From NCBI RefSeq assembly GCF_004010055.1, contig NZ_RQVT01000001.1:1-64000 (forward strand): a stretch of 64,000 bases of DNA, written 5' to 3'. The DNA comes from Psychroflexus aestuariivivens. Lineage in GTDB: Bacteria > Bacteroidota > Bacteroidia > Flavobacteriales > Flavobacteriaceae. Positions 1 through 64,000 of the stretch are shown here, one piece after another. Every line of letters begins with the position of its first letter. Positions within the stretch are counted from its first letter, which is position 1. A program made the position numbers and the translations under genes. The notes under the pieces are model-generated. The model did not search any database. It saw only the letters and a program-made list of their open reading frames with translations, and had not been told where the DNA came from.

Positions 1-1
1 A

Positions 2-247
2 GGATTCAGTGTGTATCCAAATCCTGTGACCAACCAAGAGTTTACAATTCAAACGACTCATTTAGCTGGTCAAGATGTAGATTTGAAATTATTCAATATT
101 TCAGGTCAAGTTGTGATGTCACAAAGATTGAAAGTAAACAGCAATGGAGCTTTAAATGTAGAGACCAATCAATTGTCATCAGGTGTTTATATTCTTGAGT
201 TGACCCATGGCAAACAGTCTTACAAAGAGAAGTTAATTTTAAAATAA
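2..247 (+). CDS. C-terminal end of a T9SS cargo protein (partial)
   Basis: This is the 3' end of a gene that begins left of the window; the frame is open from base 2. It encodes a type-A T9SS sorting tail: it opens with the motif FSVYPNPVTNQ, has the SGQVV strand signature and finishes with the basic end SYKEKLILK. In this family the tail directs the protein through the type IX translocon to the cell surface, where the tail is removed. The tail is very similar to that of the cargo gene ending at 4292, and both are followed by the same small gene, so the two are paralogues. The function of the missing body is unknown. Confidence 0.9.
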   Translation, partial: GFSVYPNPVTNQEFTIQTTHLAGQDVDLKLFNISGQVVMSQRLKVNSNGALNVETNQLSSGVYILELTHGKQSYKEKLILK

Positions 248-253
248 ACAATC

Positions 254-469
254 ATGAAAAATAGTAATCATAAAAACCAACCAAAGCAAGTCAAGCCATA
301 CATGATATGGCTTGTGCTTAGCTTTGTGACCTGCATGAGTTACGCACAATTACCACCAGGATTCGATTCTTCAGTGGAAGATGCCGAACTACCAATCAGC
401 GGACTTGTCGCGCTTGGATTAATTGTTGGTGGAGTTTTAGGCGTAAAATCAATAAACCAAAGAAAGTAG
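254..469 (+). CDS. Small protein with PISG/transmembrane/Lys tail, copy 1
   Basis: A 71-residue protein starting 6 bases after the stop of the T9SS cargo, so probably co-transcribed. It has a polar N-terminus, a hydrophobic signal-like stretch (about residues 18-31) ending SYAQ, a short spacer (LPPGFDSSVEDAE), then a proline-Ile-Ser-Gly motif followed by a Gly/Leu/Val-rich membrane segment and a short basic end. This tripartite end resembles the small flavobacterial proteins whose tails NCBI calls PID-CTERM (P-I-D/S-G, hydrophobic helix, basic residues); that match is from memory. A near-identical paralogue lies at 4299-4520. The role is unknown; a cargo partner or a sorted envelope peptide are both possible. 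Confidence 0.8.
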   Translation: MKNSNHKNQPKQVKPYMIWLVLSFVTCMSYAQLPPGFDSSVEDAELPISGLVALGLIVGGVLGVKSINQRK

Positions 470-495
470 ATTAACTACCAATTTATTTGCTAAAT

Positions 496-520
496 CCTCA
501 ACATTTTGTTGAGGGTTTTT
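496..520 (+). terminator. Intrinsic terminator after small protein copy 1
   Basis: An 8-bp perfect stem (CCTCAACA / TGTTGAGG) with a 3-base loop is followed by G and a T-run. It ends the cargo/small-protein transcript. Confidence 0.85.
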
Positions 521-914
521 TATTTCAAAAAATATTTAGTAAAATTTATATAGAATTTGCCTTAAAATACTAAATGATTCACAAAGTTTCAAATTGATAA
601 TTTAATGATTTTATAATACTAAAGTTATGAGATTGTTTTTTTTAGAGGGTAAAATTTATAAAATGAATAAAATAATTATGTTTTTTATGCTCTATCTTTT
701 AAATATGCCTATACATTACCACTTCATTTGATATTATTACTTTAATAATTTTTACATTTATTTTTTATGATATGCCTAATTTATATGGGCTTTTATAAGT
801 TAAATATAAATCATAGAATTAAAAATTTATTTTGTATAGTTTTAATAACAAGTTATTTTAAGTGTTATGATATATTTAAAGTAAGTTTAGGTGAATCATA
901 TAACTATAAATCTT
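521..914. other. Long AT-rich intergenic region
   Basis: Apart from the terminator at its left edge this stretch is very AT-rich and has no convincing gene. The short open frames here have poor composition and overlap the start of the next gene. It presumably holds the promoter of the cargo gene at 915, but I could not assign a clear -33/-7 pair. Confidence 0.5.
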
Positions 915-3900
915 ATGAAAAAAACCACTATTTTACTTATTCTAATTTGTTCAGTTTGTTTTTCTAATAACAAGACTGCTCATTATGAAACATACTCGTT
1001 TGCTGATAATTTTGTAACAAGCATTTTTCAAGAAAGTCCACCAACTCCGGTTGGATTTGTAGCATTCGATAATATTGGAGGTAATCCTGTTAACTCAGGT
1101 GAAGCTTTTTTGGCTTGTGGTCCCAATAATGTTGGAGACGCAAATATTGAATACCGACTGTTTTATGCACTGACTTCTGCTAATGTTGCAGATCCACTTT
1201 CAGCGACAGAATACAATTTTGGAGATACTGCTGGAGATGGCGGAGGGACGAGTGCTTTCGGTTTTGTAATTTCTGGTTTAGATCCTGGCGTGGAATACAC
1301 CTTTTGGTTATACCAATACAATTCTTCAACTAGTTTATTTTCCGAACCAAATGAAGTTAGCGTGGTCACAGGAGGCGGGTCGTCAAGTACTGTTCCAGAT
1401 TCAGCTACAGGTTTCAATGTTAGTCAAGGTGATGTAGGAGAAGCCTCCTTATCTTGTGGAGTCAATGATGTTGCAGATGGTGATATTGAATATCGGTTGT
1501 TTTATGCTCTAAGTTCTGCCAATATATCTGATCCGTTAACAGCTATTGAATATACATTTGGGACTACTGCTGGTGACGGTAGCGGAAATGCAGCTTTTGA
1601 CTTTGATATTTCTGGTTTAACTCAAGGGGTAGAGTAAACCTTCTGGCTGTACCAGTATAATACAGTAACTGAAGAATATTCCGAACCAACACAAGATAAT
1701 GTAGTTATTAGTGATGGTTCTGGAGGGACGGCTCCAAATCCAGCAGTAGGATTTGTTGCAAACAATAATACAGTTAATTCAGGTGAAGCCTTTTTGGCTT
1801 GTGGTCCAAATAATTCAGCAGACCCAAATATTGAATACCGACTGTTTTATGCCCTGAGTTCTGCTAATGTATCGGATCCGTTGACAGCTACTGAATACAA
1901 TTTTGGAGATACAGCTGGCGATGGCGGAGGAAATGCAGCTTTTGGTTTTGTAATTTCTGGTTTAGACCCAGGCGTAGAATACACCTTTTGGTTATACCAA
2001 TACAATTCATCGGCAAGTTTATTTTCAGAACCGACTGAAGTATCCGTAGTTACTGGCGGTGGATCAACTGGTCCAGTGGATTCTGAACCTACAGAAGCAG
2101 CACCTACGCCAACAGAAGATGGTACAAACGTTATTAGTATGTACAGTGATGCTTACACAGACGTTAGTGTTGATACTTGGTTAACGCCTTGGTCTAGTGG
2201 ACAATTGGAAGATTTACAAATTGATGGAAACCCAACCAAACGATATTATAATTTAAATTTTATTGGTATCGAAACTGTTGCCAATCCTATTGACGCTTCT
2301 GAAATGGATTATATTCATTTAGATGTTTGGTCACCTAACGCCACAGTTTTTAGAGTAAAATTGGTCGATTTGGGTAGCAGCGTTGAAGGTGAACTGGCCT
2401 TTAATATTCCTCAAAACCAATGGGAAAGCTTAGAAATTCCTTTAGAGGATTTTGCAGACCCAAGTATGGTTACTAACGCTGCAAATCTGCTAACAGTTAG
2501 AAATTCACTACAGCAACTCATTTTATCGGGAACACCTGCTGGAACTTTAGAAGTCTTTGTTGATAACATTTACTTTGGTAAAGAGTCAGAAGTTGGTTCA
2601 GAAACTTTCACATTCAATAATGGAACTTGGACTCCAGAAATTCCTTTTGGTGTTTCAACCATTGCTGATGAGATTGTAGTTACTAACGGTAGTGTAGATT
2701 TCAATCAAGCTATTAGTGCAAACAATCTTACAGTAAATACTGGTGCGACTGTAAATGTTTCCAACACTTTATTTGTAAATTCTTCGATAAGCAATAACGG
2801 AACTATTGTTTTTAAAAGTGAGACCAATTCATTTGGACAATTAGCAGAATTAAATGGAACTATTTCAGGAACTGGTTTATTTACAGTTGAGCGATATATT
2901 CCAGCCAATAGAAGTTTTAGATTCATTTCAGCAGCTTTAGATTCTGAATCCAGCATTTACAACAACTGGCAAGAAAGCGGTAATTCACCAGAAGGTTACG
3001 GAACTCATATTACAGGAAGTGTTTCTGGTGACAATGGCTTTGATGCGACAGCCACTGGAAATGCATCTTTATTTGAATTCAATAATGCTAACCAAACTTG
3101 GTCGGCTATAAGCAATACAAATGCAACAAATTTGGTTGCAGGAAAAGCTTATCGCCTATATGTAAGAGGTGACAGAAATATTGACTTAACAGATAATTCT
3201 GCCCAAAGTGAAACAAGCCTAAGAGCGAGTGGATCTTTAAAAGTTGGCGATGTTCTTATTGATAATTTAAGCGAAACCGCTAATGAATTCAGTTTTATTA
3301 GTAATCCTTATCAAGCGACTGTGGATATGAGTAGCTTAACTTATAGTAATGTAGAATCTGGATTTTACTGGGTTTGGGATCCTAATGTGAATGATGATGG
3401 GGCTTATGTTGTCGTAGATTTAAGCGATGGATCAAATCCTTCTACCTCATTGGCTAATCAATATTTGCAACCTGGTCAAGCAGCTTTTGTTAAAACTCTA
3501 GCGAATGGTTCAGCTTCTATGACATTTACTGAAGCAAGTAAAAATGTGAATGAAGTTAGCAATACAGTGTTTTCTCAGAATAATGAGCCTAAATTGAATT
3601 TAAGACTTTATGAAAGTCAGAGTCTTCAAAATGGCGAGATTGCATACGATGCCATCGGTATTCGTTTCAATGCTAATGCAAGTAATGCTGTTACACACGA
3701 AGATGCACCAAAAATGGGCAATCCATCTGAAAACCTGGCGCGATTAGAAAATAATAATTTCTTAAGTATTGAAAATCGTCAATTGCCTGAAACGACTGAT
3801 GAGTTAGGTCTAGCTGTTTATAATTATAATCATACAAATTATACTTTTGAAGCCGACTTATCTGATTTTGATGAAAATACCAGTGTGTATTTGAAAGACA

Positions 3901-4292
3901 ACTACACCGATTCACAAACACTATTGGAAAATGGTTTGAATTATATCGAATTTTCGGTTGATGCTTCTATTCCTGAAAGTCTGTCAATGAACAGATTCAG
4001 TATCAGTGTAGAAAACACAACTTTGAGTATTTCAGATGAAAACTTTGAAAATTTCAGTGTATATCCAAATCCTGTGACCAATCAGCAATTTACAATTCAA
4101 AGCGGTCAATTATCAGGAGAAAATGCAAATTTAAAGCTTTACAATATTTCAGGTCAGGTTGTATTGACCAGAGCTGTAAAAGCTGATCAGGACAGATTGC
4201 AAATTCAAACTGATGGAATATCATCAGGAATTTACATTGTAGAATTCATCCAAGGTGAACAAATTTATAGAGAGAAATTAATCATAAAATAA
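915..4292 (+). pseudogene. T9SS cargo with three Fn3-like repeats, interrupted by one in-frame TAA
   Basis: One continuous frame from the ATG at 915 (signal peptide MKKTTILLILICSVCFS; an upstream GTG at 891 is less likely) to 4292, broken only by TAA at 1635-1637. The frame on both sides reads the same repeat: the first and third repeats have GVEYTFWLYQYN, the second has GVE-stop-TFWLYQYN, so one base change (TAC to TAA) explains the stop. After the three ~115-residue fibronectin-like repeats come a carbohydrate-binding-like beta domain (codons about 2130-2600), a region shared with the large T9SS protein at 55642-58704 (YGTHITGSV...), and a type-A sorting tail starting FSVYPNPVTNQQ. Without readthrough only about 240 residues lacking the sorting tail would be made. 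A recent nonsense mutation or a sequencing error are the likeliest explanations. Confidence 0.8.
1044..2070 (+). repeat. Three tandem ~340-bp coding repeats (Fn3-like)
   Basis: Three tandem repeats starting near 1044, 1395 and 1735. Each encodes conserved segments IEYRLFYAL, AGDG.G and FWLYQYN. Units 1 and 3 are the closest pair at DNA level. Such close tandem units can recombine, which could remove or spread the TAA present in unit 2. Confidence 0.8.
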
Positions 4293-4298
4293 ATAAAA

Positions 4299-4520
4299 AT
4301 GACAAACAATAATAGCAACCATCAAAACAAGCCAAAGCAAGTCAAGCCATACATGATATGGCTTGTGCTTAGCTTTGTTAGTTTTGTAAGTTATGCGCAA
4401 TTGCCACCTGGTTTCGATTCTTCTGTGGAAGATGCTGAGTTGCCAATCAGCGGTCTTGTCGCGCTTGGTTTAGTTGTCGGTGGATTTTTAGGCATAAAAA
4501 AACTACGGAAGAATAAATAA
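4299..4520 (+). CDS. Small protein with PISG/transmembrane/Lys tail, copy 2
   Basis: A 73-residue paralogue of the protein at 254-469, starting 6 bases after the stop of the second T9SS cargo. It has the same plan: polar start, hydrophobic signal-like segment ending SYAQ, LPPGFDSSVEDAELPISG, Gly/Leu/Val membrane segment and a Lys/Arg-rich end. A 47-base block (4332-4378) is identical to 281-327, including third codon positions, although flanking bases differ. Position and spacing relative to the cargo gene are the same in both modules, which argues that the pair is a functional unit. No function can be named from sequence. Confidence 0.8.
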   Translation: MTNNNSNHQNKPKQVKPYMIWLVLSFVSFVSYAQLPPGFDSSVEDAELPISGLVALGLVVGGFLGIKKLRKNK

Positions 4521-4548
4521 TTAATTTTTTATGTGAATTAGCACCACT

Positions 4549-4583
4549 AAAGCCCGAACAATCTCAGTGTTCGGGCTTTTTTT
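4549..4583 (+). terminator. Strong intrinsic terminator
   Basis: A 12-bp stem (AAAGCCCGAACA / TGTTCGGGCTTT) with a 7-base loop and a run of T. It ends the second cargo module and lies in the gap to the convergent methyltransferase gene. Confidence 0.9.
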
Positions 4584-4608
4584 GTAGAAAAACATTTCTT
4601 ATGTAATA

Positions 4609-5232
4609 TCAATCAACCTTTACAAGTCTAGCAAAACTATAATGCTGTTTGCCACCGCTTGGAGTAATATGATTGAAATTTGTACCGCTTTCGATACGAA
4701 ACTCTGGAGCGAAAAAAGTCTCTAAATTTTCCAAATCATATTGACTTACAGGTAAACCACTACAGCGGTTTGGTCCGGATTTTGAAAATGTACCGATGAT
4801 AAGTTGTGCATTTGAATTCAGATGAGTCTTGACTAAATTTTTATAGGTTTTTTGGTCTTTTGCATTGATCAAAAAATGAAATGCAGCCCGGTCGTGCCAT
4901 AAATCAAATTTCTCTGAAGTTTTGAAATTTGTAATGTCACTCACAATCCAATTCACATATTTAGCACGTTCACCCAAACGTTTTTTTGTTTTTGAAAGTG
5001 CAGCTTCAGAAATATCCAAAACGCTAAGGTTATGGTAACCAAGTTCCAGTAAATGATCTACTAAAAAGCTGTGTCCGCCACCAACATCAATAATTTTAGC
5101 GTCTTTTGAAAGTTGTGCTGCTTCGATGAAGTTTAGCGATTGCGAAGGTTGTTCTTGGTACCAACCGACTTCGTTTTCAACTTTGGTTTCATAAATATTG
5201 TTCCAATATTCGGAGTCTGATTGTTTGGTCAT
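4609..5232 (-). CDS. Class I SAM-dependent methyltransferase
   Basis: A 207-residue Rossmann-fold methyltransferase. Motif I is IIDVGGG at residues 47-53 and the acidic ribose-binding loop is at VLDIS (about 71-75). A conserved RCSGLPVSQYD stretch follows the core, as in a family of small-molecule methyltransferases seen in many bacteria. The substrate is not known. It is the last gene of a three-gene operon: its ATG overlaps the stop of the upstream acetolactate-decarboxylase-like gene by 4 bases, implying translational coupling. Confidence 0.85.
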   Translation of the reverse strand: MTKQSDSEYWNNIYETKVENEVGWYQEQPSQSLNFIEAAQLSKDAKIIDVGGGHSFLVDHLLELGYHNLSVLDISEAALSKTKKRLGERAKYVNWIVSDITNFKTSEKFDLWHDRAAFHFLINAKDQKTYKNLVKTHLNSNAQLIIGTFSKSGPNRCSGLPVSQYDLENLETFFAPEFRIESGTNFNHITPSGGKQHYSFARLVKVD

Positions 5233-5924
5233 AATTTTTGAAAATAAATTTTGATTTTTCCTTTTTGTTCAATATCGTCTAAATGTCCAGTTTCTTCTTG
5301 GTTTTTATCTATATAATGCACATGAATAAAACTACCTTTATGCGTAAATACACCTTGATGATTTTGTGAATAAAACCCTAATAAAACTGAATTTTGATTT
5401 TGTCTTTCGAAAATATGTTTAGAGTCTTTATGTGTTTGGTGTGAATGTGATTTTTGGGTCAAATCTTTTTGAATGATATGAAATTTCAAATCAGAAATTT
5501 CAGCTTCAACTTTGAAAGCAAAGGCGGTGTTCAAATCTAAATTTAAATTCTCCGCCGTGGTTGCTATTACTTTTTCAAATTCGGATAACGAAGATATATT
5601 CACATCAACTTCTGTTGAAATCCATTGGTCAACTTTAGTATAAGCAGCAAATGGGGATTTTGTTATTGCTAGAATTTGGGTTTTTATTTCGTCATTTTCA
5701 ATAGAAGAATGAAGAATTTTTCCATTGAAAATAGTGATTTCACCTTGTAGATTTTCAGCAGTAGCCACGCCATATAAATTTGTTTTCGGAATACTGTCAA
5801 AGTCAATGTGGTTCTCTAAACTGATGCCTTTCATGACATACATGGCTTTTCCAGCAGACTCAACCTGAGCAAATGTTGAAATAAAGCAAAATAATAGAAC
5901 GATAAACGAATTCAGTGATTTCAT
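5229..5924 (-). CDS. Acetolactate-decarboxylase-like protein with signal peptide
   Basis: A 231-residue protein starting at the ATG at 5924, which gives a proper signal peptide (MKSLNSFIVLLFCFISTFAQ); a longer frame exists but would bury it. The body matches alpha-acetolactate decarboxylase (BudA/AlsD family, acetolactate to acetoin): LYGVATAENLQGEITIFNG near residues 50-68 and the metal site HVH (191-193) plus GH (H204), with the usual 2- and 11-residue spacing. The stretch where I expect the family's active-site arginine reads FHII, so the catalytic outcome may differ. The export signal implies a periplasmic or surface location. It sits between two methyltransferase genes (1-base gap on one side, 4-base overlap on the other). 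Confidence 0.75.
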   Translation of the reverse strand: MKSLNSFIVLLFCFISTFAQVESAGKAMYVMKGISLENHIDFDSIPKTNLYGVATAENLQGEITIFNGKILHSSIENDEIKTQILAITKSPFAAYTKVDQWISTEVDVNISSLSEFEKVIATTAENLNLDLNTAFAFKVEAEISDLKFHIIQKDLTQKSHSHQTHKDSKHIFERQNQNSVLLGFYSQNHQGVFTHKGSFIHVHYIDKNQEETGHLDDIEQKGKIKIYFQKL

Positions 5925-5925
5925 A

Positions 5926-6531
5926 TTAAAGTTTTTTAGCGACAAATCTAGTGACAAAAGCTTCACCTTGATGGTGTTCGCCTTCAGAGAGCATAATTTT
6001 TTCTGTTCTGGAATTCAAAATATCAAGTCCAGCAAAATCTTGTTCCAGAAGTTCTGGAGTATAAAGCATATCTAAAGATTTTGGACCACCAGAGGTATAA
6101 TTGTCCAACAATTGATTAGGATGAAAAGCTTCAACTATCAAAGTACCCCCGGTCTTCAAGGATTTTATAATTTCATGATGAAACTGAGTTCTGATGTTTT
6201 GATTCAAATGTGAATATATTAAAGCCACAGCATCGTAAGTATTGCTTTTAGCGAGATAGTTTTCAGCTGCGGCAATGTCATAATTGATCTTTACATTTTG
6301 TTGTGAAGCCAATAGTCGTGCTTTTTTTCGACCTTCTGTGGAAGCGTCAAAAGCATCAACAAACCAGCCTTGTTTTGCAGCAAATACGGCATTTCTACCT
6401 TCTCCTTCCAGTGGTAACAAAAGTTTGCCAACAGGTTTGATTTGGTCTAATTGTTCAGCAAAAAAAGCATTGGGCATTTCGCCATACACATATTCATTTT
6501 GACTAAAGCGTTCATTCCAGAATTCTGACAT
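5926..6531 (-). CDS. Class I SAM-dependent methyltransferase (TehB/TPMT-like)
   Basis: A 201-residue methyltransferase and the first gene of the operon. The N-terminus SEFWNERFSQNEYVYGEMPN is typical of the TehB/thiopurine-methyltransferase-like group, with motif I LLLPLEGEGRN (37-47) and an acidic loop at VDAFDAS. In relatives these enzymes methylate thiols, tellurite/selenite or halide-like small substrates; the substrate here is unknown. It is followed after one base by the acetolactate-decarboxylase-like gene, so the three products probably serve one process. Confidence 0.8.
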   Translation of the reverse strand: MSEFWNERFSQNEYVYGEMPNAFFAEQLDQIKPVGKLLLPLEGEGRNAVFAAKQGWFVDAFDASTEGRKKARLLASQQNVKINYDIAAAENYLAKSNTYDAVALIYSHLNQNIRTQFHHEIIKSLKTGGTLIVEAFHPNQLLDNYTSGGPKSLDMLYTPELLEQDFAGLDILNSRTEKIMLSEGEHHQGEAFVTRFVAKKL

Positions 6532-6584
6532 TTCTTTTTTAATGTAAAATAAATGAAATTCAATAGATTTTTATGTGATATTTG

Positions 6585-7030
6585 TTACTAGAGCCTAAAA
6601 AAAACACATATAAATTGGAGTTTCTTACATCACCAAATGCAGCTGAAATAAGGTTACTATTGACAATATCTTGCAAACCGTAGTTGTATCTAGCAACAAT
6701 CACTTAATGTAAAAGATTTACATTGGCACCAACGGCTAAACTGTAGTCAAAATCTTTAAAATTGTCTTTGCCAATTTAATCTGCAAAAGAATTGCCAGCA
6801 AAATCTTCACCAGAGATATTGGTATCGAGTAGGTAAGAGGCGTTAGCGCCACCTTCTATAAATATTGTATTACCGATATCAAACGTTGCCATCAGTGGCA
6901 ATTCTAGACAAGCTAAAACAAATTTCATTTCCAAAATCGCCTTTACTTAGAATATCGAATATCTGTTTGTAGGAATAAAAATTTACTAACGAGTGCTTTT
7001 CGGGAATATAAACCGAAATTGTAACTAATC
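6585..7030 (-). pseudogene. Decayed PorT-like outer-membrane beta-barrel gene
   Basis: No open frame survives, but the minus strand still reads as an outer-membrane barrel of the PorT/OMP_b-brl_2 type. From about 6925 to 6585 one frame gives LELPLMATFDIG, then IEGGANASYLLDTNI, DYSLAVGANVNL and ARYNYGLQDIVNSN, with stop codons after NSFAD and after NLLH. Upstream (about 7030-6930) another frame gives FGLYSRKALVSKF and TDIRYSK, so at least one frameshift is also present. The 5' end is lost in AT-rich sequence. Conservation of the barrel phrases suggests fairly recent loss. Confidence 0.7.
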
Positions 7031-7247
7031 AGTATCAAAAATATATTCAATTAAATGCTAACGCATCATAAATATTGATATGGGAAACTTTGAAAAATTT
7101 AATGGTTAAGATTTATTAAACATTTCTAAAGAATTTTACTTTGAATTGATAGGAAATTAATTCAGTTAAAAATTCAAATAATTATTATGCTAACGGATTG
7201 TGATTTTGATCTTTGTTCAGAAATTTAATCAGATAATATTCAAAATA

Positions 7248-7535
7248 TTAAGAAATCAACATGCCTTGATGGTCAAATTTCAATCTATCAATTTTACCAT
7301 CATTATCTAAAATACAGTAAAATACAAAAGTTTCTCCTTTGCTAATTTTTTGAATTTTAATGAACTGCTCAGGTTTAGCAAAATAAAGCCTACCTATATC
7401 GCTTTCTTCAAAGTCATTGTCAATCAGTTCAATATTTTCAATAGAAATGGATTCTCTTTCAATTTGTATTTGCATTTGTGAAGTGCCTGCACTTGTAAAA
7501 TTGGGTAAGTCTAGCATATCATAACCTTCATTCAT
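7248..7535 (-). CDS. Small hypothetical protein
   Basis: A 95-residue acidic protein with a possible ribosome site (AAGGAC) just before its ATG at 7535. It has no signal peptide or membrane segment. The C-terminal half (FVFYCILDNDGKIDRLKFD) looks like paired beta strands. It is not recognised. It stands alone between the barrel pseudogene and an AT-rich gap, and may be real or a remnant. Confidence 0.45.
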   Translation of the reverse strand: MNEGYDMLDLPNFTSAGTSQMQIQIERESISIENIELIDNDFEESDIGRLYFAKPEQFIKIQKISKGETFVFYCILDNDGKIDRLKFDHQGMLIS

Positions 7536-7836
7536 TGTCCTTCTTTTCTTTTCAACGGCAAAATTAATTCCATATTTTATTCTTCCAATTTCTTTGGCTA
7601 TAATTTATGGATTAGTTTCTTGTTTGGTTAAACAAATATTAAATTGAAAGACAGATATTGTATTTTTTAAAATAGAATTTTCGTAAGTTTATTTCATTAG
7701 AAACGAATTAATGTTCAATGCATTGCATTTAGATTAAATAAAATATGAATACAGTAATTTTTATGCCATCTTGAACAAACTCAAAATCAGTTTGAGAGCT
7801 ATTTAAATAAATTTTAGAATCTTTAAAATAAATAAT
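7536..7836. other. Intergenic region without gene
   Basis: AT-rich gap between divergent genes. It must hold the start signals of 7248-7535 (minus) and 7837-8538 (plus), but I could not assign a convincing promoter, hairpin or repeat. Confidence 0.4.
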
Positions 7837-8538
7837 ATGAAATTTGAAGGACTCAAGGCAGTTTTTGTAAACTGCACGCTTAAAAAATCACCTGAAATCA
7901 GTAATACACGTGGTTTGATTGATGTTTCCGCCGACATTATGAAGAAAGAAGGCGTTTCTGTAAAACATATCCGATTTGTAGATCATGACATTGCTTTTGG
8001 CGTTCAACCAGATATGACCAAACACAGCGACCAAAAGGATGACTGGCCAGAAATATCCAAATCTATTTTAGAGGCTGATATTCTGGTGATTGGCACACCA
8101 ATTTGGTTGGGAGAGCGTTCTTCTGTAGCTTCTCTGTTGATAGAAAGATTGTATGCCTTGAGTGGTCATCAAAATGAAAAAGGTCAGTATGTGTATTACG
8201 GTAAAGTCGGTGGTTGTATCATTACTGGAAATGAAGATGGCGTTAAGCATTGCGCAATGAGTACCTTGTATGCGCTTCAGCATTTGGGTTACAGTATTCC
8301 GCCGCAGGCTGATGCGGGTTGGATTGGCGAAGTTGGTCCTGGACCGAGTTATTTGGATGAGGAAGCCAATGCCAAAGACAATAATTTCACCAACCGAAAC
8401 ACAACTTTTATGAGTTATAATTTAATGCATTTGGCAAAAATGCTTAAAGATCATGATGGTTATCCAGCTTACGGCAATTCACGCGAAGATTGGGACAATG
8501 GCAAGCGGTGGAGTTTTCAAAATCCAGAATACAGATAA
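7837..8538 (+). CDS. Flavodoxin-family NAD(P)H-dependent oxidoreductase
   Basis: A 233-residue flavoprotein of the NADPH-dependent FMN reductase/flavodoxin-like fold. It begins with a strand followed by the phosphate loop (FVNCTLKKSPEISNTRGL), then IGTPIWLGERSS, the typical aromatic FMN-contact region, then GGCIITGNEDG. These proteins bind FMN and pass electrons from NAD(P)H to quinones or other acceptors in the cytoplasm. The long C-terminal tail rich in Tyr/Asp is typical of a subset found in many bacteria. It is monocistronic, convergent with the LysR gene 28 bases away. Confidence 0.8.
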   Translation: MKFEGLKAVFVNCTLKKSPEISNTRGLIDVSADIMKKEGVSVKHIRFVDHDIAFGVQPDMTKHSDQKDDWPEISKSILEADILVIGTPIWLGERSSVASLLIERLYALSGHQNEKGQYVYYGKVGGCIITGNEDGVKHCAMSTLYALQHLGYSIPPQADAGWIGEVGPGPSYLDEEANAKDNNFTNRNTTFMSYNLMHLAKMLKDHDGYPAYGNSREDWDNGKRWSFQNPEYR

Positions 8539-8566
8539 CTGGTTACTCCAAATTTCAATTTAGAAC

Positions 8567-9484
8567 TTAGTGTTGATTGATCCAGTCAAAATGTGCATCT
8601 TTTATTTGCGATTTATTGCTTTCTATATATTTTAGAAAAGTTTTAGCAACAGGGGAAAGCTGTTTAGATTGAAGCCACACCAACTGCCAATTCGTTGTTA
8701 TTGGTAAGCCTTTGATCGGAATGATCTCTAAATCCTGGTTTTTGAGTTCATTCTTTATCCCAATCAGCGGCATAACAGAAAACCCAAGTCCAGAAATAAC
8801 CGCTTGTTTAACTGCTTCATTGGATGTTAATTCTATTTTTTTATAGGTTGTAATTTTCTTTGAAGCAATAAAATCTTCCATGGCTCTTCGGGTGGCAGAG
8901 CCAGGTTCTCTATAAATCAATGGAAGTTTGTTTAATTTTTTAATCGAAGACAAATTTATTCCAGAGTTTTTGGAACCGACCAAATACAACTGATTCGGTA
9001 ATAAATCTATCGTATTGATTTTCAACTTATCTGGTAAAACTGAAACCAGAGCAAAATCTATCTCATTGTTTTCTAAACTTCTTACCACTTGTGTTTTATT
9101 CGTAACATCAATAGTGAGATCTACAGCTTTGTAAGTCTGAATGAATTTAGATACAAAATAAGGCATAACATATTTTCCGGTAGAGGCAATAGAAAAATTT
9201 AAACGACCGGTCATTAGTCCATTATAAGCATTGGTTTTATAATTGATAGATTCTACTTCATTCAAAATATTTTCTGCTGTTTTGGCGATATCTCTTCCGA
9301 AATCGGTGATATAAATCCTTCTGCCTACTTGTTCCGTTAATGGAATTGAAAATTGATCTTGAAAATTTTTCAATTGAATAGAAATCGCTGGCTGACTCAA
9401 ATGTAAATCTTCCGATGTCTTTGTAATACTTTGATTTTGAGAGATCTTAAGAAATACTTTAAGCTGATGCAAAGTGTAATTCAT
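8567..9484 (-). CDS. LysR-family regulator (CbbR-like) of the dab operon
   Basis: A 305-residue LysR-type regulator: winged HTH in residues 1-60 (LHLSQPAISIQLKNF recognition region), then a two-lobed effector domain. It is divergently transcribed from the dab genes with 92 bases between starts, and dab operons often carry a CbbR-like LysR neighbour. It probably controls the carbon-uptake genes and itself from the shared spacer, which holds a TTAAT-N7-ATTAA dyad. In CbbR-type proteins the effector is a metabolite reporting carbon or redox status; which one acts here is unknown. Confidence 0.85.
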   Translation of the reverse strand: MNYTLHQLKVFLKISQNQSITKTSEDLHLSQPAISIQLKNFQDQFSIPLTEQVGRRIYITDFGRDIAKTAENILNEVESINYKTNAYNGLMTGRLNFSIASTGKYVMPYFVSKFIQTYKAVDLTIDVTNKTQVVRSLENNEIDFALVSVLPDKLKINTIDLLPNQLYLVGSKNSGINLSSIKKLNKLPLIYREPGSATRRAMEDFIASKKITTYKKIELTSNEAVKQAVISGLGFSVMPLIGIKNELKNQDLEIIPIKGLPITTNWQLVWLQSKQLSPVAKTFLKYIESNKSQIKDAHFDWINQH

Positions 9485-9492
9485 AAATATTA

Positions 9493-9509
9493 TTAATGTA
9501 TGTGATTAA
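9493..9509. promoter_or_regulatory. LysR-type operator candidate (TTAAT-N7-ATTAA)
   Basis: A perfect 5-bp inverted repeat with 7-base spacing, matching the T-N11-A form of LysR sites, 9 bases upstream of the regulator start and about 70 bases upstream of the first dab-operon gene. A second pair, TTCATAAAT at 9480-9488 and ATTTATGAA at 9524-9532, brackets it. Confidence 0.5.
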
Positions 9510-9576
9510 ATATATAAATAAAAATTTATGAATCAAAATTATAATATTTGCACTTATAAACAAAATAAAATTAAAA

Positions 9577-9885
9577 ATGGAAACTAAAAACACAACTACA
9601 AAAGCAATTGACACTAAAGAAATTAACCTCGTCGATGGGGAGTTCACCAAATCTCAAGCCATGGACATTGTATCTGCCTTGATTGATCAAAAAATCAATT
9701 ACCACCGAATTGAAGGGATGCAATTTTGGGAAAGTAACCACCAAATAGATAAAAAACCCATAAACAATAGGGTAGAGCAGTTGAAAGCTGAAAAGGAAAA
9801 ATTTCAGGATATGATTAGAAGTCTTAGTTCTAACCAAACAAAATTGAAAATCGACGGTGTTCTGAAAATTGAAATCATCGAATAA
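9577..9885 (+). CDS. Small hypothetical protein leading the dab operon
   Basis: A 102-residue soluble, charged protein. Residues 20-60 (LVDGEFTKSQAMDIVSALIDQKINYHRIEGMQFWE) look like a helix-rich domain and residues 70-85 are probably coiled. Its ORF ends 28 bases before the dabB start. It is not recognised. Its place as first gene behind the LysR-controlled promoter suggests an accessory or regulatory part in bicarbonate uptake. Confidence 0.7.
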   Translation: METKNTTTKAIDTKEINLVDGEFTKSQAMDIVSALIDQKINYHRIEGMQFWESNHQIDKKPINNRVEQLKAEKEKFQDMIRSLSSNQTKLKIDGVLKIEIIE

Positions 9886-9913
9886 ATATTGGATAGACCT
9901 AAAAATCAGAGAT

Positions 9914-11380
9914 ATGAACTCAACCATAGCATTACAACACAACAAATCGCAGAATGTAAAGACAGATATTCCCTGGATTTCAAGATTGATCAATCCGATT
10001 TTGTGGATTTTTTTCTTCATCAGTATTGGCGGCATCGGAATTTATTTTGTGGAAGATGCCACCACTTGGACTCTAGGAACTTACTTCAGAATTAATGGCT
10101 TAAGTCTAGCAATCTTTTCCACTGTAAGTTTCTTTGGCGCACTGATTAGCACTTACGCCAAACGCTATTTACAGGGATTCAAGTTTCAAAAAGTATTTTC
10201 ACTATACAGTTTGGGATTCATTTCTTCGGTTTTACTTTTTGTAATTTCGAATCATGTTGGCTTAGTCATCGCCAGTTGGTTTTTTATGGGCTTATTTATG
10301 TCGAAACTCATCGGTGTAAATTCTGATTGGGGCGAAGCTCGTGCTGCTTCAAATTACGCGCTTCGATTTTTTGTAGCAAGTAGCTTACTTTTAAGTCTAA
10401 GCTTAGGTTTGCTAGCTTACTACAGCGATGCTTTGTTTTTGAATGTTATTTTTGAAAACCTTTCAAGCTTACCTTATTCAGTATTGCTTTCAGCTGCACT
10501 TTTGCTAATCTTAGCCGGACTTATACAATCTGCACTTTTTCCATTTCACCGTTGGTTATTATCTGCAATGACGGCACCTACACCAGCTTCAGCATTGATG
10601 CATGCCGGATTTATTAATGGTGCAGGCATACTGTTTACAATTTTTGCTTCGGTCTTAATCGCCTCAAACACATTAACTTTATTATTTATTCTGGGAGGAT
10701 TTACCGCAATTTTTGCACAATTTGTAAAACTACTTCAGGTCAATGTAAAGCATAAATTGGCCTGTTCCACAATTGCACAAATGGGTTTTATGGTAATGCA
10801 GTGTGGACTAGGATTTTTCAATGCGGCGATTGTTCACCTTATATTGCACGGGTTTTACAAAGCTTATTTGTTTTTATCTTCAGGCGAGGAAGTTGAAATG
10901 CGTTCTCCAGAACAAGCTCTCAAAATTAAAATTAAAGCTTTACAAGCATTTATAGTTCTTATTTTTGGCGTGTTAGGTGCAGGTTTATTTATGCTACTCA
11001 CCAATAAAACTTCGCTAACCGATAGCAGTATATTCCTAACTCTGATTATTGCCATTACCGTTGGACAAGCGACCTATAACATTATCAAAGCTAAAATTTA
11101 CAGTTATGGACAGCGTCTGATGCTTTCTGCGGCATTATTTATAATTGGTATTGGAATGTATGCATTGATTTATAATGCCGTGAGTTTATTATTGATTGAA
11201 TTGAATTATGCCATTGTGCCTCAAAAACTCACGGCTATTGAAATCGCTTTTGGTATGCTGTTTCTACTAGGTTTTTTCCTGATGAAACTTGGGATTTACA
11301 GAAAAACACCTTGGTTATACGTGAAACTTCTGAATTTGACACAGCCACATAAACACACAGTTTTAAAATTTAAAAAATAA
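9914..11380 (+). CDS. dabB: DabB, membrane subunit of inorganic carbon transporter
   Basis: A 488-residue protein with about a dozen or more hydrophobic segments, belonging to the NuoL/MrpA proton-conducting family in its dab-associated form. Family signatures include FPFHRWLLSAMTAPTPASA and LMHAGFINGAGIL in the middle. DabB supplies the cation path that energises DabA at the inner membrane, concentrating bicarbonate. The ATG at 9914 is chosen, preceded by AGAGA; a TTG at 9869 would overlap the previous gene. It is followed 5 bases later by dabA. Confidence 0.9.
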   Translation: MNSTIALQHNKSQNVKTDIPWISRLINPILWIFFFISIGGIGIYFVEDATTWTLGTYFRINGLSLAIFSTVSFFGALISTYAKRYLQGFKFQKVFSLYSLGFISSVLLFVISNHVGLVIASWFFMGLFMSKLIGVNSDWGEARAASNYALRFFVASSLLLSLSLGLLAYYSDALFLNVIFENLSSLPYSVLLSAALLLILAGLIQSALFPFHRWLLSAMTAPTPASALMHAGFINGAGILFTIFASVLIASNTLTLLFILGGFTAIFAQFVKLLQVNVKHKLACSTIAQMGFMVMQCGLGFFNAAIVHLILHGFYKAYLFLSSGEEVEMRSPEQALKIKIKALQAFIVLIFGVLGAGLFMLLTNKTSLTDSSIFLTLIIAITVGQATYNIIKAKIYSYGQRLMLSAALFIIGIGMYALIYNAVSLLLIELNYAIVPQKLTAIEIAFGMLFLLGFFLMKLGIYRKTPWLYVKLLNLTQPHKHTVLKFKK

Positions 11381-11385
11381 ATAGT

Positions 11386-13710
11386 ATGGATTTGCAAGCA
11401 ATTTCAAAGAATATCCAAACCTCTGCTAAAGTGGTTGGAACAACCTGGCCGCTTTACGCTTTTGTAACTTCAAACCCATTATCAGGCTACGAATCGTTGC
11501 CGTTTAAAGAGGCTTGTTTTCGAGTCTTTACCAAAACTGGAAGCATAGCTTATCCTGAAGTTTCGTTTTTCAAACACATGATGGAACAAGATTTTTTAAG
11601 TGAAAAACAAGTTCAAGATATTCTAAACGAACATGACTTTCAAGGAGAAGTAAAGGATTTCCTTAGCGCATTGAACACCTTTCAAAACAATTCACAGTTA
11701 AATCCTAACCACGAAGTCGATCAAATATTGGTCAAATGGTTAAGTGTCTTTTTAGATGAAGGCTTGGCAGATTGGCAAATGCCAGATAAAAAACAAGGAT
11801 TTTATCAGGCTTGGAAAAGTTTAGCAAAATATGATCAGAACCTAGCCTTTCCTAAGGGTGAAAAACTGCCAAAATCCAGCTTAGATGCCATTCATCAACT
11901 AACTGCGCATCTTAGCGAGGCTGAACAACTGCAATGTTTCGAAAACCATTTTGCCGCCTTGCCAGGTTGGGTGGGTTACATAAAATATCGAAAAGACAAC
12001 CAAACGGATTGGCAAGAAAACTTCCCATTGGAACTTGAAGATTATTTGGCGGTAAGACTGCTAATTACCAAGTTTTTGGGTTCCGAAGTCAAAGCCAACG
12101 TCAAGCCTTCTCAATCGCAGCAGCAATTGCTAAATATACTACAGCAGTGCTTAGCTGAAGTAGAAAACCATTGGCAAAAACATATGCTTCAAAAACTCAA
12201 TTTGAAAGGCCAAACTCAGGACAAAACTGCTAAACCAGACGCACAATTGGTGTTTTGTATCGATACCCGTTCCGAGCTTATCCGAAGAAATATTGAATCT
12301 AAAGGCAATTATGAAACCTATGGTTATGCTGGTTTTTTTGGTATAGCAATGGACTACGAAGCTGCATTTACAGGTTTGACTAGAAAATCATGTCCGCCAA
12401 TTTTGTCATCTGCTTTTAAAGTTACAGAACAAAATACTTCAGCTCACACCCAAAGTTTTCAAGACTTAGAAACAAAACATAAGAAATCAGAATTCAAAGG
12501 CTATTTTCTAAAGCGAATGAAAAATATTCTGCCATCGGCTTTTGGATTTGTGGAAGGTGCTGGACTTGCTTATGCTTACCAATTGTTGTATCGAACTTTT
12601 GGAAAACCTAAGAAGAACAAAAATTCGGCTTCAAACTCTGTTGAAAGTATCTGCGAAACGCAAATGCACAAAGTTAGCGACCAAAGCCATTTAAGCGTAG
12701 ATGAACAGACCCAAATTGTAAAATCTGCCTTCGATTTGACCGGCTGGAAAACTTTTGCACCACTTATTGTTTTTGCAGGACACGGCAGCCACACCGCCAA
12801 CAATCCTTTTGCCTCGAGTCTGGATTGTGGCGCTTGCGCAGCTAGTCCAGGGCGGCATAATGCAAGAATGATTGCTAAACTTGCAAATTCTAAAGAGGTT
12901 CGACTTGCGCTTAAGGAAAAGCACGGTATTTTGGTTCCTGAAGACACTTTATTTTTAGGAGCAGAGCATAATACCACTACCGATGAGATTGAGTTATTCG
13001 ATGCAGAAGCGCCAGAAGAATTTAAAGATCAGATTCGACTGCTGAAAAAAGATTTAGCAAAAGCGCAAATTAGTGCAACATCAGAAAGGCTAGGGCAGGA
13101 GGACAGCGTAAATCAAGCTTATAAGAAATCTACAGACTGGTCGGAAACCAGACCAGAGTGGGGTTTGGCCAAAAATGCAGGATTTATCATTGGCGATAGA
13201 AATCTGACTAAAGACAGCAATTTAGACGGTCAATGTTTCCTTCATTCTTATGACTGGGAAAAAGACAAAGATGGTAGTGCGCTCAATGCTATTCTAAATG
13301 GTCCAATGGTAGTTACACAATGGATCAACAACCACTATTATTTTTCTACGGTTGATAACAATATGTATGGTAGCGGTTCCAAAATCACTCATAATATTGT
13401 CGGTAAATTCGGAGTGGTGCAAGGCAATGGCGGTGATTTAAAATCTGGTTTACCACTACAATCGGTCAAGCTGACGGATGAAGAGAATTACCACCAACCA
13501 CAGCGTTTATCCGTATTTATTCATGCACCAAAATCAAGATTGAATAGTCTGATTTCTGATAATGAGAAAATTAAGGAACTGCTAGACAACCAATGGATTC
13601 ATCTATTGGTCATCGATCCTGAGCGAGAGAATCAAGTTGAAAAATATGTGGGACACTCGGCCTGGGAAAGCATAACTAAAACAAAGTATGCTGAAGCAGT
13701 TATGGCTTAA
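11386..13710 (+). CDS. dabA: DabA, carbonic-anhydrase-like subunit of inorganic carbon transporter
   Basis: A 774-residue member of the DUF2309/UPF0753 family. The zinc site known from Halothiobacillus DabA is intact: Cys291 and Asp293 in FCIDTRSE, His466 in AGHGSHTANNPF and Cys481 in LDCGACAASPG, with matching spacing. DabA works with DabB as a vectorial carbonic anhydrase that converts CO2 to trapped bicarbonate. No RuBisCO or carboxysome gene is nearby, so a heterotrophic use such as feeding carboxylases at low CO2 is likely. A strong terminator follows. Confidence 0.95.
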   Translation: MDLQAISKNIQTSAKVVGTTWPLYAFVTSNPLSGYESLPFKEACFRVFTKTGSIAYPEVSFFKHMMEQDFLSEKQVQDILNEHDFQGEVKDFLSALNTFQNNSQLNPNHEVDQILVKWLSVFLDEGLADWQMPDKKQGFYQAWKSLAKYDQNLAFPKGEKLPKSSLDAIHQLTAHLSEAEQLQCFENHFAALPGWVGYIKYRKDNQTDWQENFPLELEDYLAVRLLITKFLGSEVKANVKPSQSQQQLLNILQQCLAEVENHWQKHMLQKLNLKGQTQDKTAKPDAQLVFCIDTRSELIRRNIESKGNYETYGYAGFFGIAMDYEAAFTGLTRKSCPPILSSAFKVTEQNTSAHTQSFQDLETKHKKSEFKGYFLKRMKNILPSAFGFVEGAGLAYAYQLLYRTFGKPKKNKNSASNSVESICETQMHKVSDQSHLSVDEQTQIVKSAFDLTGWKTFAPLIVFAGHGSHTANNPFASSLDCGACAASPGRHNARMIAKLANSKEVRLALKEKHGILVPEDTLFLGAEHNTTTDEIELFDAEAPEEFKDQIRLLKKDLAKAQISATSERLGQEDSVNQAYKKSTDWSETRPEWGLAKNAGFIIGDRNLTKDSNLDGQCFLHSYDWEKDKDGSALNAILNGPMVVTQWINNHYYFSTVDNNMYGSGSKITHNIVGKFGVVQGNGGDLKSGLPLQSVKLTDEENYHQPQRLSVFIHAPKSRLNSLISDNEKIKELLDNQWIHLLVIDPERENQVEKYVGHSAWESITKTKYAEAVMA

Positions 13711-13776
13711 AACTTTAACTAAATACTGAAAGCTAAAATTTCACAAATAAAGTCAGTATTGTGAATTTCATTCCCA

Positions 13777-13814
13777 AACCCAAAAGCTATTAAAATTAGA
13801 CTTTTGGGTTTTTT
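13777..13814 (+). terminator. Terminator of the dab operon
   Basis: A perfect 10-bp stem (AACCCAAAAG / CTTTTGGGTT), 14-base loop, then a T-run, 66 bases after the dabA stop. Confidence 0.85.
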
Positions 13815-14034
13815 ATGACTAAAAGTTTAGGAGTTCTAGCATTTAGCGAGTTACATCATACACGAATTACAACCATTTAAATGTACCCAAGTTAGCCAAT
13901 TAATCAGAATTGGATTTTATAAAACAGTTTTCCTTGGAAGCCAAATGCTGAAAATTTTAGAAGTGTTTGAGCTTAGTAAATTCGGGACTTATAGCGTTTT
14001 AAATTGAAAAAATTTAAAAATTTAATGACTTTTA

Positions 14035-14067
14035 TTTGCGCAAATAGAGCAAATACTACTATATTTA
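14035..14067 (+). promoter_or_regulatory. Possible Bacteroidota promoter for a short transcript
   Basis: TTTG at 14035-14038 and TATATTTA at 14060-14067, 21 bases apart, fit the TTTG/TAnnTTTG pattern apart from the final base. A strong terminator lies about 45 bases downstream and no ORF intervenes. Confidence 0.35.
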
Positions 14068-14097
14068 TGGCATTATTACGAATTTTAGGTGAATTCG

Positions 14098-14135
14098 GGA
14101 ATCAATTAATAGCTCAAAAATCTAACAACTAGCTG
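14098..14135. repeat. 38-bp imperfect direct repeat, copy 1 (copy 2 at 14515-14552)
   Basis: Aligns without gaps to 14515-14552 with 32 of 38 bases identical, ending in a shared 15-mer TCTAACAACTAGCTG. Copy 2 overlaps the HU stop codon and the outer arm of the HU terminator. Confidence 0.75.
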
Positions 14136-14154
14136 CATTTTTGAGCTTTTTTTA
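14111..14154 (+). terminator. Intrinsic terminator with no obvious upstream gene
   Basis: Stem AGCTCAAAAAT / ATTTTTGAGCT, loop 14122-14136, followed by seven T. The dab operon already has its own terminator 300 bases earlier, so this one needs another transcript to explain it. Confidence 0.8.
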
Positions 14155-14474
14155 TGCCTTTTAATCAATAGACTTATTTTTTAAATATCTGAAAAACAAT
14201 ATTTTGAAAATTTAAATATTCAAATTTGAGTTTAAAATTATAATCATTTCGTTATCAAAACTTGCTTTTCATTCAATTCAGGAAGGTAAAATCATAAAAA
14301 TGAAAATATCTAGGAACAGAATTAAAAGATGTAAATGGTTTAAATATCGAAATTTAAAATCACTTAGAATAAAATCAACGATGCTAAGACGTATTCAGTT
14401 TATACTTAAAGATATGGGAAAATCTTTTAGACTTATGGAAAGTTTGCTTAGTGTTTTTTAGAGAGAAATTTGGT

Positions 14475-14520
14475 AAAAAAAAAGATTCCTCTGCTTATTA
14501 GGTAGATAAGCAAAGGAATC
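14475..14520 (-). terminator. Terminator of the HU gene
   Basis: Read on the minus strand, a 15-bp stem with one mismatch (arms 14484-14498 and 14506-14520) is followed by nine T. Confidence 0.85.
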
Positions 14521-14545
14521 AAGTAATAATTCAAGCGTCTAACAA

Positions 14546-14926
14546 CTAGCTGACTAATTTGAATTTAGCATTCCTCAGTAAAGGATGAAAGCCTTTGCCT
14601 GGTCTAAAGTTCAAATGCGCTTTTTTGACCGTGTTGGCATTCACTTCTTCCGGTGTTTCTTCACCATTGGATCTTACACCAATACTGAAAATTCCGAAAT
14701 CACCAAGTTTTACTGAACGTCCTTCAGACAATTCGTCTGAAATGTTGTGCACCAAAGCCTCCAAAACAGCCATACAATCTGCTTTCCTGACTGTGGACTG
14801 GTTAGAGATGAGGTGTGCCAAGCGGTTTAAGTCGGTACTTCCGCTTGCAATGACCTGAGCATAAAATTTGCTCGGCGCTTCTGGATCGAGAGGATTTTTT
14901 CTCTCTTGTGGTGTTATTTCAACCAT
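14546..14926 (-). CDS. HU-like nucleoid DNA-binding protein
   Basis: A 126-residue member of the Bacteroidota HU-related family, longer than classical HU (about 90 residues) because of an N-terminal extension (about residues 1-35) typical of this group. The HU core follows with KADCMAVLEALVHNI, LSEGRSVKLGDFGIFSI and the DNA-contacting arm and FRPGKGFHP. It bends and packages DNA in the cytoplasm. It is monocistronic with its own terminator, and its upstream region carries two DnaA-box-like sites. Confidence 0.9.
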   Translation of the reverse strand: MVEITPQERKNPLDPEAPSKFYAQVIASGSTDLNRLAHLISNQSTVRKADCMAVLEALVHNISDELSEGRSVKLGDFGIFSIGVRSNGEETPEEVNANTVKKAHLNFRPGKGFHPLLRNAKFKLVS

Positions 14927-15048
14927 GTTAAAAAAATTTATGCTATCCGTTTAATTTTGGATAACTGGTTAAGATGATAACAATTCTTGCTATCGCTTTA
15001 ACAAAACTAAAATCTTTTTAAGTATTTATTCTCAGATTTGATATAAAG

Positions 15049-15069
15049 TTATCCACATAGTTTTCCACA
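15049..15069. other. Pair of DnaA-box-like sites
   Basis: TTATCCACA (15049-15057), identical to the classical DnaA box, and TTTTCCACA (15061-15069), one base off, lie 12 bases apart in the same orientation in an AT-rich spacer upstream of the HU gene. Two sites are too few to call an origin. Confidence 0.4.
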
Positions 15070-15417
15070 ATTTCGTGTGTTGCCCACCATTCAAGGCTTT
15101 ACAAAATTAGAAATACATAAAAAATGAAAAATTTAACATTTTTTAATTAAAAATTATTCAATAATTCTATTTTGAGTTGCTCAATAATTATGAATATCAG
15201 TCAATTTTCTAAAAAATCAACAGCATATGATTTTATTTTTGCATTTGTCGTTTGTATTATTAACAGACAACCCGATTTGTTCAGATTGAAAACCATATTC
15301 AAAATTCCCAAACTTAGTTATTGCCAACAAATTTCACCAAACTTTCAACATCGAATGAAAGTTTTAAATTAGCATTTCTTCTCGATTTGTAATTAGGTAT
15401 TGACAATCGTAAAAATT
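15070..15417. other. AT-rich intergenic region
   Basis: Left border of the defence island. No convincing gene; the short frame at 15172-15372 lacks a start signal and has no protein-like features. It presumably includes the promoter of the HNH gene. Confidence 0.4.
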
Positions 15418-16515
15418 ATGAGTAGTTTTAGGCGATTTAATTGTAGTATTGATTCAAGTTACTCAAATCTAGTTTTAATGAACCAACTTCCTTTTTCTCC
15501 AGACATTAATAATAATGCTTTAGCAAGTGTATTTAATTACACATCAGCAACCTATAAGTTTTACTGGTTTTTAAGTATAGTTGAAGAAATTGAATTAGGT
15601 TCAAAAGAGATTAAAAAGGAAAATATTTTTGCCAGAATGATTGCAAATGCTTGGTATCCTGTAAAGTATTTCAAGCTATCTTTTGGAAGTCAAGATTATA
15701 TTTCTGAATTAATCAATGACTTTTTTAATTCTACATCAATAACAATAAACGATGATAAAAAAGAAATAAGAAAACGATTGCTAAATACTAAGGAGTCTAG
15801 CATTTTAAAAAAGCTTTATCATCTAGATAAAAACGTTCCTCATAAATTCTTAAGTCCTTGGTATAAAGGGACTAAATCTGCGGTTTACGAAGCTTCACAA
15901 CGAGATTATGACAATTCAATTTACCAGTTATTTAAAACTCATATCATAGTTAATCAGAATTGGTATGATTACATTAGATTGAATGCAAAAATCATCAAGG
16001 ACTTTATTTATTGGAATTTAGCTTTGTTTATTCAAGCTAGAAATCCAAATACACCTGATGTTATTAATAAGCTCATAAAACAAGCTAAACGAAAAACGCT
16101 CACAAAACAACGACAGAAGTTTTGGAATGTGTATTTGGAGCAAAAACCAAATACTAAATGTATTTTTACTAATGAAATCTTAGACATTAACAACTATCAT
16201 GTTGATCATTTTGTACCCTATTCCTTTGTTTCTCACGATTTAATTTGGAATCTAGTTCCTATTAATTCAAGTTTTAATACGTCTAAAAACAATAAGCTTC
16301 CATCAATTAAAAAACATTTTAAGGATTTCTATAGCTTACAAAAAGATGCTATTGAAATGTTTGGTGAATCTATGCCCAAAAAATATAAAGAAGAATATTT
16401 GTCTGTTTTTCCAGATTTTAATGATCAAAGACATATTGATTTTATAAAGTTTAAGGATATTATAAGTCCTTTAATAACTGTGGCTCATAACAATGGTTTT
16501 GAATTTTTAGAATAA
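15418..16515 (+). CDS. HNH endonuclease (uncharacterised two-gene system)
   Basis: A 365-residue protein starting at ATG 15418. Its large N-terminal region (LPFSPDINNNALASVFNYTS, ATYKFYWFLSIVEE, FARMIANAWYP) is of a conserved type seen in a bacterial HNH family without known function. The C-terminal third holds the HNH fold: Cys248 (CIFTNE), His261-Val-Asp263-His264, then NLVPINSSFN and KNNKLPS, which together give the metal-binding DH, the middle Asn and the final Asn/Lys. It probably cuts DNA or RNA. It is 4 bases from the methyltransferase-HIT fusion gene and next to a Wadjet-type operon, which suggests defence. Confidence 0.8.
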   Translation: MSSFRRFNCSIDSSYSNLVLMNQLPFSPDINNNALASVFNYTSATYKFYWFLSIVEEIELGSKEIKKENIFARMIANAWYPVKYFKLSFGSQDYISELINDFFNSTSITINDDKKEIRKRLLNTKESSILKKLYHLDKNVPHKFLSPWYKGTKSAVYEASQRDYDNSIYQLFKTHIIVNQNWYDYIRLNAKIIKDFIYWNLALFIQARNPNTPDVINKLIKQAKRKTLTKQRQKFWNVYLEQKPNTKCIFTNEILDINNYHVDHFVPYSFVSHDLIWNLVPINSSFNTSKNNKLPSIKKHFKDFYSLQKDAIEMFGESMPKKYKEEYLSVFPDFNDQRHIDFIKFKDIISPLITVAHNNGFEFLE

Positions 16516-16519
16516 GTAT

Positions 16520-17380
16520 ATGGCTAATCAAAACATTAACTCACACCGCACCGCCAAGGAAAGAGAAAAGATGTCCTTTCCGACGAAATTTTTGCTTGGT
16601 GAAAACTTAATTGAAGGTAACGTATTAGATTTTGGCTGTGGTTACGGTAAAGATGTTGAAGAATTAAAAGTCAAAGGATTTGAAGTAGAAGGTTATGACC
16701 CACATTATCAACCTAATTATCCAAAGCAAAAATACGACACGATTTTATGTCATTATGTGTTGAATGTTCTGCAAAACCAAGATCAAGCAAAAGTTTTATA
16801 TCAAATTTCTAGTTTACTTAAGTTTGGTGGAAAAGCCTATTTTAGCGTAAGGAGAGATATTAAGAAAGCAAGTTTTAGAACACATTTCATCCATAAAGTT
16901 AAAACCTATCAGACCAATGTGATTCTTCCTTTTAAAAGCATTTTTAGAAATGACAATGTTGAAATTTATGAATATCAACATTATAGTTTTTTAAATCAAA
17001 ATAAATCTGAAGTCAGTCCATTTTTTGAAAAGCTAGAACCTAAAGAACAAGTTGGCGAATTGGCGAGTTGTTTTGCTTTTCGAGATAAATTTCCCGTTTC
17101 TGAAGGTCATACGCTTGTAATTCCAAAACGACAGGTTTCCAGTTATTTTGAATTGAGTTTTAGAGAGCAATCGGCTTGCTGGTTTTTGGTAAACCTGATT
17201 AAAGCAGACCTACAAAAAGAATTCAATCCCGATGGATTCAATATCGGCATCAATGTTGACGAAGCTGCTGGTCAAACTATTTTCCATTGCCATATCCACA
17301 TTATTCCAAGATATAAAAATGACGTTGAAAATCCGCGTGGTGGTGTGAGAGGAGTTATTCCTGGGAAGAAGGAGTACTGA
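16520..17380 (+). CDS. Methyltransferase-HIT fusion protein
   Basis: A 286-residue fusion. Residues about 30-125 form a class I SAM methyltransferase (VLDFGCGYG at 35-43, acidic loop at VEGYDPHY, ILCHYVLNVL as motif IV region); it lacks the (D/N)PP(Y/F) signature of base-modifying DNA methyltransferases. Residues about 160-286 form a HIT-family nucleotide-binding domain ending in the catalytic triad HCHIHII (His256, 258, 260). HIT enzymes hydrolyse or transfer nucleoside monophosphates. The pair may modify and resolve a nucleotide or nucleic-acid end produced by the upstream HNH nuclease; that link is inference. It converges on jetD, with only 9 bases between stop codons. Confidence 0.8.
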   Translation: MANQNINSHRTAKEREKMSFPTKFLLGENLIEGNVLDFGCGYGKDVEELKVKGFEVEGYDPHYQPNYPKQKYDTILCHYVLNVLQNQDQAKVLYQISSLLKFGGKAYFSVRRDIKKASFRTHFIHKVKTYQTNVILPFKSIFRNDNVEIYEYQHYSFLNQNKSEVSPFFEKLEPKEQVGELASCFAFRDKFPVSEGHTLVIPKRQVSSYFELSFREQSACWFLVNLIKADLQKEFNPDGFNIGINVDEAAGQTIFHCHIHIIPRYKNDVENPRGGVRGVIPGKKEY

Positions 17381-17389
17381 TGGATTGCA

Positions 17390-18238
17390 TTATCCTATTA
17401 TGTAAAATTCCTGATCAAGTCCTTTCTTTTCTGTGTTGATCATCATTATTAAGGTTAAAAGTTCAGGTTCTTGAATTTCTTTTATTTCTAAGTTTGGTTT
17501 TTGGATATTGAATCTTTCTCTATTTCCTTTTTTCAAATCACTTTCTATGTTTTCAGGAATATAAAAAGTTGCCTTTTCTTGTAAATGTTTTTTATATTCA
17601 TTTAGATAAATTCCTATACCTGCAAAATCAAAATCTCCAAAGTGTAAATAATTATTTGGTATAGAATTCATCCATTTTATAAAGTCCTTATTTTGATTTT
17701 GAGGATAACGTGATATAAATAAGGGATTAATGTTTTTGAACAAGTATTTCTGTTTGTGAATCTGACTAAAATTTTTTGTGTTCTCAACTCCAACAACTGT
17801 TATCTCTTTTGGTATTTTGAAAGATTCATAATCATAAATAAAAATAAAACTTCCTTTTTGAGGATTAATAATTATGGTATTGTTGTTTAATTCAGCCGTT
17901 ATAGAATTATAACTATTGACTAAAAAACCTTTAAATGCTCTCTCCTTTGAAACCTTAGAGTCTGTGGTTATTTTAGTTGATTCGGCACGAGTAGAATTTG
18001 GATTCTCTTTTAAAATAATGTAATCATTCAAATCATTAATCTGTAATTGATTTGCTAGGTAGATATGTAAACCTTTTTCATTTATTAATTCTAATGATTT
18101 TTTATGCTTCCCTTTTCTGTAAATAATATTCTCAGCAACTAAATCATCTATTAATCTTCCTTTAGCCGAACTATTTGGAATTGATTCACCATTGATTAGT
18201 TGTACTAATACTTTTGCTATTTTTAAGTTTAACTTCAT
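17390..18238 (-). CDS. MksG/JetD-type Toprim nuclease subunit
   Basis: A 282-residue protein, last gene of the Wadjet-type operon. The C-terminal half has a topoisomerase-primase (Toprim) site: Glu152 in VVGVENTKNF and Asp202/Asp204 in HFGDFDFAGIGIY. The N-terminal ~60 residues look like a winged helix. In Wadjet the JetD/MksG dimer cuts closed circular DNA after loop extrusion by the SMC motor. At 282 residues it is shorter than the roughly 350-400 I recall for many JetD proteins. It overlaps the SMC gene by one base. Confidence 0.8.
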   Translation of the reverse strand: MKLNLKIAKVLVQLINGESIPNSSAKGRLIDDLVAENIIYRKGKHKKSLELINEKGLHIYLANQLQINDLNDYIILKENPNSTRAESTKITTDSKVSKERAFKGFLVNSYNSITAELNNNTIIINPQKGSFIFIYDYESFKIPKEITVVGVENTKNFSQIHKQKYLFKNINPLFISRYPQNQNKDFIKWMNSIPNNYLHFGDFDFAGIGIYLNEYKKHLQEKATFYIPENIESDLKKGNRERFNIQKPNLEIKEIQEPELLTLIMMINTEKKGLDQEFYIIG

Positions 18239-21200
18239 TAATTAAGAACTCTGTTATCTACTTTTTTAATCAATCTATTAATCTTAGTGATGTATTTTTT
18301 TGAATTGGTTTTAGATTGTTCTTTTGCTAGTTTATAGGTATATTTATAGTCGGTAGCATTTTGACTTGTTGGCGAACCATTGATGAGTAAAATGTTTCTT
18401 TCATTGGCAAACCTTAAAATTCCTTTTTGATTAGTAGGATGAAGTGTGCCTATTTCGTCCATCATACAATGTAGCTTAAAGTCCTTAAATTTCTTTGAAG
18501 CATCAATTTTAAAAACATTCAACAACGAGATATTAATCATAGCTTTAACCAAAATATCTGTACCATTACTACCTACATTAGAAAGCTTTTCTACCCAACC
18601 AGAGTCGTTGTCATTCTCTATAATTCTAAATTGTAGATCAAAAGATTCTGATAGCGTTAAATTCTTGTTTTTTGATTTGTCCAACTCTTTTACCAGTTGT
18701 TTGAGCAAGTCAACCGCTTTTTGATTTTTCGTGTTACTTTCTGAAGATGTAAAAAGATTTGATTTTCCTAAAACAAGACTATTTTCATCGTTAAACTCTT
18801 TTATTTTAATCAATAGTCTTACAATAGGGTTTGAACTTTCTAGCGTTCTTATTTCCATTGTTTTGATGGCTTCAATGAAATTTTTGCCAAGAAAATCATC
18901 ATTTATTTTTTTAATTATTTTTTCAATTTCGCCCTGTTTTGAGTTTAGTTCTGTGGTTTCTCTACCAATTAAGTGAATAATGTGCGCAAACCTATCATTT
19001 ACACGTTTTTCATATTCTTTAATTTTATCTTCTTCAATAAATTCTTTAAGCTCAAATGCAAAATTTAGGAACTCTGAATCTTCGTTTAGTTTTACTTTAA
19101 ACTTAAAAACATTCTGTTCATCAAAATTACCTGTGAAAGCATTAACGGATTGTTGTAGCTCTTTAAAAGTTTCGATTCCTTTGTAGTATTTGCTGTTGAT
19201 TTCAGTAATGATAGCCGTGCCTTTCTTTTGATTATCAAAATCAACATTAGGTTTAGGGTCATCATAATAGTTTTTGACGCTTAAAAATGCATCTGAAAGC
19301 TTAAAACTTTCAAGTTCTTTCAAGTCACTATCAAATTCATTTATTTTGATTTGTATGGATTTAACAAATTCTTCTTGTTTTGCATATTTTGTGTTGATTT
19401 TATTCAACTCCATTTTATGTTCACTAATTATTGAAGTTTGCTTTTTCTCTAAACTTGCCTTGTCAACTTTTAATTGAGGCACTTTGTCAAATAGTTCTCT
19501 TTTGTCTTTATTGTACTCTATAACAATAGTTTCATTTTCCTTTATGTAATCAAGGTCTATTGTAATTTGGTTTAATCTGTCATCAATTAGAGTAAGTCTT
19601 TTTGTATCAGCTCCTTTGTTTTCTAATTCAGAATTCTGCTCTTTTTTTAATTCTTGAATCCTTTTATCAGATGCTGATTTTGCTTTTGAGATAGCAGTGT
19701 TTATTTCAGAAATTTCCTTGTTCTTAGTTTCTTCTAAAACTTTAATTTCGGTATCTCTCTCTTTTTCTTTTAAACTTTTTTTTCGTTTTATTCCTTTCTT
19801 AATCTTTTCTAAGATTTCTTCAGCTTTTAATTTCTTTGATGCAATATCATTTAAATCATCTTCTAATTTTTGAAAAACAGCTTCTTTTTCTGATTTTGCT
19901 TTTAAAATCCATTCCTCTAAATCAATCTTATTCTTTTTAAACTTCGCTTTGTTTTGAGAAATGGTATATTCGTTTTCTGCAATAGCCTCATTAAGGGTTT
20001 TTAGTTTTTTACCAAATTTAATTTTTAGCTTACTCAAGCTACTTTCTTTATTCGTATTAAGCTGTTGAATAGCATTTTGGATTTTATTAATCTCACCTTT
20101 ATAAACCTCAATTTCTTGCTGGTATTCTTTTACTGATTTAATCCTGTTTTTTAATGTATTTAAGTTTAGCTCTATACCAAATAGAGTAGAGGAATTAGTA
20201 TCTATCAATTTAGGATTCAATTCTGTGTTGAAGAGTACATTGTCTTCATCAATCACTTTTCCTATGGTATTTTGCCAATTATTAATGTTATCGTTTAACC
20301 AGCCATAAAGAGAAGATTTGCTTTGTTGAATTTTGTTTTCAATGTTCTCAATTTTTAATGTTAGTTTTTTACTTTTTTCATTTTCTTTTTCAACGGAAGA
20401 GCTAAAGTGTCTTTCTTCTTCTTTTGTTTCTAATTCCCATTCTTTGCGAATTGTTTTTGTTTCGTTTGTTGCATTTAGAATGCTGTTTTTCGAGTTTGAG
20501 ATTTTGTTACTAAGTGTTTTTCCATTGTCTTTACATTTCTCAATTTCTGTTAAAAAAAAGGTTCTATGTTTTAATTCTGATTTCTTTCTTTTTAAACTAT
20601 TTTCATTCTCTTTTACATTATCTAAATCAATGATTGCCTTGTCTATTTCATCTTTATTTTCATCATTGATATGAGTAATTAATTTTTGGTACTTGTCAAA
20701 TACTGAAGATTTATGTTCTCCAAAATCACTTTTTATATTAAGAATATCAGCGTTCCGTGTATTTGTAAACTCTTGCTGTTGGTTCTGGATTTGTTTAATA
20801 AGAGCTTCAAATTTTTGACTAATTTGCGCAAATTTAGAGGTAAGCAGATTTTTTTCGTCTCCTAAAGTTCTTTGCTCAACAGTTAAAGCGTCTTTATTAG
20901 AAACTTTTGAAATTAGTTTTTTAATGTTTTGATTTTCGTATTCCTCTTGTTTTTGCTTAGCTTCTGATAGCCTTGTAGATATTAGTTTTATATCAGAAAC
21001 AATATCTTGCTCTCTTCTTTTATGTGTTTTTAGTAAGTTTTCTCTTTTTTTTGAAAGAACATTTAATTCGTTAACTTCTTTAGAATAACTAGAATTTAAA
21101 ATAGGTTTTTCGTTTTCGATAAAGTTTATTCTAGCAGCTAATGCAAAAGTTAGATCTTTTTTTTCTATGTTAAGAAAATTGTAAACTCTGTATCTATCAA

Positions 21201-21945
21201 TAATTCTATCAGCTTGTTTCTTTACTATAATTTGTCCTTTTCGGTTTTCTTTAAACCATATTTTAATATCGTTGATTTGTGTTTCAAAATCACGTAAATG
21301 ATTTTTGGCATAATTCTCAATATCTATTACAAATTCCTCATCATTTAAAGAATTTATGATAGTATCTTTAATAAATTGTGCTTCAAGGTTAGTGTTTAGA
21401 AGTACATTTTGAATAGTTCTTGGTATATTTTGATACTGCTTACTTTCTGCTAGTGCATACTTTTTGAACTCAGGTTTTAAACCGCTATTATCTCCATAAA
21501 TAATTCTGCGATACTCGTCATAGCCTTTTATGAGGTTTGTATAATAAATTTCTCTTCCAAACGCATTTCTGATGTTGTCCCAGCTTTCAAAAGCTCTGTT
21601 ATCCTTGTCTATAAATAATTCTCTTTTGTATGCAGAGTTAAAAAAACGAAATGCAACTTTCCCATTTACTTTGTAGGCTAAAACACAAAATGGTATATTC
21701 TCTTTTAGTATTTCATAAACAATGTAAGAGTTCTGATATTGGAAGTAGTAATCGTCAAATCCTTTCTTTTGTTTCGGAATTCCTAGTTTGGTTTTATTGG
21801 CATTGTAAAAAAATAATATAGCACGAAGTAGCGTGCTTTTTCCTACGCCTTGTGTTCCAATTAAGTGAACATTTCCATCTAATTCGATTTCGGCATATTG
21901 TACAGATGCACTATTTATAAAAACTATTTTATTCAGGTATCTCAT
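18238..21945 (-). CDS. MksB/JetC-type SMC-like ATPase
   Basis: A 1235-residue SMC/MukB-like motor. Walker A is GTQGVGKST at 30-38. A very long Lys/Glu-rich coiled coil fills the middle (about 270-920) with a break near the centre as hinge. The C-terminal head has a signature-like VGSNGTDILVKAM and Walker B HCMMDEIG (acidic pair about 1163-1164). In MksBEFG/Wadjet complexes this ATPase extrudes DNA loops and the complex recognises small circular DNA such as plasmids. It overlaps the upstream MksE-like gene by 17 bases. Confidence 0.9.
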   Translation of the reverse strand: MRYLNKIVFINSASVQYAEIELDGNVHLIGTQGVGKSTLLRAILFFYNANKTKLGIPKQKKGFDDYYFQYQNSYIVYEILKENIPFCVLAYKVNGKVAFRFFNSAYKRELFIDKDNRAFESWDNIRNAFGREIYYTNLIKGYDEYRRIIYGDNSGLKPEFKKYALAESKQYQNIPRTIQNVLLNTNLEAQFIKDTIINSLNDEEFVIDIENYAKNHLRDFETQINDIKIWFKENRKGQIIVKKQADRIIDRYRVYNFLNIEKKDLTFALAARINFIENEKPILNSSYSKEVNELNVLSKKRENLLKTHKRREQDIVSDIKLISTRLSEAKQKQEEYENQNIKKLISKVSNKDALTVEQRTLGDEKNLLTSKFAQISQKFEALIKQIQNQQQEFTNTRNADILNIKSDFGEHKSSVFDKYQKLITHINDENKDEIDKAIIDLDNVKENENSLKRKKSELKHRTFFLTEIEKCKDNGKTLSNKISNSKNSILNATNETKTIRKEWELETKEEERHFSSSVEKENEKSKKLTLKIENIENKIQQSKSSLYGWLNDNINNWQNTIGKVIDEDNVLFNTELNPKLIDTNSSTLFGIELNLNTLKNRIKSVKEYQQEIEVYKGEINKIQNAIQQLNTNKESSLSKLKIKFGKKLKTLNEAIAENEYTISQNKAKFKKNKIDLEEWILKAKSEKEAVFQKLEDDLNDIASKKLKAEEILEKIKKGIKRKKSLKEKERDTEIKVLEETKNKEISEINTAISKAKSASDKRIQELKKEQNSELENKGADTKRLTLIDDRLNQITIDLDYIKENETIVIEYNKDKRELFDKVPQLKVDKASLEKKQTSIISEHKMELNKINTKYAKQEEFVKSIQIKINEFDSDLKELESFKLSDAFLSVKNYYDDPKPNVDFDNQKKGTAIITEINSKYYKGIETFKELQQSVNAFTGNFDEQNVFKFKVKLNEDSEFLNFAFELKEFIEEDKIKEYEKRVNDRFAHIIHLIGRETTELNSKQGEIEKIIKKINDDFLGKNFIEAIKTMEIRTLESSNPIVRLLIKIKEFNDENSLVLGKSNLFTSSESNTKNQKAVDLLKQLVKELDKSKNKNLTLSESFDLQFRIIENDNDSGWVEKLSNVGSNGTDILVKAMINISLLNVFKIDASKKFKDFKLHCMMDEIGTLHPTNQKGILRFANERNILLINGSPTSQNATDYKYTYKLAKEQSKTNSKKYITKINRLIKKVDNRVLN

Positions 21946-22501
21946 TTTCTATTTCTTCAGGAATATTAATAGTTGTTATAATATCTTTTAAATAATTAAA
22001 AGAGGTAAGTACTTTGTATGTCTCAGTTATTTCATTTTCTAAGGTTATGAAATTATCTTTTTCTAGCTTTTCAATGATTTTTTTTATCCGTTCAGAATTT
22101 GTCTTTTTATCTCCACTTACTCTTTTTAGCTTTTCCAATTTGGTTTTTAAATCAGCGTTGTTTTTTAGTTGATTTACAATGTCTGATGCTGAAAATCTAA
22201 AGCCTACGTCAAAAGAGGTGTCGAAAGTTTTAAAAAAGTCTAGGATATCAATCCAATTAAACGCTTTTTCTAGTTTTCTGTCTAGGTCTGCATTGTTTTC
22301 TATACGACTAAAATAAAAATATTCGTTGCCTTGCTCTAATATATAATTAATTTGATAAAAATATTCGTATAAATCTTCAAACGTTTCTTCATCTTCTAAA
22401 ACTCTGTAGAGTTTTTTAATGTCGTCTTTAGGGCTGTTTGAACAGATAAATTCTCCTTTGCGAAGTACGTTAAATATTTCTGATGTGTACTTTGGATACA
22501 T
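21929..22501 (-). CDS. MksE/JetB-type kite subunit
   Basis: A 190-residue acidic protein made mostly of helices, with two winged-helix-like halves as in MukE/MksE. Conserved-looking stretches include LEQGNEYFYFSRIE and WIDILDFFKTFD. In the complex, MksE/JetB dimers bind the kleisin and DNA. Gene order, overlap with the SMC gene (17 bases) and the 6-base gap from the kleisin gene support the call more than sequence alone. Confidence 0.75.
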   Translation of the reverse strand: MYPKYTSEIFNVLRKGEFICSNSPKDDIKKLYRVLEDEETFEDLYEYFYQINYILEQGNEYFYFSRIENNADLDRKLEKAFNWIDILDFFKTFDTSFDVGFRFSASDIVNQLKNNADLKTKLEKLKRVSGDKKTNSERIKKIIEKLEKDNFITLENEITETYKVLTSFNYLKDIITTINIPEEIENEIPE

Positions 22502-22507
22502 TAAAAT

Positions 22508-23704
22508 TTATTTTGAAAATACCATGGCATATTCAATACCATTGGCAGTTTGGTAATTATCTTGTATTTGTAATTCTTCTTCATACTGAGAAATAATTTG
22601 ACAAAAAATCGTGACTCTTTCGTTAAAATCTATGTCTTTCATAAAATCATAGTTTAAAATGAAATTGAATAAATTGTCACTGGTGGCAATGAAACGATTC
22701 CTTACTTCTTCTAGATTTACCATTATTTCTTCTTCAATATTATTTTGAAGATAGTCATTAGAAATACTTTCTGCTATGTCTTGCTTGAAAAGTAATCTAT
22801 TTCTATAATTTCTAGCAATTCTTTTAATAGTATCAAAAGCTCGCTCGTCCTCTCTAAGAAAGTCAATAGATAAGTTTATGGATTGATTAGTTCTTGCTTC
22901 AAAAATGACTTGATTTTTGTTTGAAATTATTTGTTTGATGTCAGTTTCAGCTTCAATTGTAAAATTGTCTTTTAAGTATTTAAGTTTTCGTAGTTTTTCT
23001 AAAAACCTTCCTTGTTGTTTTATTTGATTTAGATAATCAATTATCTGTTTTTCTATTTCAATTAGGTTGTGTGAGCATTCTCCTAACTGACTTTTTAGTT
23101 CAACAATAATTCTACCTAACTCTTCATCTAAAGCTCTATTGAAAAAAGTGAGTTCTTCCTCATTAATAAGTGACAATGTCTGATGTATCAAGTTTATAAT
23201 TACTGTTCTTTTCTCATCAAGATTTTCTAGTTTTAATTGTTTGTTTTTATAGTTCGATTCATTCTTAAAAGTATTTTCGATATTACGTCTTAAATCTACT
23301 ACACTTCTAAGTGTGATAAGCCCCATATTGCGAAACGTTTTTTTTATAAATCGTAAGTAGGTATATCTTTTCGTTTCGCTATGTTCATTTAAAAAGTAAA
23401 CAATGTTTTCTTTTATACTTTTTATATTTTCGTCAATATATGAAAGGTTGATTTCTTCGCTAACAAATAACACTTGTTCAAAAAACTCTAAAAATTGCCC
23501 ATCAAGTTCCAAAAAACCTCCATTTTCTCTTATGACAGATTTTTGAATTAATAAGTCAATACGACTTTCTTCATAATCAACAAGTTCTAAAGCATCACTC
23601 AATTTGTAATCAATGGATTTCCTTTTGCTAAACATTTCAGATATTAGTTTTTCCTCTCTTTTCAAAGCGGTAACTAATTCTTTTATGTCGTTAAAAGTGT
23701 TCAT
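22508..23704 (-). CDS. MksF/JetA-type kleisin subunit
   Basis: A 398-residue MukF-like kleisin and first gene of the operon. The N-terminus (1-90) is a winged-helix-like domain, the middle (about 90-330) is a long helical/coiled region (QLKLENLDEKRTVI..., EELGRIIVELKSQLGE), and the C-terminus ends in a short winged-helix-like end (YEEELQIQDNYQTANGIEYA). Kleisins bridge the two SMC heads. The ATG at 23704 is the only plausible start. The 216-base upstream gap holds repeats that could control the operon. Confidence 0.75.
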   Translation of the reverse strand: MNTFNDIKELVTALKREEKLISEMFSKRKSIDYKLSDALELVDYEESRIDLLIQKSVIRENGGFLELDGQFLEFFEQVLFVSEEINLSYIDENIKSIKENIVYFLNEHSETKRYTYLRFIKKTFRNMGLITLRSVVDLRRNIENTFKNESNYKNKQLKLENLDEKRTVIINLIHQTLSLINEEELTFFNRALDEELGRIIVELKSQLGECSHNLIEIEKQIIDYLNQIKQQGRFLEKLRKLKYLKDNFTIEAETDIKQIISNKNQVIFEARTNQSINLSIDFLREDERAFDTIKRIARNYRNRLLFKQDIAESISNDYLQNNIEEEIMVNLEEVRNRFIATSDNLFNFILNYDFMKDIDFNERVTIFCQIISQYEEELQIQDNYQTANGIEYAMVFSK

Positions 23705-23763
23705 GTTTTGTTTAAGTAAGTATCACCTTTTTTGTTTTTAAAAATACAATTTTATTTTTGAGT

Positions 23764-23857
23764 AGGGACATTTAGGCTCGTTTTATGCCAGTCAAATCGA
23801 TTAAGACTGGCAATGGAAAAACCAAAAACCAAAATCATGTCCACATCAGGGACATTT
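23764..23857. promoter_or_regulatory. Repeats in the Wadjet-operon leader
   Basis: Two direct copies of AGGGACATTT (23764-23773 and 23848-23857) bracket a perfect 8-bp inverted repeat TGCCAGTC (23786-23793) / GACTGGCA (23805-23812); the second direct copy is also half of ATGTCC-N7-GGACAT (23837-23855). No T-run follows, so this is not a terminator. Its position between DUF808 and the first Wadjet gene fits an operator region. Confidence 0.4.
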
Positions 23858-23920
23858 CTATTAAAACAATACAAAACAAAGCTCACTTAGGGGCATCCGT
23901 AGAAAAGCTAAAACTTAGAT

Positions 23921-24811
23921 TTAGTCTTTGGTTTTATCTGGGGATAAATTGTTTTTAAGTTTTAGAACTAATTTAACCAACAAGAGGCAAATAAAACCAA
24001 TCCCTAAACCAAGAATAAATTCTGTTACTATAGCAGGCAGGACAGGAAAAAGACCATGAAAAACATCAACATTATGAGAGAAAATACCGCCGGAAACCAG
24101 CAATAAAGCCAAAGTACCAATGACCGATAAACTTTTGATGACTTTGGGTAGCGCATTTACTAAAACGTGGCCAAGTTTGGCTTTAAAACTATTTTCATTT
24201 GAACTTTGATTGATCAATTTGACTCCAGTATCATCCATTCTAACGATTAAAGCAACGATGCCGTATACGCCAACAGTAGCAATCAACGCAATAATGGTGA
24301 CCACAGGAATCTGTATACTTAAACCTTTATCGGAAACTGTGCCGAGCGCAATAATTACAATCTCAACAGACAAAATGAAATCAGTTAAAATAGCAGAATT
24401 GATGCGTTCTTTTTCTAAAGCGATGATTTCACTTTCTGTTTGCGTGTTTTTGAGTTCTTCTTTTTTAGAATCTGGATAGGGCACAAAGAAATGATAGATT
24501 TTTTCTGCGCCTTCATAAGCAAGATACAAGCCACCTAAAACCAATATTATGGTGACGGCAACAGGCAGAAAAGCACTCAACAAAAAAGCAACGGGCAGTA
24601 TAATTAATTTATTGAGTAAGGAGCCTTTTGTAATAGACCACAACACCGGTATTTCTCTGGAAGATACAAAGCCAGAAGCTTTTTCGGCATTCACAGCCAA
24701 GTCATCGCCAAGAATACCTGCGGTTTTTTTAGCAGCCACCTTACTCATTACAGCAACATCGTCCATAAGTGCAGCGATATCATCCAAAATTGCAAAAAAT
24801 CCAGAAGCCAT
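23921..24811 (-). CDS. DUF808 family inner-membrane protein
   Basis: A 296-residue protein with the N-terminal signature of DUF808/YedI: MASGFFAILDDIAALMDDVA, then about six to seven membrane segments and a cytoplasmic loop containing VPYPDSKKEEL. These conserved inner-membrane proteins have no established function. Length is usual for the family. It is monocistronic; the next gene on the same strand (Wadjet kleisin) starts 216 bases downstream. Confidence 0.9.
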   Translation of the reverse strand: MASGFFAILDDIAALMDDVAVMSKVAAKKTAGILGDDLAVNAEKASGFVSSREIPVLWSITKGSLLNKLIILPVAFLLSAFLPVAVTIILVLGGLYLAYEGAEKIYHFFVPYPDSKKEELKNTQTESEIIALEKERINSAILTDFILSVEIVIIALGTVSDKGLSIQIPVVTIIALIATVGVYGIVALIVRMDDTGVKLINQSSNENSFKAKLGHVLVNALPKVIKSLSVIGTLALLLVSGGIFSHNVDVFHGLFPVLPAIVTEFILGLGIGFICLLLVKLVLKLKNNLSPDKTKD

Positions 24812-25050
24812 AAATCTTTAGTTTTATATATGAATAGAATCGCCGAAAATACTTTTTTTTCTATTTCATTTGGTGTTATTCAGAAAAAAATAAGCGAGCT
24901 TTCATTATCTTCATTTCTAAAGTTCGACTAAATCATATAGAATAGCTTTTTGAATTTCAATTTGAATATTCTGAGATAGGAGGAAATGCTTGAATTTCCT
25001 TAGATTCATGGCTGCTCTTTTTGTAAAACATAAGATTCATTTTCAAATAA

Positions 25051-25068
25051 TGTAAAATAAACTTGACA
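25051..25068. promoter_or_regulatory. Operator-like dyad 1 (TGTAAA-N6-TTGACA)
   Basis: Inverted repeat with one mismatch, identical in layout to the perfect dyad at 25091-25108, 40 bases away. Its right half contains the -33 TTG of the promoter. Confidence 0.45.
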
Positions 25069-25092
25069 TTCTAATTTTTTGAATTATATTTG
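25063..25092 (+). promoter_or_regulatory. Bacteroidota-type promoter (TTG-N19-TATATTTG)
   Basis: TTG at 25063-25065 and TATATTTG at 25085-25092 separated by 19 bases, an exact fit to the Bacteroidota -33/-7 consensus. It reads into the membrane protein/regulator pair starting at 25136. The rest of 24812-25135 is AT-rich with no gene. Confidence 0.7.
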
Positions 25093-25108
25093 TAAAGTTT
25101 TATTTACA
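25091..25108. promoter_or_regulatory. Operator-like dyad 2 (TGTAAA-N6-TTTACA)
   Basis: Perfect 6-bp inverted repeat immediately after the -7 element, so a bound protein would block transcription start. The likely binder is the Xre-type regulator encoded by the second gene of the operon. Confidence 0.5.
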
Positions 25109-25135
25109 TAATGTATAATCTTAATTACTTATAAA

Positions 25136-25525
25136 ATGACAGCAGAAAAGAAAAAAGTATTGAAATTGGCTGGCTGGACGTGGTCTTGGGTGGCTTCGTT
25201 AGCCTTTGCGACTTTTGGACCAAAATTTATTTGGGATGACCACCAATTGCTCACTATTCTCGCCGTGGCGACCAATTTTGCTAATGGCATTGCCATGATT
25301 ATTGCTAACCGTAACTATTTTAATAGTTTGGACGAATTGCAACGAAAAATTCAACTGGAAGCTCTGGGAATTACTTTAGGTTTAACAGTTATTTTTGGCA
25401 TCACTTACAGTGTCATGGACACGACAAACCTAATTCCTATGGATGCAGAAATCAGTTTGCTTGTTGGTTTTATGGGCATCACTTACTTTATTGCTTTGTT
25501 AATCAATAGAAATCGTTACGCATGA
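25136..25525 (+). CDS. Four-helix membrane protein paired with Xre regulator
   Basis: A 129-residue protein with four hydrophobic segments and a conserved-looking cytoplasmic loop NSLDELQRKIQLEALG between segments two and three. It is not assigned to a named function. It overlaps the downstream regulator gene by 4 bases, so the two are translated together. Such membrane-protein/small-Xre pairs recur in bacteria, and the membrane protein may sense a signal that frees or holds the regulator. Confidence 0.75.
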   Translation: MTAEKKKVLKLAGWTWSWVASLAFATFGPKFIWDDHQLLTILAVATNFANGIAMIIANRNYFNSLDELQRKIQLEALGITLGLTVIFGITYSVMDTTNLIPMDAEISLLVGFMGITYFIALLINRNRYA

Positions 25526-25716
25526 AAAATAAACTGAAAGTTTTGCGTGCAGAACACGATTATACGCAAGACCAACTGGCAAAAGCGGTTGAGGTCTCGC
25601 GGCAAACGATCAATGCCATAGAAAAGGGAAAGTTCGATCCCAGTTTGGTGCTTGCCATAAAGCTGGCCAGACTTTTCGAAACAGATATTGAAACTATTTT
25701 TATTTATGAAAAATAA
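25522..25716 (+). CDS. Small Xre-family HTH regulator
   Basis: A 64-residue Cro/CI-type helix-turn-helix protein consisting almost only of the HTH (YTQDQLAKAVEVSRQTINAI as helix 2-turn-helix 3), ending FETDIETIFIYEK like the YozG-type group. It probably binds as a dimer to the two TGTAAA dyads around its own promoter. Confidence 0.85.
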   Translation: MKNKLKVLRAEHDYTQDQLAKAVEVSRQTINAIEKGKFDPSLVLAIKLARLFETDIETIFIYEK

Positions 25717-25735
25717 GGTTGAGTTGTATAAAAAT

Positions 25736-26155
25736 TTAGGCTAGTTTTTTTGTTTTGCTCACTTTGAGTATGGAATACAGCAAAAAGCCAACGGGACCAA
25801 ACATAAAGCAAAGCAATAGACAAGGAATGATCAGAAAATGATTGAGGCCATGCTTCCGAGACTGATTCAGAATCCAGTTGCCGACCAACAAGTCAAACAC
25901 AAGATAATGAACCCAGCCTGTCAAGACGGCTTCATCGGAGGAAAACATGGCTTTTATGCCTTCGAGTTTGCTAAAAGATTCCATGTCCATATCTCCAAAA
26001 CCTTGGATGACATAAACCAAATACACCACGGCCATAGCCATAGAAAAACAATAAATAACGGGATTTCTCCAGGATTTGCCAGGAAAGAAAATAAGAATCA
26101 GCCAGGCAGGAATAACGATGGTGTTAACGATTTGAAATACGATTGATGCAGTCAT
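25736..26155 (-). CDS. ABA4-like membrane protein (DUF4281)
   Basis: A 139-residue protein with four membrane segments. It carries the ABA4-like signature GWVHYLVFDLLVGNWI, followed by HFLIIPCLLLCFMFGPVGFL. The plant member is needed for neoxanthin synthesis; bacterial members are uncharacterised. Carotenoid-related work is possible in a pigmented flavobacterium, but no carotenoid gene is in the window. Confidence 0.8.
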   Translation of the reverse strand: MTASIVFQIVNTIVIPAWLILIFFPGKSWRNPVIYCFSMAMAVVYLVYVIQGFGDMDMESFSKLEGIKAMFSSDEAVLTGWVHYLVFDLLVGNWILNQSRKHGLNHFLIIPCLLLCFMFGPVGFLLYSILKVSKTKKLA

Positions 26156-26481
26156 GAGTAATTTAATTTTGAATTTAAATTTACTAATTATTTTGGTTTT
26201 CTGTAGAATGACTTTTCAGATCTGGTGAATTTGAATTAATATGTGAATGTTTTTGTTCTGTGGTTTTAGTTTAAATTGAATTTTTCAGATTGAAATCCTA
26301 TGTATTCAGAAATTTTTATTGAATTTATTTAGGTTGAGTTGAATCAGTCGCACAATATTCGGCATCTTTATTTTTGATTAACTGAATAATGATCAGTTCA
26401 AATTAAACTTTATTTCTGTTGAAATATATTGGTCATGATTTCCAATTTTTAATTTATATATTTGATTTAAAGTTATTTAGT
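26156..26481. other. Intergenic region without gene
   Basis: AT-rich spacer between divergent genes; no terminator, repeat or convincing promoter recognised. Confidence 0.4.
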
Positions 26482-27834
26482 ATGAAATATTTATATTTTT
26501 TAAGTTTGGTTTTATTCACTTTAAATGTAAAAGCGCAATTCAGCGAAGTTCTAATTATAGACGACAGTGAAGAAACTGGTGCTGTGACCAATATCAGTTC
26601 TGCGGATTTCAATAATGACGATTTGGTGGATTTACTTTTGAGTAGAGCTGGCAATAAAGACCAAATTAATGTGTATTACAATCAAGGGACAGGAAACTTT
26701 TCCAGAGTTGTGATAGAAAATAATCTGAATGACCCTGTTTTTGTCAATTATGGTGATTTTGATGACAATGGTTTTTTGGATGTGGTTGCAATTTCAGAAA
26801 CTGGCGGAGAGATTGTTTTATATATGAATGATGTAAATGGGTTTAGCAATCCTGTTGTTTTGGGTAGTGAAGGCAGCTTTGGTAAATCTATAGTTGTAGA
26901 CGATTTCAATGCTGATGGTTTTGTGGATTTTGTAGTGATACATCAGCATGCTATTGCGGTTTATGAAAATAATGGCAACGCTGAGTTTACCAAAAATCCA
27001 ATTTTGACCACAGCAGAATCACCTAATATTTTGGAGTGTTTTGATTTGGTGAAAATGGATGTGAATGGCGATGGTCATATGGATGTCATTACTGCGGAAA
27101 CTTTAGGGCTTGTGGTTTATACAAATGATGGTAATGCCAATTTCACGCCAGAAACCATGAAAACATCAAGTATTCATACCATCTCTAGTTTGCAAAAAAT
27201 TGATTTTAATAATGATGGCTTAGAAGATTTGGTATTTTTGGATGCCAATAGCGAATTGCTTCTTTTTGAAAACGAATCGGCTACAACGTCTACATTTACT
27301 TTACATTCGAATATTGCTCAAATTTCTAGTAATTCAGTGAAAGCCATTCGCAGCATAGACCAAAATGGCGATGATTTGCCTGACATTTATTTAGGTTACA
27401 ATGGTCAACCACATTTACTGCAGAATGACAGTAATTACAGTTTTAATCAAGATTTGATTTTGGATGATCAGTCTGCATTATTTGTGCAAGAAGTTCATGT
27501 AGCTGACCTAAATAATGATGGTCTGGATGAATTTATTTGGGAATCTGCAGGCGGGACTTTGGCATACCAAAACAACACGATTTTGAACCTAGAGGAATCA
27601 ACTAAATTCAATATTGAAATTTATCCAAATCCAACGTCGGATGTATTGCAAATCAATTGTCAAATTCAAAAACAAGCAAAACTCAGTCTTTACGATTTGA
27701 ACGGAAAAGGCTTGAGTCATTTTGAAATCGACTTGCCAGGAGAAATTGACTTGTCAGAATTAGCAAAAGGAACATATATTCTAAAAATCCAAACCGAACA
27801 TAAAATTCAACACCAAAAAATTATTAAACACTAA
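26482..27834 (+). CDS. FG-GAP/VCBS-repeat T9SS secreted protein
   Basis: A 450-residue secreted protein starting at ATG 26482 (signal peptide MKYLYFLSLVLFTLNVKAQ). The body is a seven-bladed-propeller-like series of VCBS/FG-GAP repeats with calcium-loop motifs such as DFNNDDLVDLLL, DFDDNGFLDVV, DFNADGFVDFVV, DVNGDGHMDVI, DFNNDGLEDLV and DLNNDGLDEF. It ends in a type-A T9SS tail (IEIYPNPTSDVLQIN ... HQKIIKH). Surface exposure and ligand binding are likely. Its stop is 2 bases from the stop of the convergent PH-like gene, with no terminator between them. Confidence 0.9.
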   Translation: MKYLYFLSLVLFTLNVKAQFSEVLIIDDSEETGAVTNISSADFNNDDLVDLLLSRAGNKDQINVYYNQGTGNFSRVVIENNLNDPVFVNYGDFDDNGFLDVVAISETGGEIVLYMNDVNGFSNPVVLGSEGSFGKSIVVDDFNADGFVDFVVIHQHAIAVYENNGNAEFTKNPILTTAESPNILECFDLVKMDVNGDGHMDVITAETLGLVVYTNDGNANFTPETMKTSSIHTISSLQKIDFNNDGLEDLVFLDANSELLLFENESATTSTFTLHSNIAQISSNSVKAIRSIDQNGDDLPDIYLGYNGQPHLLQNDSNYSFNQDLILDDQSALFVQEVHVADLNNDGLDEFIWESAGGTLAYQNNTILNLEESTKFNIEIYPNPTSDVLQINCQIQKQAKLSLYDLNGKGLSHFEIDLPGEIDLSELAKGTYILKIQTEHKIQHQKIIKH

Positions 27835-27836
27835 AA

Positions 27837-28286
27837 TCATTGCTTATCTGTTGATTCTACAATCTTAATTTCTGGATTTAGTTTTAGGATGGTGTCAATA
27901 AATTTTTCATTAGTTAGTGGTGTAATGTAGATTTGTTCATATTTTTGATATTTAACAATGAGTCCGTGTCTGGCTGTAGCTGGTCTGAGGCCAACCCAAA
28001 GTGTTTTACCAACAATTATTTCTCGGATTTCATCAATTGAAATACAACCGCTTATAAAACCCGATTTGTATTTTAGCTCAGTTGCTGTCAACTCGTAATT
28101 CGTTTCAAAATAGAATTAGAGTAGGCATAATAAAATCGCAAAAAGCGAAACATCAGTTATCAAAAATTCTAGCTTGTATTCCCAACCACCTAAATATAAT
28201 TGCAGGGTAAAAGCACTTAAAAATAGTAAGATAAATACAATGATCAATAATTTGAAAAACCAATCTTTTCTGCTTTCAAAAAACAT
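27837..28286 (-). pseudogene. PH-domain-like membrane protein gene with one in-frame stop
   Basis: The minus strand reads in one frame from ATG 28286: MFFESRKDWFFKLLIIVFI, two membrane segments, then TAA at 28116-28118 (codon 57), then the same frame continues as FYFETNYELTATELKYKSG, GKTLWVGLRPATARHGLIVKY and KYEQIYITPLTN to 27837. The C-terminal part resembles small bacterial PH-like domain proteins that follow two membrane helices. Either a recent nonsense mutation or a sequencing error. It follows the SRPBCC gene by 8 bases, so probably an operon. Confidence 0.7.
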
Positions 28287-28294
28287 AATTTATT

Positions 28295-28738
28295 TTAATT
28301 ACTTTGCTTTTCTAAATATTGTTTCAAATTTTGTTGGATAAAATATTTCCAACCCGCTTCACAATTGCTTCTGCTAAACTCAGGCACATTCTCTGGGAAA
28401 GATTCTAAAACATGATGAGTCAATTTTAATTTCACAATCTCATTGTGTTGAATTAATTCAAAAATAACTTCGGAATCTCCCGCGTAATTGCCGTATTTCC
28501 AATTGAGTGTTAATCGTTTCTGCGGTAAAACTTCAGTGACTTTCCATAGGTGTGGAAAAACTCGTCCTTCATTTGTGACTACAAAACTCGTTTCAAAATC
28601 TTCTTTAGCTTTGAAATCTTTTATATTTTCAAAAAACCATTTCCGCATTTGATGTGGCTCTGTTAAAGCACTCCAGACCTGAGAAATTGATGTATCATAA
28701 CTGGCTTCAACAACAATATTTTGGTCTGTTTTTTTCAT
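28295..28738 (-). CDS. SRPBCC (AHSA1-like) domain protein
   Basis: A 147-residue START-like domain protein: N-terminal strand IVVEASYDTSISQVWSALTE, then MRKWFF, the beta sheet with LTLNWKYG, and a long C-terminal helix (GWKYFIQQNLKQYLE). This cavity fold binds hydrophobic ligands or acts as a chaperone co-factor (Aha1 type). ATG 28738 is chosen over a TTG two codons earlier. It lies upstream of the broken PH-like gene. Confidence 0.85.
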   Translation of the reverse strand: MKKTDQNIVVEASYDTSISQVWSALTEPHQMRKWFFENIKDFKAKEDFETSFVVTNEGRVFPHLWKVTEVLPQKRLTLNWKYGNYAGDSEVIFELIQHNEIVKLKLTHHVLESFPENVPEFSRSNCEAGWKYFIQQNLKQYLEKQSN

Positions 28739-28972
28739 AATCAATTTTTGAAATGTATAAATTCAAATATAGTATGAATTTATAATGAAACAAAGGCAGT
28801 CAAATCTATTGAAAAAAAATACAATAGGTTGAAACCCCCTGAATAAGCATTTTAAAAGTATTGAGAATTTCTAACTTATTATGAATGGCTTTGTTAGTAT
28901 TTAAAAGTTGCTAAACTGTTGAGATGGTAAATTTAAAAATTTTGTAAACTATGCAGGTTTGATAATTTGAAA

Positions 28973-29365
28973 TCACTCCATGCCTGGGAAGTGCTTTACT
29001 TTTTTGACTTTCAAATCAGGAAAATGCTCTACCACTTGAACTTTGAAATCTGGAAATTGATCGACGACCTGCCACTCACCGCAGTCATTAGGGAAATTGT
29101 CCACGAATTTTACATTCAGATCTGGGAAATGTTTCACATATTGAATTTTGAAATCTGGAAAATTATCGACAAACTGTACTTTGCCATGCAGCTTTATGCC
29201 TTCAAACTCGCAGTTTTCAAAAGAATTTGGGGCGATATTAACTTCAGCAATAGATTTATGATTTGTTGGATTTGCATTTTTGACGTCAAAGTTTCCTGAA
29301 TTTGAAGCAAAACCCACAAATAGCAAAACAAGTAAACTGTGAAGGAATCCTATTTTTTTAATCAT
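28973..29365 (-). CDS. Secreted protein with six F-P repeats (7(1) septoil-knot-like)
   Basis: A 130-residue protein with an N-terminal signal segment, a 40-residue linker, and a C-terminal 70 residues of short strands of the form V-x-F-V-D-N-F-P-D-F-K-V. The six F-P pairs fall at residues 69, 80, 91, 104, 115 and 126, a symmetric 11-11-13-11-11 spacing. The two cysteines (52 and 95) could pair. This pattern resembles the family that Pfam/NCBI name 7(1) septoil knot, predicted to be among the most complex protein knots; this link is from memory. Function unknown; probably periplasmic or surface. Confidence 0.75.
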   Translation of the reverse strand: MIKKIGFLHSLLVLLFVGFASNSGNFDVKNANPTNHKSIAEVNIAPNSFENCEFEGIKLHGKVQFVDNFPDFKIQYVKHFPDLNVKFVDNFPNDCGEWQVVDQFPDFKVQVVEHFPDLKVKKVKHFPGME

Positions 29366-29446
29366 TTTTGAATATTATTAATGTAATTTCATTAAGATAA
29401 ATAAATTTAAAGCTAATGATTAAATTTGAAGTATAATTTTATAAAA

Positions 29447-30544
29447 ATGAAATATTTATACTCACTTATTTCAATAATATTATTGATGTCGTCTTGCAGC
29501 AAAAGTGACGATGATAATGGCAATCTGCAAAATAGCAGTTTGTATTTTCCACCAAACACATCGAATGATTGGTCTCGTCTAACTCCAGAGGAATTGGGTT
29601 GGGATACTTCGGAAATAAACAACCTAAAAGATTTTCTGGAAGCTAGCAATACGAGAGCATTCATAATTCTAAAAGACGGGAAAATAGTTATAGAAGAATA
29701 TTTTGGAACTAATATTACGGGAACAGCAACATTTACTGAAGATACAAAATGGTACTGGGCTTCAGCAGGGAAAACGCTTACGAGTACTTTGGTGGGCATA
29801 GCACAGCAAGACGGATATTTGGATATCGAGAATCGAACATCAGATTATTTAGGTGAAGGTTGGACAAGTTTGACGTCAGATCAGGAAAACTTAATCACCA
29901 TAAAAAATCAACTTACCATGACAACGGGACTGGATTATGAAGTGCCGAATTTAGATTGCACCAATCCGTCTTGCCTCAATTATAAGGTGGATGCTGGAAA
30001 TCAGTGGTTTTATCACAACGCCCCATATACGTTACTTGAAAAAGTTATAGAAAATGCAACAGGTTTGGATTATAACGACTATACCAACCAAAAAATTGAA
30101 TCCAAAATAGGGATGAACGGTCAGTGGATAACTCAGGGATACAATAAAGTATATTGGAGTAGTGCAAGAGACATGGCTAGATTTGGACTTCTAATTCTTA
30201 ACAACGGAAAATGGAATGACCAGGCTATTATTTCCAATGAAAATTATTTCTCACAAATGACTAGCTCATCTCAAAATCTAAATCCTTCTTACGGATATCT
30301 TTGGTGGCTGAATGGAAAATCTTCAATCATTTTTCCATCTATTCCAACATCTTTCAACACATCATTATCTGAAGCTGCACCAAGTGATTTAATTGCAGGA
30401 ATGGGAAAAAATGGACAGTTCGTTGAGATTTTACCAAGCCAAAATATAGTGGTTGTAAGAATGGGTGAAGCTTCAGATGGAGGTCTGTTGCCGATAATTT
30501 TTCATAATGAAATGTGGAATAAAATCAATTTGATATTTGAATAA
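29447..30544 (+). CDS. Serine hydrolase lipoprotein (beta-lactamase class C fold)
   Basis: A 365-residue lipoprotein starting at ATG 29447, with lipobox LLMSSC. The penicillin-binding-protein-like fold shows the active-site SAGKT (S-x-x-K), the Y-H-N motif (WFYHNAPYT) and a late GMGKNGQF in place of KTG. Family members are esterases, peptidases or beta-lactamases. It is anchored in the envelope. It is monocistronic, followed by a gene-free spacer. Confidence 0.85.
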   Translation: MKYLYSLISIILLMSSCSKSDDDNGNLQNSSLYFPPNTSNDWSRLTPEELGWDTSEINNLKDFLEASNTRAFIILKDGKIVIEEYFGTNITGTATFTEDTKWYWASAGKTLTSTLVGIAQQDGYLDIENRTSDYLGEGWTSLTSDQENLITIKNQLTMTTGLDYEVPNLDCTNPSCLNYKVDAGNQWFYHNAPYTLLEKVIENATGLDYNDYTNQKIESKIGMNGQWITQGYNKVYWSSARDMARFGLLILNNGKWNDQAIISNENYFSQMTSSSQNLNPSYGYLWWLNGKSSIIFPSIPTSFNTSLSEAAPSDLIAGMGKNGQFVEILPSQNIVVVRMGEASDGGLLPIIFHNEMWNKINLIFE

Positions 30545-30869
30545 TGCAACTCTCGAAGAAGTATTAAATTGACTTAATGCTTCAGCTTGGGGAAAATCCC
30601 TCGCTTTTAGGCGAAGACTTTAGTATTTTTGTAATCATGCAGAATTACCAAAGACATCACTTGAATCCAATCAAATAACAATATTCGATTTTTCTTCTGA
30701 TTAGTAAGTAAATTTAAGTGTTAAGACAGACTTCAAAATCAATAGATTTAACAAAGATTCATTCTGAATACTCGCTTCATCTTATTTATTCAAATCCTGA
30801 GTAAGTTATATTAATTTAATCAATACCAAAAATTTGAAATCTTTGATAATTTGTACACAATAAAATCAA
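30545..30869. other. Intergenic region with a weak hairpin
   Basis: No gene. A 10-bp stem with one G-T pair (30558-30567 / 30574-30583) lies 13 bases after the hydrolase stop, but no T-run follows, so it is only a possible 3'-end structure. Confidence 0.4.
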
Positions 30870-31982
30870 TCAATCTTTAATGATTTTTTGGACATGATAG
30901 GTATAATCATTGAAGTTAACCTTGACTAAATAAACACCTTTATTCAGATGAGAAATATCCACTTTTTGGCTATCGCTATGATAAATAAGTCTAGCATTTG
31001 TATCATAGATTTCTACAGAAACGAATTCCACCCCATCGATAATTAATATGTCCTTTACAGGATTTGGATATAAACTAACCCGATTAATAGATAAATCTTC
31101 AATAGATAACAAATCATCATTTGTAGAAAATGATATCAATTTTGCATCATCTGCAAAAGGAGGAATATCAAAAGATTCTGATGTCATTAAATATCTGTTG
31201 GCTCCTATATTTGTAATTGCTTCTATTTGTTCAAAGCCTAAGCTCGACAGTGAAATTTGCGTATTAGTACCTGAAAAGACATCATTTTCTGTAAAGTTTT
31301 CGCTAATCCAAATAAAGGGTTGAAGTGTAAAATCATAACCTACTGAATATAATTTCCCTGTTAATTGGTTGTAAGTGGAGCCAGTGATTAACCCACCACT
31401 ATCTAAGGTAGTCGGCAATGGATTTACTGAATAAGTTCCACTATCTTTTGGAATTGGGTAAGCTTTTGTAATCCCAGTTACCCAATTTTTAGTCAATAAG
31501 ATTAAATCTGTATCAAAAGAAACTATTGCTTCCGAATCCCATTCAGTATTATTAGGACTAGGTGTAAAGTCTGTCTGATCCGAGTAGTTAAAGTTTATAA
31601 TTTCCGATGTTACATTGGTCGAGTTTAGGTAGTCACTTTTATTAATTTTATAAATTTTTAAATCCGTTCTATTTCCATTATTATTTCCAATATCTGCCAC
31701 ATAAATCGATGTATCATCTTGTGTAAGATCTTCCCAGTCTACATTTGTGGCATTATCGATTGTAATAATTCTGGTCACAGCTCCGGAAATTGTATCTAAC
31801 TCGTAAAGTTCATTTTGATTTCCTGAATCATTATGAGTTATAAGTCTGTCATTAAAGAAAATAGCTCCAGATGATTCATTTAAATTTTCTGGTAAAGTAA
31901 ATTTTTCCTCGACATCGGTTATTTGGGCAGTTAAGTTGAAATTTACTAAAATAAAAAAGACTAATAAAGTTATTTTTTTCAT
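30870..31982 (-). CDS. T9SS secreted beta-propeller-like protein
   Basis: A 370-residue secreted protein. Signal peptide MKKITLLVFFILVNFNLTAQ; body with repeated beta phrases including LPENLNESSGAIFFNDRLIT, VDWEDLTQDDTSIYVADIGN and EQIEAITNIGANRYLMTSE, typical of a six-bladed-propeller-like family seen in flavobacteria. It ends in a type-A T9SS tail (VSLYPNPVKDILIIDG ... HVQKIIKD). The substrate is unknown. Confidence 0.85.
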   Translation of the reverse strand: MKKITLLVFFILVNFNLTAQITDVEEKFTLPENLNESSGAIFFNDRLITHNDSGNQNELYELDTISGAVTRIITIDNATNVDWEDLTQDDTSIYVADIGNNNGNRTDLKIYKINKSDYLNSTNVTSEIINFNYSDQTDFTPSPNNTEWDSEAIVSFDTDLILLTKNWVTGITKAYPIPKDSGTYSVNPLPTTLDSGGLITGSTYNQLTGKLYSVGYDFTLQPFIWISENFTENDVFSGTNTQISLSSLGFEQIEAITNIGANRYLMTSESFDIPPFADDAKLISFSTNDDLLSIEDLSINRVSLYPNPVKDILIIDGVEFVSVEIYDTNARLIYHSDSQKVDISHLNKGVYLVKVNFNDYTYHVQKIIKD

Positions 31983-32284
31983 GGCCTCTATATTTACTAC
32001 ACAGCATTATTGTGTATGATTATATGTGTTTAAGCTTAAAGTTATAAAAAAAAATCAAATAAAAAATCCATAAGTTGTCTAGAACCAATGAATTAATTGC
32101 GCAGGATGTTGTGATAATTTTTTATTTGCATTTTTCATTTTAATAGTTTACAACCTTTTCAATAAAATAATACCTCTACAAAATCAGATAATTATTTAAC
32201 TTGAAAATTTATTATTTAAAACAATTCTACAATTAAAAAATAACATTAATTAAAAGTCAGCATAAATTGTCACCTAAAAAAGAA
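31983..32284. other. AT-rich spacer left of the integrated element
   Basis: No gene, repeat or clear promoter found. The chromosome-element junction starts just to the right. Confidence 0.4.
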
Positions 32285-32315
32285 AACCCCCATATACACT
32301 GGGTATATGAGGGTT
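32285..32315 (-). terminator. Stranded original tmRNA terminator
   Basis: Arms 32285-32297 and 32303-32315 form a near-perfect 13-bp stem. On the minus strand it is followed by GGGGGTTTTC and then TTTTTT a few bases on. It directly abuts the leftover 3' end of tmRNA in the left repeat, so before insertion it would have ended the tmRNA transcript. Confidence 0.65.
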
Positions 32316-32334
32316 AATTGTGGAGTCGGGGAGA
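32314..32334. other. attL (21-bp direct repeat)
   Basis: Identical to 38302-38322; it is the displaced copy of the tmRNA 3' end (contains GTGGAGTCGGGGAGA). Confidence 0.9.
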
Positions 32335-32459
32335 GTACTTAATATTAAAACACTTGAAAACAGGTAAAACTAATTAAAATACAAAATATTGATAAACAGT
32401 ATTTTATAAATATAATCGTTTCACTTATATAAAGATACATTAAAATAGATTTAACCATA

Positions 32460-32498
32460 TAGCACAAAAATAGCACAACTTTAATTAAGTTTGTGCTA
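32460..32498. promoter_or_regulatory. Left arm-type sites for the integrase
   Basis: TAGCACAAA (32460-32468) and TAGCACAAC (32471-32479) start 11 bases apart, with an inverted copy TTTGTGCTA at 32490-32498 just before the integrase start. The same pair with the same spacing occurs at the right end (38232-38251). Confidence 0.6.
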
Positions 32499-32511
32499 AA
32501 CAAATAATGAT

Positions 32512-33828
32512 ATGGCTACTATAAAATTTTTGTATCGCTCACGAAAGCAGAATGAACCAATAACAGTAAAATTAAATTTTTCGCACAATGGTAAACAATA
32601 CAGACTGTTTGCAAAAAGTGAAATCACAGTTTATACAAAAGATGAGATAAAAGATAATTTTAAACTAAACGCAGCTAAGATATTTGACAAGCTAATTAAA
32701 GGTGAGCTTAAAGATATGTTACACGAAAAAATAATAAAGCCTAGATTAGATAGTGAAATTGCAGACCTTAAATATTATATCTTAGATGAGTTTGATAATA
32801 CCAATATTGAAACGGTAGCAAAAAATAAAGATTGGCTTAAAAATATTGTTGATAAATATTACAAGCCTAGTGATGAGAATGATACCATACAGCTACCAAC
32901 TAATCTTGTTGATTATTTTGATGTTTATATCAAAAGTAAAAAAGGTGATATAAAAGAGTCTTCAATAAAAAAATATAAGGTTATCCAGTCAAAGCTAAAC
33001 CGATTAGAAAAACACTTTAATACTACTTTGAAAATTGAAAATATAAACGAAAATTTTAAAAATCAATTCAATGAGTTTTGCGACCTCAACCAGTACTCAA
33101 ATAACACCAAACAAAGAGAATTAGTTTTAATTAAAACGGTTTGCTTTCACGCTAGATACAACGGTTTAAAGACTCACAAACAACTCGAGAAATTGAAGTT
33201 TAACAGAGAAGATGTTGAGCATCCTTATTTAAGCTTTGATGAGCTAGAAACTATTAAAAACAAACACTTTGATAAAGATTATTTAGATAATGCCAGAGAT
33301 TGGCTCATTATAAGTTGTTTCACTGGTCAACGAGTTTCTGACTTTATGAAATTTACTAGTAAAAATATTAGAATAGAAGACAATAAAAAGTATTTAGAGT
33401 TTAAGCAGCAAAAGACTAGCAACCTTACAACGATACCAGTATTAAAACAAGTTAATGAAGTCCTAAACAAAAGAGGTGGCAATTTTCCTAGACCAATATC
33501 AGACCAAAAATATAACGATTACATAAAAGAAGTTTGCAGACTTTGCGAGATTGACGAGGTTATGACTGGCAAAAAGAGAATAAGTATAGCACCAGATGGA
33601 GTAAAACCACAAAAGCATCATTATAGAGATGTTATAACCTCAGCACCAAAATACGAATTTATCAGCTCGCATATTGGTAGGCGTTCCTTTGCTACTAATC
33701 ATTATGGTAAAGTACCAACAACTTATTTAATAGGAATTACAAACCACAGCACCGAAGCACAGTTTTTAAATTATATTCAAAAAGGTAGTAAAGACCTAGC
33801 TAAAGATGCACACAATTATTTTGAGTAA
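32512..33828 (+). CDS. Tyrosine recombinase/integrase
   Basis: A 438-residue phage-type integrase. The N-terminal arm-binding region is followed by a SAM-like core-binding domain (about 135-225) and the catalytic domain with Arg274 (TGQRVSD), a Lys in QQKTSN, His387 and Arg390 (SHIGRRSF), His412 (TNHST) and the nucleophile Tyr421 (FLNYIQ). It recombines the 21-bp att sites in tmRNA. It is the first gene inside the left end. Confidence 0.95.
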   Translation: MATIKFLYRSRKQNEPITVKLNFSHNGKQYRLFAKSEITVYTKDEIKDNFKLNAAKIFDKLIKGELKDMLHEKIIKPRLDSEIADLKYYILDEFDNTNIETVAKNKDWLKNIVDKYYKPSDENDTIQLPTNLVDYFDVYIKSKKGDIKESSIKKYKVIQSKLNRLEKHFNTTLKIENINENFKNQFNEFCDLNQYSNNTKQRELVLIKTVCFHARYNGLKTHKQLEKLKFNREDVEHPYLSFDELETIKNKHFDKDYLDNARDWLIISCFTGQRVSDFMKFTSKNIRIEDNKKYLEFKQQKTSNLTTIPVLKQVNEVLNKRGGNFPRPISDQKYNDYIKEVCRLCEIDEVMTGKKRISIAPDGVKPQKHHYRDVITSAPKYEFISSHIGRRSFATNHYGKVPTTYLIGITNHSTEAQFLNYIQKGSKDLAKDAHNYFE

Positions 33829-33884
33829 ATAAAAAGTTTTATAAACCGTTCCAATTTTTCCCATTTTTCCAAAAACAAAAGATA

Positions 33885-34772
33885 ATGACTAAAGAAAAAA
33901 GCAATAAACAATTGAATAATAGCGAGATAAACCAAAAAGCTGAACAACTTGAAAAAATTAAAAACAAAGTCAAGTTTGATGAGAAACTAAGCAAAAAAGA
34001 AAATGAGATATATCAAAACTACCTTAGTATAGTTAAAAAGTTTCCGCCAGTTTATGAGAATACACCTTATGGTGATTTGAAACAATTATATGATATTTTT
34101 AAAGCTCACGATTTCAATAAAATGAATGATATAGAAAAACAATCTTTTAAAATTGAATTAGATGAGCTAGTTAACGGCTTAATTGATTTTATCAAAACAG
34201 TACCAATGACTAGTAAAAGATTTACTAATGTTATAAACAGACTCAAATATCTTTATACGCTTTATTATGATGTAGATGTATTTAACGAAACCGATAAAAA
34301 ACGTATTGAGCGAAATGATGCGTTTGATTTTGAATTAGAACCAAAAGCAAAACCAGATGGAAGGTTACTAATTACAGATGCAGAAAAAAGAATATTAAAA
34401 GCCATTGATGAGGTGAAAGCAAAACACAATCCTAAAGGTAGCAGTAAAGAATATGCTGAATATCAAAAGTTATTTAAACAGCAAATACCAGATGCAGCCT
34501 TTGATGAGCTTATGAAGCTCGATGCAAAGTATCGAATTACATTTATGTACCTAACTGGTGATTTACTGAATATTTATAACGATAATGGACTAAATGCGAA
34601 AAAAACGGCTGAAACTATCGAATCGTTTATAGGGACTAATTATTCTAATGCAATAACACCAACTATAAGACGCAATCCAGCACAAAAAAACTTTGCTACA
34701 AATGAATGCATCGAATACAAACCATTAACCAATATCATTGAAAAATACAATATCAAAGTAAACGAGAATTAA
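33885..34772 (+). CDS. Element protein of unknown function
   Basis: A 295-residue, highly charged, mostly helical protein without signal peptide or membrane segment. The N-terminal 50 residues are Lys/Glu/Asn-rich. A middle helical segment (FTNVINRLKYLYTLYYDVDVF) and the C-terminal ITFMYLTGDLLNIYNDNG are its most distinctive parts. Not recognised. It lies between integrase and excisionase genes, a position often used for regulators or cargo on small islands. Confidence 0.75.
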   Translation: MTKEKSNKQLNNSEINQKAEQLEKIKNKVKFDEKLSKKENEIYQNYLSIVKKFPPVYENTPYGDLKQLYDIFKAHDFNKMNDIEKQSFKIELDELVNGLIDFIKTVPMTSKRFTNVINRLKYLYTLYYDVDVFNETDKKRIERNDAFDFELEPKAKPDGRLLITDAEKRILKAIDEVKAKHNPKGSSKEYAEYQKLFKQQIPDAAFDELMKLDAKYRITFMYLTGDLLNIYNDNGLNAKKTAETIESFIGTNYSNAITPTIRRNPAQKNFATNECIEYKPLTNIIEKYNIKVNEN

Positions 34773-34787
34773 CCTATTTTAAACTTT

Positions 34788-34807
34788 ATACTAGTATATA
34801 CTAGTAT
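34788..34807. promoter_or_regulatory. Tandem perfect palindromes before the excisionase-like gene
   Basis: Two back-to-back copies of the 10-bp palindrome ATACTAGTAT, 62 bases upstream of the HTH gene start. Two adjacent half-helical-turn sites suit cooperative repressor or replication-initiator binding. Confidence 0.55.
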
Positions 34808-34868
34808 CTTAAATAACTGTAAACCAATTAAATACATTTGTCAGGCAATTAATCTAAATTTAATTATT

Positions 34869-35171
34869 ATGACAGATGTAAAAGAAAAAAACAATCCATT
34901 AAAGGAGTTAGTAAGCTCAATTATTGAGCCTTCTTTAAAAAGGATTGACAAGCTAGAAGCTACACTTTTGGACAAGCTCGAAGGAATCAACAACCAATCA
35001 CCAAAAGACGATTTAATAACACCAGATGAGGTTTGTAAACGTCTTCAAATTAGCCGTACTACTTTATGGAATTATGAAAACAAAGGCTACCTAGTTAGTA
35101 AAGGTATCGGAGCTAGACGTTATTATAACTGGAATGAAGTTGTAGAAGCTTTACAAACTAAAAATTTGTAG
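34869..35171 (+). CDS. Excisionase-like HTH protein
   Basis: A 100-residue protein: a helical N-terminal half (likely dimerising; SSIIEPSLKRIDKLEATLLD) and a C-terminal MerR/excisionase-type winged helix (TPDEVCKRLQISRTTLWNYE, then GARRYYNWNEVVEAL). On integrative elements such proteins direct excision and control operon transcription. It is 3 bases upstream of the primase gene. The ATACTAGTAT tandem in its leader is a likely target. Confidence 0.85.
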   Translation: MTDVKEKNNPLKELVSSIIEPSLKRIDKLEATLLDKLEGINNQSPKDDLITPDEVCKRLQISRTTLWNYENKGYLVSKGIGARRYYNWNEVVEALQTKNL

Positions 35172-35174
35172 GTT

Positions 35175-36731
35175 ATGGCTGAGGTAAAAAAAATGCCCGA
35201 CTATGGAGCTAGTGGGCAAGGTCTTTTAGATGGTTTTCTTTACAAATGTAACACTTTTAACGAGTTAGCCGAGTATCTTTTAACAAAAGCAAAGCCTGTT
35301 GATTTTTTAGCTAGAGAGAAACAAGGTTTAAAAAACAAGTTAGAATCTTCTGAAAAAAAGCTTTACAATTCAAAACTTAGTGATGAGGAAAAAACTAAGC
35401 TTTCAGAGAAGATTGCAAACATTGATGCAGTATTAAAACGTAAAAAAAGCGCATCACGAAACACAATAATAGTTGAAACAATAGATGTTTTAATCAAATT
35501 GACTTCTCACAATAGTATAAATTTTTTATGCGCTAGTAATGGTAAAATTTATTGCTACCTTACTTCTCATTGGAATGAAATTGACTCTAAGGAATTTCGC
35601 AATTTCATTAAAAAATTTGTTATCAAACTGGGGGCTACAAAATACTTAGCAAAGCATTTTAAGTTTGTTGATGAATTAGAAAACCAGTTTAAAAGTGAGT
35701 CTTCACGAGATTTTGAAAACAAAGAAAATCAAAATGCTATTTTGATAAACTTTCAAAATGGCACTTATAATTTTAAGACCAAAAAATTAGAATCGCACTC
35801 ACCAGTTGACAACTTAACTTATGTATTGAAATTTGACTACAATCCAGAAAGCAAATCACCATTATTTGACAAATTCATAGATGAAGTTTTAACAGATAAG
35901 CAAAAGCAAAATGTTTTAGCTGAATTTATAGCATCGGTTTTTATCAAAAAAGATATTTTAAAACTCGAAAAACTTTTGTTACTCTATGGAGTTGGAGCGA
36001 ACGGCAAAAGTGTGGTATTTGATATTGTTCAAAAATTATTAGGAGCTGAAAATATTACAAATTTTAGCCTAGAATCATTATCAGATAAAAGTGGTTACAC
36101 TAGAGCTGAGATTGAAAATAAACTACTCAATTATTCTAGTGAGATAAGTAGCAGGACAAACCCAGACTTTTTAAAACAAATGGCAAGTGGTGAGCCAATA
36201 CCAGCGAGAGAGATTTACGGTAAGCCGTTTCAAGTTTATAACTATGCTAAATTAATGTTTAACGCCAACGTATTGCCAAAGGATACTGAAGATACAGACG
36301 GTTTTTTTAGACGCTTTTTAATTATTCATTTTGATAAGGTTATCCCACAGGATAAGCAAGATAATGAGCTAGCTAAAAAAATAATCGAAAATGAGTTAAG
36401 TGGCGTTTTTAATTGGGTAATGCAAGGTTTTGAAAGATTAATAAAAAACAAATCATTTTCACCTTGCGAGTCTTCAGATAAAATTGTCGCACAATATAGA
36501 ACCCATAGCGATAGCGTGGCAATGTATCTAAATGAAGCCAACGCCAAAAAAAGCCTAAATGGTATCAAAATAAAAGAGCTTTACGATAGATACAGAGCGT
36601 TTTGTATTGCTAGTGGTTATAAGACAAATAACAGAAGCAAATTGGAAGAGAGTTTGCAAAACAAAGGCTATACCATTGACAAGGTCTATAAGGTTAAAAA
36701 TGCTTTTATAGAAGTTGACTCAGTTGATTAA
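35175..36731 (+). CDS. D5/P4-type primase-helicase
   Basis: A 518-residue replication protein of phages, satellites and plasmids. It has an N-terminal helical region, a D5_N-like part (AILINFQNGTYNFKTKKLE), and an SF3 helicase with Walker A GVGANGKS (272-279), followed by sensor and arginine-finger regions (LMFNANVLPKDTEDTDGFFRRFL) and a C-terminal winged-helix-like end. It would unwind element DNA during autonomous replication after excision. An N-terminal catalytic primase fold is not evident, so it may be helicase-only. Confidence 0.9.
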   Translation: MAEVKKMPDYGASGQGLLDGFLYKCNTFNELAEYLLTKAKPVDFLAREKQGLKNKLESSEKKLYNSKLSDEEKTKLSEKIANIDAVLKRKKSASRNTIIVETIDVLIKLTSHNSINFLCASNGKIYCYLTSHWNEIDSKEFRNFIKKFVIKLGATKYLAKHFKFVDELENQFKSESSRDFENKENQNAILINFQNGTYNFKTKKLESHSPVDNLTYVLKFDYNPESKSPLFDKFIDEVLTDKQKQNVLAEFIASVFIKKDILKLEKLLLLYGVGANGKSVVFDIVQKLLGAENITNFSLESLSDKSGYTRAEIENKLLNYSSEISSRTNPDFLKQMASGEPIPAREIYGKPFQVYNYAKLMFNANVLPKDTEDTDGFFRRFLIIHFDKVIPQDKQDNELAKKIIENELSGVFNWVMQGFERLIKNKSFSPCESSDKIVAQYRTHSDSVAMYLNEANAKKSLNGIKIKELYDRYRAFCIASGYKTNNRSKLEESLQNKGYTIDKVYKVKNAFIEVDSVD

Positions 36732-36749
36732 CGAAGGAAATACAATCAA

Positions 36750-36842
36750 ATGAAACTGAAGATCAATAAAACCATTTTTGGAATTTGTACCTACATATTA
36801 TTGACTTTTAAAATGTTGCCTTGCAATCCAAATGCACCATAA
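36750..36842 (+). CDS. Possible 30-residue hydrophobic peptide
   Basis: A short frame with an AAGGAA ribosome-site-like sequence about 10 bases before ATG 36750. It encodes a Lys-rich start and one membrane-like segment (IFGICTYILLTF), ending in Cys/Pro/Asn. It lies between the primase gene and the next element gene. It may be chance. Confidence 0.25.
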   Translation: MKLKINKTIFGICTYILLTFKMLPCNPNAP

Positions 36843-36940
36843 AGACTTACGTTTTCAACAAAAAGTCAAAAAAGCAATTTAATAACAGAATAGCAGCAAT
36901 TAAGAAATAAACATTTGCTGCTTAACAAATACCTAAAATT

Positions 36941-37624
36941 ATGAGTAAATTATATTTAAAATTCGATCAAAGCAGATATGATAATCAAATAAAAATGATT
37001 TCAAATATTGCTAAAATCTACACAGATGCAGCCAATGAACTTTTAAAACTGGACGTAAAAGGCTATAAAGCAGAAAATTTAATCAATGGCGACTTTATCA
37101 CTCTTTTTGATGAGTATCACAAAAGCGAACACTCAAAAATTAAAGACCCTGTTTTTAAAAAATTATCGTATGAGAAATACTTAGATCTTAGAGAACTTGA
37201 CACAACAAAGCTGGAAGAGTTGCAAAGTGAACACGAAAAAAGAAAAAACTTTTGCTTTGAACTTTACGAGGTCAACGATTTATTTTTCACTAAAGCAGAA
37301 ACAAATCAAACTAGAAATATATCTTTTGCTAAAGCAATGAATAGCGCACCAGTAAAGCGTAGATATACAATTGATAAGGTTTTGAGTTTCAAAGGCAATA
37401 AAGCGATTATTAACATACCAAAAAAACCGTTTGAAGTCCACGCACTTAATAGAAATCAAATTGATTTGATGCAAGATGTTTCAGATTTTATAAACACCTC
37501 TCGAAAGCTTGGATTAACTTATGAGAAAGTAAAGCCACATATTGCCGTTTATCTAAGTGATCTTAGTATTGATTTGAAAACTTTTAGTTTTGATTTTAAC
37601 GAAATTCTAAAAAGCAGATTATAA
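36941..37624 (+). CDS. Element protein of unknown function
   Basis: A 227-residue soluble, lysine-rich, largely helical protein (LYLKFDQSRYDNQIKMISNI at the start). It contains AMNSAPVKRRYTIDKVLSF and a following short beta part. Not recognised. Its stop overlaps the ATG of the next 49-residue gene by one base. As the main gene of the right half of the island it is a candidate cargo or phage-interaction function. Confidence 0.75.
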   Translation: MSKLYLKFDQSRYDNQIKMISNIAKIYTDAANELLKLDVKGYKAENLINGDFITLFDEYHKSEHSKIKDPVFKKLSYEKYLDLRELDTTKLEELQSEHEKRKNFCFELYEVNDLFFTKAETNQTRNISFAKAMNSAPVKRRYTIDKVLSFKGNKAIINIPKKPFEVHALNRNQIDLMQDVSDFINTSRKLGLTYEKVKPHIAVYLSDLSIDLKTFSFDFNEILKSRL

Positions 37625-37773
37625 TGAAAACTAAGAAAGTCAAAATTTTAAGAGCGCACAATAATTCAGAACTCGAGAATAAAATAAATGAGTTACTGGC
37701 TAAAGATTGGAAAATAACCAATAATTTAGCTATTGATGAATCTGGCTATATTTACACAATTATGAAGCAGTAA
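37624..37773 (+). CDS. 49-residue DUF1737-like protein
   Basis: A short gene coupled to the previous one (TAATG overlap). The sequence KILRAHNNSELENKINELLA, then DWKI and a C-terminal GYIYTIMKQ matches the small DUF1737 pattern (a helix for long-linked ends followed by two strands). The role is unknown. A terminator follows within 30 bases, supporting that this is the true 3' end of the operon. Confidence 0.7.
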   Translation: MKTKKVKILRAHNNSELENKINELLAKDWKITNNLAIDESGYIYTIMKQ

Positions 37774-37800
37774 ATTAGTGTTATGTGTTGTATTTGAGAA

Positions 37801-37830
37801 ACCTCGCTAGCAATGGCGGGGTTTTTTATT
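37801..37830 (+). terminator. Terminator of the element operon
   Basis: An 8-bp GC-rich stem (AACCTCGC / GCGGGGTT, one G-T pair), 8-base loop and T-run. Confidence 0.8.
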
Positions 37831-38231
37831 GTTTTGTTTAACTTTTATACATAAAAATGTAACAGGGTTGAAATTTTAGCAGATTACACACAAAACGCAG
37901 TCGTAAAAGTATTGCTACTCAGATTTTAAAACTTTTTAAAGTACCTTTTTTAAATTGTACTCTCATTGCATAACAAATACAATCATTCAGCACCAAAGTA
38001 ATTAAAGACCTTATTAAAATTGAAATTTAATTATTAACCAATGAATTAAAAAGGTAATTAGATATTATGCCTTCATTAATCAATATTCAAATTATATATT
38101 CAGTTAATTTAATAAATACAAAATTTTAATCATAGATTGGAAGAATGGGAAAAATGAGAAGCGTTTGAAAAACTTTTTATTCTTTAACAATCACCTAATT
38201 TATAAACATTATAAATAACAAAATAGAGCGA
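37831..38231. other. Right-end noncoding part of the element
   Basis: AT-rich with no gene recognised; the integrase arm-type sites and the new tmRNA terminator follow to the right. Confidence 0.4.
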
Positions 38232-38251
38232 TAACACAAAAATAGCGCAAC
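38232..38251. promoter_or_regulatory. Right arm-type sites for the integrase
   Basis: TAACACAAA (38232-38240) and TAGCGCAAC (38243-38251) start 11 bases apart, mirroring the left-end pair. Confidence 0.55.
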
Positions 38252-38263
38252 TTTTAAAATAAT

Positions 38264-38302
38264 AAAACCTTAATACGTTGAATATAAACATACTAAGGTT
38301 TT
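38264..38302 (-). terminator. Element-supplied tmRNA terminator
   Basis: Arms 38264-38277 and 38289-38302 form a 14-bp stem with two G-T pairs, and on the minus strand ATTATTTT follows. It lies directly after the tmRNA 3' end but inside the element, so it replaces the stranded one at 32285-32315. Confidence 0.55.
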
Positions 38303-38322
38303 TAATTGTGGAGTCGGGGAGA
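38302..38322. other. attR (21-bp direct repeat) in the tmRNA 3' end
   Basis: Identical to 32314-32334; overlaps the acceptor and T-arm sequence of tmRNA, which is thus kept intact after insertion. Confidence 0.9.
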
Positions 38323-38707
38323 CTCGAACTCCCGTCCAAACAAGCAATTCAATAGTTTTCTACACGCTTAGTTTTCTCTTGAATTGTCGAGACAAAGCTG
38401 GCTGAAAACCACCTACTTTGTCCTTATCCTCACTTAAATTTCACTAAAGCATCAAGGCCCTGCTTCAGCTATATTTACTTTATCGGTGCCTCTGGTGCAA
38501 ACGCCGTAAATCAGGGCGTTTGCGAGACATCTTAGCCCGTTACCTTGTAACGGTTAAGCATATCCTACTATGTTTCGGATTATGCAGCTAAGGCGTAGTT
38601 ATCTTCGCCGTTTAAAAAAGTGTGAAATATGAGATTTACGAGCTATATCCCAGCGCTCGGCGTGCTTACCATTCAATTGGTCTTGCTGTCAAAACCAAGT
38701 CGACCCC
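38309..38707 (-). ncRNA. ssrA: tmRNA
   Basis: The 5' end (GGGGTCGACTTGGTTTTGAC, starting at 38707) pairs with the 3' end (CGACTCC plus A) to form the tRNA-like acceptor; the T-arm reads GGGAGTTCGAGTCTCCC. A TGGTAAGCACGCCGAGC stretch matches the region before the tag in other tmRNAs. The tag frame at 38609-38580 gives GEDNYALAA-stop, the Bacteroidota form. CCA is not encoded. It rescues stalled ribosomes. Its 3' end is the integration site of the element. Confidence 0.95.
38580..38609 (-). other. tmRNA tag-peptide reading frame
   Basis: Resume codon GGC, then GEDNYALAA and TAA; the C-terminal ALAA is the protease-recognition end. Confidence 0.9.
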
Positions 38708-38791
38708 ATTTGAAAAAATATCAAATGTCGTAAGCAAAAAAATACAACATTTCAAAGAACAAATCCAAAACCAAAAGTTTCAGAATGTTTT

Positions 38792-38903
38792 GGGCGTTAC
38801 CCCATGGAATTTACTATCGTATTCCATGCGGTCGGGCTTTCCGCTCTATCTTTTTGCGCCATTTATAAAACCTCAAAAAGGATGCCACTTCAATCCCTAA
38901 CGC
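38792..38903. ncRNA. GC-richer foldable noncoding block upstream of tmRNA
   Basis: Flanked by AT-rich DNA, this block is closed by GCGTTA (38794-38799) / TAACGC (38898-38903), contains a perfect 7-bp hairpin ATGGAAT / ATTCCAT (38804-38810 / 38821-38827), a GGTCGGGCTTTCCGC core, and a long arm ATCTTTTTG / CAAAAAGGAT. It resembles a short repeat I recall in flavobacterial genomes (GGGCGTTA ... GTCGGGCTTTCCGC ... ATCCCTAACGC). Strand and role are unknown; the nearby open frame is not protein-like. The rest of the spacer to 39024 has no gene. Confidence 0.5.
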
Positions 38904-38987
38904 AAAATTACCGACAAAATTAAAGAAAGAAATTAAATTGAAACTTCATCTTCAATAAAATCGGGCTGCAAAAATAGATAATAATAC

Positions 38988-38995
38988 TATATTTG
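38988..38995 (+). promoter_or_regulatory. -7 element (TATATTTG) before the dehydrogenase gene
   Basis: Exact match to TAnnTTTG, 29 bases before the ATG at 39025; no clear -33 element. Confidence 0.4.
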
Positions 38996-39024
38996 AGACT
39001 AAAATAATCACAAAATTTGACTTT

Positions 39025-40230
39025 ATGAAAATAGGCATCATCAAAGAGCGAAAAACACCACCAGACAGACGCGTTGTGTTTTCGCCAAGCAAAGCAAAAT
39101 CAGTTCAAAATCAATTTAAAGATTTGGCATTTGTGGTGGAACCTTCAGACATTCGTGTCTTTTCTGACCAAGCTTACCGAGATGCTGGGCTGGAAGTTTC
39201 AAATCACCTAACAGAATGCGATTTGATGCTTGGCGTTAAAGAAGTGCCGATTGAAGCCTTGATTCCCGATAAAAAATATTTTTTCTTTTCACATACCATT
39301 AAAAAACAAACTTATAATCGTGATTTGCTAAAAGCAATTTTGGATAAAAATATAGAACTCTACGACCATGAAGTCATCACTAAAGCTAATGGAGCCCGAC
39401 TAATTGGTTTCGGTCGTTATGCCGGATTAGTTGGTGCCTACAACGGTTTTCGCGCTTTGGGATTACGAGACAACTTATTTAACCTGCCAAAAGTTGAAAA
39501 TTTACCAGATTTGAAAGCCGTGAGAGAAGAATTAGACAAAATAGATATTCCAAAAATCAAAATTTGTTTAACTGGAAAAGGTAAAGTAGCAAATGGTGCA
39601 CAAGAAATTTTGGATCATCTTGAAATCAAACATGTTAGTGCCAAGGATTATTTATCTAAAGATTTTGATGAACCAGTCTACTGTAAAATTGATGTGATTG
39701 ATTACAATAAACGCAAAGATGGAAAAGCTGGCATAAAATCCGAATTTTTCAAAAATCCAACACCGTATGAGTCTGATTTTATGAAATTTTCAAAAACAAC
39801 AGATTTCTTTATTGCTGGACATTTTTATGGAGATGGCGCACCTTATTTGTTTACAAGAGAAGATGCTAAACATCCTGATTTCAAAATAAATCTAGTGGCA
39901 GATATTAGCTGTGATATCGATGGTCCAGTAGCTTCAACAATCAGGCCGTCAACCATAGCAGATCCATTTTACGGGTACGATCCACAAACCGAGTCTGAAG
40001 TTGCATACGATGCTAAAAATGCAATCACAATAATGGCAGTAGATAATTTGCCATGCGAATTACCAAAAGATGCCAGCGAAGGTTTTGGAGATATGTTTGC
40101 CAAGCATGTGATTCCAGCATTTTTCGATGGTGATGCTGATGGAATTTTAGCCAGAGCTAAAATGACAGAAAATGGAAAATTGACTGAAAGATATTCGTAT
40201 TTACAAGATTTCGTAGAAGACAAAGAATAA
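39025..40230 (+). CDS. NAD-dependent saccharopine/alanine-dehydrogenase-family protein
   Basis: A 401-residue protein of the AlaDH/PNT/saccharopine-dehydrogenase (lysine-forming) group. The N-terminal catalytic domain starts MKIGIIKERKTPPDRRVVFS and includes LGVKEVPIE and KKYFFFSHTIKKQ; the Rossmann part shows ICLTGKGKVANGAQEIL. It acts on amino-acid substrates with NAD(P) in the cytoplasm; lysine metabolism is the likeliest role. It is monocistronic with a strong bidirectional terminator after it. Confidence 0.85.
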   Translation: MKIGIIKERKTPPDRRVVFSPSKAKSVQNQFKDLAFVVEPSDIRVFSDQAYRDAGLEVSNHLTECDLMLGVKEVPIEALIPDKKYFFFSHTIKKQTYNRDLLKAILDKNIELYDHEVITKANGARLIGFGRYAGLVGAYNGFRALGLRDNLFNLPKVENLPDLKAVREELDKIDIPKIKICLTGKGKVANGAQEILDHLEIKHVSAKDYLSKDFDEPVYCKIDVIDYNKRKDGKAGIKSEFFKNPTPYESDFMKFSKTTDFFIAGHFYGDGAPYLFTREDAKHPDFKINLVADISCDIDGPVASTIRPSTIADPFYGYDPQTESEVAYDAKNAITIMAVDNLPCELPKDASEGFGDMFAKHVIPAFFDGDADGILARAKMTENGKLTERYSYLQDFVEDKE

Positions 40231-40284
40231 TATTGATTTGTTTTTTTTAAATAAAACTCAAGCAATAATCTAGTATTTTGATAT

Positions 40285-40324
40285 AAAAAAGCAGAATTTC
40301 TAATTTTAGAAATTCTGCTTTTTT
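40285..40324. terminator. Bidirectional terminator
   Basis: A perfect 18-bp stem (40285-40302 / 40307-40324) with A-run and T-run arms, between the convergent dehydrogenase and sirtuin genes. Confidence 0.9.
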
Positions 40325-40358
40325 ATAGAATTTTAAAGCTAGTAAATTTTAAGAAAAA

Positions 40359-41033
40359 TTACAAAAGCTCGCTAACTACTTTATCAACGCCGCTACTGGC
40401 GTTTTCAGAGTAAATTTTAATATCTGCACTTGGCGAAATATTAGGTTGTGGATCGATAAAATATATCGGTGTATGTTCAGGTGCAAAATCTATTAATCCA
40501 GCAGCTGGATAAACTTGCATAGAAGTGCCAATAATAATTATAATATCTGTTTGGCTGATAATTTCCATAGCTTTATCCATCATTGGTACTGCTTCTCCAA
40601 ACCAAACCACATGTGGTCTTAGTTGGTGATTTCTGTCGCAAGTATCGCCAACATTAATATCTTCTTCCCAATCCAAGATTTGTTTTTCTTGACCTGTGCA
40701 TTCGACTTTCATAAGTTCACCATGAAGATGAGTCACATTTTGACTGCCAGCTTTTTCGTGTAAATCATCCACATTTTGTGTGATGATATCCACTTTATAC
40801 TGTTTTTCTAAATCAACTAAACGCCGATGTGCAAGATTGGGTTCAACTTGTTTGAGTTGTTGGCGTCTTTTATTATAGAAGTCTAGAACTAAATCAGGGT
40901 TTTCTCTAAATCCTTCAGGTGTAGCAACTTGCATTACATTATGACCTTCCCACAATCCATCGTGGTCACGAAAAGTTTTAACACCACTTTCGGCGCTAAC
41001 TCCAGCTCCGGAAAGTATGGTGATATGTTTCAT
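40359..41033 (-). CDS. cobB: NAD-dependent protein deacylase (sirtuin)
   Basis: A 224-residue class III sirtuin. Motifs: GAGVSAESGVKTFRDHDGLW (NAD binding), TQNVDDLHEKAG, the catalytic His in THLHGEL, PHVVWFGEAVP and GTSMQVYPAAGL. The zinc-finger cysteines are mostly missing (one CT and one CDR remain), as in many short bacterial CobB proteins. It removes acyl groups from lysines and regulates metabolism. It is 1 base after the upstream gene, so the two are co-transcribed. Confidence 0.9.
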   Translation of the reverse strand: MKHITILSGAGVSAESGVKTFRDHDGLWEGHNVMQVATPEGFRENPDLVLDFYNKRRQQLKQVEPNLAHRRLVDLEKQYKVDIITQNVDDLHEKAGSQNVTHLHGELMKVECTGQEKQILDWEEDINVGDTCDRNHQLRPHVVWFGEAVPMMDKAMEIISQTDIIIIIGTSMQVYPAAGLIDFAPEHTPIYFIDPQPNISPSADIKIYSENASSGVDKVVSELL

Positions 41034-41034
41034 T

Positions 41035-41805
41035 CTAATCTCTATTTATAGCTCTATATTCTTCATAACAACCGCTGATTGCATCCAAAATTTGAAGATC
41101 ATTGGCAGATGAAATAAAATCGATAGAGTAGTTGCATTTTTCTAAAATCTCATCAATATCTGGTTTGCTGATTTGCAAAACTGCGGACAGGGTTTCACGA
41201 TCGTATTTATCACGTAGAATATCTCGAATTTGATCGTCAGCTTTCATTTTTCGCATCCGTTTCATTTGCTGTTCCTTGCGACCGAAAGTTTTGTAAAGTA
41301 AATCTGCTGGATTCGATATAGATTGCAATACCTGTGAAATCGAACTTTTTTGATAATCGCCACCTTCATAAGCATAATTCAACCCAGAAATGCTGTAGCG
41401 GTAATTATCATAAATAGGAATATTTTTGGCATCTATTTCTAAATAACCAGTCAATTGGACTTCTTTCAATTCAACTTCTTCTAAAGCAATGGCAGATTCT
41501 GTCATTTTAATTTTGACGTCACCAAATTTCAGCCAATCTTCGGTAATTTTAACTTGTATGGGTTTGTAACCAAGATATGATAAATGAATTGTGTCACTTA
41601 CTCTAGCTTTCAGTCGAAATTCCCCTTCAGCATTGGTTGCAGAACCTTTTACAGTGTTGATGTTGATGATGTTGACATTCTCTAATGGTTTGTCATTAGC
41701 AGCATTCACAACTACACCTTTGATGGTTTCCAGAGATTTCTCTTGGCTGAAACCCACCAAAGTTGTAAGAATGAATATGAGGCTTAAAATACTTTTATTA
41801 ATCAT
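41035..41805 (-). CDS. Secreted carboxypeptidase-regulatory-like domain protein
   Basis: A 256-residue exported protein: signal peptide MINKSILSLIFILTTLVGFSQ, then a CarboxypepD_reg-like beta sandwich (IKGVVVNAANDKPLENVNI ... GEFRLKAR ... IHLSYLGYKPIQVKI), then a helical C-terminal domain with many charged residues. The first domain also occurs at the front of TonB-dependent receptors, but here it stands alone in the periplasm or envelope. It is upstream of the sirtuin gene. Confidence 0.85.
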   Translation of the reverse strand: MINKSILSLIFILTTLVGFSQEKSLETIKGVVVNAANDKPLENVNIININTVKGSATNAEGEFRLKARVSDTIHLSYLGYKPIQVKITEDWLKFGDVKIKMTESAIALEEVELKEVQLTGYLEIDAKNIPIYDNYRYSISGLNYAYEGGDYQKSSISQVLQSISNPADLLYKTFGRKEQQMKRMRKMKADDQIRDILRDKYDRETLSAVLQISKPDIDEILEKCNYSIDFISSANDLQILDAISGCYEEYRAINRD

Positions 41806-41866
41806 ATTTTATAAAAGTAGAAATTTAATTCGAAGCTGAAATTAATTTATTGTAATATTAATAAAA

Positions 41867-43603
41867 TTAACGCTTATTTCTTCTGCGTTCAAAGGAGCTT
41901 TTTACACTAGATTTTCCAGACCTTTTGCCTTTAAAACCGCCTTTGGATTTATCACCATCGAATTTCTTGCGTGGTTTACGGCTTTTGCGACCGCCACCGC
42001 CACTTTTTTGATCGTTGGTAATTTCAACATTGACATGTCTGCCTTGCAATTGAAAAGTTTCAAAAGTTTGTTGAACTTTTTCGACTTGCTCAGTTGGCAC
42101 GTTGAAAAATGAAAATGTATTTTTCACATCAACTTTGGCGACACCATCACGGTCTAGATTCAGTTGTTCTTTCAAGAAATCTTTTAAAGACATCCAATTG
42201 AAACCGTCTTTTTCACCAATATTGATGAAAAACCTTGTTTCATCTCCATAATCACGTCCAGAAAACGAGCTGTCTGCTGAATGCTGAGTGATTTTTGGTG
42301 CGTTTTTATAATAATTATGAAATCTCGTAAATTCTACAGAAAAGAATTTTTTGATAATATCCTCTTTGCTTAAGTTTTCAAATTGAGCTTCCAAATCTGG
42401 AATAAAAGCATCGATCTCATGATTGATTTCTGTACTTTTTATTTCATCTGCAAGGTGAAATAACTGACGTTTGCAAATTTCATCTCCAGATGGTAATTCT
42501 TCTTGAGTGAATTTTTGACCAATTATTTTTTCAACTTGACGAATTTTTCTAACTTCACTTTTAGTCACAATTACTAAAGATTTACCTTCTTTTCCAGCAC
42601 GGCCAGTTCTTCCGCTACGGTGCGTGTAAGTTTCAATTTCGTCTGGCAGTTGGTAATTGATCACGTGTGTGATGTCATCTACGTCGATACCACGAGCAGC
42701 AACGTCTGTAGCTACTAGCATTTGAATTTGTTTCTTTCTGAAACTATTCATTACCATATCTCTTTGCGCTTGACTTAAATCGCCATGCAAAGCTGATGCG
42801 CTGTAACCGTCTTCGATTAATTTTTCTGCTACTTTTTGTGTATCTCTTTTCGTTCTACAGAAAATGACAGCATAAATATCTGGGTTTGCATCTACCACGC
42901 GTTTTACGGCGTTATAACGATCTCTGCCACCAACGATAAAATATTCGTGACTTACAGTTTTTGTAGATACGTTCTTCTGACCAACCGTAATTTCTTTCGG
43001 TTGTTTCATGAATTTTTTAGCGATAACAGATACTTCTTTAGGCATTGTTGCACTAAATAACCAAGTATGCTTTTCCGCAGGAGAATGTGAAAGTATTTCT
43101 TTGATATCTTCAAAGAAACCCATATTCAGCATTTCATCAGCTTCATCCAAGATACAAATATCAATATTTGAAATATCGATGATATTTCGCTTGATCATGT
43201 CTTTCATTCTACCTGGTGTTGCGACAATTATTTGTGCCCCACGCTTTATTTGCTTGGCTTGGTCGGTAATACTAGCACCACCATAAACCGCAACAGTATT
43301 TAAGTTTTGATAGTATTTTGCGTACTGTTTCAACTCGTTGGTAATTTGCATACACAACTCTCTGGTCGGAGAAAGAATTAAACCTTGTGTTTTCTTAGAA
43401 TTAAGGTTTATATTCTGAATTAAAGGAAATCCAAATGCGGCTGTTTTTCCTGTACCTGTTTGGGCCAGCGCAACCATATCGGTTGGCTCTTCGAGTAAAA
43501 TAGGAATGGTTTTTTCCTGAACTTCACTCGGGGACTCAAATCCTAAATCTTCGATTGCTCTCAAGATTTCAGGGCTTAAGCCTAATGATTCAAATGTATT
43601 CAT
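41867..43603 (-). CDS. DEAD-box RNA helicase (DeaD/CsdA-like)
   Basis: A 578-residue helicase starting at ATG 43603. Motifs run in order: Q motif region, AQTGTGKT (motif I), PTRELC (Ia), TPGR (Ib), DEAD (II), SAT (III), then ARGID and HRSGRTGRAG in the second domain. A C-terminal DbpA-type RNA-binding domain (about 465-540) and an Arg/Lys/Gly-rich tail follow. It remodels RNA in ribosome assembly or cold stress. It is downstream of rdgB. Confidence 0.95.
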   Translation of the reverse strand: MNTFESLGLSPEILRAIEDLGFESPSEVQEKTIPILLEEPTDMVALAQTGTGKTAAFGFPLIQNINLNSKKTQGLILSPTRELCMQITNELKQYAKYYQNLNTVAVYGGASITDQAKQIKRGAQIIVATPGRMKDMIKRNIIDISNIDICILDEADEMLNMGFFEDIKEILSHSPAEKHTWLFSATMPKEVSVIAKKFMKQPKEITVGQKNVSTKTVSHEYFIVGGRDRYNAVKRVVDANPDIYAVIFCRTKRDTQKVAEKLIEDGYSASALHGDLSQAQRDMVMNSFRKKQIQMLVATDVAARGIDVDDITHVINYQLPDEIETYTHRSGRTGRAGKEGKSLVIVTKSEVRKIRQVEKIIGQKFTQEELPSGDEICKRQLFHLADEIKSTEINHEIDAFIPDLEAQFENLSKEDIIKKFFSVEFTRFHNYYKNAPKITQHSADSSFSGRDYGDETRFFINIGEKDGFNWMSLKDFLKEQLNLDRDGVAKVDVKNTFSFFNVPTEQVEKVQQTFETFQLQGRHVNVEITNDQKSGGGGRKSRKPRKKFDGDKSKGGFKGKRSGKSSVKSSFERRRNKR

Positions 43604-43653
43604 AAGTAATTTAAAAATAGGTGCAAAGGTACGCATTCCTATTTTGATAAGAC

Positions 43654-44244
43654 TTATGAATTGCTTTTATTTTGATTTCTAAGGAATTCCAACATTTTTT
43701 GAAAGGCTAAAGCACGATGACTAATGCTGTTCTTTTCTTCGGCAGACATTTCAGCAAAAGTTTGATTTTTTGAACTTGGTTTGAAAATTGGATCGTACCC
43801 AAAACCGCCATTGCCAGAAGGTTTTTCTGTGATTTCACCTTCGCAAATACCTGTAAAAGTTTTTTCTAATTTTCCATCAATATAACTTATGACGGTTTTA
43901 AATCTTGCGCTACGCTGGGTTTTATCTTTTAAATTTTCTAAAAGTTTTTTTCTATTTGCAGAATCATTTTTCTCTTCGCCAGCATATCTTGCAGATTTTA
44001 CGCCAGGTTCGCCATTCAGCGCATCAACTTCCAAACCGGTATCGTCTGCAAAACATGGAATTTCAAATTTTTTAGAAATAACTTCAGCTTTTATTTTTGC
44101 GTTGTCTTCTATAGTGTTACCAGTTTCCTCGATTTCCTCGTGAAAATCTATGTCAGAAAGCGATAATAACTGTATATAACTAGGCATTATTTGTCGAATT
44201 TCTTCAACTTTATTGGGATTGTGTGTTGCAAAAATCAATTTCAT
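43654..44244 (-). CDS. rdgB: XTP/dITP diphosphatase
   Basis: A 196-residue HAM1/RdgB enzyme that removes non-canonical purine triphosphates. Signatures: FATHNPNKVEEI near the N-terminus, CFADDTGLEVDALNGEPGV, SARYAGE, GFGYDPIF and SISHRALAF. Usual length. It overlaps the upstream DUF58 gene by one base, being the last gene of the MoxR-DUF58 cluster together with the helicase. Confidence 0.95.
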   Translation of the reverse strand: MKLIFATHNPNKVEEIRQIMPSYIQLLSLSDIDFHEEIEETGNTIEDNAKIKAEVISKKFEIPCFADDTGLEVDALNGEPGVKSARYAGEEKNDSANRKKLLENLKDKTQRSARFKTVISYIDGKLEKTFTGICEGEITEKPSGNGGFGYDPIFKPSSKNQTFAEMSAEEKNSISHRALAFQKMLEFLRNQNKSNS

Positions 44245-45575
44245 TATAAAAGTCCTTTAGCTTTAATTTCTAAATATTTATTGATGGTATTTACCGATAA
44301 TTCTTTAGGTTTTGTCAGTACGGTTTGAATTCCATTACGCTCTAGTTCTTTGACCATAAGCCTTTTGTCATATACAAATTCTTGCGCAATTGTTTTTTCA
44401 TAGATTTCCGTAGTATTTTCAGTATTTAGATTTACCAATTCGTCTAACTCAGTATTTTCAAAGAAAACAACCACAACCAAATGCTTCTTAGAAAGTGCTC
44501 TAAGATAGGGGAGTTGCCGTTTCAAACTAGTGATGTGTTCAAAATTTGTGTAAATTATAAACAAGCTTCGTTGCGTGATTTTGCGTTTGCTGTGCGCATA
44601 CAGTCGATTGAAATCTGACACCAAATAATCGGTTTCTATATTATAAAGTGTTTCCAGAATTGAGTTTAAATGTGTTTTTTTAGTGCTTGCTGGTAAAAAA
44701 TTAGACACTTTTTCTGCAAAAGTTAACATGCCAACTTTGTCATTTTTCTTCAATGCAATATTACTGAAAGCTAAACTTGCATTAATAGAATAATCTAGTA
44801 AAGACAAGCCTTCAAAAGGCATTTTCATGACGCGACCTACATCTATAATATTGTAAATTGGTTGTGATTTTTCGTCTTGATATTGGTTCACCATCAAACT
44901 GTCATGCTTGGCTGTAGCTTTCCAGTTTATGGTTCTGATGTCATCGCCAATCACATAATCTTTAATTTGCTCGAACTCCATTGTGTGACCAATTTTTCGG
45001 ATTTTTTTCATTCCAAAATTGCCCATTTTCTGATCTATTGCCAGAAAGTCTAAAGCTCGCATTTGAATGTAAGATGGATAGACTTTTACAGACTTTTCAA
45101 GATCAAATCGATATCGCCTTTTCACCAGTTGAAATTTCGTACTGATGAAACAGTTAAGATATCCAAAAATGTAAACGCCACGTTTCAAAGGTGTTAATGT
45201 GTATGTGAATGCGTTTTTTTCATTTGCTTTCAAATTTAAAACCTTATGAAAATCCCGTTTTTGGAACTGTTCTGGAATTTCATCAATAATTTCAACTTCA
45301 ATAGGAAATTTATAAGAATTGATACAGTTGACAACAACTTGATTGGCATCGCTGTTGGAAAATTTTTCAGGTAAAATGCGTTCTGCTGAAAAATTCTTTT
45401 TACCATAAAGCCGAACAAATTCTAAAGCGAGAACAAACAAAAAGACGATGAGAATAAGCCAAGTGATGCTAAATAAAGTCGGAAACCAAAATGACAGCAA
45501 AAATAGCACTGCAAAGCCAAATAGCGAGGCGTAAAAATTCTGACCGAAATATAAAGATTTAAAAAAATGAACCAC
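44244..45575 (-). CDS. DUF58 family protein
   Basis: A 443-residue protein with two N-terminal membrane helices, then a beta-rich part and the DUF58 signature (GDDIRTINWKATAKHDSLMV) leading into a von Willebrand-like C-terminal part. It is paired with the MoxR ATPase, overlapping its stop by one base. These MoxR-DUF58 pairs assist assembly of membrane or periplasmic complexes. Confidence 0.9.
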   Translation of the reverse strand: MVHFFKSLYFGQNFYASLFGFAVLFLLSFWFPTLFSITWLILIVFLFVLALEFVRLYGKKNFSAERILPEKFSNSDANQVVVNCINSYKFPIEVEIIDEIPEQFQKRDFHKVLNLKANEKNAFTYTLTPLKRGVYIFGYLNCFISTKFQLVKRRYRFDLEKSVKVYPSYIQMRALDFLAIDQKMGNFGMKKIRKIGHTMEFEQIKDYVIGDDIRTINWKATAKHDSLMVNQYQDEKSQPIYNIIDVGRVMKMPFEGLSLLDYSINASLAFSNIALKKNDKVGMLTFAEKVSNFLPASTKKTHLNSILETLYNIETDYLVSDFNRLYAHSKRKITQRSLFIIYTNFEHITSLKRQLPYLRALSKKHLVVVVFFENTELDELVNLNTENTTEIYEKTIAQEFVYDKRLMVKELERNGIQTVLTKPKELSVNTINKYLEIKAKGLL

Positions 45576-46567
45576 TATCTAGGAATTTCTACTGATTTTA
45601 TAATCATATCGATGACTTGTTCTGGTGTTGTGCCTTCCATTTCTTTTTCTGGAGACAAAATAATTCTATGGTTTAAAACTGGCATTAATGAAGCTTTCAC
45701 ATCTTCTGGTGTTACAAAATCTCGACCATTAATTGCTGCAAAAGCTTTGGAAGTTTTCAATATTGACAACGATGCTCTTGGCGAACCTCCAAGAATCAAA
45801 TGCGGATGATTTCTGGTTTGGTTCACGATTTCAGCGATGTAATTGAAGATTTTATCTTCCACAACAATCTCATGAATTTGATCTCTAAACTTTAGTAAAG
45901 TTTCGGGATTCATGACAGGTTGAATTTGATCTATGGCTTTGTTTGATTTTCTTTTATGATGTGTTTTCAGAATATCTATTTCCTGATCCAAATTTGGATA
46001 ATCAATTTTTATTTTGAATAAAAAGCGATCCAATTGTGCTTCAGGTAGGGCATAAGTACCTTCTTGTTCAATAGGGTTTTGCGTGGCAATAACCATAAAA
46101 GGTGGCGGCATATCGTACTGAATGCTGTCCATCGTGATTTGTTTTTCTTCCATAACTTCAAACAATGCTGCTTGAGTTTTAGCTGGCGATCGGTTGATTT
46201 CATCAATAAGCACAATATTTGAAAAAATCGGACCTTTTTTGAATTCAAAACCAGTTTTATCACCTTTCAAAATAGAGGTTCCCAAAACGTCGCTTGGCAT
46301 TAAATCTGGTGTAAATTGAATTCTATTGAACTCTGTGTTTATCGATTTCGCAAAAAGCTTGGATGTTATAGTTTTAGCAATTCCAGGAACGCCTTCAATT
46401 AGCACATGTCCGTCTGTTAGCAAGCCAACGATAAGTAATTTGACGAATTCTTCTTGACCTACAATAACTTTAGCCAATTCTGTTTTGATTGCTTCTACAG
46501 AAGTTCTGAGTTCTTCTAGTGGAATTCTATTGTTAAATTCCAAGTTATCGTTTTGTTCGTTTTCCAT
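45575..46567 (-). CDS. MoxR-family AAA ATPase
   Basis: A 330-residue ATPase. Walker A is EGVPGIAKT, Walker B LIDEINRSPAKTQAALFEVM, followed by sensor ATQNPIEQEGTYALPEAQLD and the C-terminal lid. MoxR proteins act as chaperones that load cofactors or activate partner VWA/DUF58 proteins. Operon position: between DUF4350 (3-base gap) and DUF58. Confidence 0.95.
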   Translation of the reverse strand: MENEQNDNLEFNNRIPLEELRTSVEAIKTELAKVIVGQEEFVKLLIVGLLTDGHVLIEGVPGIAKTITSKLFAKSINTEFNRIQFTPDLMPSDVLGTSILKGDKTGFEFKKGPIFSNIVLIDEINRSPAKTQAALFEVMEEKQITMDSIQYDMPPPFMVIATQNPIEQEGTYALPEAQLDRFLFKIKIDYPNLDQEIDILKTHHKRKSNKAIDQIQPVMNPETLLKFRDQIHEIVVEDKIFNYIAEIVNQTRNHPHLILGGSPRASLSILKTSKAFAAINGRDFVTPEDVKASLMPVLNHRIILSPEKEMEGTTPEQVIDMIIKSVEIPR

Positions 46568-46570
46568 GAT

Positions 46571-47773
46571 CTAAATATTGAGTTCTGAAATTTTATTATT
46601 TAATGTTTTAAGCTCTTCTTCTGAAATAGTATTTCGATTTTGAATTTCACTGATATATTGAAAAACATCTTTTAAAACCTTAAAGTCGATACCGGTTTTA
46701 TGTGCCAAATTTTTTATAAAATCAATGTTCAATTCTTGGGTATTCAACTGATATTTATGTCGAATTTTCTCTAAAAATAACTTAATAATTTTATTAGCCA
46801 TTTCTTTATGGTCTTTTTTCTCCAAGTGCATTCCTGCTATAGTTTGGGTGAATTCGTAAGTTTTATTGCTTACAGGTGGGATAATTTTAATTGGCTTCTG
46901 CTTTCTTTTTCCGCTAAAAATTATATAAAATAAAGAAGCGATTAAAATCATGTAATAGGCCCATTTCAAATATATATTAGACAACAAATAGTATAGTGGA
47001 CTGGAAATTCCTTTTTTACCGAGTTTATAATATTTATCCCAATAAATCGGTTCCGAAAGGTCGATATAATTTAGGATTCGGGAGACGTACTCGTGATTTT
47101 CATCACCAATCATAAAATAATTGGTGAAAACTTGCGGAGCCAGATGAATCAATATTTGACCATCGCCCCACGGAATCTTAATAAAATTTATGTTTTCAGA
47201 ATCAGACTCAATTTGGTCGTCATCCCAAACACTTGCAACTCCCAAAACTATCGTTTCTAAAGTATCAATTTTTTTAAAATATAAATATTCATATTTCTCT
47301 GGAGAAACTTTAGGTGTTTTTAGTCTTAAACTTTCATTCAGCAAATTGAAAGCTGGTTTGTAAGTGATTTTTGAATTGCTGACATGAAACGTTATATTCA
47401 AATCCAAAGTGTCTAAAATCTTTTGTGGAATACCAGCAGAAGCGAAAAATACGTTGTTGCCCTGACTTACCCAGTCGAAAATTTGATCGGTTTCTTCTTT
47501 TGAAAGGTTGACGTAATTATTTAGAAAAAAGTAAGTGCCGTTTTCAATATTGCCTTCATTAAATTCTTCAAAAGGCGGTCGGCTTCGATTAATGATTTGT
47601 TTGGCTTTTTCTGAAAGGTTTTCAAAAAATATTTCGCTACCCAGTGGTCTTGAATCTGAAGATACGTAGCTTGGCGTCCAATCTATTGGTTCCTCTCTTA
47701 TAACTTCCAAAAACATAGTAAAAGCGATGAGAGCCAAAACTCCGTACAGCAATATTTTTTTGGTTTTATTCAT
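46571..47773 (-). CDS. DUF4350 membrane protein
   Basis: A 400-residue protein with one N-terminal membrane segment, a periplasmic alpha/beta domain (SRPLGSEIFFENL ... FFASAGIPQKILD), a second membrane segment near 275 and a cytoplasmic winged-helix-like end. This is the DUF4350 layout seen in the MoxR-DUF58 operons of Bacteroidota. It overlaps the upstream DUF4129 gene by 8 bases. Confidence 0.85.
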   Translation of the reverse strand: MNKTKKILLYGVLALIAFTMFLEVIREEPIDWTPSYVSSDSRPLGSEIFFENLSEKAKQIINRSRPPFEEFNEGNIENGTYFFLNNYVNLSKEETDQIFDWVSQGNNVFFASAGIPQKILDTLDLNITFHVSNSKITYKPAFNLLNESLRLKTPKVSPEKYEYLYFKKIDTLETIVLGVASVWDDDQIESDSENINFIKIPWGDGQILIHLAPQVFTNYFMIGDENHEYVSRILNYIDLSEPIYWDKYYKLGKKGISSPLYYLLSNIYLKWAYYMILIASLFYIIFSGKRKQKPIKIIPPVSNKTYEFTQTIAGMHLEKKDHKEMANKIIKLFLEKIRHKYQLNTQELNIDFIKNLAHKTGIDFKVLKDVFQYISEIQNRNTISEEELKTLNNKISELNI

Positions 47774-48512
47774 ATTTTGATTGCTGTTTTACGCTTGAAT
47801 TCAGTTCTTCGAATTGCAATTTTATTTTATTGAAAATCGATTCATTTAGCTGAAAATCTCCATACCATATAAAATCATAATACCGTGTTATGGCTTCAAA
47901 TTCTTTGCTAAAACTCTGGTTTTTCAACTCTTGGATGTATTCTGTGTTGGTTTTTTGAAATTGATAATCAACAAGTTTTTTGTTTTTTAAATTTTTCAAA
48001 ATCAACAAATAGTAATATCGAGTCGCCAAACGATAATTTTGATTTTGAATAGCCTCCTGAATCAGCTCTTGCAAATTTTTGCGATAAATCAATTCTTCCT
48101 CTTCCGTTAAATCTACTTCAGGTGAATCTGAACTCTTGGTCAATTTTTGTCCAGGGTTGAAGCGGTTGAACAACCAAACAACAAGAAAAACCAAACCTAA
48201 AATGGATATTATTTTGATGATTAAGCCTAAATAATTCCAAATAGAAGCACCTTCCAAATCACTAAACAGCCAATCCATAAATTTTGTGTATTGCATGTTT
48301 AGCCAGTCCATAAAATCTTGAAATGGTGAGACTTCAACTGGTCTGTAATATTCGTAATCACTATCGTTTTGGAATTCTTCTATGAGTTCAGAATCGAATT
48401 CCACAGGATTGAAAGCGGTGTCATCAACTTTGAGTTCATCATAAGAATTTTGATTTTGAGCAAAACCAAAACCAAGACTTAGAAGTAAAACAAACAAAAT
48501 AAATTTTGGCAT
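47766..48512 (-). CDS. DUF4129 domain protein
   Basis: A 248-residue protein with signal peptide (MPKFILFVLLLSLGFGFAQ), an acidic periplasmic stretch, one membrane segment (about 93-113) and a C-terminal DUF4129 domain (LATRYYYLLILKNLKNKKLV ... FSKEFEAITRYYDFIWYGDF). Members lie in transglutaminase or MoxR operons and are thought to be envelope accessory proteins. Confidence 0.85.
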   Translation of the reverse strand: MPKFILFVLLLSLGFGFAQNQNSYDELKVDDTAFNPVEFDSELIEEFQNDSDYEYYRPVEVSPFQDFMDWLNMQYTKFMDWLFSDLEGASIWNYLGLIIKIISILGLVFLVVWLFNRFNPGQKLTKSSDSPEVDLTEEEELIYRKNLQELIQEAIQNQNYRLATRYYYLLILKNLKNKKLVDYQFQKTNTEYIQELKNQSFSKEFEAITRYYDFIWYGDFQLNESIFNKIKLQFEELNSSVKQQSKYE

Positions 48513-48517
48513 ATTAT

Positions 48518-49399
48518 TTAAGCATTTCCTATCTGATCGATGTCTTCCAAAGTACCAGTTTTGTTATGAATTTCATTTAAGTTAAAATATATAAAACTCA
48601 ATGCGATAATTGTAACTAAACCTAAAATATATTGCGCCAAATTACCGATTACATTAAACACAATATAAAGTGCATTTGAACTTAAATCCACTAACACAGT
48701 TGATGGGTCTTCACTTTGTAATTTTGTGAAGGTTTCCATAGCCGTAAGAATAACGGCAGGAAGTTGAAATACAGAACTGATGACAGATATTAAAATACCT
48801 ATAACTAAAATGGTAGCAAATGTAATCCACCAATTGTCTTTGATCAATTTAAAAGATTCAGTAACTGCATCAGAAAATCCCTTATTTTGGAAAATCATGA
48901 CATAAACTACTAAGCTGAAAGGCACCATAAGATAAATTCCAGGTAAAAAACAAAGCATAAAGGCAACTATTAAAATGATTCCGATGAGGACAATCACACC
49001 ACTCATTTTAAGAAACTTTTGGTTGACAAGGTCTCGAACTTCATCTTCATTAATTTCACCTTGATTATTCACATAACTTTTTATCAATCCAGATATCGTA
49101 CAAATCGTTAAGCTATAGTAAACAATACTCAAAACAATCATTGCTATGAAAGCAATTCCCAAGTTAGGAAGAAGTTCGCTTAGGAAAGAGGAGTTTCCAA
49201 ATTGTGAACCAGTTGTTATATTTAAACTCTGGTATTGGTAGTAAGTGCTTGCAGCGACCAAAAGCAAAAGTACAACACCAACATGCCTGAAATAAAGGCG
49301 GAATATTGCTTTATATTCATTTCTAATAAAAGCAAAAGTATCTGAAATTGTAGCGCCTAAATCTCTTTTTTGTTTGAATTTAATGTAGTTGTTGTTCAT
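48518..49399 (-). CDS. Polytopic membrane protein of the MoxR operon
   Basis: A 293-residue protein with six hydrophobic segments and a conserved-looking region FLPGIYLMVPFSLVVYVMIF near the middle, similar to the membrane domain of the GDPD/YckC-like family. Function is unknown. It overlaps the SpoIIM-like gene by 20 bases and is followed after 5 bases by the DUF4129 gene. Confidence 0.75.
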   Translation of the reverse strand: MNNNYIKFKQKRDLGATISDTFAFIRNEYKAIFRLYFRHVGVVLLLLVAASTYYQYQSLNITTGSQFGNSSFLSELLPNLGIAFIAMIVLSIVYYSLTICTISGLIKSYVNNQGEINEDEVRDLVNQKFLKMSGVIVLIGIILIVAFMLCFLPGIYLMVPFSLVVYVMIFQNKGFSDAVTESFKLIKDNWWITFATILVIGILISVISSVFQLPAVILTAMETFTKLQSEDPSTVLVDLSSNALYIVFNVIGNLAQYILGLVTIIALSFIYFNLNEIHNKTGTLEDIDQIGNA

Positions 49400-50348
49400 G
49401 TTTTTTGTGGATAAGAATTGGTAAAATAACGTAATAATATAGAATTAGCGCCAAAGACGATGAAATAATTAAAATTGCCAACCAATCTGGCATATTGGTA
49501 AGTCGAGTTACAAAACCTTCCAAAAATCCTGCAATTATAAAGAAAGGGATTGTACTAATCACAATTTTCAAACCGTCTTTTGCGCTTTTTGCAAAAGATT
49601 GCAATCTTGTATAAGTTCCCGGAAATAAAATGCCTTTTCCAAGAACAAGTCCGGCACAAGCCGCCACAATAATTACAGAGATTTCTATGGTTCCATGAAT
49701 CCAGATTGTCCTCGCTGATTCCCAAAGTAAACCTTGATCGTAGAAAAAATACTGAAATGAACCTAGCATAACGGCATTTTGAATAACAATAAAAACAGTT
49801 CCTAGTCCAAATATAATTCCAGCAACAAATGCAAAAAGAGAGACTTTGATATTATTTACTGTAATTCCCAAAAACATATCAGTTTGATTGGCGTCTTTGT
49901 AAACTGCCATTGGATCGCCCTTGTTGATGTTATCTATTGTAGAATTGACATATGCATCGCCTAGAATCAATCTGACAAAAGAAGCATCGTTTGAGGCAGA
50001 ATATGCGCCAACGATACTAAAAAGAAGAAACACACCAAACGCAAGCAAGAGTTGTTTTTGATATTGATAGAAAAATAAGGGAAATTCTTTGGTATAAAAT
50101 TTAATAAACCGATTTTTTGACTCTTTCTTTGTTTTGTAAATTTTCTGGTGAGCCAATACCGAAAGTTCATTCAGATACTGATGAGTCTGGCTTCCTTGAT
50201 AAAATGTTTGTGCATAATTGAGATCTTCAGTCATCATAATGTACAATTTTGAAATCTCATCTGGAGAGACTTGAATATTATTTTGAAGAATATTTTCAAA
50301 TCTTAACCAATTATCTTTATTTTGCTTGACAAAAGCCGCTTCTCGCAT
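49380..50348 (-). CDS. SpoIIM-like membrane protein
   Basis: A 322-residue stage II sporulation protein M family member, starting at ATG 50348 (an upstream start at 50381 overlaps the divergent RDD gene). The soluble N-terminal third is followed by five to six membrane segments with WIHGTIEISVIIVAACAGL and GIIFGLGTVFI-like phrases. In non-sporulating Bacteroidota it heads the MoxR-DUF58 cluster; the exact role is unknown. Confidence 0.85.
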   Translation of the reverse strand: MREAAFVKQNKDNWLRFENILQNNIQVSPDEISKLYIMMTEDLNYAQTFYQGSQTHQYLNELSVLAHQKIYKTKKESKNRFIKFYTKEFPLFFYQYQKQLLLAFGVFLLFSIVGAYSASNDASFVRLILGDAYVNSTIDNINKGDPMAVYKDANQTDMFLGITVNNIKVSLFAFVAGIIFGLGTVFIVIQNAVMLGSFQYFFYDQGLLWESARTIWIHGTIEISVIIVAACAGLVLGKGILFPGTYTRLQSFAKSAKDGLKIVISTIPFFIIAGFLEGFVTRLTNMPDWLAILIISSSLALILYYYVILPILIHKKHEQQLH

Positions 50349-50379
50349 TTTTATAAATTTAGCCAAAGAAAAGCAATTC

Positions 50380-51093
50380 ATGAGTAATTTTCAAATAGAA
50401 ACCGCACAAAATGTAAAGATTCAACAAAATGTAGCTACCGTATGGGACAGAATTTTAGCTTATATTATAGATTTACTGATTATTTTTGCTTACGCAATAG
50501 TCACAAGTCTAATAGCTTCATCGTTAATTGGCAATCCTTTTGAGAATTATGCTTCAATTTTAGTTATTGGTTTACCTCCCTTTTTATACCATCTACTTTT
50601 TGAAACTTTCATGAATGGACAGAGTCCAGGAAAAACAGCTTTAAAAATTCGCGTGACCAATTTGGATGGAACACCTCCTGTTTTTTCAGGCTATTTATTA
50701 CGTTGGTTGTTGCGTTTTATTGACATCAATCTCGCTAGTGGTGGTATTGCTATAGCTGTAATTTTACTAAACGGTAAAGGTCAACGCTTAGGAGATCTTG
50801 CAGCCAAAACTACGGTGATTTCAGAAAAACGTAAAACCAGTTTATGGCAAACCCCAAATTTGGAGTTGTCAGAAAATTACTCTCCACAATATCCTCAGGT
50901 CACAGTTTTTGAAGATAAAGATATTAGAAAAATAAAATCGATTTACGATGGTGCTAAAAGGCGTGGAGAACATAACATAATTGTCAAATTGAGCCAAAAA
51001 GTTGCATCAACCATGAATGTTGAACCTAAAGAGAAGCCAATTATATTTATTGAAATAATATTGAAAGATTACACTTTTTACACACAAAACTGA
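50380..51093 (+). CDS. RDD family membrane protein
   Basis: A 237-residue protein starting at ATG 50380. RDD core: DRILAYIIDLLIIFAYAI, NGQSPGKTALKIRVTNLDG and QRLGDLAAKTTVIS. It is divergent from the SpoIIM gene with only 31 bases between starts, a constant partner of that cluster in Bacteroidota. RDD proteins are small envelope proteins, some with sodium-exchange or transport roles. A charged C-terminal tail extends about 75 residues beyond the core. Confidence 0.85.
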   Translation: MSNFQIETAQNVKIQQNVATVWDRILAYIIDLLIIFAYAIVTSLIASSLIGNPFENYASILVIGLPPFLYHLLFETFMNGQSPGKTALKIRVTNLDGTPPVFSGYLLRWLLRFIDINLASGGIAIAVILLNGKGQRLGDLAAKTTVISEKRKTSLWQTPNLELSENYSPQYPQVTVFEDKDIRKIKSIYDGAKRRGEHNIIVKLSQKVASTMNVEPKEKPIIFIEIILKDYTFYTQN

Positions 51094-51722
51094 TGGATTT
51101 TACATTATTGCTCGATATTTTAGGTGTTATCGCATTTTCCATCTCAGGTGTATTGACTTCATTAAGAAAGCGAATGGACGCTTTCGGAATTTTGATTATA
51201 GCATTTGTAACTTCTATTGGTGGCGGTACTATTCGTGATGTTCTTATAGGTAATCAAGTGATGTGGATGCGAGAAATGACCTATGTTTATGTAATTATTG
51301 TAACCGCAATTTTAGCTGTTATTTTCAGGAAAAAGTTGTCTTATTTACGCAAATCACTTTTTCTGTTTGATACTTTGGGTATAGGATTATATACAGTTGT
51401 TGGTGTAGAAAAAGGGATTTCAGCAGGATTGCCACCAATAATTTGCGTAGCTATTGGTACGATAAGTGCCTGTTTTGGCGGCGTTATTCGGGATATATTA
51501 TGCAACGAAATTCCTGAGATTTTCAAAAAAGAAATTTATGCCACAGCTTGTATTTTAGGAGGTTTAAGTTACTTTGTAATGCTGAAACTTAATTTCCCTG
51601 AAGGATTAATTTTTTTATTGTCTGGTTTGGTTGTAATTCTTGTACGCTTAGCCGCGGTAATTTTCAAAATTTCCTTGCCAACAATTTATAAAAAAGACGA
51701 AAACATCGAGGATTATTGGTAA
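51093..51722 (+). CDS. TRIC/UPF0126 cation-channel family protein
   Basis: A 209-residue protein with seven hydrophobic segments in two related halves, each with a glycine-rich motif: GGGTIRDVLIG and CFGGVIRDILC. This is the prokaryotic TRIC (trimeric intracellular cation channel) family. Its ATG overlaps the RDD stop (TGATG). Its TAA directly abuts the stop of the convergent peptidyl-prolyl isomerase, with no base between. Confidence 0.9.
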   Translation: MDFTLLLDILGVIAFSISGVLTSLRKRMDAFGILIIAFVTSIGGGTIRDVLIGNQVMWMREMTYVYVIIVTAILAVIFRKKLSYLRKSLFLFDTLGIGLYTVVGVEKGISAGLPPIICVAIGTISACFGGVIRDILCNEIPEIFKKEIYATACILGGLSYFVMLKLNFPEGLIFLLSGLVVILVRLAAVIFKISLPTIYKKDENIEDYW

Positions 51723-52442
51723 TTAACGACTTACAGTTACTTCCATTTCAATATTAGACAAAGGCCATTCACTGTCATCAGTCTTTACAGCGTCAATTTT
51801 TTCAACCACATCCATTCCTTCAGTAACACGACCGAAAACGGTATGATCCTCATCCAAATGGTGAGCGCCTTGTTTTGCAGTTACTATAAAAAACTCAAAA
51901 GGGGAGGACGCATTGCTAACATTTTGTTCAGTATATTTTGCCGCAGAAACCGCACCATAATTATGTCTATGTATGCTTTTGAATTCGTTTGGAATCAAAT
52001 AATCACCAACAGCTTCTCTAAAATCATGCGTAGCTTGTCTATCGCTATTGCCGCCTTGAATTACAAAATCTTCAGAAACTCTGTGAAAAACTGTAGTGTC
52101 AAAATATCCCAATTTAGCCAACCTTACGAAATTCGCTCGATGTAATTTTGGTCCAGCAAAAAGTTGCATTTTGAAGTCGCCAAACTTTGTAGAAACGGTA
52201 ACAATAGTTTCAGTGTTATCAACTCCATATTGTCTCAAAAATGGAATTAATTCTTCTTGCTTGAGTGTTTTAATTTTACTTAAATCAGTATCGGTTTTTC
52301 CATTTGAAGGAATTTTAACATCAATATCTTTTTTTGTAAATCTTCCATTTTGACTTCCGTTTGAAGTTTTATCTTTGTCTGATTGACATGCGCTAAGCAT
52401 GAAAATAAATATTAAGCTAATAATAAAATATGGAGTTTTCAT
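51723..52442 (-). CDS. Cyclophilin-type peptidyl-prolyl isomerase lipoprotein
   Basis: A 239-residue lipoprotein starting at ATG 52442, with lipobox MLSAC and a linker of about 50 residues. Cyclophilin core: VFHRVSEDFVIQGGNSDRQ, then NYGAVSAAKY, FFIVTAKQGAHHLDEDHTVF and GRVTEGMDVVEKID. It helps fold envelope proteins on the periplasmic face. The start overlaps the divergent Nudix gene by 13 bases. Confidence 0.9.
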   Translation of the reverse strand: MKTPYFIISLIFIFMLSACQSDKDKTSNGSQNGRFTKKDIDVKIPSNGKTDTDLSKIKTLKQEELIPFLRQYGVDNTETIVTVSTKFGDFKMQLFAGPKLHRANFVRLAKLGYFDTTVFHRVSEDFVIQGGNSDRQATHDFREAVGDYLIPNEFKSIHRHNYGAVSAAKYTEQNVSNASSPFEFFIVTAKQGAHHLDEDHTVFGRVTEGMDVVEKIDAVKTDDSEWPLSNIEMEVTVSR

Positions 52443-53071
52443 CTTTTTTAAATTTGGTTTCAAAAGTAAAAAAAAATGCGTTGCCTGGAGAAGAATTTCA
52501 ATACCAAATGGCGCCAATGTTTAGGCAAAATGAGTTAAAAAATATCAAACCAAATAATAATCCAAATGAAGCAGGAGTTTTAGCTTTACTTTATCCTAAA
52601 AAAGGCATCGCATATATGGCTTTCATTTTAAGAAAAACCTATAAGGGTGTGCATTCTAACCAAATTGGATTTCCTGGCGGTCGTGTAGAGCCTGAGGATG
52701 AAAATTTCTTGGAAACAGCACTGAGAGAAACTGAAGAAGAAATCGGTGTAAGTGCTGAAAAAATTGAACCTATTCGGGCTTTAACCGATTTGTATATTCC
52801 GCCGTCAAATTTTTTGGTGCATCCTTTTTTGGGTTATGTGGACTATTCGCCGAAATTTATTTTGCAAGAATCGGAAGTCGAAAGTCTATTAGAAATTCCA
52901 CTGTCAGATTGCTTAGACAAATCTAAAATAAAGCAAGAAATGATAAATGCTTCCTATTCAAAACAGATCGAAGTACCAGCATTCAATTTCGATGGAAAAA
53001 TTGTTTGGGGAGCTACTGCAATGATTTTAAGTGAAATACGTGAAATATTTAATCGGCTGGACGAAATTTAG
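52430..53071 (+). CDS. Nudix hydrolase (CoA pyrophosphatase-like)
   Basis: A 213-residue Nudix enzyme with the box GGRVEPED ... ALRETEEEIGV and, before it, VHSNQIGFPGG, typical of the NudL/CoA diphosphatase group. It likely cleaves CoA or related pyrophosphates. The only good ATG lies 13 bases inside the divergent cyclophilin gene, so the two mRNAs overlap at their 5' ends. Confidence 0.9.
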   Translation: MEFSSFLNLVSKVKKNALPGEEFQYQMAPMFRQNELKNIKPNNNPNEAGVLALLYPKKGIAYMAFILRKTYKGVHSNQIGFPGGRVEPEDENFLETALRETEEEIGVSAEKIEPIRALTDLYIPPSNFLVHPFLGYVDYSPKFILQESEVESLLEIPLSDCLDKSKIKQEMINASYSKQIEVPAFNFDGKIVWGATAMILSEIREIFNRLDEI

Positions 53072-53106
53072 AAAAAATGTATATTTGTGCTCTCAATTTT
53101 TAATTC

Positions 53107-53919
53107 ATGGGCTTGTTCAAAAAAAATCCATTTGGTCATTATTTAATTCTAAAAAAATGGCTGATAAGAATTATGGGGGCTTTAACCCATAGGCGTTACC
53201 GTGGGTTTAACGATTTACAAATTGAAGGTTCAGAAATCATTAAAGATTTGCCAGATACAAATGTTTTATTTGTCTCGAACCATCAAACCTATTTTGCAGA
53301 TGTTGTAGCAATGTACCACGTCTTCAACGCAAGTTTGAGCGGAAGAGTAGACAACATACAAAATGTAGGTTATTTATGGGATCCAAAACTTAATATTTAT
53401 TATGTTGCTGCCAAGGAAACAATGAAAGGTGGTTTCTTACCAAAACTTTTAGCTTATGCCGGTTCTGTAAGTATAGATAGAACTTGGAGAGCAGCAGGGC
53501 AATCTGTAAATCGACAAGTGAAAATGAGTGATATTTCTAATATTGGCAAAGCCTTGGACGATGGTTGGGTCATTACTTTTCCACAAGGAACGACAAAACC
53601 ATGGAAACCCATTCGTAAAGGAACAGCATTTATTATTAAAAAATATAAACCTATCGTTATTCCTATTGTGATAGATGGTTTTAGACGATCTTTTGACAAA
53701 AAGGGAATTCGCATCAAAAAGCGCAATATACTTCAATCAATGATTATTAAGGATCCACTTAAAATTGATTATGAAAATGAATCTGTGGAGAGCATTATTG
53801 AAAAAATAGAATATGCGATAGAACAACACCCTTCATTCTTAAAAGTGATTCCTGAATCTGAAATAAAAGCAGAGGAAGAGTTGAATGAAAAACGTCGATA
53901 CAGTGCAAAAAATGAATAA
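53107..53919 (+). CDS. 1-acylglycerol-3-phosphate acyltransferase-like protein
   Basis: A 270-residue PlsC-type acyltransferase. The acceptor-binding motif FPQGTTKPW and a later PIVIDGFRRSF are present. The catalytic motif reads NHQTYFAD, which places the aspartate at H-x5-D rather than the usual H-x4-D; this may be a family-level variant. It probably acylates lysophosphatidate or another lipid at the inner membrane. It is 35 bases after the Nudix gene. Confidence 0.8.
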   Translation: MGLFKKNPFGHYLILKKWLIRIMGALTHRRYRGFNDLQIEGSEIIKDLPDTNVLFVSNHQTYFADVVAMYHVFNASLSGRVDNIQNVGYLWDPKLNIYYVAAKETMKGGFLPKLLAYAGSVSIDRTWRAAGQSVNRQVKMSDISNIGKALDDGWVITFPQGTTKPWKPIRKGTAFIIKKYKPIVIPIVIDGFRRSFDKKGIRIKKRNILQSMIIKDPLKIDYENESVESIIEKIEYAIEQHPSFLKVIPESEIKAEEELNEKRRYSAKNE

Positions 53920-53928
53920 TTTTCTAAA

Positions 53929-55509
53929 TTAGAATTTAGTTTGTTTTACATTTTGCATTACTTTTTCAGCGCATTTTTCACCATCGATAGCAGCAGATAT
54001 AATTCCTCCTGCAAAACCAGCACCTTCACCACAAGGAAACAAACCTTTGATTTCCGGGTGTTCAAGACTTTCTGTATCTCTAGGAATTCTAACTGGTGAT
54101 GATGTTCTAGATTCTGTTGCTAAAATTATAGCTTCAGGATGATCAAAACCTTTCATCTTTTTAGAAAAAGCAATAAATCCTTGTCTTAAGCGATTGACTA
54201 TAGCTTTAGGAAAAATATCGTCCATTTCTACAGAAGTCACTCCAGGTTGATAGGAGCATTTTGGTAAGTAATCTGACTTCCGCTGTCTAATAAAATCTGA
54301 TAGAGCTTGTGCTGGTGCTTTTTGTGTTCGACCTGCTTTTTCCCAGCATATTTTTTCAATATATTCTTGAAATTTTAAACCTTTTAAAGGACCAAATTTT
54401 TCAAAATCTTTCAAGTTTTCGTCATCTATGGTCACTACAATGCCAGAATTTGCAAATGGATTGTTTCTTTTGGAAGGCGACCATCCATTCGTCACAACTT
54501 CTCCTGGTGTAGTTGCACAAGGCGCAATAATTCCGCCTGGACACATACAAAATGAATACACGCCTTTGCCGTCGACTTGTTCAACAAGGCTGTAAGCTGC
54601 TGGCGGTAAATATTCGGGTCTATTTTCAGTTTTATATTGAATCTGGTCTATTAATTGCTGCGGATGTTCAACCCGAACGCCCAACGCAAAAGTTTTAGAT
54701 TCAATTTTAATATTTCTTTTATGAAGTAAATAATAAATATCTCGAGCAGAATGACCTGTTGCCAAAATCACGTGATCTGCGAATATTTGATTTTCACTAT
54801 TAACAGTTACTCCTTTTATTTTTTGGTTTTCTATAATAAAATCAGTCAGTTTGGTATTGAAATGAATCTCACCACCAAAACTGATTAGAGTATCTCTCAT
54901 ATTAGCGATTATTTTTGGTAGCTTATTTGTGCCAATGTGAGGATGTGCATCAATTAAGATGTCTTCATCCGCGCCATGCTGAACAAAAGTTTCTAAAATT
55001 GAATTGATATGTTTTTTTCTACCTGATCTTGTATATAATTTCCCATCGGAATATGTGCCAGCTCCGCCTTCTCCAAAGCAGTAGTTCGATTCTGGATTTA
55101 CGATATGTTCTTTATTGATTTTTGCCAAATCAATTCGTCTAGAACGTACATCTTTGCCACGTTCAATAACAATAGGTTTAATTCCTAAACTGAGCAATTT
55201 TAGAGCTGCAAAGAGTCCAGCTGGACCGCTTCCAACTACAATTGTTTTAGATGAATTGTCATCAACTTTTTGGTAAGGTTTTTCTTCAATTTTTGGCCAA
55301 ATTATAGAGCTTCCCTTTAATTCATAAGCTATTTTTAATTGAAAAATAATATTCCGATGACGTGCATCAATTGAACGTTTGATGATTTTAAATTTATGAA
55401 TTTCATCTTTATGTATCTTGAGTTCTTTTGATAAAGCAGATTTTAATAATTCGTCTTTATTTGCAGTTTCTGGAGTTACACGTAGATTTATAGTTGGGAG
55501 TGTATTCAT
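53929..55509 (-). CDS. FAD-dependent oxidoreductase (COG2509-type)
   Basis: A 526-residue flavoprotein. An N-terminal domain of about 90 residues precedes the FAD-binding motif VGSGPAGLFAALKLL; other signatures are CFGEGGAGTYSDGKL, a middle HVILATGHSARDIYYLL and C-terminal FPCGEGAGFAGGIISAAIDG. The substrate is not known; related proteins are often annotated as dehydrogenases. It is convergent with the acyltransferase gene, 9 bases apart. Confidence 0.85.
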   Translation of the reverse strand: MNTLPTINLRVTPETANKDELLKSALSKELKIHKDEIHKFKIIKRSIDARHRNIIFQLKIAYELKGSSIIWPKIEEKPYQKVDDNSSKTIVVGSGPAGLFAALKLLSLGIKPIVIERGKDVRSRRIDLAKINKEHIVNPESNYCFGEGGAGTYSDGKLYTRSGRKKHINSILETFVQHGADEDILIDAHPHIGTNKLPKIIANMRDTLISFGGEIHFNTKLTDFIIENQKIKGVTVNSENQIFADHVILATGHSARDIYYLLHKRNIKIESKTFALGVRVEHPQQLIDQIQYKTENRPEYLPPAAYSLVEQVDGKGVYSFCMCPGGIIAPCATTPGEVVTNGWSPSKRNNPFANSGIVVTIDDENLKDFEKFGPLKGLKFQEYIEKICWEKAGRTQKAPAQALSDFIRQRKSDYLPKCSYQPGVTSVEMDDIFPKAIVNRLRQGFIAFSKKMKGFDHPEAIILATESRTSSPVRIPRDTESLEHPEIKGLFPCGEGAGFAGGIISAAIDGEKCAEKVMQNVKQTKF

Positions 55510-55576
55510 TGAAAAAATATAACATGCAAAGATAATTAAATTTCATTTTGAATATAGAATGCTTCACATTCATTCA

Positions 55577-55611
55577 AAAAAAAAAGCTGTCTTTTCAAAA
55601 GACAGCTTTTT
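55577..55611 (-). terminator. Terminator of the large T9SS gene
   Basis: AAAAGCTGTCTTTT / AAAAGACAGCTTTT stem with a tiny loop and a long T-run on the minus strand (A-run on plus). Confidence 0.9.
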
Positions 55612-55641
55612 AAGCCTAAACCTAAACTTAAATATAAAGAC

Positions 55642-58600
55642 TTATTTTATAATTACTTTTTTAGTCACTTGTTGGCCATCGCTGTTTATTTTCACGAAAT
55701 AAACTCCAGAATTCAACTCATAGGTATTAACTTTTATTTCTTCTTGAAAATCAGATTCAATTGATTTTACAGATTGACCAATGCTATTGAAAATTTCAAC
55801 TTTAGTTTCGCTGCTTCCTAAAATTCTACCTTTGATAGTAAAATAACCGTTTGTAGATGGGTTAGGGAAGAGGCTAAAGTCATTATCATTCAATTCAAAA
55901 TCGCCTTCAGATAAAGTTGTTTGTTCAAAAACAACTTTAAAACGGTCATAATTTACAGATCCTGGAATTGAAGAATCAATTGTAAAAGGAATATTATTTA
56001 CACCATCGTTCAGTTCATGGTCGACGTTTGTGTATGTATCTCTAAGATAAATATTATAATTTGGCATATCTTCAACTTCAACTTTCATGGTATAATCTGA
56101 ATCTCTGTAGTTGCCAATCCAAAAACCAAACATTTGGTTGTCTTCTGGAAAAGGTCTTTTTTCAATAGCCAAATAACTTCCGTTGGATTCAATACCAATG
56201 GTTTCATCATCATTCCAAAATTTAAGGGCATCGTCATTACCAACTTCAGCATCGAACATTGCACCAAACTTAAAACGCACACCGTCCATTAATTCATTGT
56301 TTGAATTTTTGATGATGCTCAAGTCAACTTTAGAATTTGAATTCACACTAAAGACTTGATTTGTTAAGGTTTGACTAGTTTTAAATGATTCTTTGAAAGT
56401 TAGAGTAGGAACTTCACCAGGTTGAATTGTTCTAGAAGTTTGAACAAATCCAGCTTGATTTGGTTGTAAAAATCTATATTTTCCATCACCTGTAATGTTA
56501 TTATTATCTGGATTGTTAGGAATATATTGAACAGGCTCAGCATCTAAATCTACAGTAACATATCCACCTCTATTTCCTAAATTCGGATTGTAGGCGTAGT
56601 AAAAATTCTTATTCAAATTGTTTGAACTGTTAGCCAAAGTTTCTTTCATATCAACTTCAGCTTGGTATGGATTACCAATCAATGAAAAACCATCAGGATT
56701 TGGATTAAGATCATCATCTATATTTACATCTCCAGTCAAAACAGTTCCAAGAGAACGTAATCTTGTCGGACTTCCCATCGCAGTATTATTAGACCAAACA
56801 TTTGTACTTCTGTCGCCTCTAATTAAAATACCATAAGCTTTTCCAGCTTCTAAAGTGTTGTTGATAGTACTGTTGATAGTCGTCCAAGAACCGTTTTGCG
56901 CATTCCAAGTAAATAATGAAGGATTTCCTGTAAGTGTAGCATCAAATCCGTTTTGTCCGTTTACACTTCCTGTGATATGCGTTCCATATCCAGGTTTTGG
57001 GTTTTGGTTTAGACTAAAATCATTGACTGTGTTATTCACACCTTCTTGCCAGTTTTCGTTGATAGACGTCGTTGTGTTGACAGATGTTGTCATATATCTA
57101 AACGCTCTATTATTCAATGGAATATAGCGCTCAATCATAACATCACCAACTATAGTATTTCCGTTTTCAATTTCACTAATAATAGCGGTAGTATTTGAAT
57201 TTGACTTAAAAGTCACCAAATTATTGATTGGATCACTATAATCGTAGTTTGTAACTAAATTACCACTAACTAAATTTAGAGAATTAAAGATGTCTATATT
57301 ACCAGAAACAAGGTTAAGATTATTACCATTATCGATTGATAGGTTGTAAAGTATTGTTTTGTTTAATGTTGAAAAGTTTTGATTTTGTGATCCTTTGAAA
57401 GCTAAAGTAGAGTTTCCAGGATTATAAAAACCATTATTTTCAAAATTTCCATAAACCTCTATTAGTGACTCATTAGTCTGTGAAACGCTAGCGCCACTAA
57501 CTATGATTAGGTCTTTCATTTCAACATCTTCTGAAAAAACAGGATCGTTTGGAGTAATATTTATAGTTACATCAATGTCTTTTGTTGGAAAACCGTTACT
57601 CCAGTTATTAACATTTTCAGCATCCGAAGAAACAACACCAATCCAAACTGTTGGCTCAGAAGCGCATTCGTCAGTACCTATTGTTCCGTTAAGCACCCAA
57701 TTGGATGGAATTTGTGAAAAATTTGGAATTGAAATACCGCTTTCACCGTTGGCTGTAATTTGACCGCCCCAACCGTTTACGTTGCCATTCAAAGTTATTG
57801 TATTACAACCTGAATTAGATTCGATTAGTCCAGCATGGTTTGTTAGATTATTGAAAATTATTTCTTCACCAAACTGAATTGTTCCTGTTGAATTTATTTG
57901 TGTACTTCCAGAAATTTCAAAACCACCATTTGCAGTGATTATTCCATTCCAAACATTTAAATTACCACCAACAGTAAAATTATTTTCTATGGTTAATGTT
58001 GCATTACTAGAGTTACTTTCTAAGTCTCCTGATATATTTAAAACACCTGAAATATTAGAATAAGCATCATTTCTAAATATTTGATTGAAGTTTATTTCAC
58101 CGCTAGAATTAATAGAGCCAAAAGAATTAGCTAAGTTGCCTTCAAAAGTTGTGGTTCCTTCATTATTCAAAGTGAAATTACTTCCCATTTGTTTTTCCCA
58201 ACTGCTATTGTCAACTGTTAAAACACTTCCATCATAAACATTTATCAAACCACTATCAAAATTTGTATCTCCACCAATTAGATTGGTTGTTGCACCATCA
58301 TAAGAATGTAAAATTCCATTTTGAAATTTTACAACCGCTGTAAGCGTACCATAATTATTTATTACTGAATTATTCTTAATTTTAATTGTGACATTGTTTC
58401 CATGGTTGAAAGTACCGTAGTTATTTATTTTAATACCATTCCCACTATTAGGCCAGTTGAGACCTTGAGAATTAAAAGTCACACCTTCACCAATACATAA
58501 AGTTGAGTTGTTGCCAACGTTTTTCCAACTTGCATTATAAGTGAAGTTACCAGCCAAACAAATTGTTTTGTTGTTCAAAGCACCGTTAGGCCAATTGTCG

Positions 58601-58704
58601 TTTGGACTGTCTAAAACATAATCACAATTACAATCTGAAGGTAAATCTTGAGCAATTGTGAAATTGAAAACAAAAAATAGAATAGATAAAAATAAATATT
58701 TCAT
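55642..58704 (-). CDS. Large T9SS secreted repeat protein
   Basis: A 1020-residue secreted protein starting at ATG 58704 (signal peptide MKYLFLSILFFVFNFTIAQ). The first ~450 residues are Asn/Gly-rich strands of the right-handed beta-helix type (FNQIFRNDAYSNISGVLNI ... LESNSSNATLTIENNF). The C-terminal half shares phrases with the cargo at 915-4292 (GYGTHITGSV, AGKAYGILIRGDR, FSLIGNPYQAEVDM). It ends in a type-A sorting tail (FSLFPNPSTNGYFTI ... QVTKKVIIK). Likely a surface adhesin or polymer-binding protein. Confidence 0.9.
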   Translation of the reverse strand: MKYLFLSILFFVFNFTIAQDLPSDCNCDYVLDSPNDNWPNGALNNKTICLAGNFTYNASWKNVGNNSTLCIGEGVTFNSQGLNWPNSGNGIKINNYGTFNHGNNVTIKIKNNSVINNYGTLTAVVKFQNGILHSYDGATTNLIGGDTNFDSGLINVYDGSVLTVDNSSWEKQMGSNFTLNNEGTTTFEGNLANSFGSINSSGEINFNQIFRNDAYSNISGVLNISGDLESNSSNATLTIENNFTVGGNLNVWNGIITANGGFEISGSTQINSTGTIQFGEEIIFNNLTNHAGLIESNSGCNTITLNGNVNGWGGQITANGESGISIPNFSQIPSNWVLNGTIGTDECASEPTVWIGVVSSDAENVNNWSNGFPTKDIDVTINITPNDPVFSEDVEMKDLIIVSGASVSQTNESLIEVYGNFENNGFYNPGNSTLAFKGSQNQNFSTLNKTILYNLSIDNGNNLNLVSGNIDIFNSLNLVSGNLVTNYDYSDPINNLVTFKSNSNTTAIISEIENGNTIVGDVMIERYIPLNNRAFRYMTTSVNTTTSINENWQEGVNNTVNDFSLNQNPKPGYGTHITGSVNGQNGFDATLTGNPSLFTWNAQNGSWTTINSTINNTLEAGKAYGILIRGDRSTNVWSNNTAMGSPTRLRSLGTVLTGDVNIDDDLNPNPDGFSLIGNPYQAEVDMKETLANSSNNLNKNFYYAYNPNLGNRGGYVTVDLDAEPVQYIPNNPDNNNITGDGKYRFLQPNQAGFVQTSRTIQPGEVPTLTFKESFKTSQTLTNQVFSVNSNSKVDLSIIKNSNNELMDGVRFKFGAMFDAEVGNDDALKFWNDDETIGIESNGSYLAIEKRPFPEDNQMFGFWIGNYRDSDYTMKVEVEDMPNYNIYLRDTYTNVDHELNDGVNNIPFTIDSSIPGSVNYDRFKVVFEQTTLSEGDFELNDNDFSLFPNPSTNGYFTIKGRILGSSETKVEIFNSIGQSVKSIESDFQEEIKVNTYELNSGVYFVKINSDGQQVTKKVIIK

Positions 58705-59337
58705 GATAATTCTGAATTTTGATACAAAAATATTATGCATGCTCAGTAATTAATTTTATATTTTGCTCGAGTTTCACTTATATTGCTATTTAGTTTCTTA
58801 ATTATTGCTAAAATTTGGTTGGAAGGATAATATTGTTTTCTAATAACTTAAATACTCAAATACTACGACTGCTTTGCTTTTAGAAATCAGTATTACATCA
58901 CTTTTGTAAGAATATTATAACAATAATTATGTACTATAAGTTAATCGAATCTCAAATCTCAAAACTTATTAGATATATTTATATTTCACTTTATTTAATA
59001 CTGGATTTCATTTTCTATTTTGAAAATTACTGTTCGAAAATGAATTATAACTAAACAATCGACTTAAGAGATTCTAGTGGAAATATTGTGTAAATAATCA
59101 GAACTTAAAACTTGAAATTCTTTAAGGGACTGTTTTACAGGTAGGTAATGAGTTGGTAGAAAACTAAGATATAAATAATCGAAACAGATTATTAGCTATA
59201 AAGGTAAAAAAATACGAATCAAAAGCTATGACAGAAGAGCTACATATGTTTTTCTAAAAATGACTGGATTACCTGTCGAATTGCTAACTATCAGAAAATA
59301 TGAAATACAACAATAGCCTAAATCATTTTTGTCAATT
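58705..59337. other. Long AT-rich intergenic region
   Basis: More than 600 bases without a supported gene. Near 59200-59320 the plus strand has short frames of charged residues (for example KVKKYESKAMTEELHMFF) that might be remains of a lost gene, but nothing recognisable continues across frames. Confidence 0.4.
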
Positions 59338-59787
59338 TCAAATTACTTTTTCTATTACAAAGGAATTTCCATTGAAGGTAACATTGTCTCCCACGCATTT
59401 ACCAATTAATAATTGACCAATTGGCGTACCTATAGAAATGGCATAAACAGTTTTTCCGTCAGCTTGCAAAGCACCAAGACTCACCGCTATAAAATAATGA
59501 GCTTTGGAAGTAAACACCAAACTCCCAAGACCTACTTTACCTAGTCTTTCTTCGGTATTAATTTTGGAAAGTGTCGTTCTCAATTTATCGATTTCTGCCA
59601 GTTGCTTTCCTGTTTTCTCAAGTTCTATCTGAAGCATTGCCCGACCTGTTTCATGCTTATCACCAGCACTGCTTTTAGTTTCAGAAGTTAGACTGTTTTG
59701 AATATCAGCCATCTGATTTTGAATGATTTTCCTACGATTTTCTAGGAGTTGGACGCACTGCTGATGTAAACTAACTTTAAGATTCAT
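59338..59787 (-). CDS. GreA/GreB-like protein
   Basis: A 149-residue protein with an N-terminal coiled coil (about 5-75, ending EKTGKQLAEIDKLRTTLSKI) and a C-terminal FKBP-like barrel (LGSLVFTSKAHYFIAVSLGA ... SIGTPIGQLLIGK). This is the layout of Gre transcript-cleavage factors, and such shortened members are common in Bacteroidota. The acidic tip residues of true GreA (D-E pair) are not obvious, so it may act on polymerase differently. Confidence 0.8.
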   Translation of the reverse strand: MNLKVSLHQQCVQLLENRRKIIQNQMADIQNSLTSETKSSAGDKHETGRAMLQIELEKTGKQLAEIDKLRTTLSKINTEERLGKVGLGSLVFTSKAHYFIAVSLGALQADGKTVYAISIGTPIGQLLIGKCVGDNVTFNGNSFVIEKVI

Positions 59788-60113
59788 GGGATAGATTTAA
59801 GTATCAAATTCGGCTCAATATAAGATACTACATACAAAATTAGAATTTCGTTTCAATAAAATAATTCTGAAATTCTTCTGGTAACATTTCAGAATTTTTA
59901 AATTGACTTCAAATTTGATAAATGAAATTAAAAAAGTAGAATAAGTAAGAGAGGCCAAAGTAAATTTTTCATCCTATTGCGCCATTCAGTTTAATAGTGA
60001 TTATTCAATAGAATTCTTCTTGGCTTGACTCGAAGAAGTTGATTATTTTTTAACATAATTTCAAATTCAAAAAAAAATTATTTAAATTAAAGTTCAATTA
60101 AAAAACAAAAATC
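59788..60113. other. Intergenic region without gene
   Basis: AT-rich spacer between divergent genes. No terminator, repeat or clear promoter recognised. Confidence 0.4.
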
Positions 60114-60635
60114 ATGAAAAATCTACCAACAAAAAATGTATTGACTCTGGCTATGAGCTTATTAGCTTTTATTTTTATTGCCTGTGACAGCAACCCAGTG
60201 GAAAGTGAAGAATATAAAGCAATGGTGACTGAACACGAAGAATTGATGGGAAATCAGGATTTTATGAAAGAAACCTATAAAAAAATGGAAGAGATGCATG
60301 AATTTATGAAGGAAAAATCTGATAATTATTCAGATATGCCAGAGATGGATAGCATCCATTCAGCTTTGAGAGATAAGCACCAGAATATTCTTGTTCAGCA
60401 TTATAAAACAATCCAGTTCCACGAAGACCTACTTAAGAAACATGATAAATTGATAGAAAAACATGCCTCTGAAGAAGTCGAATTGGAAACCTTTGAATTT
60501 GAGTTTGATAATATTTTAGAAGAACAAAAACAAATGAAGGAAAAGCACCAAAAAATGAAAGAAGAACATGAAATGTTGAGAAACGAACATGACCAGATGA
60601 TAGAAGCTCATTCTTCGGCGAAGGAAGAAATCTGA
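60114..60635 (+). CDS. Met/His-rich coiled-coil lipoprotein
   Basis: A 173-residue lipoprotein (signal MKNLPTKNVLTLAMSLLAFI, lipobox FIAC). The mature part is one long charged coiled coil unusually rich in Met and His, for example YKKMEEMHEFMKEKS, MPEMDSIHSALRDKH and QKMKEEHEMLRNEHDQMIEA. Met and His at regular helical spacing could bind copper or another metal in the periplasm; that is inference. No neighbour gives a role. A terminator follows. Confidence 0.8.
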   Translation: MKNLPTKNVLTLAMSLLAFIFIACDSNPVESEEYKAMVTEHEELMGNQDFMKETYKKMEEMHEFMKEKSDNYSDMPEMDSIHSALRDKHQNILVQHYKTIQFHEDLLKKHDKLIEKHASEEVELETFEFEFDNILEEQKQMKEKHQKMKEEHEMLRNEHDQMIEAHSSAKEEI

Positions 60636-60661
60636 TAATAAATAACATTTTTAAATCTATG

Positions 60662-60688
60662 AAAAAGGTATGTTAAACATACCTTTTT
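60662..60688 (+). terminator. Terminator after the Met/His-rich lipoprotein
   Basis: Stem AAAAAGGTATGT / ACATACCTTTTT with a 3-base loop and a T-run, 26 bases past the stop codon. Confidence 0.85.
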
Positions 60689-60834
60689 TTATTCTGAATT
60701 TGCCCCTGACAAACTTTAATCTTCTTCGAAACATTGATTAATGCTTTACTCAATTTAAAACATCTATACGAATAACCTGAATTTATTTAATAGAACTCAG
60801 CTTCATAATGATTTATATTAATGAAATCTAAACA

Positions 60835-62628
60835 TTAAAATCCGTAGAAAACTGGAATCATAAAGGTTGCTATAATCCAGAATATAATATTGAGTATTGT
60901 CCCAACTTTAAGAAAATCCTTAAAATTGTATTTACCAGCACTATAAACCATTGTGTTGGTTTGATAGCCTACAGGTGTCATAAAACTGGCTGAACCTGCA
61001 AAAGCAATTGCCATAAGAAAAGGAATAGGACTTAAGTCAAGACTATTAGCAGTAGCAATAGCTATTGGAGCTAAAAGGGCTGCAGCAGCGTTATTAGTCA
61101 TAAGTTCAGTAAGCAATGAAGTAAGTAAATATAAGCCTGACAACACTGCGATAGGTCCCCAAAGATCTAGACGCTGAAACATACTTTCAGCTATAAGTTG
61201 ATCTAGCCCAGAATTAGCCATTGCAGTTCCTAAACTCAGAGCTCCTGCTAGAAGAAAAATCACTTTCCAATCAATTGCTTTATAAAGTTTTTTCATATTA
61301 AGAATTCCTAGTAATACTAGCATTGAAACTCCCGCAATTGCTGCTGTCATTATGTCTAAGAAACCAAGGCTTGCAGAACCAATAACTCCAATTATTACTG
61401 CTAAAACTATATAAAAGTTCCTTTTATTGAAAGAAACGATTTTGTCTTCAGAAAGAATAGCAAGAGGTGCTTCAGCTTCTTTAGCCATTTCCTCGATATT
61501 TTCTTTAAAACTATTCCTAACTTCAGCCAGAATAACATCACCAGCCTTAAGTTTGATATCAGAAAGATTTTCATTAGTTACTCCTTTGCGTTGTCTCACA
61601 GCTAATGGAATAGCTCTGAAACGACCTTTGAAGTTGGTATCACCCAGTTTTTTTCCTGCCAGCGGCGAATTTGCAACAATGATTAGTTCCATGAGAGAAG
61701 AGTTTTTCATTTCCTCTTCTACGTTAGTAATATCAATTTTAAAGTAATCATTTTTTTCTGCCCATTTTTTCAGTTTTTTTATTTTATCACCTGAGCATCT
61801 TACCTTTATAATATCACCTTCCTGAAGTTGCATCTCTTTTGAAGGTAGAGAAAAGTTTTTATCACCTCGGCTTACTTCTAAGCTATCTAGATTCATTTTT
61901 ATCAATTCAGAAATCTCAGGTTTCCCTTCTTTTTCGTTATCTTTTAATTCTGCTAGTTTTATTTCAGTCAGATAATCTTTCATTCCAAATTTCTCACTCA
62001 GGTTTTTCTCTTCTTTTTTCTTTGGGATTAAGCGTATTCCTATAAATAACATGTAAAGTATGCCTACAACAAGAAATATTAGTCCTATTGGAGTAAGTTG
62101 AAACATAGAAATAGGCTCCAGATTTTCTTTTTCAGCAATGCCGCTGACCAAAATATTTGTTGAAGTTCCCACCAAAGTGCAAGTCCCACCAAAGATGGAA
62201 GCAAAAGACAAAGGGATAAGTAGCTTGTTAGGCGGATAACCAGAAGAATTAGCAATCTTTATGACTACCGGAATAAAAACAGCGACAACTGGAGTATTAT
62301 TAATAAAAGCAGATATTACGGCGATGAGAATCATCATTAAAATCATTCCCTGATTGAAATTATTCTCAAATACTTTAGATAATTTTTGTGCCAGAAATTG
62401 TAATGCACCAGTTTGAAGCATCGCGGCACTCAGGGCAAACATAAAAGCTACCGTGATAGTCGCATTGTTACTAAAACCTTCGACGCCTTGCTGTGGGGTT
62501 ATTACACCTGTTATCACTAAAGCAACTATAATTAGAAGTGCTACCAAATCTACACGAATAACTTCGGTAGCAAAGAGAACCATTGCTCCAGCAATTACGC
62601 ACAAGGTTATAATCACGTCTACCGTCAT
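60835..62628 (-). CDS. SLC13 family permease with TrkA_C domains
   Basis: A 597-residue anion transporter. The N-terminal transmembrane half contains FSNNATITVAFMFALSAAM, INNTPVVAVFIPV and GTCTLVGTSTNILVSG. Two TrkA_C (RCK-C) domains fill the middle loop (about 215-390). The C-terminal half ends with LMTNNAAAALLAPIA and SASFMTPVGYQTNTMVY. It likely imports sulfate or dicarboxylates with sodium. Length is usual for this group. It is monocistronic. Confidence 0.9.
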   Translation of the reverse strand: MTVDVIITLCVIAGAMVLFATEVIRVDLVALLIIVALVITGVITPQQGVEGFSNNATITVAFMFALSAAMLQTGALQFLAQKLSKVFENNFNQGMILMMILIAVISAFINNTPVVAVFIPVVIKIANSSGYPPNKLLIPLSFASIFGGTCTLVGTSTNILVSGIAEKENLEPISMFQLTPIGLIFLVVGILYMLFIGIRLIPKKKEEKNLSEKFGMKDYLTEIKLAELKDNEKEGKPEISELIKMNLDSLEVSRGDKNFSLPSKEMQLQEGDIIKVRCSGDKIKKLKKWAEKNDYFKIDITNVEEEMKNSSLMELIIVANSPLAGKKLGDTNFKGRFRAIPLAVRQRKGVTNENLSDIKLKAGDVILAEVRNSFKENIEEMAKEAEAPLAILSEDKIVSFNKRNFYIVLAVIIGVIGSASLGFLDIMTAAIAGVSMLVLLGILNMKKLYKAIDWKVIFLLAGALSLGTAMANSGLDQLIAESMFQRLDLWGPIAVLSGLYLLTSLLTELMTNNAAAALLAPIAIATANSLDLSPIPFLMAIAFAGSASFMTPVGYQTNTMVYSAGKYNFKDFLKVGTILNIIFWIIATFMIPVFYGF

Positions 62629-62905
62629 TATTTATTTTAAATTTTTAGCATCTGAAACTTATGTTCAATAAGTGTTTCAACTTTTCAAGCGTTATTTTCT
62701 GTGACTTTTTAAAGATAAAAGTTTTTTATAAACTTTTCAAAAGTATAAGTTATTGATTAAGCTTTGAAAAAAAATATTTTACTGATTTTATTGTAAAAAA
62801 ATCACAAATACAAACAGAAAAAAGTAGGTTTTTGAGTTTTTATCTAATAAAAATTGATAATTCCCGAGATGAAAAATTTATAGTTATTAAATTAAATTTC
62901 AAATT

Positions 62906-64000
62906 TTAATACCACTTGCGCTTGAATAACTTCAAGAGCGTTGAAATATCCAAAGTCACGACAAATCTTATTTTTTCATCATAATTTCCGTTGCCGAATT
63001 CCCAGCCATTACTAGAATACATAGGGAAATATAGTTCAAAATAATCTTCAACAAAATTCAATCTTATTCCAGAATCATAAACAAATTGCGGACTTGTCGA
63101 GCTGTTGCTGAAAACGCCAGCATCTCCATAAGCAAAAATCCAGTTCCATATCGTCGTACTCACATTGGTCGATAAAAGCCATTCATCTGCAAATCTTTGG
63201 TCAAATTGCGACTTAAAGCCACCTTCTGCCATAATAAATTGCTGACTAAATAGACCACTAGATTCGCTTCTTCCATAATAATTATAATCGAATAAGTAAT
63301 CTGTAGGACGATCTAAAGCATAACTAAAATAATTTGAATCTTGAGTGTCATTATACAAAAATAAACCTGCAAAAATACGCATATTTATTTGCCGGTTGTT
63401 GTTGAAAAGTTTTCTGAAATGCATAGTTCCAGAGACTTTACTGAATTTTTTTGCAATTTGGTAGTCTAAATATGTTGTAAAAAAACGGTCTAAATTTTTA
63501 TTCTGAAAAGTATAACGGATATTGAAAATATTGTAATTCGGTTCATCTGTTTCCACCAAAGGACTTTCATCTTGATCAACGTTTACCGTCCTTAAACTTA
63601 AACCATGTCTTCGATTATCTCGCAAATCTTCAGGACGATAAGTCATACTTAAATATCCAGAATATCTGTTGTAAAACAAATCTTCATCATAAGAATATCG
63701 AGATCCACTTAAGCCGTAACTTAATGCAAACATCTCTTCATTCTTATAAAAATGTGTGTAACTCACAGAACCATCACCAACCAAAGTCTGACTTCTTAAT
63801 CCATATTTTGGTGTCATTTTGTATTCAAATTGCTTTGGTAAAATTGAACTATTATAAAATTTTGGACCAAGAGCAATACCATCATACAGGTTGTATGTGA
63901 ATTCAGGAATTAAAAACAATTGGTTGTATTTTGGATCTTCAATATCATCAATTATTCTAAACTGAAGTGGTTTGTTTAGTATTTTCCCTCGACTTTTGAA
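62906..64000 (-). CDS. Outer-membrane barrel C-terminus of a probable metallopeptidase-family protein (partial)
   Basis: Open on the minus strand to the window edge, so its start is beyond 64000. The visible 364 residues are beta-barrel strands (PEFTYNLYDGIALGPKFYNS, YKMTPKYGLRSQTLVGDG, GYLSMTYRPEDL, FVYDSGIRLNFVEDYFELYF), ending in the aromatic RKWY. Bacteroidota proteins with an M1-type peptidase followed by such a barrel carry very similar phrases, but the catalytic part is outside the window, so the peptidase label is inference. Confidence 0.6.
   Translation of the reverse strand, partial: FKSRGKILNKPLQFRIIDDIEDPKYNQLFLIPEFTYNLYDGIALGPKFYNSSILPKQFEYKMTPKYGLRSQTLVGDGSVSYTHFYKNEEMFALSYGLSGSRYSYDEDLFYNRYSGYLSMTYRPEDLRDNRRHGLSLRTVNVDQDESPLVETDEPNYNIFNIRYTFQNKNLDRFFTTYLDYQIAKKFSKVSGTMHFRKLFNNNRQINMRIFAGLFLYNDTQDSNYFSYALDRPTDYLFDYNYYGRSESSGLFSQQFIMAEGGFKSQFDQRFADEWLLSTNVSTTIWNWIFAYGDAGVFSNSSTSPQFVYDSGIRLNFVEDYFELYFPMYSSNGWEFGNGNYDEKIRFVVTLDISTLLKLFKRKWY

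What the first reader, a model, noticed from the sequence alone, without database searches (positions are those of the whole stretch)
15418..17380. HNH nuclease plus methyltransferase-HIT fusion: candidate undescribed defence system
Two genes 4 bases apart: a nuclease with an uncharacterised N-terminal domain, and a fusion joining a non-DNA-type SAM methyltransferase to an intact HIT triad. The pair abuts a Wadjet-type operon in a defence-like setting. No characterised system known to me combines HNH, methyltransferase and HIT activities.
Basis: partly seen in the sequence, partly recalled or inferred. Interest (0 to 1): 0.7.

Follow-up and report, generated by a model that had tools for sequence, protein, structure and literature searches.

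The report
Mobile nuclease plus HIT-methyltransferase defence pair
Two neighbouring bacterial genes, a DNA-cutting enzyme and a fused methyltransferase-HIT enzyme, form a recurring unit that probably defends against foreign DNA and may sense sulfur-modified DNA, a combination for which we found no published description.

Summary
The pair is real. The HNH gene most likely starts at 15478 (345 aa), not 15418, and ends 4 bp before an intact methyltransferase-HIT fusion (16520-17380). The association recurs: HNH family A or B sits directly upstream of the fusion in 43 of 49 loci, and some HNH nuclease does in 17 of 17 carriers among 345 Bacteroidota genomes. The fusion is patchy (4 of 199 Flavobacteriaceae), so not housekeeping. 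The fusion is the constant part; the nuclease is exchanged, once for a sulfur-binding-domain (SBD) HNH enzyme. HNH also occurs with a lone HIT protein (3 loci). Neighbours include Wadjet, Ssp/Pbe phosphorothioation, Druantia and Cas9-like genes, but at many sites ordinary genes. Best reading: a horizontally moving restriction module whose nuclease carries a winged-helix domain resembling the phosphorothioate-reading SBD, with HIT(-methyltransferase) as partner enzyme. Defence rests on context only; SBD likeness is suggestive (structure Z 6.4, sequence tests weak or negative); phosphorothioate chemistry is inference. Ten paper searches found no description of the pair.

The parts
15478..16515 (+). 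HNH endonuclease (family A), 345 aa; alternative upstream starts ATG 15418 and TTG 15400
   Evidence: ORF; homolog starts; HNH_4
15478..16080 (+). N-terminal helical/winged-helix domain, possibly SBD-like by predicted structure; invariant Tyr26-Lys27 at 15553-15558
   Evidence: AF2; VIA match to 8h0l_B Z 6.4; hhalign register
16162..16302 (+). HNH_4 (Cas9-type) catalytic motif
   Evidence: residues 243-289 of the frame begun at 15436; Cas9 alignment
16520..17380 (+). methyltransferase-HIT fusion, 286 aa
16520..17014 (+). class I SAM methyltransferase domain; N-terminal part related to TIGR04096 (below that family's cut-off)
17039..17317 (+). HIT domain with intact His triad at 17285-17299
17390..18238 (-). 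neighbour: JetD-position DUF7281 protein of a Wadjet/Mks-like operon
18238..21945 (-). neighbour: JetC-like DUF3584 SMC protein
21929..22501 (-). neighbour: JetB/MksE-like protein
22508..23704 (-). neighbour: JetA-position protein (no convincing Pfam/PADLOC match)

Best explanation
The pair is a horizontally moving anti-invader (restriction) module. The HNH protein is the effector: an SBD-like winged-helix reader joined to a Cas9-type HNH cutter, which I expect to act on DNA with an altered backbone state, phosphorothioate (PT) being the leading candidate. The MTase-HIT protein is the constant partner; its HIT half probably hydrolyses a nucleotidyl substrate made or exposed by the nuclease or by PT chemistry (adenylylated or phosphorothioate nucleotides), and the MTase half adjusts the same chemistry or the nuclease. 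Shown: gene anatomy, intact active sites, tight linkage, nuclease exchange, patchy distribution, defence and PT-gene neighbours in a minority of loci. Inferred: defence activity, SBD likeness, PT sensing, and every substrate of MTase-HIT.
For: Linkage: HNH A/B directly upstream, same strand, gap -49 to +106 bp in 43 of 49 fusion loci, 32 overlapping when the longest frames are taken; an HNH of some kind next to the fusion in 17 of 17 carriers among 345 phylum genomes; Fisher p 9e-21 for A/B versus fusion (16 shared, 1 fusion only, 8 HNH only, 320 neither). Patchy: 4 of 199 Flavobacteriaceae. Exchange: within genus g257 the fusion is 89-92% identical while the nuclease is 61% identical (G349/G484) or unrelated (G470); the G470 nuclease is an SBD-HNH protein matching solved SBDHga1 at E 2.3e-7. 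SBD likeness: predicted N-domain matches 8h0l_B (SBDHga1 with PT-DNA), Z 6.4, 113 residues, rmsd 3.0, rank 2, and ScoMcrA 5zmm Z 4.9, rank 13; N-domain profiles of HNH-A and HNH-B against Hga-type SBDs both put the invariant YK on the SBD pocket motif (HK/YK/NK), with scores reached by 4 and 2 of 150 column shuffles. PT genes within 5 kb of the pair: SspB+SspC L048, SspB+PbeA+PbeC-like L032, SspD overlapping HNH in L023, a DUF4007 fragment in L029, and short DUF4007-cluster members in L036/L037. Of 7 plasmid records with distant HNH relatives that I opened (of 16 found), Synechocystis, Hymenobacter and Leptolyngbya carry DUF4007 and cysteine desulfurase genes in the stretch. MTase N-part hits TIGR04096, E 3e-20.
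Against: No experiment. Against PT: PT genes were recognised near only 6 of 49 loci; the window's genome gave no DUF4007 or SspD match (neither has a positive control); comparison with classical SBDs was no better than shuffles (66 and 44 of 150), and with Hga-type SBDs a reversed HNH-B profile scored 18.5 against 19.7 observed; hhalign probabilities are 3% or less, and full-length HNH-B aligned elsewhere, though HNH-A and HNH-B N-domains against each other reach only 9%; an SBD profile did not match the window nuclease and an N-domain profile found no SBD among PDB sequences; structural Z 6.4 is below the tool's caution level and a Cdc6 winged helix ranks first (Z 6.8). Published SBD-HNH genes have dnd clusters nearby in under 3.6% of cases (PMC7461809, passages). 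Four of the 7 opened plasmid records show no clear PT set. Against mobility and defence: no plasmid record of 72,556 holds the fusion at 80% coverage; many loci have ordinary genes on both sides; the near/far comparison is not a calibrated enrichment. No HNH A/B was found beside the fusion in two cyanobacteria (L046, L047), and no HIT beside HNH in G127, G275, G437 and G412 in the stretches read.
Confidence: 0.45

Rival explanations
1. Defence module unrelated to phosphorothioate: the N-domain is a generic winged helix that reads sequence or another modification, and MTase-HIT makes, destroys or senses a nucleotide signal that controls the nuclease, as proposed by the PADLOC authors for the Thoeris HIT protein ThsC.
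For: Best structural match is a Cdc6 winged helix (Z 6.8); PT genes were recognised near only 6 of 49 loci; HIT domain weakly resembles ThsC (E 6e-7); ThsC proposal read in PMC8565338 passages.
Against: Slot swap with an SBD-HNH enzyme; recurrent Ssp/Pbe neighbours; no cyclase-type gene was recognised among the neighbours that I annotated one by one, which are a part of all neighbours.
Confidence: 0.3
2. Toxin-antitoxin like unit: the HNH protein is a toxic nuclease and MTase-HIT (or HIT alone) is the neutralising or repairing partner, which would explain a constant partner with exchangeable nucleases.
For: Overlapping genes in 32 of 43 pairs, constant partner with swapped nuclease; decayed copy in L015 where no HNH is found and the fusion is truncated.
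Against: Nuclease comes first in the operon; HNH genes occur with no HIT in the stretch read (L071 in G127, L120 in G437), which a toxic nuclease could hardly allow; fusion without HNH A/B in L046 and L047.
Confidence: 0.15
3. Classical restriction-modification pair in which the MTase protects host DNA from the HNH enzyme.
For: MTase next to an HNH nuclease; an MTase domain is also fused directly in front of HNH in L132 and L133.
Against: MTase domain is about 165 aa with no room for a target-recognition domain; nearest folds are small-molecule and tRNA MTases; no DNA-MTase Pfam family matched; HNH+HIT units with an unfused HIT directly after HNH exist (L072, L073, L130).
Confidence: 0.05
4. 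Accessory genes of the Wadjet operon in particular.
For: jetA follows the fusion on the same strand in 6 of 49 loci, within 11 bp in 5 of them, with two different Jet types.
Against: jet genes were found near only 7 (firm) or 8 of 49 loci; six loci that share a flank gene with the window lack them; several other defence genes occupy the same position.
Confidence: 0.05

Closest known systems
SBD-HNH phosphorothioate-dependent restriction enzymes (EcoWI, SprMcrA, SBDHga1; ScoMcrA as SBD-SRA-HNH)
   Same: N-terminal reader followed by an HNH cutter; predicted fold match to 8h0l and 5zmm; one homologous operon carries an SBD-HNH enzyme in the same slot
   Different: HNH is Cas9-like HNH_4; no significant sequence match to classical SBDs; no HIT or MTase-HIT partner is mentioned in the passages read (PMC7461809, PMC6224610)
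Ssp / Pbe phosphorothioation systems (SspABCD-SspE, PbeA)
   Same: SspB, SspC, SspD or PbeA genes lie near some copies of the pair
   Different: SspE is DUF262-DUF1524 (PMC9646914 passages); no SspD or DUF4007 match in the window genome (without positive control)
TIGR04096, phosphorothioation-associated putative methyltransferase
   Same: N-terminal about 85 residues match (E 3e-20)
   Different: 72 bits against a cut-off of 150; fused to HIT instead of the long C-terminal part
ThsC HIT protein of Thoeris type II (PADLOC)
   Same: HIT domain in a defence setting
   Different: Weak match (E 6e-7), fused to MTase, no Thoeris gene recognised beside it
Wadjet (JetABCD)
   Same: Recurrent physical neighbour
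   Different: The pair shares no component with it

Membership tests
SBD-HNH PT-dependent restriction enzyme | HNH nuclease domain with intact catalytic residues | tested here: met
   HNH_4 E 2.3e-10; H244 25/25, N267 25/25, D/E243 19+6 of 25
SBD-HNH PT-dependent restriction enzyme | N-terminal domain with the SBD fold | tested here: inconclusive
   VIA Z 6.4 to 8h0l_B and 4.9 to 5zmm_B; Cdc6 winged helix 6.8
SBD-HNH PT-dependent restriction enzyme | Sequence homology to the SBD family | tested here: inconclusive
   No SBD hit in PDB sequence search; SBD profile does not match the window protein; Hga-type profile comparison above most shuffles (4/150, 2/150), classical SBD not (66/150, 44/150)
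SBD-HNH PT-dependent restriction enzyme | Sulfur pocket residues H116/R(K)117/Y164/P165 | tested here: inconclusive
   YK invariant in 25 of 25 and aligned to the HK position by hhalign; the proline equivalent was not determined by superposition
SBD-HNH PT-dependent restriction enzyme | PT-dependent binding and cleavage | not testable with these tools
   needs biochemistry
Ssp/Dnd phosphorothioation system | PT-installing genes (DndC/SspD, SspB/SspC) in the same locus or genome | tested here: inconclusive
   None among the seven window proteins scanned; no SspD or DUF4007 match in the genome, but neither search had a positive control and DndC was not searched
TIGR04096 methyltransferase | Score above the family cut-off (150 bits) | tested here: not met
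   72.4 bits
Wadjet | JetABCD components | tested here: not met
   Neither protein of the pair matches a Jet model; the neighbouring operon does, divergently
Type II restriction-modification | DNA methyltransferase with target recognition | tested here: not met
   No DNA-MTase Pfam family among the matches; about 165-residue domain without extra module
HIT superfamily | HxHxH triad and HIT fold | tested here: met
   Pfam E 4e-23; FHIT/HIT structures up to Z 15.7; triad conserved 43/42/43 of 43

The most novel reading that the evidence does not exclude
A sulfur-chemistry immune module: the HNH protein reads phosphorothioate (or a chemically similar backbone mark) with an SBD-like pocket, and MTase-HIT is the first processing enzyme of that chemistry in a defence operon, its HIT half desulfurating phosphorothioate nucleotides (as human HINT1 does with dGMPS, releasing H2S) or removing adenylyl groups from backbone intermediates, and its MTase half methylating sulfur. 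It would be a PT eraser or detoxifier paired with a PT reader whose nuclease is swapped over evolutionary time.
Probability: 0.15. Interest if true: 0.88.

Novelty: new variant of a known kind. Interest (0 to 1): 0.62.

Why it matters
If right, it links HIT enzymes, so far marginal in bacterial immunity, to nucleases that may read DNA backbone sulfur, and gives a compact two-gene system in which a constant enzyme partners with exchangeable nucleases. HINT1 is known to desulfurate nucleoside phosphorothioates (PMC8775712, abstract and passages), so whether a defence HIT enzyme processes PT nucleotides is directly testable. It could also give a lead on the phosphorothioation-associated methyltransferase family TIGR04096, for which my one search found no functional paper.

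Tried and rejected
Housekeeping genes: rejected by patchiness (4 of 199, 17 of 345). Chance neighbours: rejected. A guess that the HIT-only or MTase-only relatives (L051-L064) also pair with HNH: no HNH of type A or B in any of the 14. Plasmid or phage carriage: 0 of 113 matching plasmid records cover 80% of the fusion; one distant HNH match in 50,697 phage records (the fusion was not searched there). A guess that relatives share dabA beside the pair: no match; other flank genes do match. An SBD Pfam accession recalled from memory is not in the library. Sequence-only detection of an SBD in the HNH family and profile comparison with classical SBDs failed; only Hga-type SBDs gave a signal. A viral-contig scan with the G470 nuclease found nothing. 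A defence comparison was attempted (143 near proteins, 94 far): near families shown were JetA (3 members), JetB, PbeA, PDC-S36 and PD-T4-1 (2 each), then SspC, PDC-S41, mREase_IV and PDC-M11A (1 each); far ones PDC-S48 and DEDDh (2 each), then singles such as PDC-S05, RTasHel and GajB. The tool shows 25 of 107 and 25 of 71 families and PADLOC models hit common helicases, so I do not count this as statistics. From the list of 151 near proteins one fell off at the limit of 150 and I left out seven (five large ones and L036:2-2968 to fit the size limit, and the HNH-C gene itself). No terminator was found and no more promoter matches than in shuffles at the pair.

Full report
Observation. The window belongs to genome G000, contig C43; the closest relatives of the fusion are in Psychroflexus. 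Both genes are present. Relatives of the nuclease begin at ATG 15478, so the protein is probably 345 aa. The nuclease gene has 27% GC like the Jet operon, whereas MTase-HIT has 34.5%, near the window mean of 32%; this fits an exchanged nuclease beside a resident partner, but is only suggestive.

Families. The nuclease matches only HNH_4, in its C-terminal part, with Cas9 HNH domains as closest solved relatives. The partner matches Methyltransf_23 and HIT; its N-terminal part also matches TIGR04096, below cut-off. PADLOC has no convincing model for either (best Cas9 E 6e-9 through the HNH motif, ThsC E 6e-7). AlphaFold2 models are confident (pLDDT 86.8 and 87.6). MTase-HIT aligns with FHIT/HIT structures (up to Z 15.7) and with small-molecule and tRNA methyltransferases (Z about 12-13.5).

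Co-occurrence. A genome-contig scan gave 62 loci; 48 of them (L003-L050), with the window, carry the fusion in whole or part (49 loci). HNH of family A or B lies directly upstream on the same strand in 43 of 49 (gap -49 to +106; 32 overlap with longest-frame starts). The six others: L012 has a third HNH type (C; translation), L010 a short remnant clustering with it, L050 HNH-B on the other strand, L015 no HNH and a truncated fusion, L046 and L047 (cyanobacteria) no HNH A/B. In L024 the fusion frame ends early (233 aa). The remaining 14 loci match only the HIT part or (L054) the MTase part and have no HNH A/B. In 199 Flavobacteriaceae the fusion is in 4, all with an adjacent HNH, and HNH A/B matches are in 8. 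In 345 genomes of the phylum the fusion is in 17 and HNH A/B in 24, 16 shared and adjacent; the 17th (G470) has a different HNH protein 3 bp upstream. The two samples overlap. Fisher p values are 1.1e-6 and 9e-21; they ignore phylogeny.

Minimal unit and exchange. Of HNH carriers without the fusion, G012 and G115 (HNH-A, the latter broken) and G454 (HNH-B) have a lone HIT protein of 121-123 aa directly after HNH. G434 has an MTase domain fused in front of HNH; G466 and G488 look the same by length and match position only. G127, G275, G437 and G412 show none of these in the stretch read, and G144 has only fragments. In genus g257 the fusion is 89-92% identical among G349, G470 and G484 while the nuclease is 61% identical (G349/G484) or unrelated (G470); G423 of another genus has a fusion 94% identical to that of G349 but a nuclease 61% identical. 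The G470 nuclease (P0001) is an SBD-HNH protein: its N-part matches solved SBDHga1 at E 2.3e-7 and my ten-sequence SBD profile at E 9e-17 among eight proteins.

SBD likeness of the window nuclease. The best structural matches of its N-domain are a Cdc6 winged helix (Z 6.8), SBDHga1 8h0l_B (Z 6.4, 113 residues aligned of 146, rmsd 3.0) and, at rank 13, ScoMcrA (Z 4.9); the tool warns that Z under 8 may mean only a common arrangement. Foldseek's own first 50 are essentially Cas9 chains. Sequence searches do not find SBDs, and the SBD profile does not match the window protein. Profile comparison gives probabilities of 3% or less. With Hga-type SBDs the best alignment of the N-domains of HNH-A and HNH-B places the invariant Tyr-Lys on the SBD His/Tyr/Asn-Lys, reached by 4 and 2 of 150 column shuffles; the full-length HNH-A profile agrees, the full-length HNH-B profile aligns elsewhere, and a reversed HNH-B profile scores nearly as high (18.5 against 19.7). 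With classical SBDs 66 and 44 of 150 shuffles reach the score. In SBDs this Lys/Arg and His line the sulfur pocket (PMC6224610, passages). I call this suggestive.

Neighbourhood. Next to or near the pair: type I jet genes (L031 -4 bp, L042 +2, L045 +9, the last cut by the contig end), window-type jet genes (L021 +11, L024 +211 from the early stop, L028 +4, window convergent; L008 probably, upstream), DEAD-UvrD helicase (L007 -4 bp), PDC-S36 (L014, L023), a Druantia DruE-type helicase (L022), a Cas9-like protein (L011), NERD (L005; a shorter relative in L003), DUF559-type nuclease (L040), type IV restriction helicase (L004; L039 by clustering). PT genes: SspB and SspC (L048), SspB, PbeA and a PbeC-like protein (L032), SspD (L023), a DUF4007 N-terminal fragment (L029), and short members of the same cluster (L036, L037, assigned by clustering only). 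Distant HNH relatives (26-33% identity) were found in 16 plasmid records; of the 7 opened, Synechocystis, Hymenobacter and Leptolyngbya have DUF4007 and cysteine desulfurase genes in the stretch, with PAPS reductase in Hymenobacter, Synechococcus NIES-970 has an aminotransferase-type gene, and Calothrix, Allochromatium and Segatella show no PT set. Many other loci have ordinary genes on both sides, such as peptidase M28 or ATP synthase genes. At least one of three flank genes of the window (23921-26155) recurs near the pair in L004, L006, L007, L009, L011 and L015, with different or no defence genes between, so this looks like a hotspot in which the Jet operon is one occupant (inference).

Mechanism. 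I commit to a restriction module with an SBD-like reader-cutter and a HIT(-MTase) partner. Steps shown: anatomy, intact active sites, linkage, exchange. Steps inferred: defence, PT sensing, HIT substrate. Human HINT1 turns dGMPS into dGMP with release of H2S (PMC8775712, abstract and passages), which makes PT nucleotides a plausible HIT substrate; adenylylation of the DNA backbone in PT synthesis and other HIT activities are recalled, not looked up. The MTase substrate is unknown.

Literature. Ten searches found no paper on this combination. Passages were read in PMC10853773, PMC12839542, PMC8565338, PMC6224610, PMC7461809, PMC12458937, PMC13092281, PMC8775712 and PMC9646914; the passages shown do not describe HNH paired with HIT or MTase-HIT. 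The product name of TIGR04096 occurs in one genome paper (listing only). Most subscription papers are not in the library, so novelty is provisional.

Noticed in passing
window 32314-38322: Integrated element: 21-bp identical direct repeats (32314-32334 and 38302-38322), the right one overlapping the 3' end of tmRNA (38308-38707, minus strand), with ORFs that look by eye like a tyrosine recombinase (32512) and a primase-helicase (35175); GC 29%.
   Followed up: partly
L105:577-1491 and 1498-2349: An SBD-HNH protein occupies the nuclease slot before MTase-HIT in G470; same-genus genomes carry HNH-B there.
   Followed up: yes
L132:1405-3069 and L133:1345-3108: Methyltransferase domain fused in front of an HNH-B-like nuclease; in L132 followed by an MTase-HIT as well; L134 and L135 look similar by length.
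   Followed up: partly
L065:8743-10119 and 14996-17068: Synechocystis plasmid pSYSM encodes an HTH_3-HNH relative with DUF4007 and cysteine desulfurase nearby, and a 690-aa protein annotated as phosphorothioation-associated methyltransferase beside another small HNH gene.
   Followed up: partly
window 17390-23704: The Wadjet/Mks-like operon is divergent: PADLOC matches are weak (JetC E 7e-7, JetD E 1e-4) and the JetA-position protein matches nothing, so annotation by PADLOC would probably miss it; relatives in L021, L024, L028.
   Followed up: no
L142:159-1321: An SBD(Hga-type)-HNH gene lies beside a DndB gene on a Chlorohelix plasmid, unlike the reported usual separation of SBD-HNH from dnd genes.
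   Followed up: no
L053, L055-L063: SAR116 genomes carry a HIT protein that aligns through the C-terminal end of MTase-HIT (43-49% identity) without the MTase part and without HNH A/B nearby.
   Followed up: no
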